From the NCBI GenBank assembly GCA_027621915.1, contig JAQCAD010000032.1:1-36797 (forward strand): a stretch of 36,797 bases of DNA, written 5' to 3'. Both the position numbers and the translations under genes were made by a program. The notes under the pieces were generated by a model. That model did no database searches. It was not told the DNA's origin and saw only the letters and a program-made list of their open reading frames with translations. The DNA comes from Pseudomonadota bacterium. GTDB taxonomy: Bacteria; Pseudomonadota; Gammaproteobacteria; Steroidobacterales; Woeseiaceae. Below, one piece after another: positions 1 through 36,797 of the stretch (positions are counted from its first letter, which is position 1; every line of letters begins with the position of its first letter).

Positions 1-1114
1 CCTTTTCCGATAGTTTCATTTCTGTGCCGTCAACTGGCGTGCCGATCGTACCCAGTTTTTTGGTGTCGAACGGTATGTTTCCACAAGACAGGCCACTTGT
101 TTCACTCATGCCCCAGCCTTCGCCAATATTGATTCCGAGTCTGTGGTACCACTTGAGCGTGCTTGGAGATATTGGTGCGGTTCCTGAACCATAACTCCGA
201 CAATTTTCGAACCCAAGTTCGCGCCGGATTTTTTTCGCAACGATCTTACCTACCAGCGGGATGCGCAGAAGCATTTTCAGTCTACCCGGTGGGATTTTGG
301 CGTGCACGCCCGACTGAAACTTCACCCAGAGCCTTGGTACTGAGATGAAGACGGTCGGAGAGGCACGGCGCAAATCACGCGGGAACGTTTTCAGTGACTC
401 GACGAACGAACATTCACAACCATAGTAGATCGAAGGGCCTGCCGTACAAGTGCGTTCGGTAATATGCGCAAGCGGCAAATACGAAAACAAATGGTCGCCG
501 GGATTTATATGGATGGATTCCGCAGCGGCCCTGCAGGCATAAGCATAGGCCGAAAAGGAAATAACGACGCCTTTTGGCAATCCCGTGCTGCCCGAGGTGT
601 ACAGAATAGTCATAACATCGTCATTTTTCGGGAGTGCAAGGTCCGCCAGTGGCTCCTGATGTTCAACCATAGTCTGCCAGCGGTACTGGCAGCCCACTAT
701 CTCGTCATACGGAAAACCGATACGAGGAATTGCATCTGGAACCGCAGACAGGGCGGTTTCGTGATCATCGAGTTTTCCGACGAAGATCGCCTTTGCCTCG
801 CTGTGTCGAAGTACGTGAGAAATAGTATCCGGGCCCGCCGTGGGGTATACGGGAACCGAAATCAGGCCCGCCATCGCGATAGCCACATCGGCAAGAATCC
901 ACTCAGCACTGTTCTTCGCGAGAATGGCAACTTTGTCACCAGCCTTGAGGTCCAGCGACAGCAGTCCGCTCGCAATACGGCGCGAACAATCGGCCGCCTC
1001 CCGCCACGTGAATTCTCTTAGCTCGCCATTGACGGGCTGGTGGAGAAACACACGATCCGGAGTCTTCTTGGCCCAGCCAACGAGCGCCTGGTGTGCGGTC
1101 GTGACTTCACTCAT
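1..1114 (-). CDS. AMP-dependent acyl-CoA synthetase (long-chain fatty acid CoA ligase type), 3' end outside window
   Basis: This is the N-terminal 371 residues of an adenylate-forming acyl-CoA ligase; the reading frame is open to the window edge, so the C-terminal domain is not seen. The start is the ATG read from 1114. The adenylation P-loop YTSGSTGLPKG lies at about residues 172-182, in a stretch reading TILYTSGSTGLPKGV. Further on, YGSGTAPI and the GWGMSET motif, which contributes to ATP and acyl binding, are present. An early VPVYPT segment is typical of long-chain ligases of the FadD15 type. Family knowledge: such enzymes activate a carboxylic acid with ATP and then form the CoA thioester in the cytoplasm or at the inner membrane. 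The gene diverges from a TonB receptor across a 350-bp gap. The exact substrate cannot be told from this part. Confidence 0.9.
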   Translation of the reverse strand, partial: MSEVTTAHQALVGWAKKTPDRVFLHQPVNGELREFTWREAADCSRRIASGLLSLDLKAGDKVAILAKNSAEWILADVAIAMAGLISVPVYPTAGPDTISHVLRHSEAKAIFVGKLDDHETALSAVPDAIPRIGFPYDEIVGCQYRWQTMVEHQEPLADLALPKNDDVMTILYTSGSTGLPKGVVISFSAYAYACRAAAESIHINPGDHLFSYLPLAHITERTCTAGPSIYYGCECSFVESLKTFPRDLRRASPTVFISVPRLWVKFQSGVHAKIPPGRLKMLLRIPLVGKIVAKKIRRELGFENCRSYGSGTAPISPSTLKWYHRLGINIGEGWGMSETSGLSCGNIPFDTKKLGTIGTPVDGTEMKLSEK

Positions 1115-1464
1115 CGGGTGTTCTCGAAATTACACACGGGTCCGCAATGCGGGTCGAAGTCTCTCTGCGAATAATTAGACCTGCTTGCAGCGCGCAATCC
1201 GCCGGGGCTGTGAATGCGGTCATAAGGAAGTAGGTTGCCTGAAGTTCACAGATCAGGTTTGTCATTATTATTGGTCCTGTCTTGGGCCGAACCAATGTGC
1301 ATTATAAGTGAACCGCATGTCCAGAAGTGTTTGTTTCGTGCGTTACCTAATGTTCCGAAAAATCGATATAAATCAGTGTATTCTCTGGCAATTACCTTGC
1401 GTTTTTCCTATCGTAGGGTCGACCTTAATTCCCAATATTCCCTGCATTCAGGTTCCAGTAAATT
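1115..1464. other. Divergent intergenic region, no gene recognised
   Basis: This 350-bp stretch separates the acyl-CoA ligase (leftward) from the TonB receptor (rightward), so it should hold the promoters of both. Short reading frames here are not convincing. I see no clear sigma-70 pair, riboswitch or strong palindrome. It is AT-richer than the genes on either side, as expected for a promoter region. Confidence 0.5.
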
Positions 1465-3522
1465 ATGTGCAAACCAATTAAAGTTGCAAACAGGCTGCTG
1501 CTTCCAGCGCTCGTCCTCTTCAGCGGAGTGGCACCAATTCAGGCACAGGAGCCTGAAGACAGCGCGCTCGACGAGATCGTGGTGACGGCGACCCGTCGGG
1601 AAGGGGCCGTGCGGGACGTCGCCAGATCTATTTCCGTCATTGGAAAAGAACGGATTCAGCTTGGTACGCAGCAACTCGGTCTCGACGAGGCATTGGCCGG
1701 CGTTCCCGGATTGTATATGCAAAATCGCTACAATTTTGCTCAGGATCTTCGCATCTCTTTGAGAGGTTTTGGGGCTCGATCGGGTTTCGGGATCAGGGGT
1801 ATCAAAGTATTGGTGGATGGCATTCCGGAGACGTTGCCGGATGGCCAGGCGGGCGTGGACAGCATCGATATGGGTTCGGCACAAAGTATCGAAGTATTGC
1901 GCGGCCCCGCGTCATCGCTCTACGGAAACGCAGCTGGTGGTGTGATCGCTATTTCAAGTGAACTGGGTAATGAGGATCCGTATATTGAAGGTCGGTTGGC
2001 GGCGGGTGAATTCGGTTATCAACAATACCAGCTGAAGTCTGGTGGCAAGTGGGGCGACTCAGATTACCTCGTCAATGTTTCCCGGACAGAGCTCGATGGT
2101 TATCGCGATCAGTCTAATGCGCGCGGAACTTTGCTAAACACCAAGTTTGGTATCCCGTTGAACGAGACGGATGAACTGATTCTGTCATTCAACCACACGG
2201 ATCAGCCGGTTGCGGATGACGCCGGTGGCATCAATGCGGCCCAGGCAGCCAGCGCGCCATCGTCGGCCAGAGACCTGAACATATCGTTTGATGCCGGCGA
2301 AGCGCTGTCGCAGCAACGTGCCGGAATCGTCTATGAGCGGGATCGTCCATCCGGAAACCTGACGCTTCGCAACTACTACGTCTGGAGGGATTTCGTTAAC
2401 CTTTTGCCGTTCACTAGTGGTGGGGCGGTTGACCTGCAGCGGTTCTACTACGGCTTTGGTGCGCAGTACAGTCTCGGAGACATGCTGCCGGACGATCTGA
2501 ACCTGTCGTTTGGAGTTGACATCGATCGCCAGGATGACGATCGAAAACGTTTTGACAACAATAACGGTGTGCTTGGCGCCATGACGTTTGATCAGAACGA
2601 AAGGGTAGAAAGTTCTGGTGTATATGCGCAGGGGCAATATGAAATAGATGACAGATGGTCGTTACTTGCCGGTCTGCGCTATGACGAATTGACGTACGAC
2701 GTTGGCGATCGCTTTCTGGTTGATGGCGATGACTCGGGAAAACTCGACTTCAATGAAGTGAGCCCGTCATTCGGTATCAATTACCGGACGGAGAATGGCG
2801 TTTTGTTTGCGTCATACAGCAGTTCTTTCGAAACACCGACTACCACTGAGCTTGCGAATCCGGATGCCAGCGGTGGATTCAATCCCGCACTCAACCCGCA
2901 ACTCGCGGACAATATCGAAGTTGGGTTCAAGAGAAGTTCAGGCAGACTTTATTACGAAGTTGCTCTTTTCACGATCGACCTGAAGGATGAACTGATCCCG
3001 TTTGAACTCGCCGCATTTCCGGGACGCACGTTCTATTCTAATGCCGGTACTTCGACACGAGACGGCGTCGAAACCGCAATCAGTTGGGCAAATGAAAGTG
3101 GTCTTCGCGTGGATGCTTCTTTCACCTGGTCCGATTTCAGCTTTGATAGCTTCATAGACGATAATGGAACCGACTTCAGTGGTAATCAACTACCTGGACT
3201 GCCGAAGCAATTCGGTTACCTCGGGCTAACATATAACTCACAAAAAGGCCTGTCAGGCACGATCGAGGCTGTCTATTCCGGTGACCTGTACGCGAATAAC
3301 GCGAATATCGCGAAAGTGCCGGGTTATACAGTTGGAAATATGCGACTGGCATATGAATTCACGCGTGATCGCTGGGTATTTCGACCTTATGTTGGCATCA
3401 ACAACTTATTTGATGAGAATTACAACAGCAACATACGAATTAATGCCTTTGGTGGTCGCTATTTTGAGCCGGCACCGCCGAGGAATTTTTATGCGGGAAT
3501 CGTCGTAAAATTCAGCCGCTGA
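1465..3522 (+). CDS. TonB-dependent outer-membrane receptor (685 aa)
   Basis: The protein begins with a Sec signal peptide (positive CKPIK, hydrophobic core, cut near PIQAQ). A classic TonB box, DEIVVTATRR, follows at about residues 36-45. The plug domain contains SLRGFGARSGFGIRG and the conserved SIEVLRGPASSLYGNAAGG stretch. The remainder is a beta-barrel rich in alternating aromatic residues. The C-terminus ends KFSR rather than in a terminal aromatic. Length and plug motifs fit the ferric-siderophore/FecA-like group (COG1629/COG4772), which moves a ligand across the outer membrane with energy from TonB-ExbBD. The ligand is unknown. The ATG at 1465 has only a weak ribosome site. A lipoprotein amidohydrolase starts 31 bases after the stop and is probably co-transcribed. 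Confidence 0.92.
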   Translation: MCKPIKVANRLLLPALVLFSGVAPIQAQEPEDSALDEIVVTATRREGAVRDVARSISVIGKERIQLGTQQLGLDEALAGVPGLYMQNRYNFAQDLRISLRGFGARSGFGIRGIKVLVDGIPETLPDGQAGVDSIDMGSAQSIEVLRGPASSLYGNAAGGVIAISSELGNEDPYIEGRLAAGEFGYQQYQLKSGGKWGDSDYLVNVSRTELDGYRDQSNARGTLLNTKFGIPLNETDELILSFNHTDQPVADDAGGINAAQAASAPSSARDLNISFDAGEALSQQRAGIVYERDRPSGNLTLRNYYVWRDFVNLLPFTSGGAVDLQRFYYGFGAQYSLGDMLPDDLNLSFGVDIDRQDDDRKRFDNNNGVLGAMTFDQNERVESSGVYAQGQYEIDDRWSLLAGLRYDELTYDVGDRFLVDGDDSGKLDFNEVSPSFGINYRTENGVLFASYSSSFETPTTTELANPDASGGFNPALNPQLADNIEVGFKRSSGRLYYEVALFTIDLKDELIPFELAAFPGRTFYSNAGTSTRDGVETAISWANESGLRVDASFTWSDFSFDSFIDDNGTDFSGNQLPGLPKQFGYLGLTYNSQKGLSGTIEAVYSGDLYANNANIAKVPGYTVGNMRLAYEFTRDRWVFRPYVGINNLFDENYNSNIRINAFGGRYFEPAPPRNFYAGIVVKFSR

Positions 3523-3553
3523 AAATTCGCTTGAACGGACCTGGAGGAGATTG

Positions 3554-5287
3554 ATGCGTTTAGTATCTGTAGCAATTGTCGCGATAGTTCTGGCTGGATG
3601 TGGCAGATCGGTTGACCTGTCTGGCGGCCACCCGCTTGCGGATCTCGTATTAACCAACGGCAACGTGATTACCGTTGACAGCAATAACCCAAACGCTGAG
3701 GCGATCGCAATTATCGGGGATCGGATCGTTGCTCTTGGCAGTGCCAATGCCATCGCTGCCTACGTAAGTGATGATACGGAAGTTATTGATTTACAGGGAC
3801 AAACGGCAATTCCCGGTCTTATTGAGGGACACGGCCACTACACCAGCTTCGGTGGTTCTTTGTTGATACTCGACTTTCGCCATGCCAGGAGCTTTGCCGA
3901 AATCGTATCGATGGTTGAAGTCGCTGCGAAAAATACACCACCCGGTGAGTGGATTGTCGGGCGAGGCTGGCACCAGGACAAGTGGGAGCTTAAAGAGGCA
4001 GTTCTCGTAGAAGGACTGCCGGTTCACGAAACACTGAGCGCCGTCACTCCGGATCATCCGGCAATGCTTATTCATACCAGCGGGCACGGCGTCTTCGTTA
4101 ACCGAAAAGCAATGACTTTGGTCGAAATGACGAACGATACCGCGGCGCCAGAAGGTGGCGAGATCGTCCGTGACGAAAAGGGCAACGCCACAGGAATGAT
4201 GCGCGAGTCGGCGCAGGACATTTTTCGCGAGGCATTTTCGGGACATCAGGGCCGGCGACCGGCGGGCGTTGCAGATGACGAATTACGTCGCATGGTAATG
4301 CTCGCTGGTGAAGCAGCCCTGCGGCACGGCATAACCTCATTTCAAGATCTTGGCACGAGCTTTGCGGAGGTCGACCTACTAAAAAAGATGGCCGATGAGG
4401 GCAATTTACCAGTACGCCTCTGGATGGCCTTTGAAGAGCAGGCGGCCGATATGGAAGGACGCCTTGCCGACTACAGAATGGTTGGCTACGGGAACAACTT
4501 TCTCACCGTTCGCGCGATAGGGGAAAAGGTTCTCGATGGCGCTCTGGGAACCCATGGCGGCTGGTTGCTCGAACCATACTCTGACCTGCCTCGCAGTCAC
4601 GGGCTAAATGTTGTTCCCATTGAAGAAATTGAACATTCCGCAAGACTTGCGATTGAATATGATTATCAACTCGCGATTCAGGGTATTGGCGATCGTGCAT
4701 ACCGCGAATTACTGAACATATACGAGGCGGAATTCGCGAAACACGCGGATACGACGGATTTGCGCTGGCGCATAGAACACGCACAGGTGATTCATCCGGA
4801 CGATGTCGAACGTACCGTTGCACTGGGTGTCATACCGGCGGTGCAAGGAATCTTCGCTTGTTCCGACGGACCATGGGTTGTGGATCGCCTCGGCGAGGAG
4901 CGCACGCTTGAACGAGGATACATATTCAACACGCTCGCAGAAGCTGGATTGGTACCGACGAACGGCACTGACCCGCCGGTTGATGAGATCGACCCGATCG
5001 GCAGCTTTCATTGTTCCGTGACCCGCCAATTACCGGATGGATCGAAATTCCAGCCGCAGGAGGTTTACTCGCGGGAGCGAGCGCTTTATTCCTACACGAT
5101 GGGAAATGCAATTGCCGCATTTGAGGAAGACGTCAAAGGATCTTTGACAGTCGGCAAACTGGCTGACATTACGGTGCTAAGCCAGGATCTCTTGACAGTT
5201 CCGGACGACAATATAATGGATACGAAAATCGTGATGACGATTGTCGGCGGTAAAATTCGTTATAGAAACGGTGAAATCGTTCCATAG
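3554..5287 (+). CDS. Lipoprotein metal-dependent amidohydrolase, YtcJ-like (amidohydrolase family 3)
   Basis: The start is the ATG at 3554, because GGAGGAG at 3543-3549 sits at the right distance; the in-frame TTG at 3551 would be too close. The N-terminus MRLVSVAIVAIVLAGCGRS is a lipoprotein signal with a LAGC lipobox (Cys16), so the 577-aa enzyme is probably anchored outside the cytoplasm. Family features are the LVLTNGNVITVD beta-sandwich entry, the His-x-His pair at H93 and H95 (EGHGHY instead of the usual DSHxH), the HAQ motif in RIEHAQVIHPDD, NGTDPPVDEIDP near the C-terminus, and the final GKLADITVL. The usual HAIGDRA motif reads QGIGDRA here, so one expected metal-ligand histidine is glutamine. 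Family members hydrolyse N-acyl or formamide-type bonds; the substrate here is unknown. The gene lies behind a TonB receptor, suggesting it processes the imported ligand. Confidence 0.85.
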   Translation: MRLVSVAIVAIVLAGCGRSVDLSGGHPLADLVLTNGNVITVDSNNPNAEAIAIIGDRIVALGSANAIAAYVSDDTEVIDLQGQTAIPGLIEGHGHYTSFGGSLLILDFRHARSFAEIVSMVEVAAKNTPPGEWIVGRGWHQDKWELKEAVLVEGLPVHETLSAVTPDHPAMLIHTSGHGVFVNRKAMTLVEMTNDTAAPEGGEIVRDEKGNATGMMRESAQDIFREAFSGHQGRRPAGVADDELRRMVMLAGEAALRHGITSFQDLGTSFAEVDLLKKMADEGNLPVRLWMAFEEQAADMEGRLADYRMVGYGNNFLTVRAIGEKVLDGALGTHGGWLLEPYSDLPRSHGLNVVPIEEIEHSARLAIEYDYQLAIQGIGDRAYRELLNIYEAEFAKHADTTDLRWRIEHAQVIHPDDVERTVALGVIPAVQGIFACSDGPWVVDRLGEERTLERGYIFNTLAEAGLVPTNGTDPPVDEIDPIGSFHCSVTRQLPDGSKFQPQEVYSRERALYSYTMGNAIAAFEEDVKGSLTVGKLADITVLSQDLLTVPDDNIMDTKIVMTIVGGKIRYRNGEIVP

Positions 5288-5345
5288 GGCTGTTCTTTTT
5301 ATGGCCCGGCGCAGTACATCCGTTCGCGCTCGTCTTTACGTTCAT

Positions 5346-5376
5346 AAAAAAAAGGCCGCTAGGTGCGGCCTTTTTT
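5346..5376. terminator. Bidirectional rho-independent terminator
   Basis: A GC-rich hairpin with arms AAAAGGCCGC (5350-5359) and GCGGCCTTTT (5365-5374) is flanked by an A-run on one side and a T-run on the other. It can end both the rightward amidohydrolase transcript and the leftward operon that finishes with the RidA gene at 5400. Confidence 0.9.
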
Positions 5377-5399
5377 GTCGGTCCGGTTGTTAAACTGGA

Positions 5400-5891
5400 T
5401 TAGTTGGGCCGCGCCAGTACGACCTCGATTTCGATAAAAACACCGGGCCGCGCAAGTCCTGCAATCTGAATCGCGGAGCGGGCAGGTTTGTTCGGTTGTG
5501 CGTCCGTGCCAAAGTGTTTCGTATAGGCTTTCATAAAACCGCCAAAGTCCATACGACCGCCCATGTCCGGATCGCCGACAAGAAACACTGTCATCTTGAC
5601 GACGTCGCCGAAACTGAGGCCGAGATTCTTGAGTGATGCTTCCATAATCTCGAATACGCTGTTCGATTGCGTTTCAGTGTCGCCAAAGTATTCGCGGCTG
5701 GAGGGATCCGCATTCGGATTCGCCGGGCCCGGGAGCGTGCCGCTGTGATAAACCAGCGTCGTGCCTGCGCTTACTTCGACCGCCTGCGCAATAGGAAACG
5801 GTGAGTTATTCGGTAAGGGGTGTCGGGTTACGTCAGCATTCGCGCACGCACTGCCGAGTATAAGTAGACCGATGAATGTGGCACTTTTCAT
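5400..5891 (-). CDS. Exported RidA family protein (YjgF/YER057c/UK114), probable imine/enamine deaminase
   Basis: This 163-aa protein carries a Sec signal peptide ending near ANA|DV (residues 17-19) before a complete RidA domain. Conserved family features are YHSGTLPG, NVFEIMEASLKNLG-like helix residues, VVKMTVFLV, and the C-terminal PARSAIQIAGLARPG...IEIEVVLA block. Arg138 in PARS corresponds to the arginine that holds the carboxylate of the substrate in RidA enzymes. Known RidA proteins hydrolyse reactive imines and enamines to carbonyl compounds and ammonia, usually in the cytoplasm; export is unusual. The gene is the last of the operon, 15 bp after the cytochrome c gene and just before a terminator. 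Its position beside a flavin amine oxidase fits hydrolysis of the imine that enzyme makes. Function in this pathway is inference. Confidence 0.88.
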   Translation of the reverse strand: MKSATFIGLLILGSACANADVTRHPLPNNSPFPIAQAVEVSAGTTLVYHSGTLPGPANPNADPSSREYFGDTETQSNSVFEIMEASLKNLGLSFGDVVKMTVFLVGDPDMGGRMDFGGFMKAYTKHFGTDAQPNKPARSAIQIAGLARPGVFIEIEVVLARPN

Positions 5892-5906
5892 ATTTTAGAA
5901 CCTCTA

Positions 5907-6539
5907 TTATTTCCGCAATGTTGAAATATAACTGACGACGTCCATAATTGCCTGCTCGTCTGTCAAAAGCTGCGTTGACGCTCGCATCTGCATACCATAA
6001 ATGTCGCCGGGATGGCTGCCTCGGATTCCGCTTTTGAAATTCTTCAGCTGTGTGACAAGGTACCAGTCGTCAACGGTTGTCAGCATCGGGCTTCCGAATG
6101 CCGGGTCGCCTTCGGCCGATTGGCCGTGACAGGCACCGCACGTGGTGAATAAGACTTTGCCCTTATCAATGTCACCGACAACGGATGACGCTGGTAACGC
6201 GGAACGGGTAGCGGACACGTACTCCGCCGCCTGGTTAATCTGTTCATCCGACAAGGCGGCGGCCATTGGTCGCATTTCCATTCCAACAACATCACCCTCG
6301 TGAGTACCACGCCAGCCTTTTTTGAATGACTGGAGTTGATTTTCAATGTACCAGGACTCCATGCCACTCAATCGAGGCGCTTTCAGTATAGGATTGCCCA
6401 TCAATTGGACACCGTGGCACGTACTGCAGTAAGCAAGGTCATCAGTGGGTATAGGCAATTCATTCTCGGCGAAGACAGGTGCGCCGCTAACGCACAGCAG
6501 TATGATCGCCAAGAGCCAGCACCTGATTTGATTTTGCAT
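5907..6539 (-). CDS. Secreted diheme cytochrome c (cytochrome c4-like)
   Basis: I take the ATG at 6539, which gives a normal signal peptide (MQNQIRCWLLAIILLCVSGA..VFA|E); the longer frame from 6605 would overlap the upstream gene. The mature 210-aa precursor has two heme-binding motifs, CSTCH (Cys38-His42) and CGACH (Cys134-His138). The two halves are clearly an internal duplication: WYIENQLQSFKKGWRG and WYLVTQLKNFKSGIRG, each followed by GDxxGMxMR, whose methionines are candidate axial ligands. This is the plan of class I diheme cytochromes. It probably carries electrons in the periplasm. The gene starts only 4 bp after the flavin amine oxidase, so it is the likely electron acceptor of that enzyme, as a cytochrome c is for nicotine oxidoreductase NicA2. 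Confidence 0.9.
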   Translation of the reverse strand: MQNQIRCWLLAIILLCVSGAPVFAENELPIPTDDLAYCSTCHGVQLMGNPILKAPRLSGMESWYIENQLQSFKKGWRGTHEGDVVGMEMRPMAAALSDEQINQAAEYVSATRSALPASSVVGDIDKGKVLFTTCGACHGQSAEGDPAFGSPMLTTVDDWYLVTQLKNFKSGIRGSHPGDIYGMQMRASTQLLTDEQAIMDVVSYISTLRK

Positions 6540-6543
6540 ATTT

Positions 6544-8124
6544 CTAACCCTTCCCTGACCTTGCGGACGCAGCGCGGACACGCTTATCCAGTTCAAGCAA
6601 TGCATATTCTGCCGAGCCGAAAGCGCCTTCCTGCCAGCTTGAGTGATAACTAATCTGATCGCCGATCATAAAGTGTCGACCACCGGCCGGTTGCTGCAAC
6701 AACTTGTAATACTTCTCGCGAATTTCAGGCGACCAGTCGGCGCCGCATCCCATCATGTGATTCATGCGGCCCCAGGGCACGCTGATACCGGCTTCGATGT
6801 AGCCCGAATACCCCTTGTGAATTTTGTCGCCGCACTTCCCGGCGAATTCAATACGGGCCGCGGGGGACATTCTCTCGAAGAACGCGGATTGCCTGAAAAA
6901 CGCGTAAGCACCGAGCACGACGCCTTTCTTGCCGTGAATACCATGCGATGGATACCAGATCTGGTTTATTTTTTGACTGGTGTTGGTTATGCCACCGTAG
7001 ATGCCCTCGTTTTCCCAGAATCGCTCCTTCATCTGCAGGCCAATTTTGAAAAAATTGCCAGGCTGAAGCGAAGCGAGACCCTTTCGATATTCGGCAGGAA
7101 GGTTGTTCGGAATGCCAGACATGAAATGGGACGGAATACTGTTGAAGCAATAATCAACGCTTAGTTTCTCTCGTTCGCCCTTGTGGTTGTAGACGACATC
7201 GACCCCATTTTCCTTCAGGGAAATAGACTGCACCTGGGCATTTGTCGTAATGGGGCTCGAGATATTTCGGACCAGCCCTTTGATAAGGCCGTCCATGCCG
7301 CCTGTAACTTCCATCAACGGCTCGCCCCAATCCGGGTTTTCAGACAACGTCATGCCCCTTTCCCAGAATTTACTGTCGAGCAGTGCGCTAAAATCCATCG
7401 GCGTGTAATGTTCTGCCGGCGTGATGAATCCACCGGACTTGTAACCTGCTCGAATCGTGCCTTTGTAAATGCCATTCGGATCGAGATCGCCATAAGCCGT
7501 TGCGAATTGCAGCATACGTTCCCTGTCTTCCGCCGAAAGTGGCTGATCGAACGCATTCTTATCGACCGCTTTATGCAGCAATTCCGACATGAAGCCTCGC
7601 GCGTCTGCGGTATATCGGCCAACCCTTACCGGTTTGTCGTCGAACTTGCCTTCTTCGTGAGTGTAGGCCGGACGGCTCATATTCGCCTTGACCTGCAACG
7701 GCACCTTCAATTCCTTGCAGTAATGAAGTACACGTCGGTGATGTCCCGGAATTCGCGCGGGGCCGCAGTTAAAATACAGATCCGGATCGTCGTCAAAATT
7801 GCACACCTGGGGCTGACCCAGTTCGTCGATGATGTCACCATGTCGCACCGTCAGGTTGCGACCGCCGAGGCGCTTTGACGCCTCGATGACAGTCACATCA
7901 TAGCCAGCACGTTCAAGTTCGTAAGCGACTGTCAGGCCGGCGATCCCCGCGCCAAGCACGGCGACTTTTTTTCCATTTCTGCCGGCTTTCTGCAAATCGA
8001 GTTGTGCAACCGGACCGGTATCCTGCATCAGCCCGAGTGCCATGCTGGTCTTGTATACGGCAGTGGAGCCGCCTGCGGCTCCAACGAGGTTCAGAAAACG
8101 TCGGCGAGACAGGTGCTTTTTCAT
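6544..8124 (-). CDS. Tat-exported flavin monoamine oxidase family protein
   Basis: The start at 8124 is chosen because it gives a twin-arginine signal, MKKHLSRRRFLNLVGAAGGS, followed by a hydrophobic stretch; the frame stays open further upstream to 8229 without a better start. The 526-aa product has the FAD-binding Rossmann motif VAVLGAGIAGLTVAYELERAG (GAGIAG at residues 58-63, Glu81 closing the dinucleotide fold) and RLGGRN at 85-90. The C-terminal FAD contact region includes GDQISYHSSWQEGAFGSA from residue 488. This is the plan of the Amino_oxidase family (monoamine, L-amino-acid and polyamine oxidases). Such enzymes turn an amine into an imine. Export folded through Tat with FAD bound, plus the cytochrome c gene 4 bp downstream, suggests a periplasmic dehydrogenase that does not use oxygen. 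Substrate unknown. Confidence 0.88.
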   Translation of the reverse strand: MKKHLSRRRFLNLVGAAGGSTAVYKTSMALGLMQDTGPVAQLDLQKAGRNGKKVAVLGAGIAGLTVAYELERAGYDVTVIEASKRLGGRNLTVRHGDIIDELGQPQVCNFDDDPDLYFNCGPARIPGHHRRVLHYCKELKVPLQVKANMSRPAYTHEEGKFDDKPVRVGRYTADARGFMSELLHKAVDKNAFDQPLSAEDRERMLQFATAYGDLDPNGIYKGTIRAGYKSGGFITPAEHYTPMDFSALLDSKFWERGMTLSENPDWGEPLMEVTGGMDGLIKGLVRNISSPITTNAQVQSISLKENGVDVVYNHKGEREKLSVDYCFNSIPSHFMSGIPNNLPAEYRKGLASLQPGNFFKIGLQMKERFWENEGIYGGITNTSQKINQIWYPSHGIHGKKGVVLGAYAFFRQSAFFERMSPAARIEFAGKCGDKIHKGYSGYIEAGISVPWGRMNHMMGCGADWSPEIREKYYKLLQQPAGGRHFMIGDQISYHSSWQEGAFGSAEYALLELDKRVRAASARSGKG

Positions 8125-8235
8125 ATGGTGTCTTTCGATACTGCGAATTTGATGAATCAGAAGGGTTTGTAACTGTGGCCCGACATTAGTTCCATGCAGG
8201 CGCGTTGGCCCTGCAATGACAAACGCCATAACAGG

Positions 8236-8586
8236 CTAATTGAGCGTTTCGCTCAGCAGGAAAAGATCCGTCAGCAGCGCTCTCAGGTGAATTGATGCGT
8301 TCAAGTTATCCACCAGCTCAGAGCTTATTTTTCCTTGCGACATCACGAGCGAGATTGCAGCCATCGACTTTTTTGCGTCATCGACGACAACAGGCGAAAA
8401 CGAACCGTCGTCCGTGGCCAGCAACTCGACAATGCCGGACGCAGCTTCAGACATTCCAGCCAGCGTAGTACGCACTTCGGATCCGCCCGCACCCTGGTCA
8501 GACTCACGACCTTGCGCCGCGTAGGCGAGCAAGAACTCGTAGCCAGCCTCGATAACTTCAATGTAGTCGTCCAGAGAATTACTCAC
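8236..8586 (-). CDS. Small helical protein of unknown function within the oxidoreductase operon
   Basis: This 116-aa frame begins with GTG at 8586 and ends at 8236. I do not recognise a family. The protein is acidic, has no signal peptide, no membrane segment and no cysteine, and is predicted by eye to be mostly alpha-helical (for example SLDDYIEVIEAGYEFLLAYAAQG and ELVDNLNASIHLRALLTDLFLLSETLN regions, given here by their ends at residues 4-26 and 90-116). It sits 45 bp after the cytochrome b gene and 111 bp before the amine oxidase, on the same strand. A role as assembly factor or small partner of the exported enzymes is possible, but nothing in the sequence proves it. No good ribosome site is visible before the GTG. 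Confidence 0.6.
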   Translation of the reverse strand: MSNSLDDYIEVIEAGYEFLLAYAAQGRESDQGAGGSEVRTTLAGMSEAASGIVELLATDDGSFSPVVVDDAKKSMAAISLVMSQGKISSELVDNLNASIHLRALLTDLFLLSETLN

Positions 8587-8631
8587 GTTGTCTAGTCCGC
8601 GTCGTCAGGTTGAAAGTCGGTAGTGCTGGGG

Positions 8632-9387
8632 TCAGGAAGATTCGTCAGGCGTCCAGCGTTGCGGATCGTGATTCGCGGCGAGCTCGTCTCTTGAAATCCA
8701 ACCTTTAATCATCGATCGGGTATAAAACAATTTCTCAGGCCGGAGTGCGAAATAAATGTGCAGTGAAATCACGCCGATCAACGCGAGCGTAGTAATCCCG
8801 TGCACAAAGAAAACGACACCAAGCATCGCTTCCGAAAGCGCGTTGGTGCGTTGCCACCACGGCGTATCAATTTGCAGGAACATGACAATGCCGCTGGCGA
8901 TCACCAGCAGCGTCAGGACAGTAACAACCAGGTGCAGGCCTTTTTGGGCCACCGAATATTTTCCAGGCTTGACGTTGTCAATTGGTTCTTTCAGATCTTT
9001 GCCGCTTATCCACATTTCAGAGCCGGATTTGAAGAAAACAGAGCGAATGATATGAAAAACGACCACCACGGTTAGTGCGATTCCGGCGATCCAGTGAAGT
9101 TCGAGCCAGGCAAATTCGATTCCAATAATGGGCAAGACACCAGTGACCAACAGAGCGAACATACTGATAGCCATGATCCAGTGGTACGCACGATCGATCG
9201 AATCGTGTCTTTTTACGCGTTCACCACTACTTGACGGCCTTTCGCCACGTTTCCGCATCGCCTCGTACACAGCATGGAGTGCGATTGCGACAAGTGCCGC
9301 GACGACGACCAGCCAGAGCAAATCCCAGGAGACTCCCCGGATTACCTCTCGTCCCCAAACATCATTTCTATAAGTTGCGAATTCCAC
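8632..9387 (-). CDS. Cytochrome b membrane subunit (formate dehydrogenase gamma / cytochrome b561-like)
   Basis: The 251-aa protein has about five membrane segments at residues 22-42, 70-90, 97-117, 148-170 and 188-212. Histidines in or next to these segments (H69, H98, H112, H152, H196, H210) can bind b-type hemes. The segment RAYHWIMAISMFALLVTG is characteristic of the FdnI/HyaC-type cytochrome b family, which passes electrons between periplasmic dehydrogenases and the quinone pool. The gene starts 4 bp after the FAD subunit of the molybdenum enzyme. It therefore probably connects that enzyme, and perhaps the amine oxidase branch, to the respiratory chain. PaoABC of E. coli has no such membrane partner, so this would be an added respiratory link. 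This link is inference from gene order. Confidence 0.85.
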   Translation of the reverse strand: MEFATYRNDVWGREVIRGVSWDLLWLVVVAALVAIALHAVYEAMRKRGERPSSSGERVKRHDSIDRAYHWIMAISMFALLVTGVLPIIGIEFAWLELHWIAGIALTVVVVFHIIRSVFFKSGSEMWISGKDLKEPIDNVKPGKYSVAQKGLHLVVTVLTLLVIASGIVMFLQIDTPWWQRTNALSEAMLGVVFFVHGITTLALIGVISLHIYFALRPEKLFYTRSMIKGWISRDELAANHDPQRWTPDESS

Positions 9388-9391
9388 TGCT

Positions 9392-10384
9392 CTAACCCCG
9401 CATCGCGCGACGGACGAGATTTTCCATCAACGGCAGTTTGAAATGATTGTAATTTAAAGGTATTGCACCGGCACTGGCGAGCGGTGCAATAGCATCAGCA
9501 CTCGCCTCGGATAGCGAATTTCCTCGGGCAGCACTTTCAACATTCTTTAAGCGGTGTGGAGTACATGCAACACCGCCACATACGAAACGGCTCTCCGCGA
9601 TCGAATCACCTTCCAGTCGCATGGCGACCGCGATGCTGACAAGGGCAAAATCCCAAACGTCGCGATCGGCAACTTTCTCAAAATAGAATCTTTGGCCGGC
9701 CCACTTTGATGGTATCCGAACAGCCGTCAGGATTTCGCCCGGCTCAAGTGCGGTCATCTGTGTGATATGTGTGGCAGGACCGACAAAAAAGTCTTCTGCA
9801 GCGATACTTCGTACGCCCGACGCGCTGGCGACAACCATCATGGCTTCGAGCGCTACCATTGCGGTGGCCGTATCCGATGGGCTCACTGCGACGCAACGAC
9901 TCGCGCCCAGGACGGCATGTTCCCGATTCATTGACTCGGGTCCGTCGGCATAGCAAAGGTTGCCGCCGGCACGATAACAAGCAAGTCCACGGCGGTAATA
10001 CCAGCAGCGAGTGTCCTGTGACAGGTTTCCGCCAAGCGTGCCAACATTCCGGATCTGCGGGCTTGCCACCCTGCCTGCGGCCTGAGCGAGCAGGCTGAAA
10101 TCACGATTGATGCGCTCATCGCGAATAATTTCGCGCAGCGTCGTCGTTGCTCCAATCTCGATCCCGTCATCGGTCGTGCGAATTCCGCGCAACGAATCGA
10201 TTCCACTCAGGTCGATCATGGCCTGCGGATTCTTGGCGCGGTCTTTCAGCCACCCGTAGGTGTCCTGCCCGCCGCCGAGTACCCAGCCGCCGTCGCCATA
10301 CCGTTCGGCGAGGCTTAGTGCGTCGTCCAGTTCCACCGGCTGGTAGAGCTGGATGTCTGGCATTACATCGAAAGAAGCCATCAT
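9392..10384 (-). CDS. FAD-binding subunit of a xanthine-dehydrogenase-family molybdenum enzyme, with extra [4Fe-4S] loop (PaoB-like)
   Basis: The 330-aa protein has the FAD_binding_5 fold: LGGGQDTYGWLKDRA near residue 37, then IRNVGTLGGNLSQ at 111-123, the flavin loop. After it an insertion holds four cysteines, C127 (RCWYY), C136 (LACYR), C144 (NLCYA) and C164 (ASRCVAV), in the arrangement that binds a fourth iron-sulfur cluster in the PaoB and 4-hydroxybenzoyl-CoA reductase beta subunits. The PaoB-like spacing NREHAVLGASRC...SPSDTATAMVALEA supports PaoB rather than CoxM. The second ATG at 10381 is equally possible as the start because TGAGG lies a few bases before. It lies 5 bp after the large subunit. 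It lacks its own signal and would be carried through Tat with the small subunit. Confidence 0.9.
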   Translation of the reverse strand: MMASFDVMPDIQLYQPVELDDALSLAERYGDGGWVLGGGQDTYGWLKDRAKNPQAMIDLSGIDSLRGIRTTDDGIEIGATTTLREIIRDERINRDFSLLAQAAGRVASPQIRNVGTLGGNLSQDTRCWYYRRGLACYRAGGNLCYADGPESMNREHAVLGASRCVAVSPSDTATAMVALEAMMVVASASGVRSIAAEDFFVGPATHITQMTALEPGEILTAVRIPSKWAGQRFYFEKVADRDVWDFALVSIAVAMRLEGDSIAESRFVCGGVACTPHRLKNVESAARGNSLSEASADAIAPLASAGAIPLNYNHFKLPLMENLVRRAMRG

Positions 10385-10389
10385 TAACC

Positions 10390-12801
10390 TCAGAAGTTAT
10401 TTGTTTGTAATGGCAGGAATGACTGGTCGCGACCGGTGACATGATTGACGATCATGTCGGGGCTGACCGGAGTTCTGCCGAATATGTGGCCATCAAGCGC
10501 ATCTGATATCGCCGATGTCAGTGCCGCGACCGAACAGCCCATCGCCGGCTCGCCAATGCCGCGCGCGCCGAACGGATTTTGCGGGTCCGCAATATCGACG
10601 GCGCCAGTTCTGGTTACAGAAGGCACATCGAGATAAGTCGGGATGCCGCACTGGTGATAGCCGACGTTTGCCGGCAAGCCGTATTGGGGGTCGTATACAT
10701 GGCGTTCCAACGCCGCCATGCCCATTCCCCAGACGGCGCCTCCCTTCATCTGCTGGGCAAGGCCAGCCGGGAACAACACCGTGCCGCACTCAGCAATACC
10801 GACATAATCAAGAATCTCGTACTTGCCGGTTTCTAGGTCGAGCTCAATTTCGACAAACGCACATGCGAGACCCGGGATGGTGCCTTCCTGCGGCAGATTG
10901 TCCTTAGCGACGCCGACCAGACCGCTGCCGGCAAGATTTTGCACCGATCGCTGTGTGATCTCGTTGATATCGTCAGGGTAGGTCTGTCCGCTATATTCGC
11001 CGCCGAGCTGAATGGCTCGCGCTGCGATTGCACCGTACGACATTCCCTGGGCCGCGTTTTCGGTAAGGAACACGCGTTGACCGTCGATATCGTAGTCATC
11101 CGGTTCACCGCCCATCGTATCCGCTGCGATAAGTTTCATCTTGCGCAAAGCGTCCATAGCAGCGACATAGTTGGTACGTGTATGCGCAAAAGTTGAGACA
11201 CTACCGGCCTGGTAGGAATTCCACGGCAGGTTTTTCTCGGAATGGCCGTTGTGTATTTCACAATTTTCCCAGTCACATTTCAGGACTTCGGCCGCGGCGC
11301 GGGATGTTGATGCAAAGGAATACGTACCGAGGTTTCCGACACCCGTATGAATATGCAGCTTGCCATCCGGCGTGATCCTGATCAGGCCATCAAAGCCGGT
11401 CGCGCCGGCCGAGTGGTATCCCTGTCCTATGCCCAGGCCGCGCACTTTTGAGCCATTCTTTTTCGGTTGCTGGCGACGGTTTTCCCAGTCGAACATCTCG
11501 GCACCCATGGTTAATGCTTCTTCGAGATATGCGCTGGTGACGCCACGTTGTTCTTCGTAGACCGTCGTCGCATTGTTTGCTGCATTGATCTTGCGAACGG
11601 CCAGCGGGTCGAGCCCGAGTTCTCTTGCCGCCTTGTCCATGATCGGCGCCATGACCGCCGCAATCTGGTTCTGACCAGGACCACGCTGGGCTCCTCGCGG
11701 CGTCGTATTCGTCAGTACCGGCAATCCGCGAAAACGCATTGCGTCCGGATCGTAAACCAGAGAGATCGCACCACCTGCAGAGGAAGCATCGCCACCGGTT
11801 GCATTCGCACCGATATCTTCGATGATAAATACATCTGTTGCGGTTGCCTTGCCGTTTTCGGCAAATCCCATGCGAATCCAGCCCTGGAATCCGACACGCG
11901 CCGATCCCATGTAGTACTCCTGTTCGCCGGTGACCCGAAGCTGAACAGGTCGTCCGATTTTTTTGGAAAAATATCCTGGCAACGCGGCGATCGGGTAGGC
12001 GCCGATTTTAGAGCCGAAACCACCGCCGGTATTTTCGCTTATCAATACGAGATCTTTCGTTTCGATTCCCAGGAGCCGGGCAAGCCCCGGCATCCAGAAG
12101 GTATGACTTTGAGCTGATCCATGTACGTAACAGGTGCCATTCTGCCAATAGGCCATCGCGGTCCGCGGCTCCATGCTCATGTGTGCATAGCCCGTCGTGA
12201 CAAAATTTTCTTCGATGATCACCTTGGCATCGGCGAATCCCTTGTCGAGATCGCCATATTTCCATTCAGCCGCAAACTCTCCGGTGGGCTCTTTGCCGGC
12301 CCTGAAGTCATCAATTTGTTCCTTGGTCCATTTTACTGTGCGAAATCCTGATCCTTCTCTGGATCGGGCATACACGTTGCCCTCTTCCCGGGCATCCGGG
12401 CCCCCGGCGATGAGGCTATCCAGCGGATCAGTAACAAAAGGCAGCGGCTCGATTGTTATTTTAATCGCGGCGAGTGCATCTTCAGCCGTTTTCTCGTCAA
12501 CAGCGGCTACAGCAAGAATCGGATCGCCGATGAATGCCGGAGAGTTTGTCAGGATCGCCCCGTTCGGCGCTTCAACCGCCGGTACATCGTCTGCGGTGAG
12601 AATGCCAATCACGCCGTCCATCGCTTCAGCAGCGGAGGCATCGATATGAGTAACTTTGCCGTGAGCCATTGGGCTCGTATACATCCGTGCGAAAACCATG
12701 CCGTCGACTCGAAAGTCTTCCGCATATTTGGCTTTGCCGGTTACCTTGCCCATGACATCCGGCGGTGTGAAGTCCTTGCCAACCAATTTGTAATCGTTCA
12801 T
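10390..12801 (-). CDS. Molybdopterin-binding large subunit, aldehyde oxidase/xanthine dehydrogenase family (PaoC-like)
   Basis: At 803 aa it has family-typical length and domains: N-terminal GKVTGKAKYAEDFRVDGMVFA (alpha/beta hammerhead), the cofactor-binding NTGGGFGSKIGAYPIAAL region, RGPGQNQ, and the C-terminal GARGIGEPAMG, whose Glu (about residue 751) is the catalytic base of the family. The CO dehydrogenase active-site signature with cysteine is not seen, so it is not CoxL. No signal peptide is present; its partner small subunit has the Tat signal, as for PaoABC. The ATG overlaps the stop of the small-subunit gene by 4 bp (ATGA), so translation is coupled. Known relatives oxidise aldehydes to acids or hydroxylate N-heterocycles. 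The substrate here is inferred as an aldehyde from its neighbours. A PaoD/XdhC-type insertion chaperone is not in the window. Confidence 0.92.
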   Translation of the reverse strand: MNDYKLVGKDFTPPDVMGKVTGKAKYAEDFRVDGMVFARMYTSPMAHGKVTHIDASAAEAMDGVIGILTADDVPAVEAPNGAILTNSPAFIGDPILAVAAVDEKTAEDALAAIKITIEPLPFVTDPLDSLIAGGPDAREEGNVYARSREGSGFRTVKWTKEQIDDFRAGKEPTGEFAAEWKYGDLDKGFADAKVIIEENFVTTGYAHMSMEPRTAMAYWQNGTCYVHGSAQSHTFWMPGLARLLGIETKDLVLISENTGGGFGSKIGAYPIAALPGYFSKKIGRPVQLRVTGEQEYYMGSARVGFQGWIRMGFAENGKATATDVFIIEDIGANATGGDASSAGGAISLVYDPDAMRFRGLPVLTNTTPRGAQRGPGQNQIAAVMAPIMDKAARELGLDPLAVRKINAANNATTVYEEQRGVTSAYLEEALTMGAEMFDWENRRQQPKKNGSKVRGLGIGQGYHSAGATGFDGLIRITPDGKLHIHTGVGNLGTYSFASTSRAAAEVLKCDWENCEIHNGHSEKNLPWNSYQAGSVSTFAHTRTNYVAAMDALRKMKLIAADTMGGEPDDYDIDGQRVFLTENAAQGMSYGAIAARAIQLGGEYSGQTYPDDINEITQRSVQNLAGSGLVGVAKDNLPQEGTIPGLACAFVEIELDLETGKYEILDYVGIAECGTVLFPAGLAQQMKGGAVWGMGMAALERHVYDPQYGLPANVGYHQCGIPTYLDVPSVTRTGAVDIADPQNPFGARGIGEPAMGCSVAALTSAISDALDGHIFGRTPVSPDMIVNHVTGRDQSFLPLQTNNF

Positions 12802-13385
12802 GAGCTTTGCCCCGATGCGCGCATCACACCATTGAGATAGTGGTCATACGCGCCACAACGGCAAAGGTTGCCGGACATCGCCTGACGAGCCTCTTCGCGG
12901 GTTGGCGTCGGATTCTCATTGAGTAATGCGACGGCCGACATGACCTGGCCGGGGGTGCAAAAGCCACACTGGGGACTCAGTTCGTCAATAAAAGCCTGCT
13001 GCACCGGATGCAGCGTGCCATCAGCGGCCTGTAGACCTTCGACAGTCTGAACTGCCCGGCTTCGAACGCTATGAGTCAACGTTGAGCAGGAGTAATTGGT
13101 AATGCCATCGATCAACACTGTGCAGGTCCCGCATTCGCCGCGATTGCAACTAATTTTGGTGCCGGTCAGGCTGAGTTTGTAACGAAGCGTGTGCGCCAGC
13201 ATTTCCTGCGGCGCCACATCGACGCGTCGCGTCTGCCCGTTGATGTTGAGAGAGATCAGGCGTTCAACAGCACCGCGCGGACGATCCTGCGCGAGTGCTG
13301 AATGGAAACCTGTGCTAGATGCAGCGGCGACGCTTGAAGCAATAACTGCCTTGATGAAGCGTCGGCGTGAAAGTTGGGGATTCAC
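12798..13385 (-). CDS. Tat-exported [2Fe-2S] subunit of the molybdenum hydroxylase (PaoA-like)
   Basis: The 195-aa protein starts with GTG at 13385. Its N-terminus MNPQLSRRRFIKAVIASSVA is a twin-arginine signal with a hydrophobic region and an ALAQ cleavage area at residues 30-33. The plant-type ferredoxin cluster ligands are C80, C85, C88 and C100; the second cluster ligands are C140, C143, C175 and C177 (CGFC...CRC). All eight cysteines are present. This subunit passes electrons from the molybdenum site to the FAD subunit, and its Tat signal should export the folded trimer. It is the first gene of the operon, 177 bp downstream of the beta-propeller lipoprotein gene. AGGCAGG upstream is a reasonable ribosome site. 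Confidence 0.94.
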   Translation of the reverse strand: MNPQLSRRRFIKAVIASSVAAASSTGFHSALAQDRPRGAVERLISLNINGQTRRVDVAPQEMLAHTLRYKLSLTGTKISCNRGECGTCTVLIDGITNYSCSTLTHSVRSRAVQTVEGLQAADGTLHPVQQAFIDELSPQCGFCTPGQVMSAVALLNENPTPTREEARQAMSGNLCRCGAYDHYLNGVMRASGQSS

Positions 13386-13521
13386 AGCCGTTTAACCTGC
13401 CTTTTATCGCGTTAGTTAGGAATGGGTCGACTCATGACGGGCGTGCCCTTGGATTCGTTTACCTAGGACCTCACCTGACCTTCGTCCCCCCGGTTCGTTA
13501 TAGCTATATCTGTTAAGAATA

Positions 13522-13552
13522 GTTTCCAGTGGCCCGACGTTCCACTGGAAAC
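13522..13552. terminator. Perfect 11-bp hairpin between the beta-propeller gene and the oxidoreductase operon
   Basis: Arms GTTTCCAGTGG (13522-13532) and CCACTGGAAAC (13542-13552) enclose a 9-base loop, 11 bases beyond the stop of the lipoprotein gene on the minus strand. No good T-run follows, so it may be a weak terminator, an attenuator or a processing/stability hairpin. Confidence 0.5.
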
Positions 13553-13562
13553 CGGATAATTC

Positions 13563-14744
13563 CTATTTCTTGTCCGATGGCCAGGGTGTGCCCTGGTCCA
13601 TGACCGTGACCGGTCCCATGCCCTTGTAAGCGAACTTCTGTACGCGTTTACCCTCATAGGTCTCCGTCGTGTAGATGTTGCCTTTTGAATCGGTAACCAG
13701 TCCGTGAACCGCAAAGAACTGCCCGGGATTGCGGCCACCAGCGCCGAAATTGGTCAGGATCTCGAGTGTCTCGCGTTCAATAATAAAGATCTTGCGATTG
13801 GTGCCGTCGGCCAGGTAAATGAACGTCTGCGCCGGATCTGGCGAGAAAGAAATATCCCAGACGGAACCATCGCCAAGGCTGTTTGGCTTAACAAAGATCT
13901 CACGAACAAATGTGCCGTCTTTCGTGAAGACCTGTAACCGATTATTGACGCGGTCACACACATAGAGTAAGCCATCATTAGAAGGCTGTGCACAATGGAC
14001 CGGGTTGCGAAACTGCTGTGCAGGCTCCCCGCCTGGAACGAACGGACCAAGGTCAGTATCGTCCGGCTTATTGCCATACGCGCCCCAGTAACGTTTCATT
14101 GCGCCGGTGTCCATATCGAGTACAGCAACGCGTTTGTTGCGATATCCGTCAGCGACGAATGCCTCGTTCGCTTCGGCATCAATCGACACTTCCGCGACGC
14201 TGCCGAAATTGACCATGCTACTGCTGTCGGTATCAGCGCCCGGCGTACCGTATTCGGCGAGAAATTTACCGTCCCGAGTGAACTTCAATATGTGTGAATC
14301 GCTGCGGCCGTTGCCGCCAATCCAGACATTGTCTTTGTGATCGATCGTGATGCCATGATTCGACGACGGCCATGTGTAGCCTTCACCCGGGCCGCCCCAG
14401 TGAGCAACGAGGTTTCCGTCCGGATCAAATTCCAGAACGTTTGGTGCAGGTATGCAACAGTCGGCCTTGACCGGATCCGTAGCTGCACCGATCTCCGTTC
14501 GTTCGTTGAACGTATCGCGACGATGAATAATGTAAATGTGATCACGGGAATCAACGCCGATGCCGATTGTTGATCCGAGAATCCATTGGTTCGGCAGTGG
14601 TTTCGGCCAGAACGGATCCACTTCGAACATCGGTGCCTGTTTGCCTTGCGCCTGTGCGGCGCCGTCGAGTGCTTTTTCCGCGCAACCCAATGCCACCAGG
14701 ACTGCAACCACGGCTCCCGCTGTGTACATGTTTTTCTTCGTCAT
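13563..14744 (-). CDS. NHL-repeat beta-propeller lipoprotein
   Basis: The 393-aa product begins MTKKNMYTAGAVVAVLVALGC, a signal peptide ending in an ALGC lipobox, so membrane anchoring is likely although the -3 residue is not the standard leucine. The body has repeated motifs of an NHL six-bladed propeller: GIGVDSRDHIYIIHR, VLEFDPDGNLVAHWG, GITIDHKDNVWIGG, ILKFTRDGKFLAEYG, RVAVLDMDTG, LQVFTKDGTFVRE and GLVTDSKGNIYTTE. Propellers of this sort bind or cleave substrates or hold protein complexes; some are alpha-amidating lyase relatives. A good ribosome site (GGGGGAG then GGAAG) precedes the ATG at 14744. It lies upstream of the molybdenum/flavin operon on the same strand, so it may help the same pathway. 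Confidence 0.82.
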   Translation of the reverse strand: MTKKNMYTAGAVVAVLVALGCAEKALDGAAQAQGKQAPMFEVDPFWPKPLPNQWILGSTIGIGVDSRDHIYIIHRRDTFNERTEIGAATDPVKADCCIPAPNVLEFDPDGNLVAHWGGPGEGYTWPSSNHGITIDHKDNVWIGGNGRSDSHILKFTRDGKFLAEYGTPGADTDSSSMVNFGSVAEVSIDAEANEAFVADGYRNKRVAVLDMDTGAMKRYWGAYGNKPDDTDLGPFVPGGEPAQQFRNPVHCAQPSNDGLLYVCDRVNNRLQVFTKDGTFVREIFVKPNSLGDGSVWDISFSPDPAQTFIYLADGTNRKIFIIERETLEILTNFGAGGRNPGQFFAVHGLVTDSKGNIYTTETYEGKRVQKFAYKGMGPVTVMDQGTPWPSDKK

Positions 14745-14914
14745 CTTCCGGTACTCCCCCTTAATTTTTTTAATCGGAGATGTTTCTTAACTGGGCGGCA
14801 GTATACTATGGTTTGCGTACGACATCCTGTCCGGCAAACAACAAAAACAAGCGAAAAGCTGACTTCCTTTTGGTACGCAAGTCATTGAGATTTCGACAAT
14901 TCGAATGCGCAATC

Positions 14915-16261
14915 GTGATCCAGAAAATTAGCAGGTTAGTTTCAATTGTCATCATGTCGCTGGTGGTTTCGCTGGCGTCCGTTTTTCCGGCAGGTCGCAC
15001 GATTGCCCATGAAATACCGACTGACGTAGTCATACAAACACTGATTAAACCCGAAGGATCAGAGCTGAACCTTCTGGTGCGTGTGCCGTTGCAGGCGATG
15101 CGCGATGTTAACTTTCCGGAGTCGGGGCCAGGATATCTCGTCATTTCTGAGGCGGACAAAGCGCTCAGGGACGCGGCCCAGATCTGGATCGCCCAGGAAG
15201 TCGCCCTCTTTGAAAACGACCGGCGCCTGGACGAGTGGTCGATCGATGCAGTTCGCGTTTCGCTGCCTTCCGATCGATCATTCGATTCGTACGACAACGC
15301 CTACCGGCACGTTCTGTCGCCGCGTCTTCCTGATGAATCTGAACTGTATCGCGAGCAAGCGATGCTTGACGTCATGATTCGCTATTCAATTAACGATTCG
15401 TCTTCCGATTTTTCAATTTCACCTGAATTTGCCCGGCTGAGTTTGCAAACGACGACTGTTGTTCGATTTATTGCTGCAACCGGCGTGGAGCGCATATTCC
15501 GGTTCTCCGGCGACCCGGGAATCGTGCGTCTGGATCCTCGCTGGCATCAGGCGTTCTTCCGTTTCGTCGGCACTGGCATCGGCCACATTCTTGACGGTAC
15601 CGATCATCTGCTTTTCGTCATTTGTCTTTTGATTCCGTTCAGAAGAATCCGACCTCTGGTTGCCATTATTACGTCTTTTACTGTCGCTCATTCACTGACG
15701 CTGATTGCATCCGCATTCGGCATGGTGCCGAACTTTCTTTGGTTTCCACCGCTGATCGAAACGCTGATCGCATTGTCGATCGTTTATATGGCGTTCGAAA
15801 ATATCGTTGGTTCGCAGTGGCAGAAACGCTGGATGATTGCGTTCGGCTTTGGACTTGTCCACGGTTTCGGATTTTCCTTCGCTCTAAGCCAGACACTGCA
15901 ATTTGCCGGCGAGCACTTATTGACATCCTTGCTGGCATTTAATATTGGTGTCGAAATCGGCCAGTTGATGGTTATCCTCGTGGCCGTGCCGATCCTGAAT
16001 TTCGCTTTCAAGAACGTGATTGCGGAGCGCATGGGCACGATACTCCTCTCAGGAATCCTGGCACACAGTGGTTGGCACTGGATGAGCGAGCGTGCGGCGC
16101 AGTTAAATGCCTATAGTTTTCAGATGCCGGCAATGGACTATGTGTTTTTTGCAGCACTCACGCGTTGGCTGATACTAATAGTGATCATTGGCAGCGTCGT
16201 CTGGATGTTGACACTTGTATACGGTCGCTATCTGAAATACGAAGGCAACGCGAATCTTTGA
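14915..16261 (+). CDS. HupE/UreJ-like membrane protein with large periplasmic N-terminal domain
   Basis: The open frame runs from 14780, but the part before 14915 does not look like protein and lies in the divergent promoter area. GTG at 14915 gives MIQKISRLVSIVIMSLVVSL..., a proper signal peptide ending near TIA|HE. ATG at 14954 is another option. After about 190 periplasmic residues comes a membrane domain with FVGTGIGHILDGTDHLLFV and, later, GLVHGFGFS, GVEIGQLM and AHSGWHWM. These histidine-rich motifs define the HupE/UreJ family; relatives carry nickel or cobalt, though many members in marine bacteria have no known substrate. The product would be about 448 aa with six or more membrane segments. 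It is followed by a REPIN-like repeat. Confidence 0.82.
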   Translation: MIQKISRLVSIVIMSLVVSLASVFPAGRTIAHEIPTDVVIQTLIKPEGSELNLLVRVPLQAMRDVNFPESGPGYLVISEADKALRDAAQIWIAQEVALFENDRRLDEWSIDAVRVSLPSDRSFDSYDNAYRHVLSPRLPDESELYREQAMLDVMIRYSINDSSSDFSISPEFARLSLQTTTVVRFIAATGVERIFRFSGDPGIVRLDPRWHQAFFRFVGTGIGHILDGTDHLLFVICLLIPFRRIRPLVAIITSFTVAHSLTLIASAFGMVPNFLWFPPLIETLIALSIVYMAFENIVGSQWQKRWMIAFGFGLVHGFGFSFALSQTLQFAGEHLLTSLLAFNIGVEIGQLMVILVAVPILNFAFKNVIAERMGTILLSGILAHSGWHWMSERAAQLNAYSFQMPAMDYVFFAALTRWLILIVIIGSVVWMLTLVYGRYLKYEGNANL

Positions 16262-16299
16262 TAATTGAGTTGCAGCAGTTAAGCTTCAGCAACAAACTG

Positions 16300-16364
16300 A
16301 AAAGGGGTCAGAGCCCTTTTAATAGAATGAAGTAATTACACAGAAAAGGGCTCTGACCCCTTTT
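16300..16364. repeat. REPIN-like inverted pair of short palindromes
   Basis: Two 21-base arms at 16300-16320 and 16344-16364 are exact reverse complements with a 23-base spacer. Each arm is itself a hairpin: AAAAGGG, centre GTCAGAG, CCCTTTT. Two inverted REP units around a short spacer is the arrangement called REPIN, normally mobilised by RAYT (Y1-type) transposases. No such transposase is in the window. It can also end the HupE-like transcript, since a T-run closes the right arm. Confidence 0.75.
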
Positions 16365-16378
16365 TCGGGGGAAATCAT

Positions 16379-18043
16379 ATGCAGTCCGTCATGATTGTCG
16401 CGATGGGTATAGCCGGAATGACATTCGGCTGGTTCGTATATTCGAAATTTATTGCTGAGAAAATTTATCAGCTCGACGCGGACTTTGTTACACCGGCGCA
16501 TGAATTTAATGACGGCGTCGACTATCACCCCACGAACAAGTACGTTTTGTGGGGGCACCATTTCACTTCCGTTGCCGGTGCCGCACCAATCGTTGGTCCG
16601 GCCATCGCCGTGTACTGGGGCTGGGTACCGGCAGTTCTTTGGGTAATCTTTGGCACCATATTTTTCGCCGGCGTGCACGATTTCGGCGCTATCTGGGCGA
16701 GCGCGCGAAACAAAGGCAAATCGATAGGAGCCGTATCGGAAATTGTCGTGGGGAAACGTACCCGCGCGCTGTTCATGGTCGTAATTTTTCTTGTATTGCT
16801 GATGGTCAACGCGGTCTTCGGAGTAGTTATCGCGAACGCGTTTGTCGGAACACCGAATTCGGTTTTTCCTGCCTGGTCAGCTATTGCAGTCGCACTCGTT
16901 ATCGGTCAACTCGTGCATCGCAAATTCAATTTAGTTGCATTGTCAATTGCCGGCGTAGTCACGCTCTACGTGTCTGTTTACATTGGCAGTGTTTTGCCTA
17001 TCGAACTGCCGGCAGAACTGTTTGGCCTGAATCCGAATGCGAACTGGATTCTTGTCCTCTTTATCTATGCGGCCATCGCTTCAATGTTGCCGGTATGGGT
17101 CCTGTTGCAACCGCGGGACTTTATCAATGGCATGCAACTCGTCGTAGGATTGCTGCTTCTTTATGGTGCGGTTCTTATTTCATTGCCGGATATTTCTGCG
17201 CCGGCATTCAACAGTCAGATGGCAGAGAGCGCGCCGTCCCTGGTGCCGCTGCTTTTCGTCACGATTGCCTGCGGTGCCGTGTCAGGATTTCACGGAATCG
17301 TGGCATCGGGAACGACATCGAAGCAGTTGGACAAGGAAACCGATGCAAGATTTATCGGCTATCTCGGAGCAGTCGGCGAGGGGTCCTTAGCACTGATTAC
17401 CCTGGTCGCAGTAAGCAGCATTGCGCTGGCTGCCACTCCGGAAATCTGGCACGAGATTTATGATCAATACGGCACTGCCGGCGCCGCGACTTTTATCCAG
17501 GGTGGCGCACAATTGATCCAGAATGGCTGGGGTATTCCATTCAGTATTACGCAGACCCTGCTCGCGACCATGGTGGTACTTTTCGCCGGTACTACGATGG
17601 ATTCGGGTGTGCGCCTGCAGCGCTACATCATCCAGGAATGGGGCGACATCTACAAAATCCCGCCATTGAACAACGGCATTCTTGCGACGCTGATTGCTGT
17701 CGCGTGCTGCCTGATGCTTGCGTTCGGTGCCGGTGGTGCTTCGGGAAGCGGCGGCCTTATTATCTGGCCATTGTTTGGTTCGACGAATCAGATTCTTGCC
17801 GGACTGACTTTGCTGGTCATTACCGTGATGTTGATCAAGATGGGGCGGCCGGCACGTTACACGCTGTTTCCGATGATCTTTATTCTGATTACTGCCTCCT
17901 GGGCCGCAGTATTGAAGCTGATCGAATTCTATCAGGCAGGAAACTGGCTGCTGGTGACGATTGACCTCATTGTCGTGATCACTACGTTGCTGGTCATTCT
18001 CGAAGCAGCATCAGTGATTTCGAAATTCCGCAAAGGTGGGTAG
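16379..18043 (+). CDS. Carbon starvation protein CstA family transporter
   Basis: The 554-aa protein has a dozen or more membrane segments. Family features are the N-terminal DADFVTPAHEFNDGVDYHPTNKYVLWGHHF (residues about 33-62, given as separate parts: HEFNDG, D-YHPT, LWGHHF), GPAIAVYWGW, FFAGVHDFGAIWASARNKGKSIG, LLQPRDFINGMQL, SGFHGIVASGTTSKQL and FAGTTMDSGVRLQRY. Family knowledge: CstA proteins bring in peptides or pyruvate when carbon is scarce. It is shorter than the 701-aa E. coli protein, matching the shorter branch of the family. A GGGGGA ribosome site at 16368-16371 or so lies just outside the right arm of the REPIN-like repeat. Confidence 0.92.
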   Translation: MQSVMIVAMGIAGMTFGWFVYSKFIAEKIYQLDADFVTPAHEFNDGVDYHPTNKYVLWGHHFTSVAGAAPIVGPAIAVYWGWVPAVLWVIFGTIFFAGVHDFGAIWASARNKGKSIGAVSEIVVGKRTRALFMVVIFLVLLMVNAVFGVVIANAFVGTPNSVFPAWSAIAVALVIGQLVHRKFNLVALSIAGVVTLYVSVYIGSVLPIELPAELFGLNPNANWILVLFIYAAIASMLPVWVLLQPRDFINGMQLVVGLLLLYGAVLISLPDISAPAFNSQMAESAPSLVPLLFVTIACGAVSGFHGIVASGTTSKQLDKETDARFIGYLGAVGEGSLALITLVAVSSIALAATPEIWHEIYDQYGTAGAATFIQGGAQLIQNGWGIPFSITQTLLATMVVLFAGTTMDSGVRLQRYIIQEWGDIYKIPPLNNGILATLIAVACCLMLAFGAGGASGSGGLIIWPLFGSTNQILAGLTLLVITVMLIKMGRPARYTLFPMIFILITASWAAVLKLIEFYQAGNWLLVTIDLIVVITTLLVILEAASVISKFRKGG

Positions 18044-18456
18044 GCCGGCAGCTGACGCAACGGCGCAATCAAGCCTTCAAATCGCAAGCGATCAGACAGG
18101 GGACTCCGATCGGTTTTTGCGCTCGATTTCGTGACTGAAAAGGACGGGAAAACGGCTCAAATCAGGAGCAGGTTGCAGCGACATTTGTGCTGTTGCTGTC
18201 GCGCCACTTTGCTACCCGGAGCACACTGGCAATGCCCAATAATCGGCTATTTTTCAAGATTTCATGAATATCGGCCGTTTGTTGTAATATCACAACAAAC
18301 TATTGCCGCTGAAACCAAAAAAATGGCCACTAAAGCTTTCTTTTCAGCTTAAGGAGTGGTTCAATCGGGAACGCGTGTCGTGCCGGTGGGCGATTTGCCC
18401 AACGCTTGACGCGACGATTTCTTACCAACACACCATATTTTATGGGGGAGAACCAA
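18044..18456. other. Upstream region of the large TonB receptor
   Basis: About 410 bp without a convincing gene. It should contain the promoter of the TonB receptor. The only notable structure is the palindrome at 18277-18300, listed separately. Confidence 0.5.
18277..18300. promoter_or_regulatory. Operator-like inverted repeat
   Basis: Arms GTTTGTTGT (18277-18285) and ACAACAAAC (18292-18300) are exact reverse complements with six bases between (AATATC). The size and symmetry fit a dimeric regulator site. It lies about 157 bp before the TonB receptor start and is AT-rich, so it is unlikely to be a terminator. The regulator is not in the window. Confidence 0.6.
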
Positions 18457-21195
18457 ATGCTTAATCTACCTAAGCTTTTTAGGTTTATCTTTTCAATCTC
18501 TGCCTTGACGCTTGCGGCACCGGGACTGATTTCAGTCGCGTCCGCGCAGCAGGGCTCAGAAGAGATCGAAGAGATTATTACCACCGGTTTGCGCGGCAAA
18601 CCGCGTTCGGCGACCGACTCACCGGTCCCGATTGATACATTTGACACGGCAGCGATCGAATCGGTTTCGCACACGGATACAGTAGATATCCTGCAGACGC
18701 TGGTTCCGTCTTACAACGTCAGCCGCCAGCCGATTTCTGACGGTTCGACGTTCATCCGCCCGGCGGAGCTGCGTGGTTTGCCCTCGCATCACACGCTCGT
18801 ACTCGTCAACGGTAAACGCCGTCATCGCGCGGCATTGGTTTCCATCGGTGGCTCGGGTACGCAGGGTCCGGACGTAGCGACGATCCCCTCATCGGCGATC
18901 AAGAGCATCGAAGTCCTGCGTGACGGTGCATCGTCGCAGTACGGCTCTGACGCGATCGCCGGCGTAATCAACTTCAATCTGAAAGACGATAACGACGGGT
19001 TCTCATTGACCGCTGGCACGGGCTCATATTTCGAAGGCGATGGCGATCAGTACACGATTGCTGCCAACCTCGGACTTCCGCTCGGAGAGAATGGCTTCCT
19101 GTCTGTTTCCGCAGAGGTCGACGAAGCTGACTTTACGCAGCGCGATACGCAGTACTGTGAAAACTGGTTCTGCCTGGATCCCAATGGCCCGCGCTTCGGT
19201 AATCAGTCACAACAACGGCAGGACTATGTCAATGGCGTGGCGACCCCTGGTTTGACGGCCTATGAAAATTCATTGCAGCTGGCCTTTCCTGCTGGCATTC
19301 CGAGCGCTTCAGTTTCGGGCAATGTAGCACAGCCCTGGGGCCAGCCGAACGTCGAGTCCGTGCGAACCTTCGTCAATGCGGGTTATGAACTCGACAATGG
19401 CGTAGAGCTTTACGGCTGGGGTAGTTACTCCAACAGTAAAGGTGACGGTAGCTTCTTCTACCGGTATCCGGGCAACGGCACGATTGAAATGCTGCGAAAC
19501 GCCGATGGGTCCCTGTACAGCCCGCTGGAGAAATTCCCGGGCGGCTTCGCACCGCGCTTCGAGGGTGAGGTCGAGGACGTCAGTCTAGCCGGCGGTTTCC
19601 GTGGCAGCAGGAGTGACTCCTTTTCCTATGACGTCAGCCTGCGTTACGGTTCCGACGAAATCGACTACCGGCTGTTCAACACGGTCAACCCGTCCTACGG
19701 CATCGATTCGCCGACGGACTTCAAACCTGGCTCGCTCACCAACGAAGAGCTGCAGTTCCAGATTGATCTCATTAGCGAGTTTGACGTCGGCATGGCTTCA
19801 CCGCTTGTGCTCGCCTACGGCGTCAGCTACATGGATGAGGAATATGATGTTGGCCAGAGCTTAGACGCTGCGTCCTATGCTGCAGGTCCGCATGCGCTGC
19901 AGGATCCTTATGGGTTCTGCACAGACGAAGCTGACCCGCTCCTGCGTACACCGACAGCGTCCACTGGCACAGGGTCTTGGACCAACAACGGCGGGGCGAG
20001 TATCGGCGGCGCTAGTCCAGTAGCTGGTACGGCGGTAGTCGGACTGGATTGTACGAACACAGCTGATCCCGTCTACAAGGTCGTCGGTGTGGGCTCCAAC
20101 GGCTTCCCGGGCAACTCGCCGGCATTCTCGGACAAGTACACACGCGACTCCTACGCGGTTTATGGCGACCTCAGTGCGGACATCACCGATAACTTCTTCC
20201 TGCAGGGCGCAATCCGCTACGAGGATTATTCGGACTTTGGTGCCGAGCTGGTCGGCAAGATCGCAGGCCGCTATCTTGTAAACAATCAGTTCGCGATCCG
20301 CGGCTCCGTCGGCACCGGTTTCCGGGCACCAACGCCGGGTCAGCAGGGCACGACCAACGTATCCACGCGTCTGCCGAACGGCTTCCCGGTTGCGACCGGT
20401 CTGTTCCCGGCGTCCGGCCCCGTCGCCCAGGCACTGGGTGCATCACCGCTGAGAGCAGAGACGTCTACGAGCTATACATTCGGCTTTACGGCAGACCTCG
20501 AGAAACTGTCGTTGACGGTCGATTTCTACAACATCGACGTAGACGATCGCTTCTCCGCGATCTCGACACGGACTGTCTCGACCGATCCGACCGCAGGCAG
20601 CGCATATACCAATTACGTAGCATTGCGGGATGCAGGCGTTTCAGGTGCTGAAACCATCGGTGGCGTGTTCTACTTCACGAACGCCTTCGACAGCTCGACA
20701 CAGGGTGTGGATGTCGTGGCTTCCTATCCGATCGAATGGTCTAACGGACAGGAAACGACATTGACGTTCGCTGCAAACTACACCAAGAGCAAGCTGGAAT
20801 CGGATGCAAGTGCTTTCTTGAACGCAGAAGACCGGTTTGACTTCGAGAATGTAGATCCGAACATTCGCTGGAACCTGACAGCGACCCACTCGATCGATAA
20901 GCTGTCGGTTATGGGTCGGGCTCGTTATTACGGCGAAGCTGATAACTCGAACAACAACACCACACCGTTGTCTGTTCAAACGTATGACGCTGTAATGTTC
21001 TTCGATCTCGAGGCTAATTATCAGATCAACGACAACTGGCGCGTCAGCGTCGGTGGCCGGAACATCTTCGATGAGTTCCCCGACGAGATCGACAAAACCC
21101 TTAACGACTTCTGCTGTGGTCGTAGGTACTCGTCCCACAGTCTCGTGGACTGGCAGGGTGGCTATTACTTCGGTCGCGTTTCGGTATCCTTCTAA
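18457..21195 (+). CDS. Large TonB-dependent receptor (912 aa)
   Basis: ATG at 18457 is preceded by GGGGGAG seven bases before, so it is preferred over the earlier ATG at 18442. The signal peptide runs from MLNLPKLFRFIF to SVASAQ. A divergent TonB box, EIEEIITTGLR, follows. The plug contains ELRGLPSHHTLVLVNGKRRHRAA and IKSIEVLRDGASSQYGSDAIAGVINF. The barrel ends in FGRVSVSF, with the usual terminal phenylalanine. Length and plug type match the large receptor group common in Xanthomonadales, sphingomonads and marine gammaproteobacteria, often used for oligosaccharides, peptides or other large ligands; the ligand is unknown. A palindrome upstream may be its operator, and a strong terminator follows at 21243. 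Confidence 0.93.
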   Translation: MLNLPKLFRFIFSISALTLAAPGLISVASAQQGSEEIEEIITTGLRGKPRSATDSPVPIDTFDTAAIESVSHTDTVDILQTLVPSYNVSRQPISDGSTFIRPAELRGLPSHHTLVLVNGKRRHRAALVSIGGSGTQGPDVATIPSSAIKSIEVLRDGASSQYGSDAIAGVINFNLKDDNDGFSLTAGTGSYFEGDGDQYTIAANLGLPLGENGFLSVSAEVDEADFTQRDTQYCENWFCLDPNGPRFGNQSQQRQDYVNGVATPGLTAYENSLQLAFPAGIPSASVSGNVAQPWGQPNVESVRTFVNAGYELDNGVELYGWGSYSNSKGDGSFFYRYPGNGTIEMLRNADGSLYSPLEKFPGGFAPRFEGEVEDVSLAGGFRGSRSDSFSYDVSLRYGSDEIDYRLFNTVNPSYGIDSPTDFKPGSLTNEELQFQIDLISEFDVGMASPLVLAYGVSYMDEEYDVGQSLDAASYAAGPHALQDPYGFCTDEADPLLRTPTASTGTGSWTNNGGASIGGASPVAGTAVVGLDCTNTADPVYKVVGVGSNGFPGNSPAFSDKYTRDSYAVYGDLSADITDNFFLQGAIRYEDYSDFGAELVGKIAGRYLVNNQFAIRGSVGTGFRAPTPGQQGTTNVSTRLPNGFPVATGLFPASGPVAQALGASPLRAETSTSYTFGFTADLEKLSLTVDFYNIDVDDRFSAISTRTVSTDPTAGSAYTNYVALRDAGVSGAETIGGVFYFTNAFDSSTQGVDVVASYPIEWSNGQETTLTFAANYTKSKLESDASAFLNAEDRFDFENVDPNIRWNLTATHSIDKLSVMGRARYYGEADNSNNNTTPLSVQTYDAVMFFDLEANYQINDNWRVSVGGRNIFDEFPDEIDKTLNDFCCGRRYSSHSLVDWQGGYYFGRVSVSF

Positions 21196-21242
21196 GGAAA
21201 CCGGACACCCGGGGCAGGTCCCCGGTTATGGAAAGAATGGAA

Positions 21243-21268
21243 AAGGGTGCCCTCGGGCACCCTTTTTC
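21243..21268 (+). terminator. Rho-independent terminator after the TonB receptor
   Basis: Arms AAGGGTGCCC and GGGCACCCTT with a two-base loop are followed by a T-rich run. It lies about 50 bp after the stop codon. Confidence 0.88.
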
Positions 21269-21331
21269 TTTATGGGGCTGAAGCCCTTTTAATTCGCGAA
21301 GTGTTTCGCTTCGCCAGTCGCCGATATTCCG

Positions 21332-22342
21332 TCATTCCTCGACAACATTGGACTCGGTGAAAATGTCGGTGCCGGCACCCTCCGCGCGACCGATGGTGAT
21401 TTCCCTGCCAATCGTCAGTGTCATCAGGTCTTCGGCGACCAGCATCCTGCCGGAATAGTCTGTCAGGCCAAGTAGCTCATCCGAGCCGATCTCCGGTGGG
21501 ATGATATGCGAATAGACACCGAGTCGGGGTCGGGTCTGGTTAAACACATAGGCGACCTGCGCCGGCGTTGAGTGAACCGACAGGCTCACATTCGCGAGCC
21601 TTGCTTCGGGCGTATCGCCCGGTGCCGGAACCTGAGTCTCATGTATCAGCACGTCTACGCCTTTTCCCATCGGGATAATCTCGCTCGAGGGAGTCGAACG
21701 CGTGTCGCCTGAAAACAATACCGAGTAATCGCCATAATCTATTCGGTAGCCAAGCGTTGCGCCTTCGAGACCCAATGATTCACCACTTTCGAGGTCAATC
21801 GGCATGTGTTCAACGTCAAACGCGGTAATCCTGAGACCGCCTTTATCGAAGAAGACACCAGGGCCGACGTCTTTGGCGATCAATTCCGAGCCTTCCTGGT
21901 GCACGCCAACGGTGGTGCGATAGCGAATGTCCCAGTCATAGGCCGTTCGGAAATTTGCCATCATCGCCGCGGTTCCGGTTGGGCCGTAGACGTTCATGGG
22001 TACTTTTCGACCAAACAGCCAGCCGGTTAGCCACAACCCAGGTGCGCTGATCGTGTGATCGAAGTGAAGATGTGTAATCAGGAGATGGTCGACAGACGTG
22101 AGCATCTCGAAGCCCCCTGCCTGGAACAGCCGCTCGCGCATTCCCGGGCCGGCATCGACCATGATTTTATAATCTCCCGCCTCGACAAGGATCGCCGGGC
22201 CGTATCGATCATGCGAAGGGCGGGGCGCCCCGGTGCCAAGAAAAGTCAGCTTGATCTCGTCATTGCCTGCAGCAGTTGCCGGTTTGGCGATGACGAGACC
22301 GAATGAAGCGAAAGCAACCAGGAACAGTCGTGCGTTGATCAT
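21332..22342 (-). CDS. Exported metallo-beta-lactamase-fold hydrolase, RNase Z/arylsulfatase-like
   Basis: ATG at 22342 has GGGGAAA six bases before and gives a signal peptide (MINARLFLVAFASFGLVIAK...ATA|A), so the 336-aa protein is probably periplasmic. It opens with KLTFLGTGAPRPS and contains the zinc motif THLHFDH (H91, H93, D95, H96), FSGDTR with D213, and VLIHETQ with H234. These are the features of the RNase Z-like branch of the metallo-beta-lactamase fold. True RNase Z is cytoplasmic, so an exported member is more likely an esterase, sulfatase or lactonase-like enzyme. The substrate is unknown. A gap of about 95 bp separates it from the upstream lipase gene on the same strand. Confidence 0.85.
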   Translation of the reverse strand: MINARLFLVAFASFGLVIAKPATAAGNDEIKLTFLGTGAPRPSHDRYGPAILVEAGDYKIMVDAGPGMRERLFQAGGFEMLTSVDHLLITHLHFDHTISAPGLWLTGWLFGRKVPMNVYGPTGTAAMMANFRTAYDWDIRYRTTVGVHQEGSELIAKDVGPGVFFDKGGLRITAFDVEHMPIDLESGESLGLEGATLGYRIDYGDYSVLFSGDTRSTPSSEIIPMGKGVDVLIHETQVPAPGDTPEARLANVSLSVHSTPAQVAYVFNQTRPRLGVYSHIIPPEIGSDELLGLTDYSGRMLVAEDLMTLTIGREITIGRAEGAGTDIFTESNVVEE

Positions 22343-22436
22343 AAAATTTCCCCGAAATAGTCTGGCGTGCATTGGTGATTTTTCGAGTGTATCCAATTTC
22401 GCGCGGCGCTACCCGCGGACCGCGCCAAGCATTCGC

Positions 22437-23348
22437 CTAGAGCTGGAACTGAACCCAGGAAATGATGTCGGCCGTCACCTCGTCGCGATTCGTTTCATTC
22501 AGCATTTCGTGTCGTCCGCCAGGGTAGACATTAAGACGTAAATTATCGTGGCCGCTTTTTCGATAGGCATCCGCAAGCCTCGCCAGCCCGATTCGACCAC
22601 CTACCGGATCGTATTCGCCGCCCATAATCAGGATTGGCAAGTCGGTGCGTACCGACGCTATCGAATTGCTCGAAGTGATCTCCAGCAGTCCGCCGGCCAG
22701 GTCGTACCAGAGCCGATTCGAATACAGGCCGCCACAAAACGGATCAGCGATATAACGATCGACCTCGTCAGCGTCTCGACTCAGCCAGTCCAGTGCTGTG
22801 CGACACGGCCTGAAGCCGTTGTTTAATTTTCCAATCCACAGGTAGTTAAGTAATTCGCTGGTGCGGCGTTTTCCAAAAATCGCTGCAGCGATTCCGGCGA
22901 CGGCATGACCGATGGCCAGTTCGACTCGACTCGCGAGAGTTGATGCGGACAAAATGAGCGCGACGTAATTCCCGCCATGGCGCATCACGAAGCTTTGTGC
23001 GACGAAAGATCCCATACTGTGTCCCAGGAGAACGACAGGCAGATTCGGGTATCGGTCGGTAATGTCCTCCCTGACCTGCAGTACATCCGCAATCACCTTG
23101 TCCCAGCCATTCGCGTCCGCGAAGTGACCATAGCCTTCGCTTGCGCCATGGCCGCGGTGATTATGCGCGACGACGATCAGATCATTGTTATTGCAGGTGT
23201 TCGCAAATCGTTCATAGCGTGCCGCATGCTCACCAAGTCCATGCACGACCTGGATAACAGCCGAAGGTGTCGAGATGCCGGCACACCAGTCATAAATTTT
23301 TATTGAGTGACCGTCATCTGCAAGCAGCTCACGCTGAGGTGATGTCAT
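22437..23348 (-). CDS. Alpha/beta hydrolase, monoacylglycerol lipase-like
   Basis: The 303-aa protein is a serine hydrolase of the Hydrolase_4 family. It has the oxyanion HGLGEHAARY (from residue 36), HRGHGASEG, the nucleophile elbow GHSMGS with Ser111, GGEYDPVG with Asp247 and PGGRHE with His280, completing the catalytic triad. No signal peptide is visible, so it should act in the cytoplasm on monoacylglycerols or similar esters. It starts 3 bp after the TPR-protein gene stop (same strand), so the genes 24571 to 22437 form a short operon. Confidence 0.88.
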   Translation of the reverse strand: MTSPQRELLADDGHSIKIYDWCAGISTPSAVIQVVHGLGEHAARYERFANTCNNNDLIVVAHNHRGHGASEGYGHFADANGWDKVIADVLQVREDITDRYPNLPVVLLGHSMGSFVAQSFVMRHGGNYVALILSASTLASRVELAIGHAVAGIAAAIFGKRRTSELLNYLWIGKLNNGFRPCRTALDWLSRDADEVDRYIADPFCGGLYSNRLWYDLAGGLLEITSSNSIASVRTDLPILIMGGEYDPVGGRIGLARLADAYRKSGHDNLRLNVYPGGRHEMLNETNRDEVTADIISWVQFQL

Positions 23349-23351
23349 CCC

Positions 23352-24098
23352 TTAGCCATCCGACAATCGGCGGATGCCAGCTTTCGCGTCATTGATCCAC
23401 GACTTTTGCGCCTGACGGTAGTGTCGTGGCGCGAGATCCGCAGTCGTCATGATTTCTTCGTATTCCGCCAGTGCTGCTTCATTGTCGCCCTGTGTTTCGA
23501 GGAAACGCCCGTATCGAAGCCGGGCCTCTGCACCCGCATAATAGGCAGCAACCACCGCATACTCCTCCCGGGCTTTGTCGATATCGCCGCAGGCTTCTAC
23601 TGACCGCGCATACATCAGATGGCCGTCTTGAGACTTGAAGTCCGGATTGTTATCTATAAGTCGATCGAGCGTCCTGCGGGCGTCGTCATACTGCTCATTG
23701 CCGAACTCCGCAGTAGCAAGTCCCAGCAGCAGGTCAGGGTCATGCTGGTAGAGGCCGGTTAACGCGCCCTGGTAATGCACAATCGCTTCCTGGTAGCGAC
23801 CAGTAGCTACGAGCTCGCCAGCCAGGCGCCGGGTTGCGTCGACGCTGCCAGACAGTTTGTGTTCTTTCTCGTGCCGCCTGAGATCACCACCGGGATCCAG
23901 TGTCTTCCTGATGCCTCGAAACGCGCTTCGCGCCTGGTACGTTCCCATCAGGTCGGGCAGAAGTTCAACGATGAAATATGCCAGCGGGCCGATACCGGGA
24001 ATGAAAATAATCATAATCCAGTAATACGGCCGGCCTGTGCGAAGTGCGTGCACAATCAAAGCAATCTGGATGATGAAGGACAAACCGATGGCAGGCAT
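23352..24098 (-). CDS. Membrane-anchored tetratricopeptide repeat protein with PLD-nuclease-N-like start
   Basis: The N-terminus has a hydrophobic segment (IGLSFIIQIALIVHAL) and the YYWIMIIFIPGIGPLAYFIVELLPD motif region (residues 25-49), which resembles the PLDc_N membrane hairpin found before cardiolipin synthases. The rest of the 248-aa protein is about four TPR units: GRYQEAIVHYQGALTG, DDARRTLDRLIDNNPD, GDIDKAREEYAVVA and GDNEAALAEYEEIM. TPR units join protein partners. The protein probably faces the cytoplasm. It overlaps the operon of the lipase. Function in the cell is unknown. Confidence 0.75.
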   Translation of the reverse strand: MPAIGLSFIIQIALIVHALRTGRPYYWIMIIFIPGIGPLAYFIVELLPDLMGTYQARSAFRGIRKTLDPGGDLRRHEKEHKLSGSVDATRRLAGELVATGRYQEAIVHYQGALTGLYQHDPDLLLGLATAEFGNEQYDDARRTLDRLIDNNPDFKSQDGHLMYARSVEACGDIDKAREEYAVVAAYYAGAEARLRYGRFLETQGDNEAALAEYEEIMTTADLAPRHYRQAQKSWINDAKAGIRRLSDG

Positions 24099-24103
24099 TT
24101 GTC

Positions 24104-24571
24104 TTAAATTTCCGTTCTTGATGGAATTCGAAGCGACTTAAATCCTATCCACGCGAGCAGGAACAATTTCGTAAGCTCAAGTATCGAATATGCTGCATGG
24201 GCAATCGATGACGCAGGTTCAATTCCGGCGATTATATGCTCGGTCCTTGCGGAAAGTTCCGGTAGCAACCAAATAGCCTGAATCAGCAGAATCAGTGCAA
24301 GCCCCATACACACTGCCAGCAGTTTTCGAACATTCCCCGACACCCGGACGATGATTAAGAGAACGATCAGTGCTACAAATTCAGCTTTGTTGAGCGCAGC
24401 AAATACCACTCGTCCCACATCCAAAGCAATGGGTCGGGTTATCGTCGCAGCGCTGAAGCGGACCGGCGTTGCCAGCAGGGACACGCCGAATGTCATGCCC
24501 AGCCAGATGAAACTGATCCACGCCGGATTCAGGACGATGGTTGATGCGTTCTTTAGTGACAGTTGTTTCAC
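24104..24571 (-). CDS. Small integral membrane protein, unknown function
   Basis: The 155-aa protein has four membrane segments at about residues 17-34, 62-77, 82-105 and 128-146. The pattern WLGMTFGVSLLATPVRFSA and DVGRVVFAALNKAE resembles the DUF4149/TMEM205-like group, but I am not sure of this. It lies 5 bp upstream of the TPR-protein gene on the same strand, and is the first gene of that short operon. It diverges from the CtlX-like gene. Confidence 0.6.
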   Translation of the reverse strand: MKQLSLKNASTIVLNPAWISFIWLGMTFGVSLLATPVRFSAATITRPIALDVGRVVFAALNKAEFVALIVLLIIVRVSGNVRKLLAVCMGLALILLIQAIWLLPELSARTEHIIAGIEPASSIAHAAYSILELTKLFLLAWIGFKSLRIPSRTEI

Positions 24572-24644
24572 TGCTTAATCTCTCGCTTGTATTCCCGAGA
24601 TGGCGGCGGCAAGCTTTGAATCCTACCCGGGAAGACTAAACGAT

Positions 24645-25592
24645 ATGGACTCGACAAACGAATCTCAACTTGCATCTGCCGTCCTTATGATCCGGCCTGT
24701 CAGGTTCGAGAGCAACCCCCATACGGCTGCATCGAATAAATTCCAGGGCCGAAATCCGTCGAAGCCAGAGCAGCAGCAGATCGACGCGGTCACGGAGTTT
24801 GATGGACTTCGAGCCGTGCTTGAATCGAATGGAATTCAGGTCATTGCAATCGAAGACACCGAAGACCCGCACACGCCTGACTCGATTTTTCCCAACAACT
24901 GGGTCAGTTTTCACGCAGATGGAACCGTCGTGCTTTACCCGATGGAGGCACCGAACCGCAGGACGGAGCGACGTTCCGACATCATCGAAACGCTGTCGGA
25001 CGAATACGGCTTCCAGGTGCGGAACGTCCTCGATTTATCGACCCATGAGGACGAAAGTCAGTATCTCGAGGGCACCGGCAGTCTTGTGCTGGATCGCGTG
25101 AACCGAATCGCTTACGCCTGCCTTTCATCTCGCACGCATCTGGATGCACTCGGTGATTTCGCCCAGCGAATGGACTACAAGGTGATCGCATTTGACGCTG
25201 TCGATCGCGATGGCGAGGCGATTTACCATACCAATGTCCTGATGAATGTCGGCGAGGAGCTCGCTGTAATCTGCGACGAGGCATTAGTTCGGCCAGACCA
25301 AAGAACGGCGGTTGTGCGAAGCCTTGAAGACACCGGCCACGAAGTAATTTCGCTCAGTTTCGACCAGTTGGACGCATTTGCCGGCAACATGCTTGAGCTA
25401 AGGTCAGCTTCCGGCGAGCGGCTGATTGCGATGTCAGGACAGGCAAGGGCATCACTCAGCAAATCGCAACTCGACAGAATTCTGAACCATGCGAAAATCA
25501 TCAGCGCACCAATCGACCGCATCGAGAGCTCTGCCGGGGGCAGCGTTCGCTGTATGCTTGCAGAAGTACACTTGCCGCGCATACGTTCCTGA
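24645..25592 (+). CDS. ctlX: Amidinotransferase-fold hydrolase, citrulline-utilisation CtlX-like
   Basis: I take ATG at 24645 (GGGAAGA upstream) rather than the ATG at 24600, which lacks a ribosome site. The 315-aa protein shows guanidino-hydrolase motifs: DSIFPNNWVSFHADG from residue 79, YLEGTGSLVLDR from about 140, IYHTNVLMNVG with His195, and SAGGSVRCMLAEVHL with the catalytic Cys303 near the end. These are the pentein-fold (amidinotransferase) Cys-His-acid residues. Family knowledge: CtlX-type proteins belong to arginine/citrulline catabolism in some gammaproteobacteria. A second pentein enzyme follows after 51 bp. The gene symbol is from overall resemblance and not proven. Confidence 0.8.
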   Translation: MDSTNESQLASAVLMIRPVRFESNPHTAASNKFQGRNPSKPEQQQIDAVTEFDGLRAVLESNGIQVIAIEDTEDPHTPDSIFPNNWVSFHADGTVVLYPMEAPNRRTERRSDIIETLSDEYGFQVRNVLDLSTHEDESQYLEGTGSLVLDRVNRIAYACLSSRTHLDALGDFAQRMDYKVIAFDAVDRDGEAIYHTNVLMNVGEELAVICDEALVRPDQRTAVVRSLEDTGHEVISLSFDQLDAFAGNMLELRSASGERLIAMSGQARASLSKSQLDRILNHAKIISAPIDRIESSAGGSVRCMLAEVHLPRIRS

Positions 25593-25643
25593 TCTGCCGG
25601 AATCTTTTACAACAACTCTACGAAAGCCAGGGAGCTCCGAAGA

Positions 25644-26474
25644 ATGGGCATCATGCGAGACAAAATTCTGATGTGCCCGCCGGATCATTTTACGGTCGAG
25701 TACGTTATCAACCCGTGGATGGCGGGGCACGAAAGCTCGCTGGACATTGAGCTTGCCAAGGTACAGTGGCTTCATCTGCGCGACTCAATTGCCGAATATG
25801 CCGATATCGTCGAGATGCATCCCGAGCCCGATTTGCCCGACATGGTATTTACGGCGAATGCCGGGGCCGTCTATGGAAACAAGGCGATAGCGAGCCATTT
25901 CATGCCGAAAGAGCGGCGTCCGGAGGAGCAATATTTCAAAAAATGGTTTCGCGAAAACGGTTTCGAATTATTGGACCTCGACGAGAAAATAGGATTTGAG
26001 GGGGCCGGCGATTGCCTTCGCGATCGCGGTGGTCCATGGCTCTGGACAGGTTACGGGTTTCGCACGGAAATCGAAGCACACAAGGAAATTCAGGAATTCT
26101 TTGATATCGAGCTTATCTCAATAAAGCTCGTCGACTCGCGTTTCTATCATATAGACACCTGCTTCTGCCCATTGACTGATGGCTTCCTGATGTACCATCC
26201 GCCCGCGTTCGACTTTGAATCCAGAATGGCTATTGAAAGCAGGATTCCGTCTCACAAAAGGATCGTTGTCGATACGAGGGACGCAGGAAATTTTGCCTGC
26301 AATGCGGTCAACGTGGGCGATATGGTATTTCTGAACAAGGCGTCCGATCCGTTGAAAGCAAGACTGATGCTTGCGGGGTTCAAGGTTCGTGAGGTGAATT
26401 TATCGGAATTTCTGAAAGCTGGTGGTAGTGCCAAATGCCTGACGCTTAAACTTGTAGAGCCCGTATTAGCCTAG
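25644..26474 (+). CDS. Dimethylarginine dimethylaminohydrolase-like amidinotransferase-fold enzyme
   Basis: The 276-aa protein belongs to the pentein superfamily. Visible motifs are DMVFTANAGAVYGNKAI (residues 66-82), GFEGAGDCLRD with Glu119 and Asp123, FYHIDTCFCPL with His169, and GGSAKCLTLKL with the catalytic Cys265. These match the DDAH/arginine deiminase group, which splits a guanidino or methylated guanidino group to citrulline plus an amine or ammonia. The ATG at 25644 has GGGAGC about eight bases upstream. Together with the CtlX-like gene before it, it suggests use or detoxification of arginine or methylarginines. An M61 peptidase starts 15 bp after it. Confidence 0.85.
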   Translation: MGIMRDKILMCPPDHFTVEYVINPWMAGHESSLDIELAKVQWLHLRDSIAEYADIVEMHPEPDLPDMVFTANAGAVYGNKAIASHFMPKERRPEEQYFKKWFRENGFELLDLDEKIGFEGAGDCLRDRGGPWLWTGYGFRTEIEAHKEIQEFFDIELISIKLVDSRFYHIDTCFCPLTDGFLMYHPPAFDFESRMAIESRIPSHKRIVVDTRDAGNFACNAVNVGDMVFLNKASDPLKARLMLAGFKVREVNLSEFLKAGGSAKCLTLKLVEPVLA

Positions 26475-26489
26475 CCGCCCCGGTTGCCC

Positions 26490-28304
26490 ATGTCGTCGAC
26501 ACCCCATCAGTACACAATCACTCCGAGCGACCCCGCAGGACATCTGTTTGAAGTGACGGTGACTGTTGCAAAACCCGATCAAGCCGGCCAGATGTTCGTT
26601 TTTCCAGCGTGGATACCGGGCAGTTACATGATTCGGGATCTCGCCCGCAACGTCGTTGCCGTTCGTGCCGAATCAGATGGTGCCGAAATTGAACTCACCA
26701 AGGTTGATAAAAGTAGCTGGCAGGCAGCCGCCTGCGCGGCTCCGTTGACGCTGGTGGCGGAGATCTACGCTTTTGATCTGAGTGTCAGGGGAGCGTATTT
26801 GGATACCATGCATGGTTTCTTCGATGGGTCGTGCGTCTTTCCATCCGTCGTTGGGCAGGAAGATGTCGCCTGTGAATTGAAAATTGATCCACCGCCTCAG
26901 GCCGTCGGTGGGGACTGGAGGGTCGCAACATCAATGCGTTCCGGTGGCGCGCCGCGGTACGAGTTCGGCACCTACGTTGCCGAGAGCTATGCGGAGCTGA
27001 TCGATCACCCGGTCGAAATGGGAGACATCCATTTCGGAGAATTTGAAGCTTGCGGTATTCCGCACGCCATCGCAGTTTTTGGCGAAATGCATTTTGACAT
27101 GGCGAGAATTTGCCACGATTTGTCGAAGATTTGCGAGCAGCAAATCGGTTTTCTTGGGAAACCTCGGAATCTCGATCGTTACCTGTTTCTTCTTACGGTG
27201 CGGGAGAACGGTCACGGAGGATTGGAGCACTGTTGGTCATCAAGCCTCATGTGCAGCCGAAAAGATCTTCCGAAGCGCGGGGAATCGAAAGTAAACGACG
27301 ATTACCGGAAATTCTTAGGCCTTTGCAGTCACGAGTACTTTCATCTTTGGAACGTCAAGCGCATGAAACCTGAGCGCTTTACTCCCTATGAACTCACTGC
27401 GGAGTCCTATACCGGCCTGCTATGGGTATTCGAGGGCATCACGTCATATTACGACGATCTGTTTCTTGTTCGTTCCGGATTGATTTCTGAGATCAGCTAC
27501 CTGGAACTCCTTGCACAGACGATCACGCGAGTGGAACGAACTCGCGGAAGATTACGACAAACGGTGGAAGCGTCCAGTTTCGATGCCTGGACTCGATTTT
27601 ACAAGCAGGACGCCGGCTCGAGTAACTCCATAATCAGCTATTACACAAAGGGCTCGCTGATTGCATTGGCGCTTGATCTCACGATTCGCAAAGAGTCCAG
27701 CGGGAAATTCTCGCTCGACGATGTGATGAAAAAATGTTGGGCGCTGTATGGCGAGACCGGATCGGGAATGCCGGAGCGTGGCCTTGAGTCAGTCGCCCGA
27801 TCTGTTACCGGACTCGAGCTCGTAGATTTCTTTGATCGTTTCGTACGTGGAACGGGCGACTTGCCATTGTGCGGGTTGCTAAAAGCGGTCGGCGTGGAGA
27901 TGCGGCTTCGTCAGGCCATCGATAGCAAAGAGTTGGGGGGCAAACCCGCCAATAATGATGCCACTGCGCCGCCGTGGCTTGGGGCCACATTAACGCGACA
28001 GGGAGGTGTGAGTTCTTTTGCAATAGTGCAGGCGGGCAGCCCGGCCGAGACTTCAGGAATTGCACCGGGAGACGAGGCGATTGCGCTGGACGGCTTGCGG
28101 CTCACCTCAGACAACCTCGACAGCAGACTGCGGAATCACCGGGAGGGTGACCAGGTGACCGTCACTGTTTTTCGGGATCACAACCTGATGCGACACCGTG
28201 TAACGCTTGGGACTGCGCCTGAGGATACCTGCTACCTGATTCTCGATGCTGATGTCGACGATGCGACGGGCAAGGAGCGCGACAAATGGATGGGTAAAGC
28301 CTGA
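26490..28304 (+). CDS. M61 family metallopeptidase with C-terminal PDZ domain
   Basis: ATG at 26490 is chosen over the TTG at 26484. The 604-aa protein opens with an N-terminal beta domain (FVFPAWIPGSYMIRDLARNV, residues 37-56). It has the zinc motif HEYFHLWNVKRMKP (H281, E282, H285) with the third ligand Glu315 in WVFEGITSYYDD. GGLEH (244-248) precedes it, as in the glycyl aminopeptidase group. A PDZ domain at about residues 490-590 carries GSPAETSGIAPGDEAIALDG. No signal peptide is seen, so it is probably cytoplasmic. Members cleave small N-terminal residues, especially glycine and alanine. It follows the two guanidino hydrolases closely and may share their transcript. Confidence 0.9.
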   Translation: MSSTPHQYTITPSDPAGHLFEVTVTVAKPDQAGQMFVFPAWIPGSYMIRDLARNVVAVRAESDGAEIELTKVDKSSWQAAACAAPLTLVAEIYAFDLSVRGAYLDTMHGFFDGSCVFPSVVGQEDVACELKIDPPPQAVGGDWRVATSMRSGGAPRYEFGTYVAESYAELIDHPVEMGDIHFGEFEACGIPHAIAVFGEMHFDMARICHDLSKICEQQIGFLGKPRNLDRYLFLLTVRENGHGGLEHCWSSSLMCSRKDLPKRGESKVNDDYRKFLGLCSHEYFHLWNVKRMKPERFTPYELTAESYTGLLWVFEGITSYYDDLFLVRSGLISEISYLELLAQTITRVERTRGRLRQTVEASSFDAWTRFYKQDAGSSNSIISYYTKGSLIALALDLTIRKESSGKFSLDDVMKKCWALYGETGSGMPERGLESVARSVTGLELVDFFDRFVRGTGDLPLCGLLKAVGVEMRLRQAIDSKELGGKPANNDATAPPWLGATLTRQGGVSSFAIVQAGSPAETSGIAPGDEAIALDGLRLTSDNLDSRLRNHREGDQVTVTVFRDHNLMRHRVTLGTAPEDTCYLILDADVDDATGKERDKWMGKA

Positions 28305-28311
28305 TTGGAAA

Positions 28312-29211
28312 TCATAAAAGCGTCAATGCCTGATCGAGAATCTCTATTTCAAATAGTCTCTGCAGTGGTTGAGCTTCTCCGTCAAGATGGCTTGGAACCG
28401 GCGCATCGGCAACCAGTTTAAAGGTCCGTATTCTTTCCGTGCATATATCCGGTGAGCCAATGTGCGTGCCTTTGATCAATTTGGGTAACAAGGCAAGAAC
28501 TCTGCGTCGGGTCACGGGTTTCGCATAAACAAGATCAAGGTGACCGTCATCGATTCTGGCCATTGGCGCGATGTGAAACATGCCACCGACCCACGGCCCG
28601 TTACTAATATTTGCAAGTGTAATTGGACCGACATGTCGCGCATTGTCGAACGTCATTTCGACATTCGGAGTGATCACGCCATCCCACATTCCCTCGAATA
28701 CGGCGAAAAGATAGACGAGATCCCCGATCGGCCATTTGTATTTCATTGCGATACGATTGATCTTGGCGTCGAAGCCAATGCCGACGCCGTTCGCAAAAAA
28801 ACGATCGTTCATTCGGCCGGCGTCAATCGTCCTTTGCGAGGCGCCGTCGCGCAGGCGCGTTGCGAGAGTGAAAGCTGCCTCCTTCCAGTCAAGCGGCGTT
28901 GCAGACGCCTTTGCGAAATCATTTCCGGTTCCGATCGGAATTATCCCGAGCGCGGTATTGCCCCGAACCTTCAGTATCCCGTTGACCGCTTCGTGAATGC
29001 TGCCATCTCCGCCGGCGACTACGATCTGTTTCGCGCCGGACGCCGCGAATTCACTCGCGAGGCGCTCAAGATCACCGACCCCTTCGCTCATGACGAGACT
29101 GCTCTGTATGCCACAGGACTGCATAATCCGGACGATGGATTCTGCGCGCCGACCGGCACGCCCGCGACCTGCCGCCGGATTGAGCAATATGGGTATGAGC
29201 GCTTCGTTCAT
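28312..29211 (-). CDS. Diacylglycerol/lipid kinase (YegS/DgkB-like)
   Basis: ATG at 29211 gives MNEALIPILLNPAAGRGRAG, the normal start of the family; the longer frame from 29277 would run into the plsY promoter. The 299-aa product contains VVAGGDGSIHEAVNG (GGDGS at 67-71) and IPIGTGNDFA (GTGNDFA at 94-100), the ATP-binding signatures of the DAGK catalytic domain, and later GVGIGFDAKI and HLDGE. It phosphorylates a lipid head-group alcohol with ATP at the inner membrane. It converges with the M61 gene (only 7 bp between stops) and diverges from plsY, another lipid enzyme. Confidence 0.9.
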   Translation of the reverse strand: MNEALIPILLNPAAGRGRAGRRAESIVRIMQSCGIQSSLVMSEGVGDLERLASEFAASGAKQIVVAGGDGSIHEAVNGILKVRGNTALGIIPIGTGNDFAKASATPLDWKEAAFTLATRLRDGASQRTIDAGRMNDRFFANGVGIGFDAKINRIAMKYKWPIGDLVYLFAVFEGMWDGVITPNVEMTFDNARHVGPITLANISNGPWVGGMFHIAPMARIDDGHLDLVYAKPVTRRRVLALLPKLIKGTHIGSPDICTERIRTFKLVADAPVPSHLDGEAQPLQRLFEIEILDQALTLL

Positions 29212-29288
29212 TCCTGGGTTGCCCGGCGGATGGAGTGACCGTGATGCTACAATGCCGGCCGACAGCAAATAAAGCACGGAATGTTTGA

Positions 29289-29939
29289 ATGCTCGAATTG
29301 GCGATAAAATTTCTTCTAAGCTATTTCCTCGGGTCTGTCATGGGATCACTGGTGATGGGAAGAATTCGCGGTGGCGTTGATATTCGCACGATGGGTAGCG
29401 GCAACGCCGGCGGCACGAATGCATTGCGTACGCAAGGTTGGGCATTCGCGCTGGGTGTGATGGTAATAGACATCGGAAAAGGCGTCATAGGGACCGGGGT
29501 TGTTCCTGGTATCGAGCTGCCAATGGTTGGTATCAGTCCGGACGTTTCGCGAGAGTGGCTAACACTTTGTTGCGCCGCTGCCTCGGTTATTGGCCATGTC
29601 TGGCCAATGTGGCACCAGTTTCGCGGCGGTAAAGGAGCGGCTACGCTGGTAGGTACTCTGGTCGTGTTGGCACCATTTTTATTGCTGCCCATCGTCGCCG
29701 CCTGGGCGGTCGTGCTTGTGCTATCTGGCTATGTAGGCCTTTCAACAATGGTGGCAGGATTCGTCGCCCCGGTTGTGCTTGCCTTGGTGCGGCTGCCGGA
29801 AGACCAGCCAGTCTTTATTTACTGTGCGGCAATGTCGATGTACCTGGTTTTTAGCCATCGGTCGAATATTCGGCGAATGCTGGAGGGCAGTGAAACCAGG
29901 ACGAGGGGCGCAATGATTTTTCACAGGCGCCGCGCGTGA
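29289..29939 (+). CDS. plsY: Acyl-phosphate:glycerol-3-phosphate acyltransferase PlsY
   Basis: The 216-aa polytopic protein has the three PlsY motifs: GSGNAGGTN (36-44), SVIGHVWPMWHQFRGGKGAAT (99-119, with GGKG at 113-116) and SHRSNIRRMLEG near the end. PlsY makes lysophosphatidic acid from acyl-phosphate at the inner membrane, the first step of phospholipid synthesis. The C-terminus has a basic tail (RRRA). Its stop overlaps the GTG start of birA, so the two are translationally coupled. Confidence 0.96.
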   Translation: MLELAIKFLLSYFLGSVMGSLVMGRIRGGVDIRTMGSGNAGGTNALRTQGWAFALGVMVIDIGKGVIGTGVVPGIELPMVGISPDVSREWLTLCCAAASVIGHVWPMWHQFRGGKGAATLVGTLVVLAPFLLLPIVAAWAVVLVLSGYVGLSTMVAGFVAPVVLALVRLPEDQPVFIYCAAMSMYLVFSHRSNIRRMLEGSETRTRGAMIFHRRRA

Positions 29940-30760
29940 TCAATTCGCTCGATGCGGAAAGCGTTCGCGCCCCGATATCCGGACTGCCTCGCGAGCAGCT
30001 CGACTCTCTGGAGGTTTTCCCGGAGATCGAATCGACGAACAGCTATCTGCTCGACCAGCCGGCGCCGATGCCGGGCAGGTTTCGCGTAGCGCTGGCAGAC
30101 CACCAGACCGCAGGTCGCGGTCGCAGGGACAGACAATGGCAGTCGCCCGGGTTGTCCGGCGTGTGCTTGTCGATGTCATATACTTTCGCGAAGAAGCCAC
30201 CGATGTTGTCGTGCCTGACGCTGGCAATCGGTGTAGGGGTCATTCAGTCGCTTGAACGCCTCGGCGTTCGTGGCATCGGACTTAAGTGGCCCAATGATCT
30301 GATTGCTCGCGACCGGAAGCTCGGTGGCATCCTGACAGAAGTTCGGCCGGCCATTAGCGACAAAGTCACTATCGTTACTGGAATCGGTATTAATTATGAT
30401 CTTCGTAACGCTTCCGACCCGGCGGTCCTGATGACGGGACTTGGGGCAGCGATCGATCTTGCCGCTGCGATGCGTGAATTGCCCTCGCGCAGCCTCGTCG
30501 CCACTATTCTTATCGAGGGCTTATTTAACGTCCTTGCAGATTTTGACGCCCATGGTTTCAGCGATTTTGCGGATGCCTGGGAAAGATATGACTGGCTCCG
30601 CGGACAACGAATCAGCGTCGATGCCGCCGATCGCATCGTGACTGGGATCTGCCAGGGCATTGATGACGATGGCGCGCTGATATTACAAACTGATGCCGGA
30701 CGGCAGCGAATCCTGTCAGGCAGCATAATTTTCCACGGTCAAAAGGAGGGCAGACCGTAA
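29936..30760 (+). CDS. birA: Biotin-[acetyl-CoA-carboxylase] ligase BirA, without the DNA-binding domain
   Basis: The GTG at 29936 overlaps the plsY stop (GTGA). The 274-aa protein starts directly into the catalytic domain: ESTNSYL, then the biotin/ATP loop QTAGRGRRDRQW (58-69), SMSYTF, LKWPNDLIARDRKLGGILTEV and a GIGINYDL strand, followed by the small C-terminal beta domain. There is no N-terminal winged helix, so unlike E. coli BirA it should not repress the biotin genes itself. It attaches biotin to carboxylase carrier protein. It overlaps coaX by 1 base (TAATG). Confidence 0.94.
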   Translation: MINSLDAESVRAPISGLPREQLDSLEVFPEIESTNSYLLDQPAPMPGRFRVALADHQTAGRGRRDRQWQSPGLSGVCLSMSYTFAKKPPMLSCLTLAIGVGVIQSLERLGVRGIGLKWPNDLIARDRKLGGILTEVRPAISDKVTIVTGIGINYDLRNASDPAVLMTGLGAAIDLAAAMRELPSRSLVATILIEGLFNVLADFDAHGFSDFADAWERYDWLRGQRISVDAADRIVTGICQGIDDDGALILQTDAGRQRILSGSIIFHGQKEGRP

Positions 30761-31527
30761 TGTCAGGTCGGGCATTGCTCATGGACGTGGGCAACAACAG
30801 ACTGAAATGGGGCACATTCGATAAAGGCAGAATCATACGCACGGGAAGTATCCGTCATGACGCGATACATGTTTCTGGATTCAGCGCACTGACCAGCAAA
30901 TTGCCACGTGACCCTGATTCTGTGCTGGTGAGTAACGTCGCTGGGCCGGGTTTTGCGGCAAAGCTAATACGAGTGCTCGGAATCCATTGCAATGTAGAAA
31001 CTCGTTTTGCCCGTTCCGAGAAGTCGGCATTCGGTGTTCACAACGGCTATCGACAACCCAGACAAATGGGTGTGGATCGCTGGGCGGCGATGATTGGTGC
31101 GAGGGCTGAGTTCAAATCCGCACTTTGCATCGTCGATGCAGGTACCGCCGTTACCATTGACGTGCTGGATCGGGACGGCCAGCATCTCGGCGGTCAAATC
31201 ATACCGGGATTGCACCTCATGGCGAGGGGGTTGGAGAGCGAAACCAGTGGTATAAACGGGCTCCGCATACGGCCGGGTGATCCGGGAACCGGAATGGGAA
31301 TGTTCGCAAACGGTACCGAGCGGGCGGTTCGGGCGGGGGCGCTCAACGCAATTTGCGGTGCGATCGAAAGGGCCGTCAGGACAATGCGAGTCCAGGGCTA
31401 CCGTCCGGGAATCATCTTGACCGGCGGGGGCGCGTCGCGCATCCTAAAGCAGCTTGATGGCAAGGTAATTCACCGCCCACACCTAGTATTGCAGGGCCTG
31501 GCATTCATGTTGCAAAACCATTCATGA
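30760..31527 (+). CDS. coaX: Type III pantothenate kinase CoaX
   Basis: The 255-aa protein has the ASKHA fold of CoaX: LLMDVGNNRLKWG at residues 6-18 with Asp9, GVDRWAAMIGAR from 104 and VDAGTAVTIDVLD from 125, then GGQIIPGLHLM and ILTGGGA. It phosphorylates pantothenate, the first step of coenzyme A synthesis. The ATG overlaps the birA stop by one base. The pairing of birA with a pantothenate kinase next to tRNA-Thr matches the arrangement known in E. coli (coaA) and Pseudomonas (coaX). Confidence 0.95.
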   Translation: MSGRALLMDVGNNRLKWGTFDKGRIIRTGSIRHDAIHVSGFSALTSKLPRDPDSVLVSNVAGPGFAAKLIRVLGIHCNVETRFARSEKSAFGVHNGYRQPRQMGVDRWAAMIGARAEFKSALCIVDAGTAVTIDVLDRDGQHLGGQIIPGLHLMARGLESETSGINGLRIRPGDPGTGMGMFANGTERAVRAGALNAICGAIERAVRTMRVQGYRPGIILTGGGASRILKQLDGKVIHRPHLVLQGLAFMLQNHS

Positions 31528-31537
31528 AGAAATTGTC

Positions 31538-32224
31538 ATGAAAAACATTCTGATGGCCCTCATTCTCGCGAATGTCCTCTATTTCCTATGGGAACGGTTT
31601 ATCGATGAACCGGAGGAGTCCGGCGTCGTGGTTGTGGCCGAATCCGTCCTGGGGCCGCCTTTGGTCGTCTCTCGATCGACCGTAGCCGAAGCGGCCACCA
31701 GCGTCGGTGCGGTGCTCGGTTCTGGCAAGTCTTCTGACCTTGCTGCAGTCGTAGGCCGGTCCTGTGTCAGCATCGGGCCGTTCAAATCCAATGGTGATGC
31801 TGACGGTGCGCTCGCGGAATTTGAGAGAGACGGCATGCGAGCCAGCATTCGAACAACCCAGGGACAGGTGTTTGTAGGGCACTGGGTACAAATCAGGAAC
31901 ATACCCGATCGCGATGCCGGCAACGCGATCCTGGAACAACTCCGGATTGGCGGGCTTGGCGATGCCTATCTCGTACCGACCGACGATGAAGGAATGAAGA
32001 TCTCTCTTGGATTGTTCGGCGAGATGAGCCGGGCAGAGCGCGTCGAGTTGCAGGCCAAGTCGCTGGATCTGGATGCGGATATCACACCGCGAATGCGTGA
32101 TGCGACGATATTTTTTGTCGACATCGGCTTGCCACCGGGACGGGGCGCAGGTGCGATGATCGAAAAATACGGCGAAGAAAAAGTGCTGCTTCGCGAACAG
32201 GCGACCTGCCCGAGATTGAATTAA
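31538..32224 (+). CDS. SPOR-domain-like membrane protein
   Basis: The 228-aa protein has an N-terminal membrane anchor (MKNILMALILANVLYFLWER) and a periplasmic region with two SPOR-type parts: SIGPFKSNGDADGALAEFERDG...VGHWVQI at about residues 79-120 and AGNAILEQLRIGGLGDAYLV...ISLGLF at about 128-168. SPOR domains bind denuded peptidoglycan glycan strands. In Pseudomonas a SPOR protein also follows coaX. It starts 10 bp after coaX, so is in the same operon. Its exact role is not known from sequence. Confidence 0.75.
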   Translation: MKNILMALILANVLYFLWERFIDEPEESGVVVVAESVLGPPLVVSRSTVAEAATSVGAVLGSGKSSDLAAVVGRSCVSIGPFKSNGDADGALAEFERDGMRASIRTTQGQVFVGHWVQIRNIPDRDAGNAILEQLRIGGLGDAYLVPTDDEGMKISLGLFGEMSRAERVELQAKSLDLDADITPRMRDATIFFVDIGLPPGRGAGAMIEKYGEEKVLLREQATCPRLN

Positions 32225-32250
32225 TTCGCCAGAAAAGTGACGGTATACCC

Positions 32251-32279
32251 TTGCCTGATCGGGCACAAACACCAATAAT
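32251..32279 (+). promoter_or_regulatory. Probable sigma-70 promoter of the tRNA-Thr locus
   Basis: TTGCCT (32251-32256) and AATAAT (32274-32279) are separated by exactly 17 bases. After the -10 comes GCGTCGCCC, a GC-rich discriminator such as is typical of stringently controlled tRNA promoters. It lies just upstream of the truncated 5' tRNA copy at 32298. Confidence 0.65.
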
Positions 32280-32297
32280 GCGTCGCCCGACAATGTG

Positions 32298-32316
32298 GCC
32301 GGCATAGCTCAGTTGG
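32298..32316 (+). pseudogene. Truncated 5' copy of tRNA-Thr
   Basis: These 19 bases are identical to the first 19 of the complete tRNA-Thr gene 140 bp downstream; with two bases before it the match is 21 bp (32296-32316 and 32436-32456). The D-stem cannot close and the rest of the tRNA is missing. The 120 bp after it (to 32435) is of unknown origin, with a GCCATGGATGGC near-palindrome near its end. Confidence 0.75.
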
Positions 32317-32437
32317 GTGAGCCGGCGAAGTCGAAGCGCAGCTTAGACTCGGCGAACGCCGCGCCAGGATGGCGTGGCCGGGTTTTGGAAATCACGAGAT
32401 GCTGAGCCATGGATGGCAGGCACTTCGCAGAAAATTG

Positions 32438-32513
32438 GCCGGCATAGCTCAGTTGGTAGAGCAACTGATTTGTAATCAGTAGGTCCCGGGTTCGACTCCT
32501 GGTGCCGGCACCA
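32438..32513 (+). tRNA. tRNA-Thr (anticodon TGT)
   Basis: The 76-base gene folds into a full cloverleaf: acceptor stem GCCGGCA with TGCCGGC, D-arm with AGCTCAGTTGGTAGAGC, anticodon stem ACTGA/TCAGT around TTTGTAA (anticodon TGT at 32471-32473), T-arm with GTTCGACTC, and an encoded CCA end (32511-32513). It reads ACA threonine codons. E. coli thrU, beside birA-coaA, has the same anticodon. Its 3' half serves as the attachment site of the following island. Confidence 0.97.
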
Positions 32514-32524
32514 GTTTTTCTAAG
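32466..32524. repeat. attL-like direct repeat in the 3' half of tRNA-Thr
   Basis: The last 48 bases of the tRNA (32466-32513) are repeated exactly at 34764-34811; the match goes on for 11 bases with one mismatch, to 32524 and 34822. Such repeats flank elements inserted by tyrosine recombinases. Here the intact tRNA is at this left end. Confidence 0.85.
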
Positions 32525-32777
32525 GATTTTCTAAGGCCGTTCTAAGAAAGTCCTATTTCACAGCCCGCAGACGGCGGGCGCGGTTGTACCGGCGCATGAG
32601 GCCGAGGCCGGTTTCATGGTCCGAATCCGCCTTCGCACGCAGGGGTTGGCCCGGAGACGGCAAGCGGCTATTTGAGAATGCCGGAGGCATCGACGAACCA
32701 GAAGTATGTACGCCTGTTGCCGATACAATGGGAGGTGTTGAGAAGCCGTCTATCGACCGTAAGGACAAATACGGTTA
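32514..32777. other. Left end of the island, no gene recognised
   Basis: TTCTAAG is found at 32518, 32529 and 32540, three copies at 11-base spacing, next to the att repeat. Short reading frames on both strands (minus 32553-32768, plus 32584-32781) lack a recognisable domain. It may hold decayed gene fragments. Confidence 0.5.
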
Positions 32778-34055
32778 CTAGCCGGTTGTTATTTCGTTGG
32801 TGAGCGGTAGCCGGAACCCTTCATACGCGAATGCCATTTTGATCGTTTCGCAGTCTTTTTCTGAGACGCCTTCGCGGCGGCAAATTGCATACCATTGATC
32901 CTTCACCGTCTGTTCCATATCGTCGATGATTGCTCGTGCGTCCTCGGGTTTAAGCAAGAAACGCGTGCACTGTGAAAGCAGGTTCTCTGCATGGGCGTAG
33001 CGGCCCATATCGCCACATTCAAGCGCGAGATCGCGGCGCTCTACGCTGATGGGCATGGAAGGTACCAAGTCATAGGCCGGGGACAGTCCCCAGTCTTCAT
33101 CCATCGCGATCACGGCATGATTTCGGGGATGGTCATCGTTATTCGTGATCAGGGCGTTGAAGCACATTCTTTTGAATAGTTCCGGCGCGTCTACTTTAGG
33201 CTGCGCTGAAACACGCCGAATTTCTTCGGCAAGAAGTACGTAGGACCACTTGCTGCGGTTCTGATGGGTATCCTCAGATCGCAGTAATGTAAGTGCGCTT
33301 ATCATTCGCGCGCGTCGGTAGCCAGCCATTATTTCTTGCCGGTCAAAGCGCTTTACCAGCAGCGCGTCCCGATCGCCAATTGCCGTCAGTTTACTAACCG
33401 CCGTCTGCAGTCCACACGCGCGTGCGAGCTCCAACATCGCGCGTTCAGCTTTGGCATGGTTCCATTTGTCGTCGGGACGATTGAATTTTGCGATCCAGAG
33501 CGCGCCGTCATCCTCCACCACGGCCTTGGGGCGCGCACCGCCCATCGACGTACCTTCGAGCAAGAGTTCCTGTGCTTGCTCGGCATCGGCTCCCGTCGGC
33601 AATTCTTTGTCCGTAATAATGGCGTCCGCGAATTCCTGGAGCTTGCCGAGATCGAGCGTACGATTGAATTTTCTCTTTGGGGCCGGAGGCTTTTTATTTC
33701 GGCCAAAGCCCAAGGCACCGGCGCGATCGTCCGGTGAGTGGAGCAGGTAGTCCAGTTCATCTGGTCCAGGTGAGCCGAAGTGCCGTTCTATTACGCGCCG
33801 CCCCCAATGATCGGGGCTTGCGTCACGCAGTGCACCGAAGACGCCCTTGAGCAGGCCTGTCTCGTAAGTTTTTGTGCCCAACTTGAGTTCGAGGGGATCT
33901 ATCGGCACAGCGTTTTCGCGGCCAAGATAGCTCTTGCCGTAAACGAAACGTCCCGTGGCAACACCATGGCGGTCCAATGTGCGCTGAAAGCGGCCTGCCG
34001 TGACGAATTCCGTTTCGCCGGGCAGGACGATATAGACAAAGCATTCAGAAGTCAC
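32778..34055 (-). CDS. hipA: HipA-family serine/threonine kinase toxin
   Basis: I choose GTG at 34055, which has GGAGGA eight bases before and overlaps the hipB stop by about 11 bases; the upstream extension in this frame lies inside hipB. The 425-aa product has the HipA N-terminal part (GRFVYGKSYLGRENAVPIDPLEL), the GGARPKAVVEDDGALWIAKF nucleotide-binding loop with the ATP lysine, and the catalytic NNDDHPRNHAVI (about residues 305-316) followed by LSPAYDLVPS. HipA kinases phosphorylate tRNA synthetases such as GltX and stop growth; HipB counters them. The order hipB-hipA and the coupling match the family. It is carried by a tRNA-Thr mini-island. Confidence 0.92.
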   Translation of the reverse strand: MTSECFVYIVLPGETEFVTAGRFQRTLDRHGVATGRFVYGKSYLGRENAVPIDPLELKLGTKTYETGLLKGVFGALRDASPDHWGRRVIERHFGSPGPDELDYLLHSPDDRAGALGFGRNKKPPAPKRKFNRTLDLGKLQEFADAIITDKELPTGADAEQAQELLLEGTSMGGARPKAVVEDDGALWIAKFNRPDDKWNHAKAERAMLELARACGLQTAVSKLTAIGDRDALLVKRFDRQEIMAGYRRARMISALTLLRSEDTHQNRSKWSYVLLAEEIRRVSAQPKVDAPELFKRMCFNALITNNDDHPRNHAVIAMDEDWGLSPAYDLVPSMPISVERRDLALECGDMGRYAHAENLLSQCTRFLLKPEDARAIIDDMEQTVKDQWYAICRREGVSEKDCETIKMAFAYEGFRLPLTNEITTG

Positions 34056-34386
34056 TATCGAGTTCCTCCGTCTTTTCGGGGCGCGCGCGTTCACGGCGCG
34101 TGGACATGGCGAGCCCTGCCTCGTCATTTGCCGGGTCGGCTAGGTTTTCCATCGGGTCATGGAGGTCATAAGCCCAGAGCAAAGCGGTATATACAACAAT
34201 CCCTGTCGTGATTTTTCCCTGCTCGGCATCCGACACCGCTCGCGGCCCGGTACCGATCTTATCGGCCACCTCCTCGATCGTTAGATTGCGGCGGAGCCTT
34301 GCGGTGCGCAGGTTTGCGCCGAGGCGTTGTATCGCCTGTTCGACTGCGTAGGGCGGGGTCTGTGTCAATGTATTTTTCTTTGCCAT
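34045..34386 (-). CDS. hipB: HipB-family antitoxin, XRE-type DNA-binding protein
   Basis: The 113-aa protein carries a helix-turn-helix of the XRE/Cro type: LGANLRTARLRRNLTIEEVADKIGTGPRAVSDAEQGK (residues 22-58, with the recognition helix around GPRAVSDAEQG). The C-terminal tail is charged (RRERARPEKTEELDSDF), as expected of an antitoxin region. It is the first gene of the pair, and its stop overlaps the hipA start. A GCTTTTTAAAGC box lies 3 bases before its ATG and three more lie further upstream, so self-repression is very likely. Confidence 0.9.
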   Translation of the reverse strand: MAKKNTLTQTPPYAVEQAIQRLGANLRTARLRRNLTIEEVADKIGTGPRAVSDAEQGKITTGIVVYTALLWAYDLHDPMENLADPANDEAGLAMSTRRERARPEKTEELDSDF

Positions 34387-34388
34387 CT

Positions 34389-34509
34389 GCTTTTTAAAGC
34401 CCTTTATCCCAGTTAATCTGCGTTTTAAAGCATATCAGTCGTATTGGCCCTTGGGAAATTAAATATGCTTTTTAAAGCTGTTTATCTCGGTTAATCTGCT
34501 TTTTAAAGC
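34389..34509. promoter_or_regulatory. Four HipB operator-like boxes
   Basis: The near-palindrome GCTTTTTAAAGC is found at 34389-34400, 34467-34478 and 34498-34509, and a variant GCGTTTTAAAGC at 34420-34431. The first two and the last two are each 31 bases apart, start to start, and the stretch between boxes is also alike (TTTATC, GTTAATCTGC). The last box extends to the 20-base palindrome at 34494-34513. They lie just before hipB and fit autoregulation by a HipB-HipA complex. Confidence 0.8.
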
Positions 34510-34513
34510 AGAT

Positions 34514-34763
34514 TAATGGCTGTTTTCTACCTAAACTGACACTATTTCCGACCACGAGCGGTTATTCCAACAGCGCCAATCGAAATAGAGCTATGTTGGA
34601 TCGGGAATGCCCTCGAATCTCTACGTAGTCCACTCGGGTGAATTTCGAGCTACACGATTTCCTTCTAAGGATTAGCCTGTGTACTGCGTACTCACGAGGT
34701 CGAATCTCGGCAAAATTCTAAAGGAATCGAGCTGCAGGCCGCATTATTCCTTGATTGCAGAAT
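34514..34763. other. Right end of the mini-island, no gene recognised
   Basis: About 250 bp with no convincing reading frame. It probably holds the hipBA promoter at its left side. Short matches to TTCTAAGG (34672 area) recall the left end of the island. Confidence 0.4.
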
Positions 34764-34822
34764 TGATTTGTAATCAGTAGGTCCCGGGTTCGACTCCTGG
34801 TGCCGGCACCATTTTTTCTAAG
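34764..34822. repeat. attR-like copy of the 3' half of tRNA-Thr
   Basis: Bases 34764-34811 repeat the last 48 bases of tRNA-Thr including the CCA end, and the match extends to 34822 with one mismatch. The 5' half of the tRNA is missing here, so it cannot give a functional tRNA. Confidence 0.85.
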
Positions 34823-34830
34823 AAAAATGA

Positions 34831-34864
34831 GGGGTCAGCGCTGGCTGGCGCTGACCCCCTTTTT
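34831..34864. repeat. GGGGTCAG hairpin (REP-like) after attR
   Basis: Arms GGGGTCAGCGC (34831-34841) and GCGCTGACCCC (34848-34858) enclose a six-base loop and are followed by a T-run. The arm begins with the same GGGGTCAG core as the REPIN-like element at 16300. It may serve as a terminator. Confidence 0.7.
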
Positions 34865-35003
34865 CACGTCCGCGCGTGGGAGGCTCTGGCGACAGTGTGA
34901 AAGCAGATGTCCACCAATTAGTGCCGTCCACGTTACGTGGACATCGCGAAGAAATGGACACCGCTGCAGAAACCCAATTGCTCGACATCGCCCCGGCTGA
35001 TGT

Positions 35004-35050
35004 GTTACAAAACCTCGGACAATAAGGAAACTTGTCCGAGGTTTTGTAAC
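35004..35050. promoter_or_regulatory. Perfect 19-bp inverted repeat before abiEi
   Basis: Arms GTTACAAAACCTCGGACAA (35004-35022) and its exact reverse complement (35032-35050) surround nine bases (TAAGGAAAC). The right arm ends six bases before the abiEi ATG at 35057. AbiEi antitoxins are known to bind inverted repeats in their own promoter, so it is a likely operator. In RNA it would be a strong hairpin with an AGGA in the loop, so a role in translation control is also possible. Confidence 0.78.
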
Positions 35051-35056
35051 AACCGA

Positions 35057-35671
35057 ATGGCCACTGAAACCCAACAAGATCGCCTTATTCAGCTGCTGCG
35101 GGATTACCCACTGGCGCGTGCTCGTGACCTGAAGGCGGAGGGGATCGATGCATCTACGATTGCCCGCGCAGTGAAGACCGGTGTTGTCGTTCGTGCCGGG
35201 AGAGGGCTTTATCAACTCCCAAACAGTGAACTGGACCTTGAATCGACCCTGGCAGAAGCGTCAAAGCGGGTACCGAAAGGTGTGATCTGCATGATTTCTG
35301 CGCTCGCCTATCACCATCTGACGGACCAGATGCCGCGCAAAATATGGATGGCGATTGGCGCGAACCAGTGGGAACCCAGCATTGACTATCCGCCGCTTCG
35401 TATCGTTCGTTTTCGATCTCCATATCTCGAATACGGCGTCGAGCGGTATCTCATCTCGGGAGTCGACGTGCCGATCTACTCAATTCCGAAGTCGCTGGCA
35501 GACGCGTTCCGCAGCCGGCGATTCATCGACCGATCTGTTGCCGTGGAGTGTCTGCGTAACGCGATAGAGCAGCGCAAAGCGACACCGGGCGAAATTGCAA
35601 AGGTGGCAGCGGACTGCGGAGCCTGGAAGCAAATGCAACCCTACCTGGAGACAATGACCGCGAATGGCTGA
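35057..35671 (+). CDS. abiEi: AbiEi-family antitoxin (type IV toxin-antitoxin)
   Basis: ATG at 35057 (MATETQQDRLIQLL) begins the real protein of 204 aa; the longer frame from 34937 runs through the inverted repeat. The N-terminal winged helix (LARARDLKAEGIDASTIARAVKTG and VVRAGRGLYQLP, from about residues 18 to 55) is typical of AbiEi, followed by the CMISALAYHHLTDQMPRKIWMAI domain and a C-terminal region (IPKSLADAFRSRRFIDRSVAVECLRNA). AbiEi antagonises AbiEii without binding it directly and represses the operon. The stop overlaps the abiEii start by 8 bases. Confidence 0.88.
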   Translation: MATETQQDRLIQLLRDYPLARARDLKAEGIDASTIARAVKTGVVVRAGRGLYQLPNSELDLESTLAEASKRVPKGVICMISALAYHHLTDQMPRKIWMAIGANQWEPSIDYPPLRIVRFRSPYLEYGVERYLISGVDVPIYSIPKSLADAFRSRRFIDRSVAVECLRNAIEQRKATPGEIAKVAADCGAWKQMQPYLETMTANG

Positions 35672-36524
35672 AAAGCCGAGAAACTCGCCGGCCTCGGTCC
35701 GACAGAGGCTGATCAATATCGCTCGCGAACAAGGCCGAGTATTTGAGGTCGTTCTCGTGACTTATGGCCTTGAGCGCCTGCTTTACCGCTTGTCGATATC
35801 GAAGCATCGAGACTCGTTCGTCCTGAAGGGCGGCATGCTGGTCACACTCTGGACAGGTGATCAAAATCGCGTTACTCGTGATGTCGATTTCCTGGGATTC
35901 GGCGACGCGTCAGAAGACCATTTGATTTCCGTATTCTCGCAAATTATGCGACAGCCGGCGGATGACGGGCTCGTGTACGACATAGACCGATTGGCTGCGG
36001 AAGCGATTCGCGAGGAGCAGCAATACGGAGGCATCCGACTCAAGACGATCGCCAACCTTGGCAAGACACGAATCCCTATCGTCATCGATATTGGTTTTGG
36101 TGACGCGATGACGGTAGTCGATCGCTCGATAAGGTATCCAACGCTTCTCGATATGCCGGTCGCAAGTATTCGAGCCTACCCGCCGGCGACTGTCGTGGCG
36201 GAAAAGTTTCACACCCTCGTTTCGTTGGGTCTGGCCAACAGCCGCATGAAGGACTATTACGATCTGTGGGCTCTATTGAATTCTCAGTCCATCGAGGAAG
36301 GCGAATTGGACGAAGCCATTCGTGCCACGTTCGCGCGTCGCGAGACGGACATACCGGCCGAGACACCGGCCGGACTGACGAGGCAATTCTCAACGGACCT
36401 GCTGAAAGAGCAGCAATGGTCCGCGTACACGGCATCGATTGGCCTGGAAGGTTTGCCTCTCGAAAACGCGACAGATTTGGTCTGGGCTGTTCTCGGTCCT
36501 GCTTGTGAACGATTGACCCGTTGA
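35664..36524 (+). CDS. abiEii: AbiEii-family nucleotidyltransferase toxin
   Basis: The 286-aa protein has the nucleotidyltransferase motifs of the AbiEii/MenT group: FVLKGGMLVTLW (KGGM at 55-58), VTRDVDFLGFG (D73 and D75 binding metal), DIGFGD and AEKFHTLVSLGLANSRMKDYYDLWAL with the conserved Lys and Asp residues. Relatives add nucleotides to tRNA or bind GTP and stop growth, giving phage protection by abortive infection. The start overlaps the antitoxin gene, so translation is coupled. It lies directly right of the hipBA island in the tRNA-Thr locus. Confidence 0.9.
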   Translation: MAEKPRNSPASVRQRLINIAREQGRVFEVVLVTYGLERLLYRLSISKHRDSFVLKGGMLVTLWTGDQNRVTRDVDFLGFGDASEDHLISVFSQIMRQPADDGLVYDIDRLAAEAIREEQQYGGIRLKTIANLGKTRIPIVIDIGFGDAMTVVDRSIRYPTLLDMPVASIRAYPPATVVAEKFHTLVSLGLANSRMKDYYDLWALLNSQSIEEGELDEAIRATFARRETDIPAETPAGLTRQFSTDLLKEQQWSAYTASIGLEGLPLENATDLVWAVLGPACERLTR

Positions 36525-36531
36525 CCAGTTC

Positions 36532-36797
36532 ATGTCTGAGCGTCCATCCCAAGAATTTGAAGCGGAGTTGGTACGGCTACGATCCGAAAATCGGCGCTTG
36601 CACAGCGAAAACGAAGAACTCAGAGACAAACTCGGGTCACCGGCTCGAAAAGCGCCATCGGAACCAGACAGCTCGAGCCGAACACCCGGTGTAACGGTAA
36701 TCATCCCCTTTTTATCTGTCGCCAAAAATAGATGTCATGCTGCTTTCAACATTATATTTGGTGGCAAGCCACCGTTAGCTTTGTTGGGCCGTTCATG
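36532..36797 (+). CDS. Start of an unknown coiled-coil protein, cut by the window edge
   Basis: The frame opens with ATG at 36532, 7 bp after abiEii, and has no stop up to the window end (88 codons). The first part, residues 9-36 (starting EFEAELVRLRSENRRLH and including ENEELRDKLG), is a leucine-rich coiled coil with a heptad pattern. From about base 36690 the DNA becomes AT-richer and the protein no longer resembles a known domain. It may be the N-terminus of a defence protein linked to the AbiE pair, or a frame that crosses a junction. I do not recognise it. Confidence 0.5.
   Translation, partial: MSERPSQEFEAELVRLRSENRRLHSENEELRDKLGSPARKAPSEPDSSSRTPGVTVIIPFLSVAKNRCHAAFNIIFGGKPPLALLGRS

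Follow-up and report, generated by a model that had tools for sequence, protein, structure and literature searches.

The L-amino acid oxidase of Rhodococcus opacus (PDB 2jae) is an oxygen-using oxidase, and PaoABC(D) of E. coli is a three-subunit enzyme with a Tat leader on its 2Fe-2S subunit and four 4Fe-4S cysteines in its FAD subunit. NicA2 and Pnao act on nicotine and pseudooxynicotine; in these flavin enzymes and their relatives, a Tat signal goes with an adjacent Sec-exported cytochrome c, and excerpts of the paper describing them give a rule by which a flavin amine oxidase (FAO) that has both a Tat signal and a cytochrome c in its operon is expected to be a dehydrogenase using that cytochrome (PMC12224317). 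The role of the carboxylate-binding Arg and Tyr in L-amino acid oxidases is covered in excerpts of PMC9331233 and PMC9814856. In Gluconacetobacter diazotrophicus, an L-amino-acid-oxidase-type Tat enzyme with neighboring cytochrome c and RidA genes constitutes the published cluster type lao-cccA-ridA, of which lao insertion mutants failed to form indole-3-acetic acid from tryptophan and made little indolepyruvate from it; the excerpts name no molybdenum genes there and do not discuss RidA export (PMC5053998). This was the only paper found on lao, RidA and cytochrome c in an operon; searches on Pao with cytochrome b561, and on Woeseiaceae with the oxidase, gave no paper with b561 and none naming Woeseiaceae, respectively, among the matches listed.

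The window analyzed here, a stretch of 36,797 nucleotides from a Woeseia-like bacterium, carries a block of eight same-strand genes that an earlier note had read as a single periplasmic route from amine to aldehyde to acid. The coordinates and the close spacing of that note were confirmed using open reading frames and family profiles, with intergenic gaps, in coordinate order, of 15, 4, 111, 45, 4 and 5 bp and a single 4-bp overlap (Table 1). The export leaders it had described are also present, all Tat and Sec leaders being judged by eye from the translations. Mechanical reading frames start further upstream for the flavin enzyme (8229) and cytochrome c (6605), but the starts were set at 8124 and 6539 because the signal leaders are found there.

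Table 1. Genes and other features of the block and its surroundings, in window coordinates
Feature	Position	Strand	Basis and remarks
TonB-dependent-receptor-like ORF, convergent	1465..3522	+	named by eye from translation
Lipoprotein-type amidohydrolase (Amidohydro_3), convergent	3551..5287	+	family profile match
Exported Rid-family protein, putative imine hydrolase (RidA-type)	5400..5891	-	Pfam PF01042; Sec-like leader; Arg in PARS motif
Diheme cytochrome c	5907..6539	-	PF00034/PF13442; Sec-like leader; two CxxCH
Tat-exported L-amino-acid-oxidase-type flavoenzyme (FAO), by sequence	6544..8124	-	PF01593; 2jae match; Arg125/Tyr408
Promoter-like element GGAACT-N16-TACAAA, ECF-sigma-like -35	8166..8193	-	between both halves, inside the 111-bp gap
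116-aa helical protein, without export leader	8236..8586	-	no Pfam/NCBIfam match at 0.001
Cytochrome b561-type membrane subunit	8632..9387	-	PF01292; invariant His; hydrophobic segments
FAD subunit with 4Fe-4S loop	9392..10384	-	PF00941/PF03450
Molybdopterin subunit (MoC), xanthine oxidase family	10390..12801	-	PF02738/PF20256/PF01315
2Fe-2S subunit (MoA), Tat leader	12798..13385	-	PF01799/PF00111; SRRRFIK leader
Exported NHL beta-propeller, peptidyl-hydroxyglycine-lyase-like	13563..14744	-	conserved, upstream of molybdenum genes

The flavin enzyme and its cytochrome c and RidA neighbors

The best solved relative of the flavin enzyme is 2jae (3.2e-65), which it resembles across the whole catalytic domain, including the carboxylate Arg and Tyr (Arg125 and Tyr408, numbered on the translation of 6544-8127). 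The Arg is kept in 22/22 homologues of at least 60% identity, in 30/30 (one gap) at 40-60% and in 26/27 below 40%, and for the Tyr the corresponding counts are 20/20 (two gaps), 30/30 (one gap) and 25/27. By this match and these residues the enzyme is of the L-amino-acid-oxidase type, and, unlike its oxygen-using relative from Rhodococcus opacus, it probably uses cytochrome c. A further residue, a Lys termed conserved in an excerpt of PMC9331233, is Lys in 71 of 79 homologues and Arg in 7, its position being a reading of the alignment. In one genome (G533), the same site is occupied by a different L-amino-acid-oxidase-type enzyme.

The Tat leader on the FAO and the neighboring cytochrome c with its Sec-like leader place this pair under the rule of PMC12224317, in support of the earlier proposal that electrons pass from flavin enzyme to cytochrome c. 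The FAO is thus probably an L-amino acid:cytochrome c dehydrogenase, similar in its arrangement to NicA2 and Pnao but differing in its enzyme type and in the exported RidA next to it. The diheme cytochrome c, whose homologues show two CxxCH motifs in 40 of 41 cases (L064 shows one), is the likely electron acceptor.

The best PDB match of RidA is the Rid family protein PFL1385 (8.5e-35); no paper naming PFL1385 or PSPTO3006 was found. Most relatives of RidA share its PARS motif and have leaders that look signal-like by eye, and in alignments the PARS Arg coincides with the Arg of the PAR motif in Rid proteins of solved structure, which we take to be Arg105/107 of the studied ones. With 49.7 bits against a cut-off of 106.25 for the NCBIfam Rid detoxifying hydrolase, the protein can be placed only as a member of the Rid family. 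According to excerpts of PMC4433059, this Arg makes contact with a carboxylate in other members of the family, and S. enterica RidA hydrolyses the imines made by L-amino acid oxidase. Action on an imine, as the earlier note had it, is supported by this, but since the flavin enzyme is of the L-amino-acid-oxidase type, the hydrolysis should yield a 2-oxo acid and ammonia rather than an aldehyde, and oxidation of such a product by a PaoABC-like enzyme would be unexpected. The single amine-aldehyde-acid pathway finds no support in this analysis. With an Arg/Tyr flavin enzyme and adjacent cytochrome c and ridA genes on the same strand, the locus instead has the oxidase-cytochrome c-RidA arrangement that is already published as a cluster type (PMC5053998).

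The molybdenum enzyme, its cytochrome b and a small helical protein

The cofactor residues of the molybdenum enzyme are nearly invariant among the extracted relatives: the four 4Fe-4S cysteines of the FAD subunit and the eight cysteines of the 2Fe-2S subunit are present in 34/34, the catalytic Glu of MoC in 41/42 (one gap) and its active-site Arg in 42/42. The FAD subunit aligns to the aldehyde oxidase medium subunit and to PaoB, the four cysteines included, whereas MoC scores similarly to 6-hydroxypseudooxynicotine dehydrogenase, 4-hydroxybenzoyl-CoA reductase, aldehyde oxidase and PaoC. It reaches only 209.4 bits against the NCBIfam PaoC cut-off of 1180, and no XdhC/PaoD-type gene is found on the contig of the block (C36), the matches to XdhC_C (PF13478) in this genome being confined to contigs C79 and C45. 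Membership in PaoABC was rejected on these two grounds. The earlier description as a PaoABC-like set thus holds for the three subunits, the Tat leader and the 4Fe-4S cysteines, but not for MoC or the missing PaoD-type gene. The cytochrome b and the exported RidA are indeed additions to Pao, as had been noted, but RidA goes with the lao-cccA-ridA cluster type.

Seven His residues of the cytochrome b (61, 69, 98, 112, 152, 196 and 210) are each present in 27/27 relatives, and this b561-type subunit is probably the quinone-side partner of the molybdenum enzyme. Another difference from E. coli PaoABC(D) is the 116-aa protein. Strong matches to it were found in 26 genomes, all of which also carry MoC, and none in the 397 further genomes drawn from the phylum; its gene belongs to the molybdenum half. 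Its AlphaFold model (pLDDT 92.7) has no PDB match at E <= 0.001, with only insignificant helical-bundle matches, FliS among these. A role as an assembly or maturation factor is probable.

Distribution of the two halves and the gap between them

Outside a single Woeseiaceae-type clade, the joined block was not found. Six named genera have FAO-cytochrome c-RidA sets (module A) without molybdenum genes, and module B, the molybdenum genes, is likewise found without the FAO set. All three module A genes are present without the molybdenum half in 17 loci, of which L059 has a distant molybdenum enzyme nearby on the opposite strand and L074 has less than 1 kb of upstream sequence. Among 47 related loci, 12 carry molybdenum-half genes beside the FAO; after removal of L048 and L079, which are fragments at contig edges from the genomes that also hold L084 and L076, there are 33 others, and in 31 of these (L059 included) 3 kb or more of upstream sequence contains no window-type molybdenum genes. 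One operon conserved across unrelated genera, the pattern the earlier note had named as support, was rejected by this survey.

Within the order, an FAO match (E <= 1e-60) adjoins MoC in only 4/28 MoC genomes, several of the remaining 24 being fragmented. Nevertheless, window-type FAO and MoC co-occur at the genome level in 6/8 FAO genomes of the order (p = 6e-4) and in 14/16 of the family (p = 3e-10), in sets read by hand from the search results and with relatedness not removed. That the halves occur mostly apart, which the earlier note had named as contrary evidence, is hence true outside one family but not inside it. A class-wide draw of 369 genomes at strict thresholds, with FAO only in the window's genome and MoC there and in one other, shows rarity and little more. 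Among plasmids, 71 records have FAO matches, all below 60% identity.

In L166, L167 and L168, RidA directly follows the small gene and neither FAO nor cytochrome c is present. These loci occupy two separate positions in the MoC tree (45 loci and the window, hand-chosen from 78 extracted), and their RidA retains the PARS Arg. That RidA is kept beside the molybdenum half in two branches links it to module B. These RidA proteins group among the oxidase-linked ones in a weakly resolved tree (37 loci and the window, from 47 extracted, after exclusion of identical copies and of two ranges in which loci overlap); the sister locus L171 shows no RidA, and the molybdenum modules of other families (L154-L165) have no RidA match.

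The loose pattern of the promoter-like element, with its spacing fixed at 16, is found in 13 of 14 block loci, against a mean of 0.018 in mononucleotide shuffles, and in 0/35 upstream regions of non-block FAO genes. Left out of the 14 were L155 and L171, whose flavin enzymes, at 24% and 34%, fall outside the window type, and L076 and L084, whose FAO is cut, yet which carry the element. A search with free spacing returned 10 loci, all with a spacing of 16, and for both patterns tried the window element is the sole exact match genome-wide. Separate transcripts for the two halves, a further point that the earlier note had named as contrary evidence, are only suggested by this conserved sequence. 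In L175, the small gene and the FAO overlap and the element is absent, making co-transcription likely there. A wider regulon was rejected (8 matches with one mismatch, compared with 6 for the reversed control), and generic scans of sigma-70 promoters (3 against 7.6 in shuffles) and terminators (11 against 11.3) gave no excess.

Flanking genes were counted by eye from locus rows, with the window left out. Downstream of MoC, the FAO is found in 12/16 clade loci with at least 3 kb, the amidohydrolase in 7/13 with at least 5 kb and the TonB homologue in 10/10 with at least 8 kb; on the upstream side, a HupE-like gene is found in 14/14 with at least 3 kb and CstA in 10/11 with at least 5 kb. Linkage was rejected as proof of function because the HupE-like gene, CstA and TonB are linked at least as well as the FAO. 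Where clade loci extend far enough, the NHL propeller lies upstream of MoA; in 4 loci of a further family (f6) it is found near MoC. Its closest solved structure, PAL (3fvz, Z 33.3), is tied with TRIM-type NHL domains (32.8 for one NHL domain). The Arg, His, Tyr and Arg positions of the PAL active site align with it, a His is shifted by a single position and another residue falls beyond the aligned part, the roles of these residues, including zinc binding by His, being presumed here.

Candidate readings of the locus

We consider it reasonably probable that the block consists of two periplasmic modules, one an L-amino acid:cytochrome c dehydrogenase, the other a molybdenum hydroxylase that is probably quinone-linked, and that these were joined once, in a Woeseiaceae-type ancestor. 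In module A, the Tat-exported flavoenzyme would turn L-amino acids into 2-imino acids and pass electrons to the neighboring exported diheme cytochrome c, while exported RidA would hydrolyse the imino acid to a 2-oxo acid and ammonium; in most relatives this module would have its own promoter. In module B, the Tat-exported three-subunit hydroxylase (2Fe-2S, FAD and 4Fe-4S, molybdopterin) would oxidize an aldehyde or N-heterocycle, with electrons passing via the cytochrome b561-type subunit to the quinone pool and the small helical protein serving as a cytoplasmic assembly factor. This reading is favored by the L-amino-acid-oxidase relatives and the Arg and Tyr of the flavin enzyme, by the published lao-cccA-ridA cluster and its mutants, by the cytochrome c rule and the activity of RidA on L-amino acid oxidase imines, by the loci that have either module without the other, by the tie of the small protein to module B, and by a promoter-like element that precedes module A only. 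Several observations run against the two-module reading, namely the co-occurrence of FAO and MoC, the RidA kept beside the molybdenum half in two branches where FAO and cytochrome c are absent, the occupied site in G533, the pairing of module A with a different molybdenum enzyme in L059, the overlap in L175 and the seven Lys-to-Arg replacements.

The original chain, in which the flavin enzyme converts amine to imine, RidA imine to aldehyde and the molybdenum enzyme aldehyde to acid, appears highly improbable. Gene order and orientation, the exported enzymes, an FAD subunit nearest to aldehyde oxidase and PaoB, and the significant FAO/MoC co-occurrence within one family speak for it, but the flavin enzyme carries the carboxylate residues of L-amino acid oxidases, the Rid Arg, a carboxylate contact elsewhere in the family (PMC4433059), fits imino acids too, and the halves separate outside the family. 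A modified chain, from L-amino acid to 2-oxo acid to an aldehyde that the molybdenum enzyme then oxidizes, is also quite unlikely; the aldehyde could come from decarboxylation (as from indolepyruvate to indoleacetaldehyde), or be glyoxylate from glycine or from the PAL-like propeller. The strain with lao-cccA-ridA makes indole-3-acetic acid through indolepyruvate according to excerpts of PMC5053998, and the propeller adjoins the molybdenum genes. Yet no decarboxylase is among the block genes, and the molybdenum half occurs without module A. The PAL match, moreover, shares its rank with NHL domains that have other functions, and a presumed zinc His is not exactly aligned.

It is unlikely, too, that RidA partners the molybdenum enzyme, acting on an imine or enamine from an N-heterocycle, with the amino acid oxidase as an optional addition. 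The loci that keep RidA and its PARS Arg without FAO or cytochrome c, in two places of the MoC tree, argue for such a partnership, whereas the grouping of their RidA with oxidase-linked ones would allow a remnant, and no RidA was seen in the sister locus or matched in the modules of other families. Unlikely as well, and put forward tentatively, is a broader proposal in which the molybdenum half represents a membrane-anchored periplasmic molybdenum hydroxylase of a type not yet described, marked out by its cytochrome b561 subunit and a small helical protein that constantly accompanies it. In Woeseiaceae this enzyme would work with exported RidA, which stays even where the oxidase is lost, and L-amino-acid oxidases from different subfamilies would be recruited to one and the same site, so that a periplasmic deamination and oxidation system feeds both cytochrome c and quinone.

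Returning to the two-module reading, both modules may share a physiological role in nutrient scavenging in the periplasm. The small protein and the cytochrome b define a molybdenum module that is directly testable, and the RidA that persists where its oxidase is missing offers a natural experiment on the job of exported RidA. If the two-module reading is true, Woeseiaceae-type bacteria would gain ammonium and respiratory electrons from periplasmic L-amino acids, and would carry alongside a molybdenum enzyme family with its own uncharacterized partner protein.

The oxidase module and its expected product

The eight genes and their families were borne out by translations and family matches in the genome that carries the window as its contig C36 and is 3.56 Mb in size and 95% complete, and the cofactor residues of the set are kept intact in relatives. 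As read by eye from translations rather than by a signal-peptide program, the 2Fe-2S subunit (MoA) and the flavin enzyme carry the Tat-type leaders SRRRFIK and SRRRFLN, respectively, and cytochrome c and RidA carry Sec-like leaders.

Among solved structures, L-amino acid oxidase 2jae matches the flavin enzyme best (3.2e-65, residues 51-518), followed mostly by ancestral and other L-amino acid oxidases; many of the lower-ranked amine-oxidase matches span only the FAD-binding start. Arg125 and Tyr408 of the flavin enzyme (numbered on the translation of 6544-8127) align with two residues of the Rhodococcus enzyme, Arg84 and Tyr371, whose index in the chain is lower by one. Arg125 is kept in 22/22 homologues at ≥60% identity, 30/30 (one gap) at 40-60% and 26/27 below 40%, and Tyr408 in 20/20 (two gaps), 30/30 (one gap) and 25/27. 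Two papers state that such residues hold the carboxylate of the substrate (PMC9331233, PMC9814856), and because they are conserved here, 2-imino acids should be the product. Other Rid proteins contain an arginine that contacts carboxylates and is required for imine hydrolysis (PMC4433059), and this residue is seemingly retained in the aligned window RidA. The flavin enzyme and RidA are thus expected to yield a 2-oxo acid and not an aldehyde, which breaks the proposed handover to the molybdenum enzyme.

Module A (flavin enzyme, diheme cytochrome c and RidA) fits the lao-cccA-ridA cluster of L-amino acid oxidase, cytochrome c and RidA, in which two lao insertion mutants given tryptophan failed to produce indole-3-acetic acid and formed little indolepyruvate (PMC5053998). 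It likewise fits the type of flavin enzyme with a neighbouring cytochrome c, many of which are cytochrome c dehydrogenases, well predicted by a Tat leader and an operon-linked cytochrome c (PMC12224317). Most oxidase-cytochrome c-RidA clusters have signal-like leaders on RidA, as judged by eye, and an exported RidA is therefore no peculiarity of the eight-gene block. Elsewhere, module A lies near TonB receptors (loci L054, L061, L062); at L059:5434-11070, another molybdenum enzyme, encoded by two genes on the opposite strand and 34-38% identical to that of the window, is ~1.5 kb away.

The molybdenum half and its neighbors

For the FAD subunit (MoB), which retains all four 4Fe-4S cysteines, the closest matches are aldehyde oxidase and PaoB. 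The molybdopterin subunit (MoC) matches four enzymes with similar scores, namely 6-hydroxypseudooxynicotine dehydrogenase, 4-hydroxybenzoyl-CoA reductase, aldehyde oxidase and PaoC, and falls far under the PaoC cut-off. In several loci of other families, MoA, MoC and MoB, in varying order, precede the cytochrome b561 (CytB) and small genes. MoC is present in 28/147 genomes of the order (E ≤ 1e-100), and the small protein matches in 28 order genomes at 0.01 (26 strong), all 26 of which are among those with MoC (p = 7e-27, relatedness ignored). The small protein is predicted with confidence to be a helical bundle (pLDDT 92.7), has no significant match among solved structures, and may be an assembly factor. 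In another family (L154, L159, L160), an exported metallo-beta-lactamase-fold protein follows the module in place of the flavin enzyme and RidA. A second MoC (57%), without adjoining MoA or MoB, lies near amidohydrolase and ABC-type transporter genes at L146:8431-10902 (genome G000, contig C61) and L153.

Clade members share the NHL propeller gene that lies upstream of MoA, and four loci of another family have it near MoC. Among solved structures, the propeller comes closest to PAL (Foldseek 8.3e-19, Z 33.3), with other NHL domains practically equal (Z 32.8), and the PAL active-site residues align only in part. It is speculation that the propeller acts as a lyase and, through the glyoxylate set free, supplies the molybdenum enzyme with an aldehyde.

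Features of the window
Feature	Position	Strand	Remark
RidA	5400-5891	-	module A
Diheme cytochrome c	5907-6539	-	module A
Flavin enzyme	6544-8124	-	module A
Promoter-like element	8166-8193		gap before the flavin enzyme; GGAACT and TACMAA-like boxes common to relatives
NHL propeller	13563-14744		
Two adjoining dimethylarginine-hydrolase-type genes	24600-26474	+	PF19420
HipA-like gene and AbiEi/AbiEii-type toxin-antitoxin pair	32778-36524		contig end

How far the two halves belong together

Molybdenum-half genes adjoin the flavin enzyme in 12/47 loci found with that enzyme, where its identity is 61-75% (82% in L084, a 95-residue fragment). Another 17 loci hold flavin enzyme, cytochrome c and RidA without a window-type molybdenum half; they include loci of Paraglaciecola, Alteromonas, Psychrosphaera, Pseudocolwellia, Peristeroidobacter and Aestuariicella, as well as L041 (70% identity; RidA distant, 34%). 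That half is also missing from L049 (65%; flavin enzyme and cytochrome c). Among the 107 genomes of the family, window-clade MoC (≥75% identity) occurs in 22, the flavin enzyme in 16 and both in 14, 12 of which have them on one contig; among the remaining genomes, contig ends cut G532, G593, G527 and, by coordinates matching L076, G526. Linkage in the MoC clade, counted over loci with enough sequence for each gene, is 14/14 for HupE-like, 10/11 for CstA, 10/10 for TonB and 12/16 for the flavin enzyme. Since neighbours with no relation to the pathway show linkage that equals or exceeds that of the flavin enzyme, linkage alone is weak evidence for a joint pathway.

In the MoC tree, the 22 clade rows fall together (100/100), with Woeseiaceae MAGs (L084, L040) as the closest named records. 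Loci lacking the flavin enzyme sit at two places, L166 with L171 and L167-L169 (the sequence of L169 ends before the position of that enzyme), both nested, with moderate to full support, in groups that bear it. By parsimony, the modules would have been joined once, and the flavin enzyme and cytochrome c lost at least twice.

Three observations weigh against a reading as separate modules and would allow the halves to truly cooperate, linked by RidA: RidA is kept without the flavin enzyme, an alternative oxidase takes its site in G533, and co-occurrence of flavin enzyme and MoC is significant at the genome level. RidA directly follows the small gene, with flavin enzyme and cytochrome c missing, at L166:11954-12832, L167:6310-7238 and L168:12860-13772, which belong to two separate MoC branches; these genomes have no flavin enzyme match elsewhere at E ≤ 1e-130, and a tree of weak support places their RidA among those linked to an oxidase. 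In G533 (L171:1600-4592), the site after the molybdenum half holds a different L-amino-acid-oxidase-type enzyme that keeps the arginine and tyrosine and is 79% identical to a paralogue that the window's genome carries on C26. The site in G533 also encodes, on opposite strands, two small proteins that start with signal-like leaders and look YceI-like by eye.

Probable separate transcription of module A and the reading of the block

The bases between the two boxes of the promoter-like element vary among relatives, and a free-spacing search picked out 10 loci, with identical spacing in all of them. The strict form occurs in 10/14 block loci (shuffles 0.002) and a loose form at that spacing in 13/14 (shuffles 0.018). 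The loose form is found in 0/35 other flavin enzyme upstreams, and is absent upstream of NHL (14), MoA (18), RidA (15), TonB (12) and amidohydrolase (8); the pattern was derived from block loci, so that its informative parts are this absence and the constant spacing. The window copy is the sole exact match in the genome. The second box is unlike the known RpoE-type sites. For E. coli RpoE, the -35 box reads GGAACTT (PMC8103513). In L175, the element is absent, and the small and flavin enzyme genes overlap. Conservation of the element suggests that module A probably has its own transcription start in most relatives. Where the gap before the flavin enzyme is longer (L042, L046, L047, L151), a second motif, GCCTAATAC, lies upstream of the element.

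The gene observation of the earlier note stands, and its interpretation is supported in part. Most likely, the block consists of two periplasmic modules joined in one bacterial family: module A, which adds a new example to the lao-cccA-ridA clusters, and module B, a variant of the PaoABC-like enzyme with a cytochrome b and a new partner.
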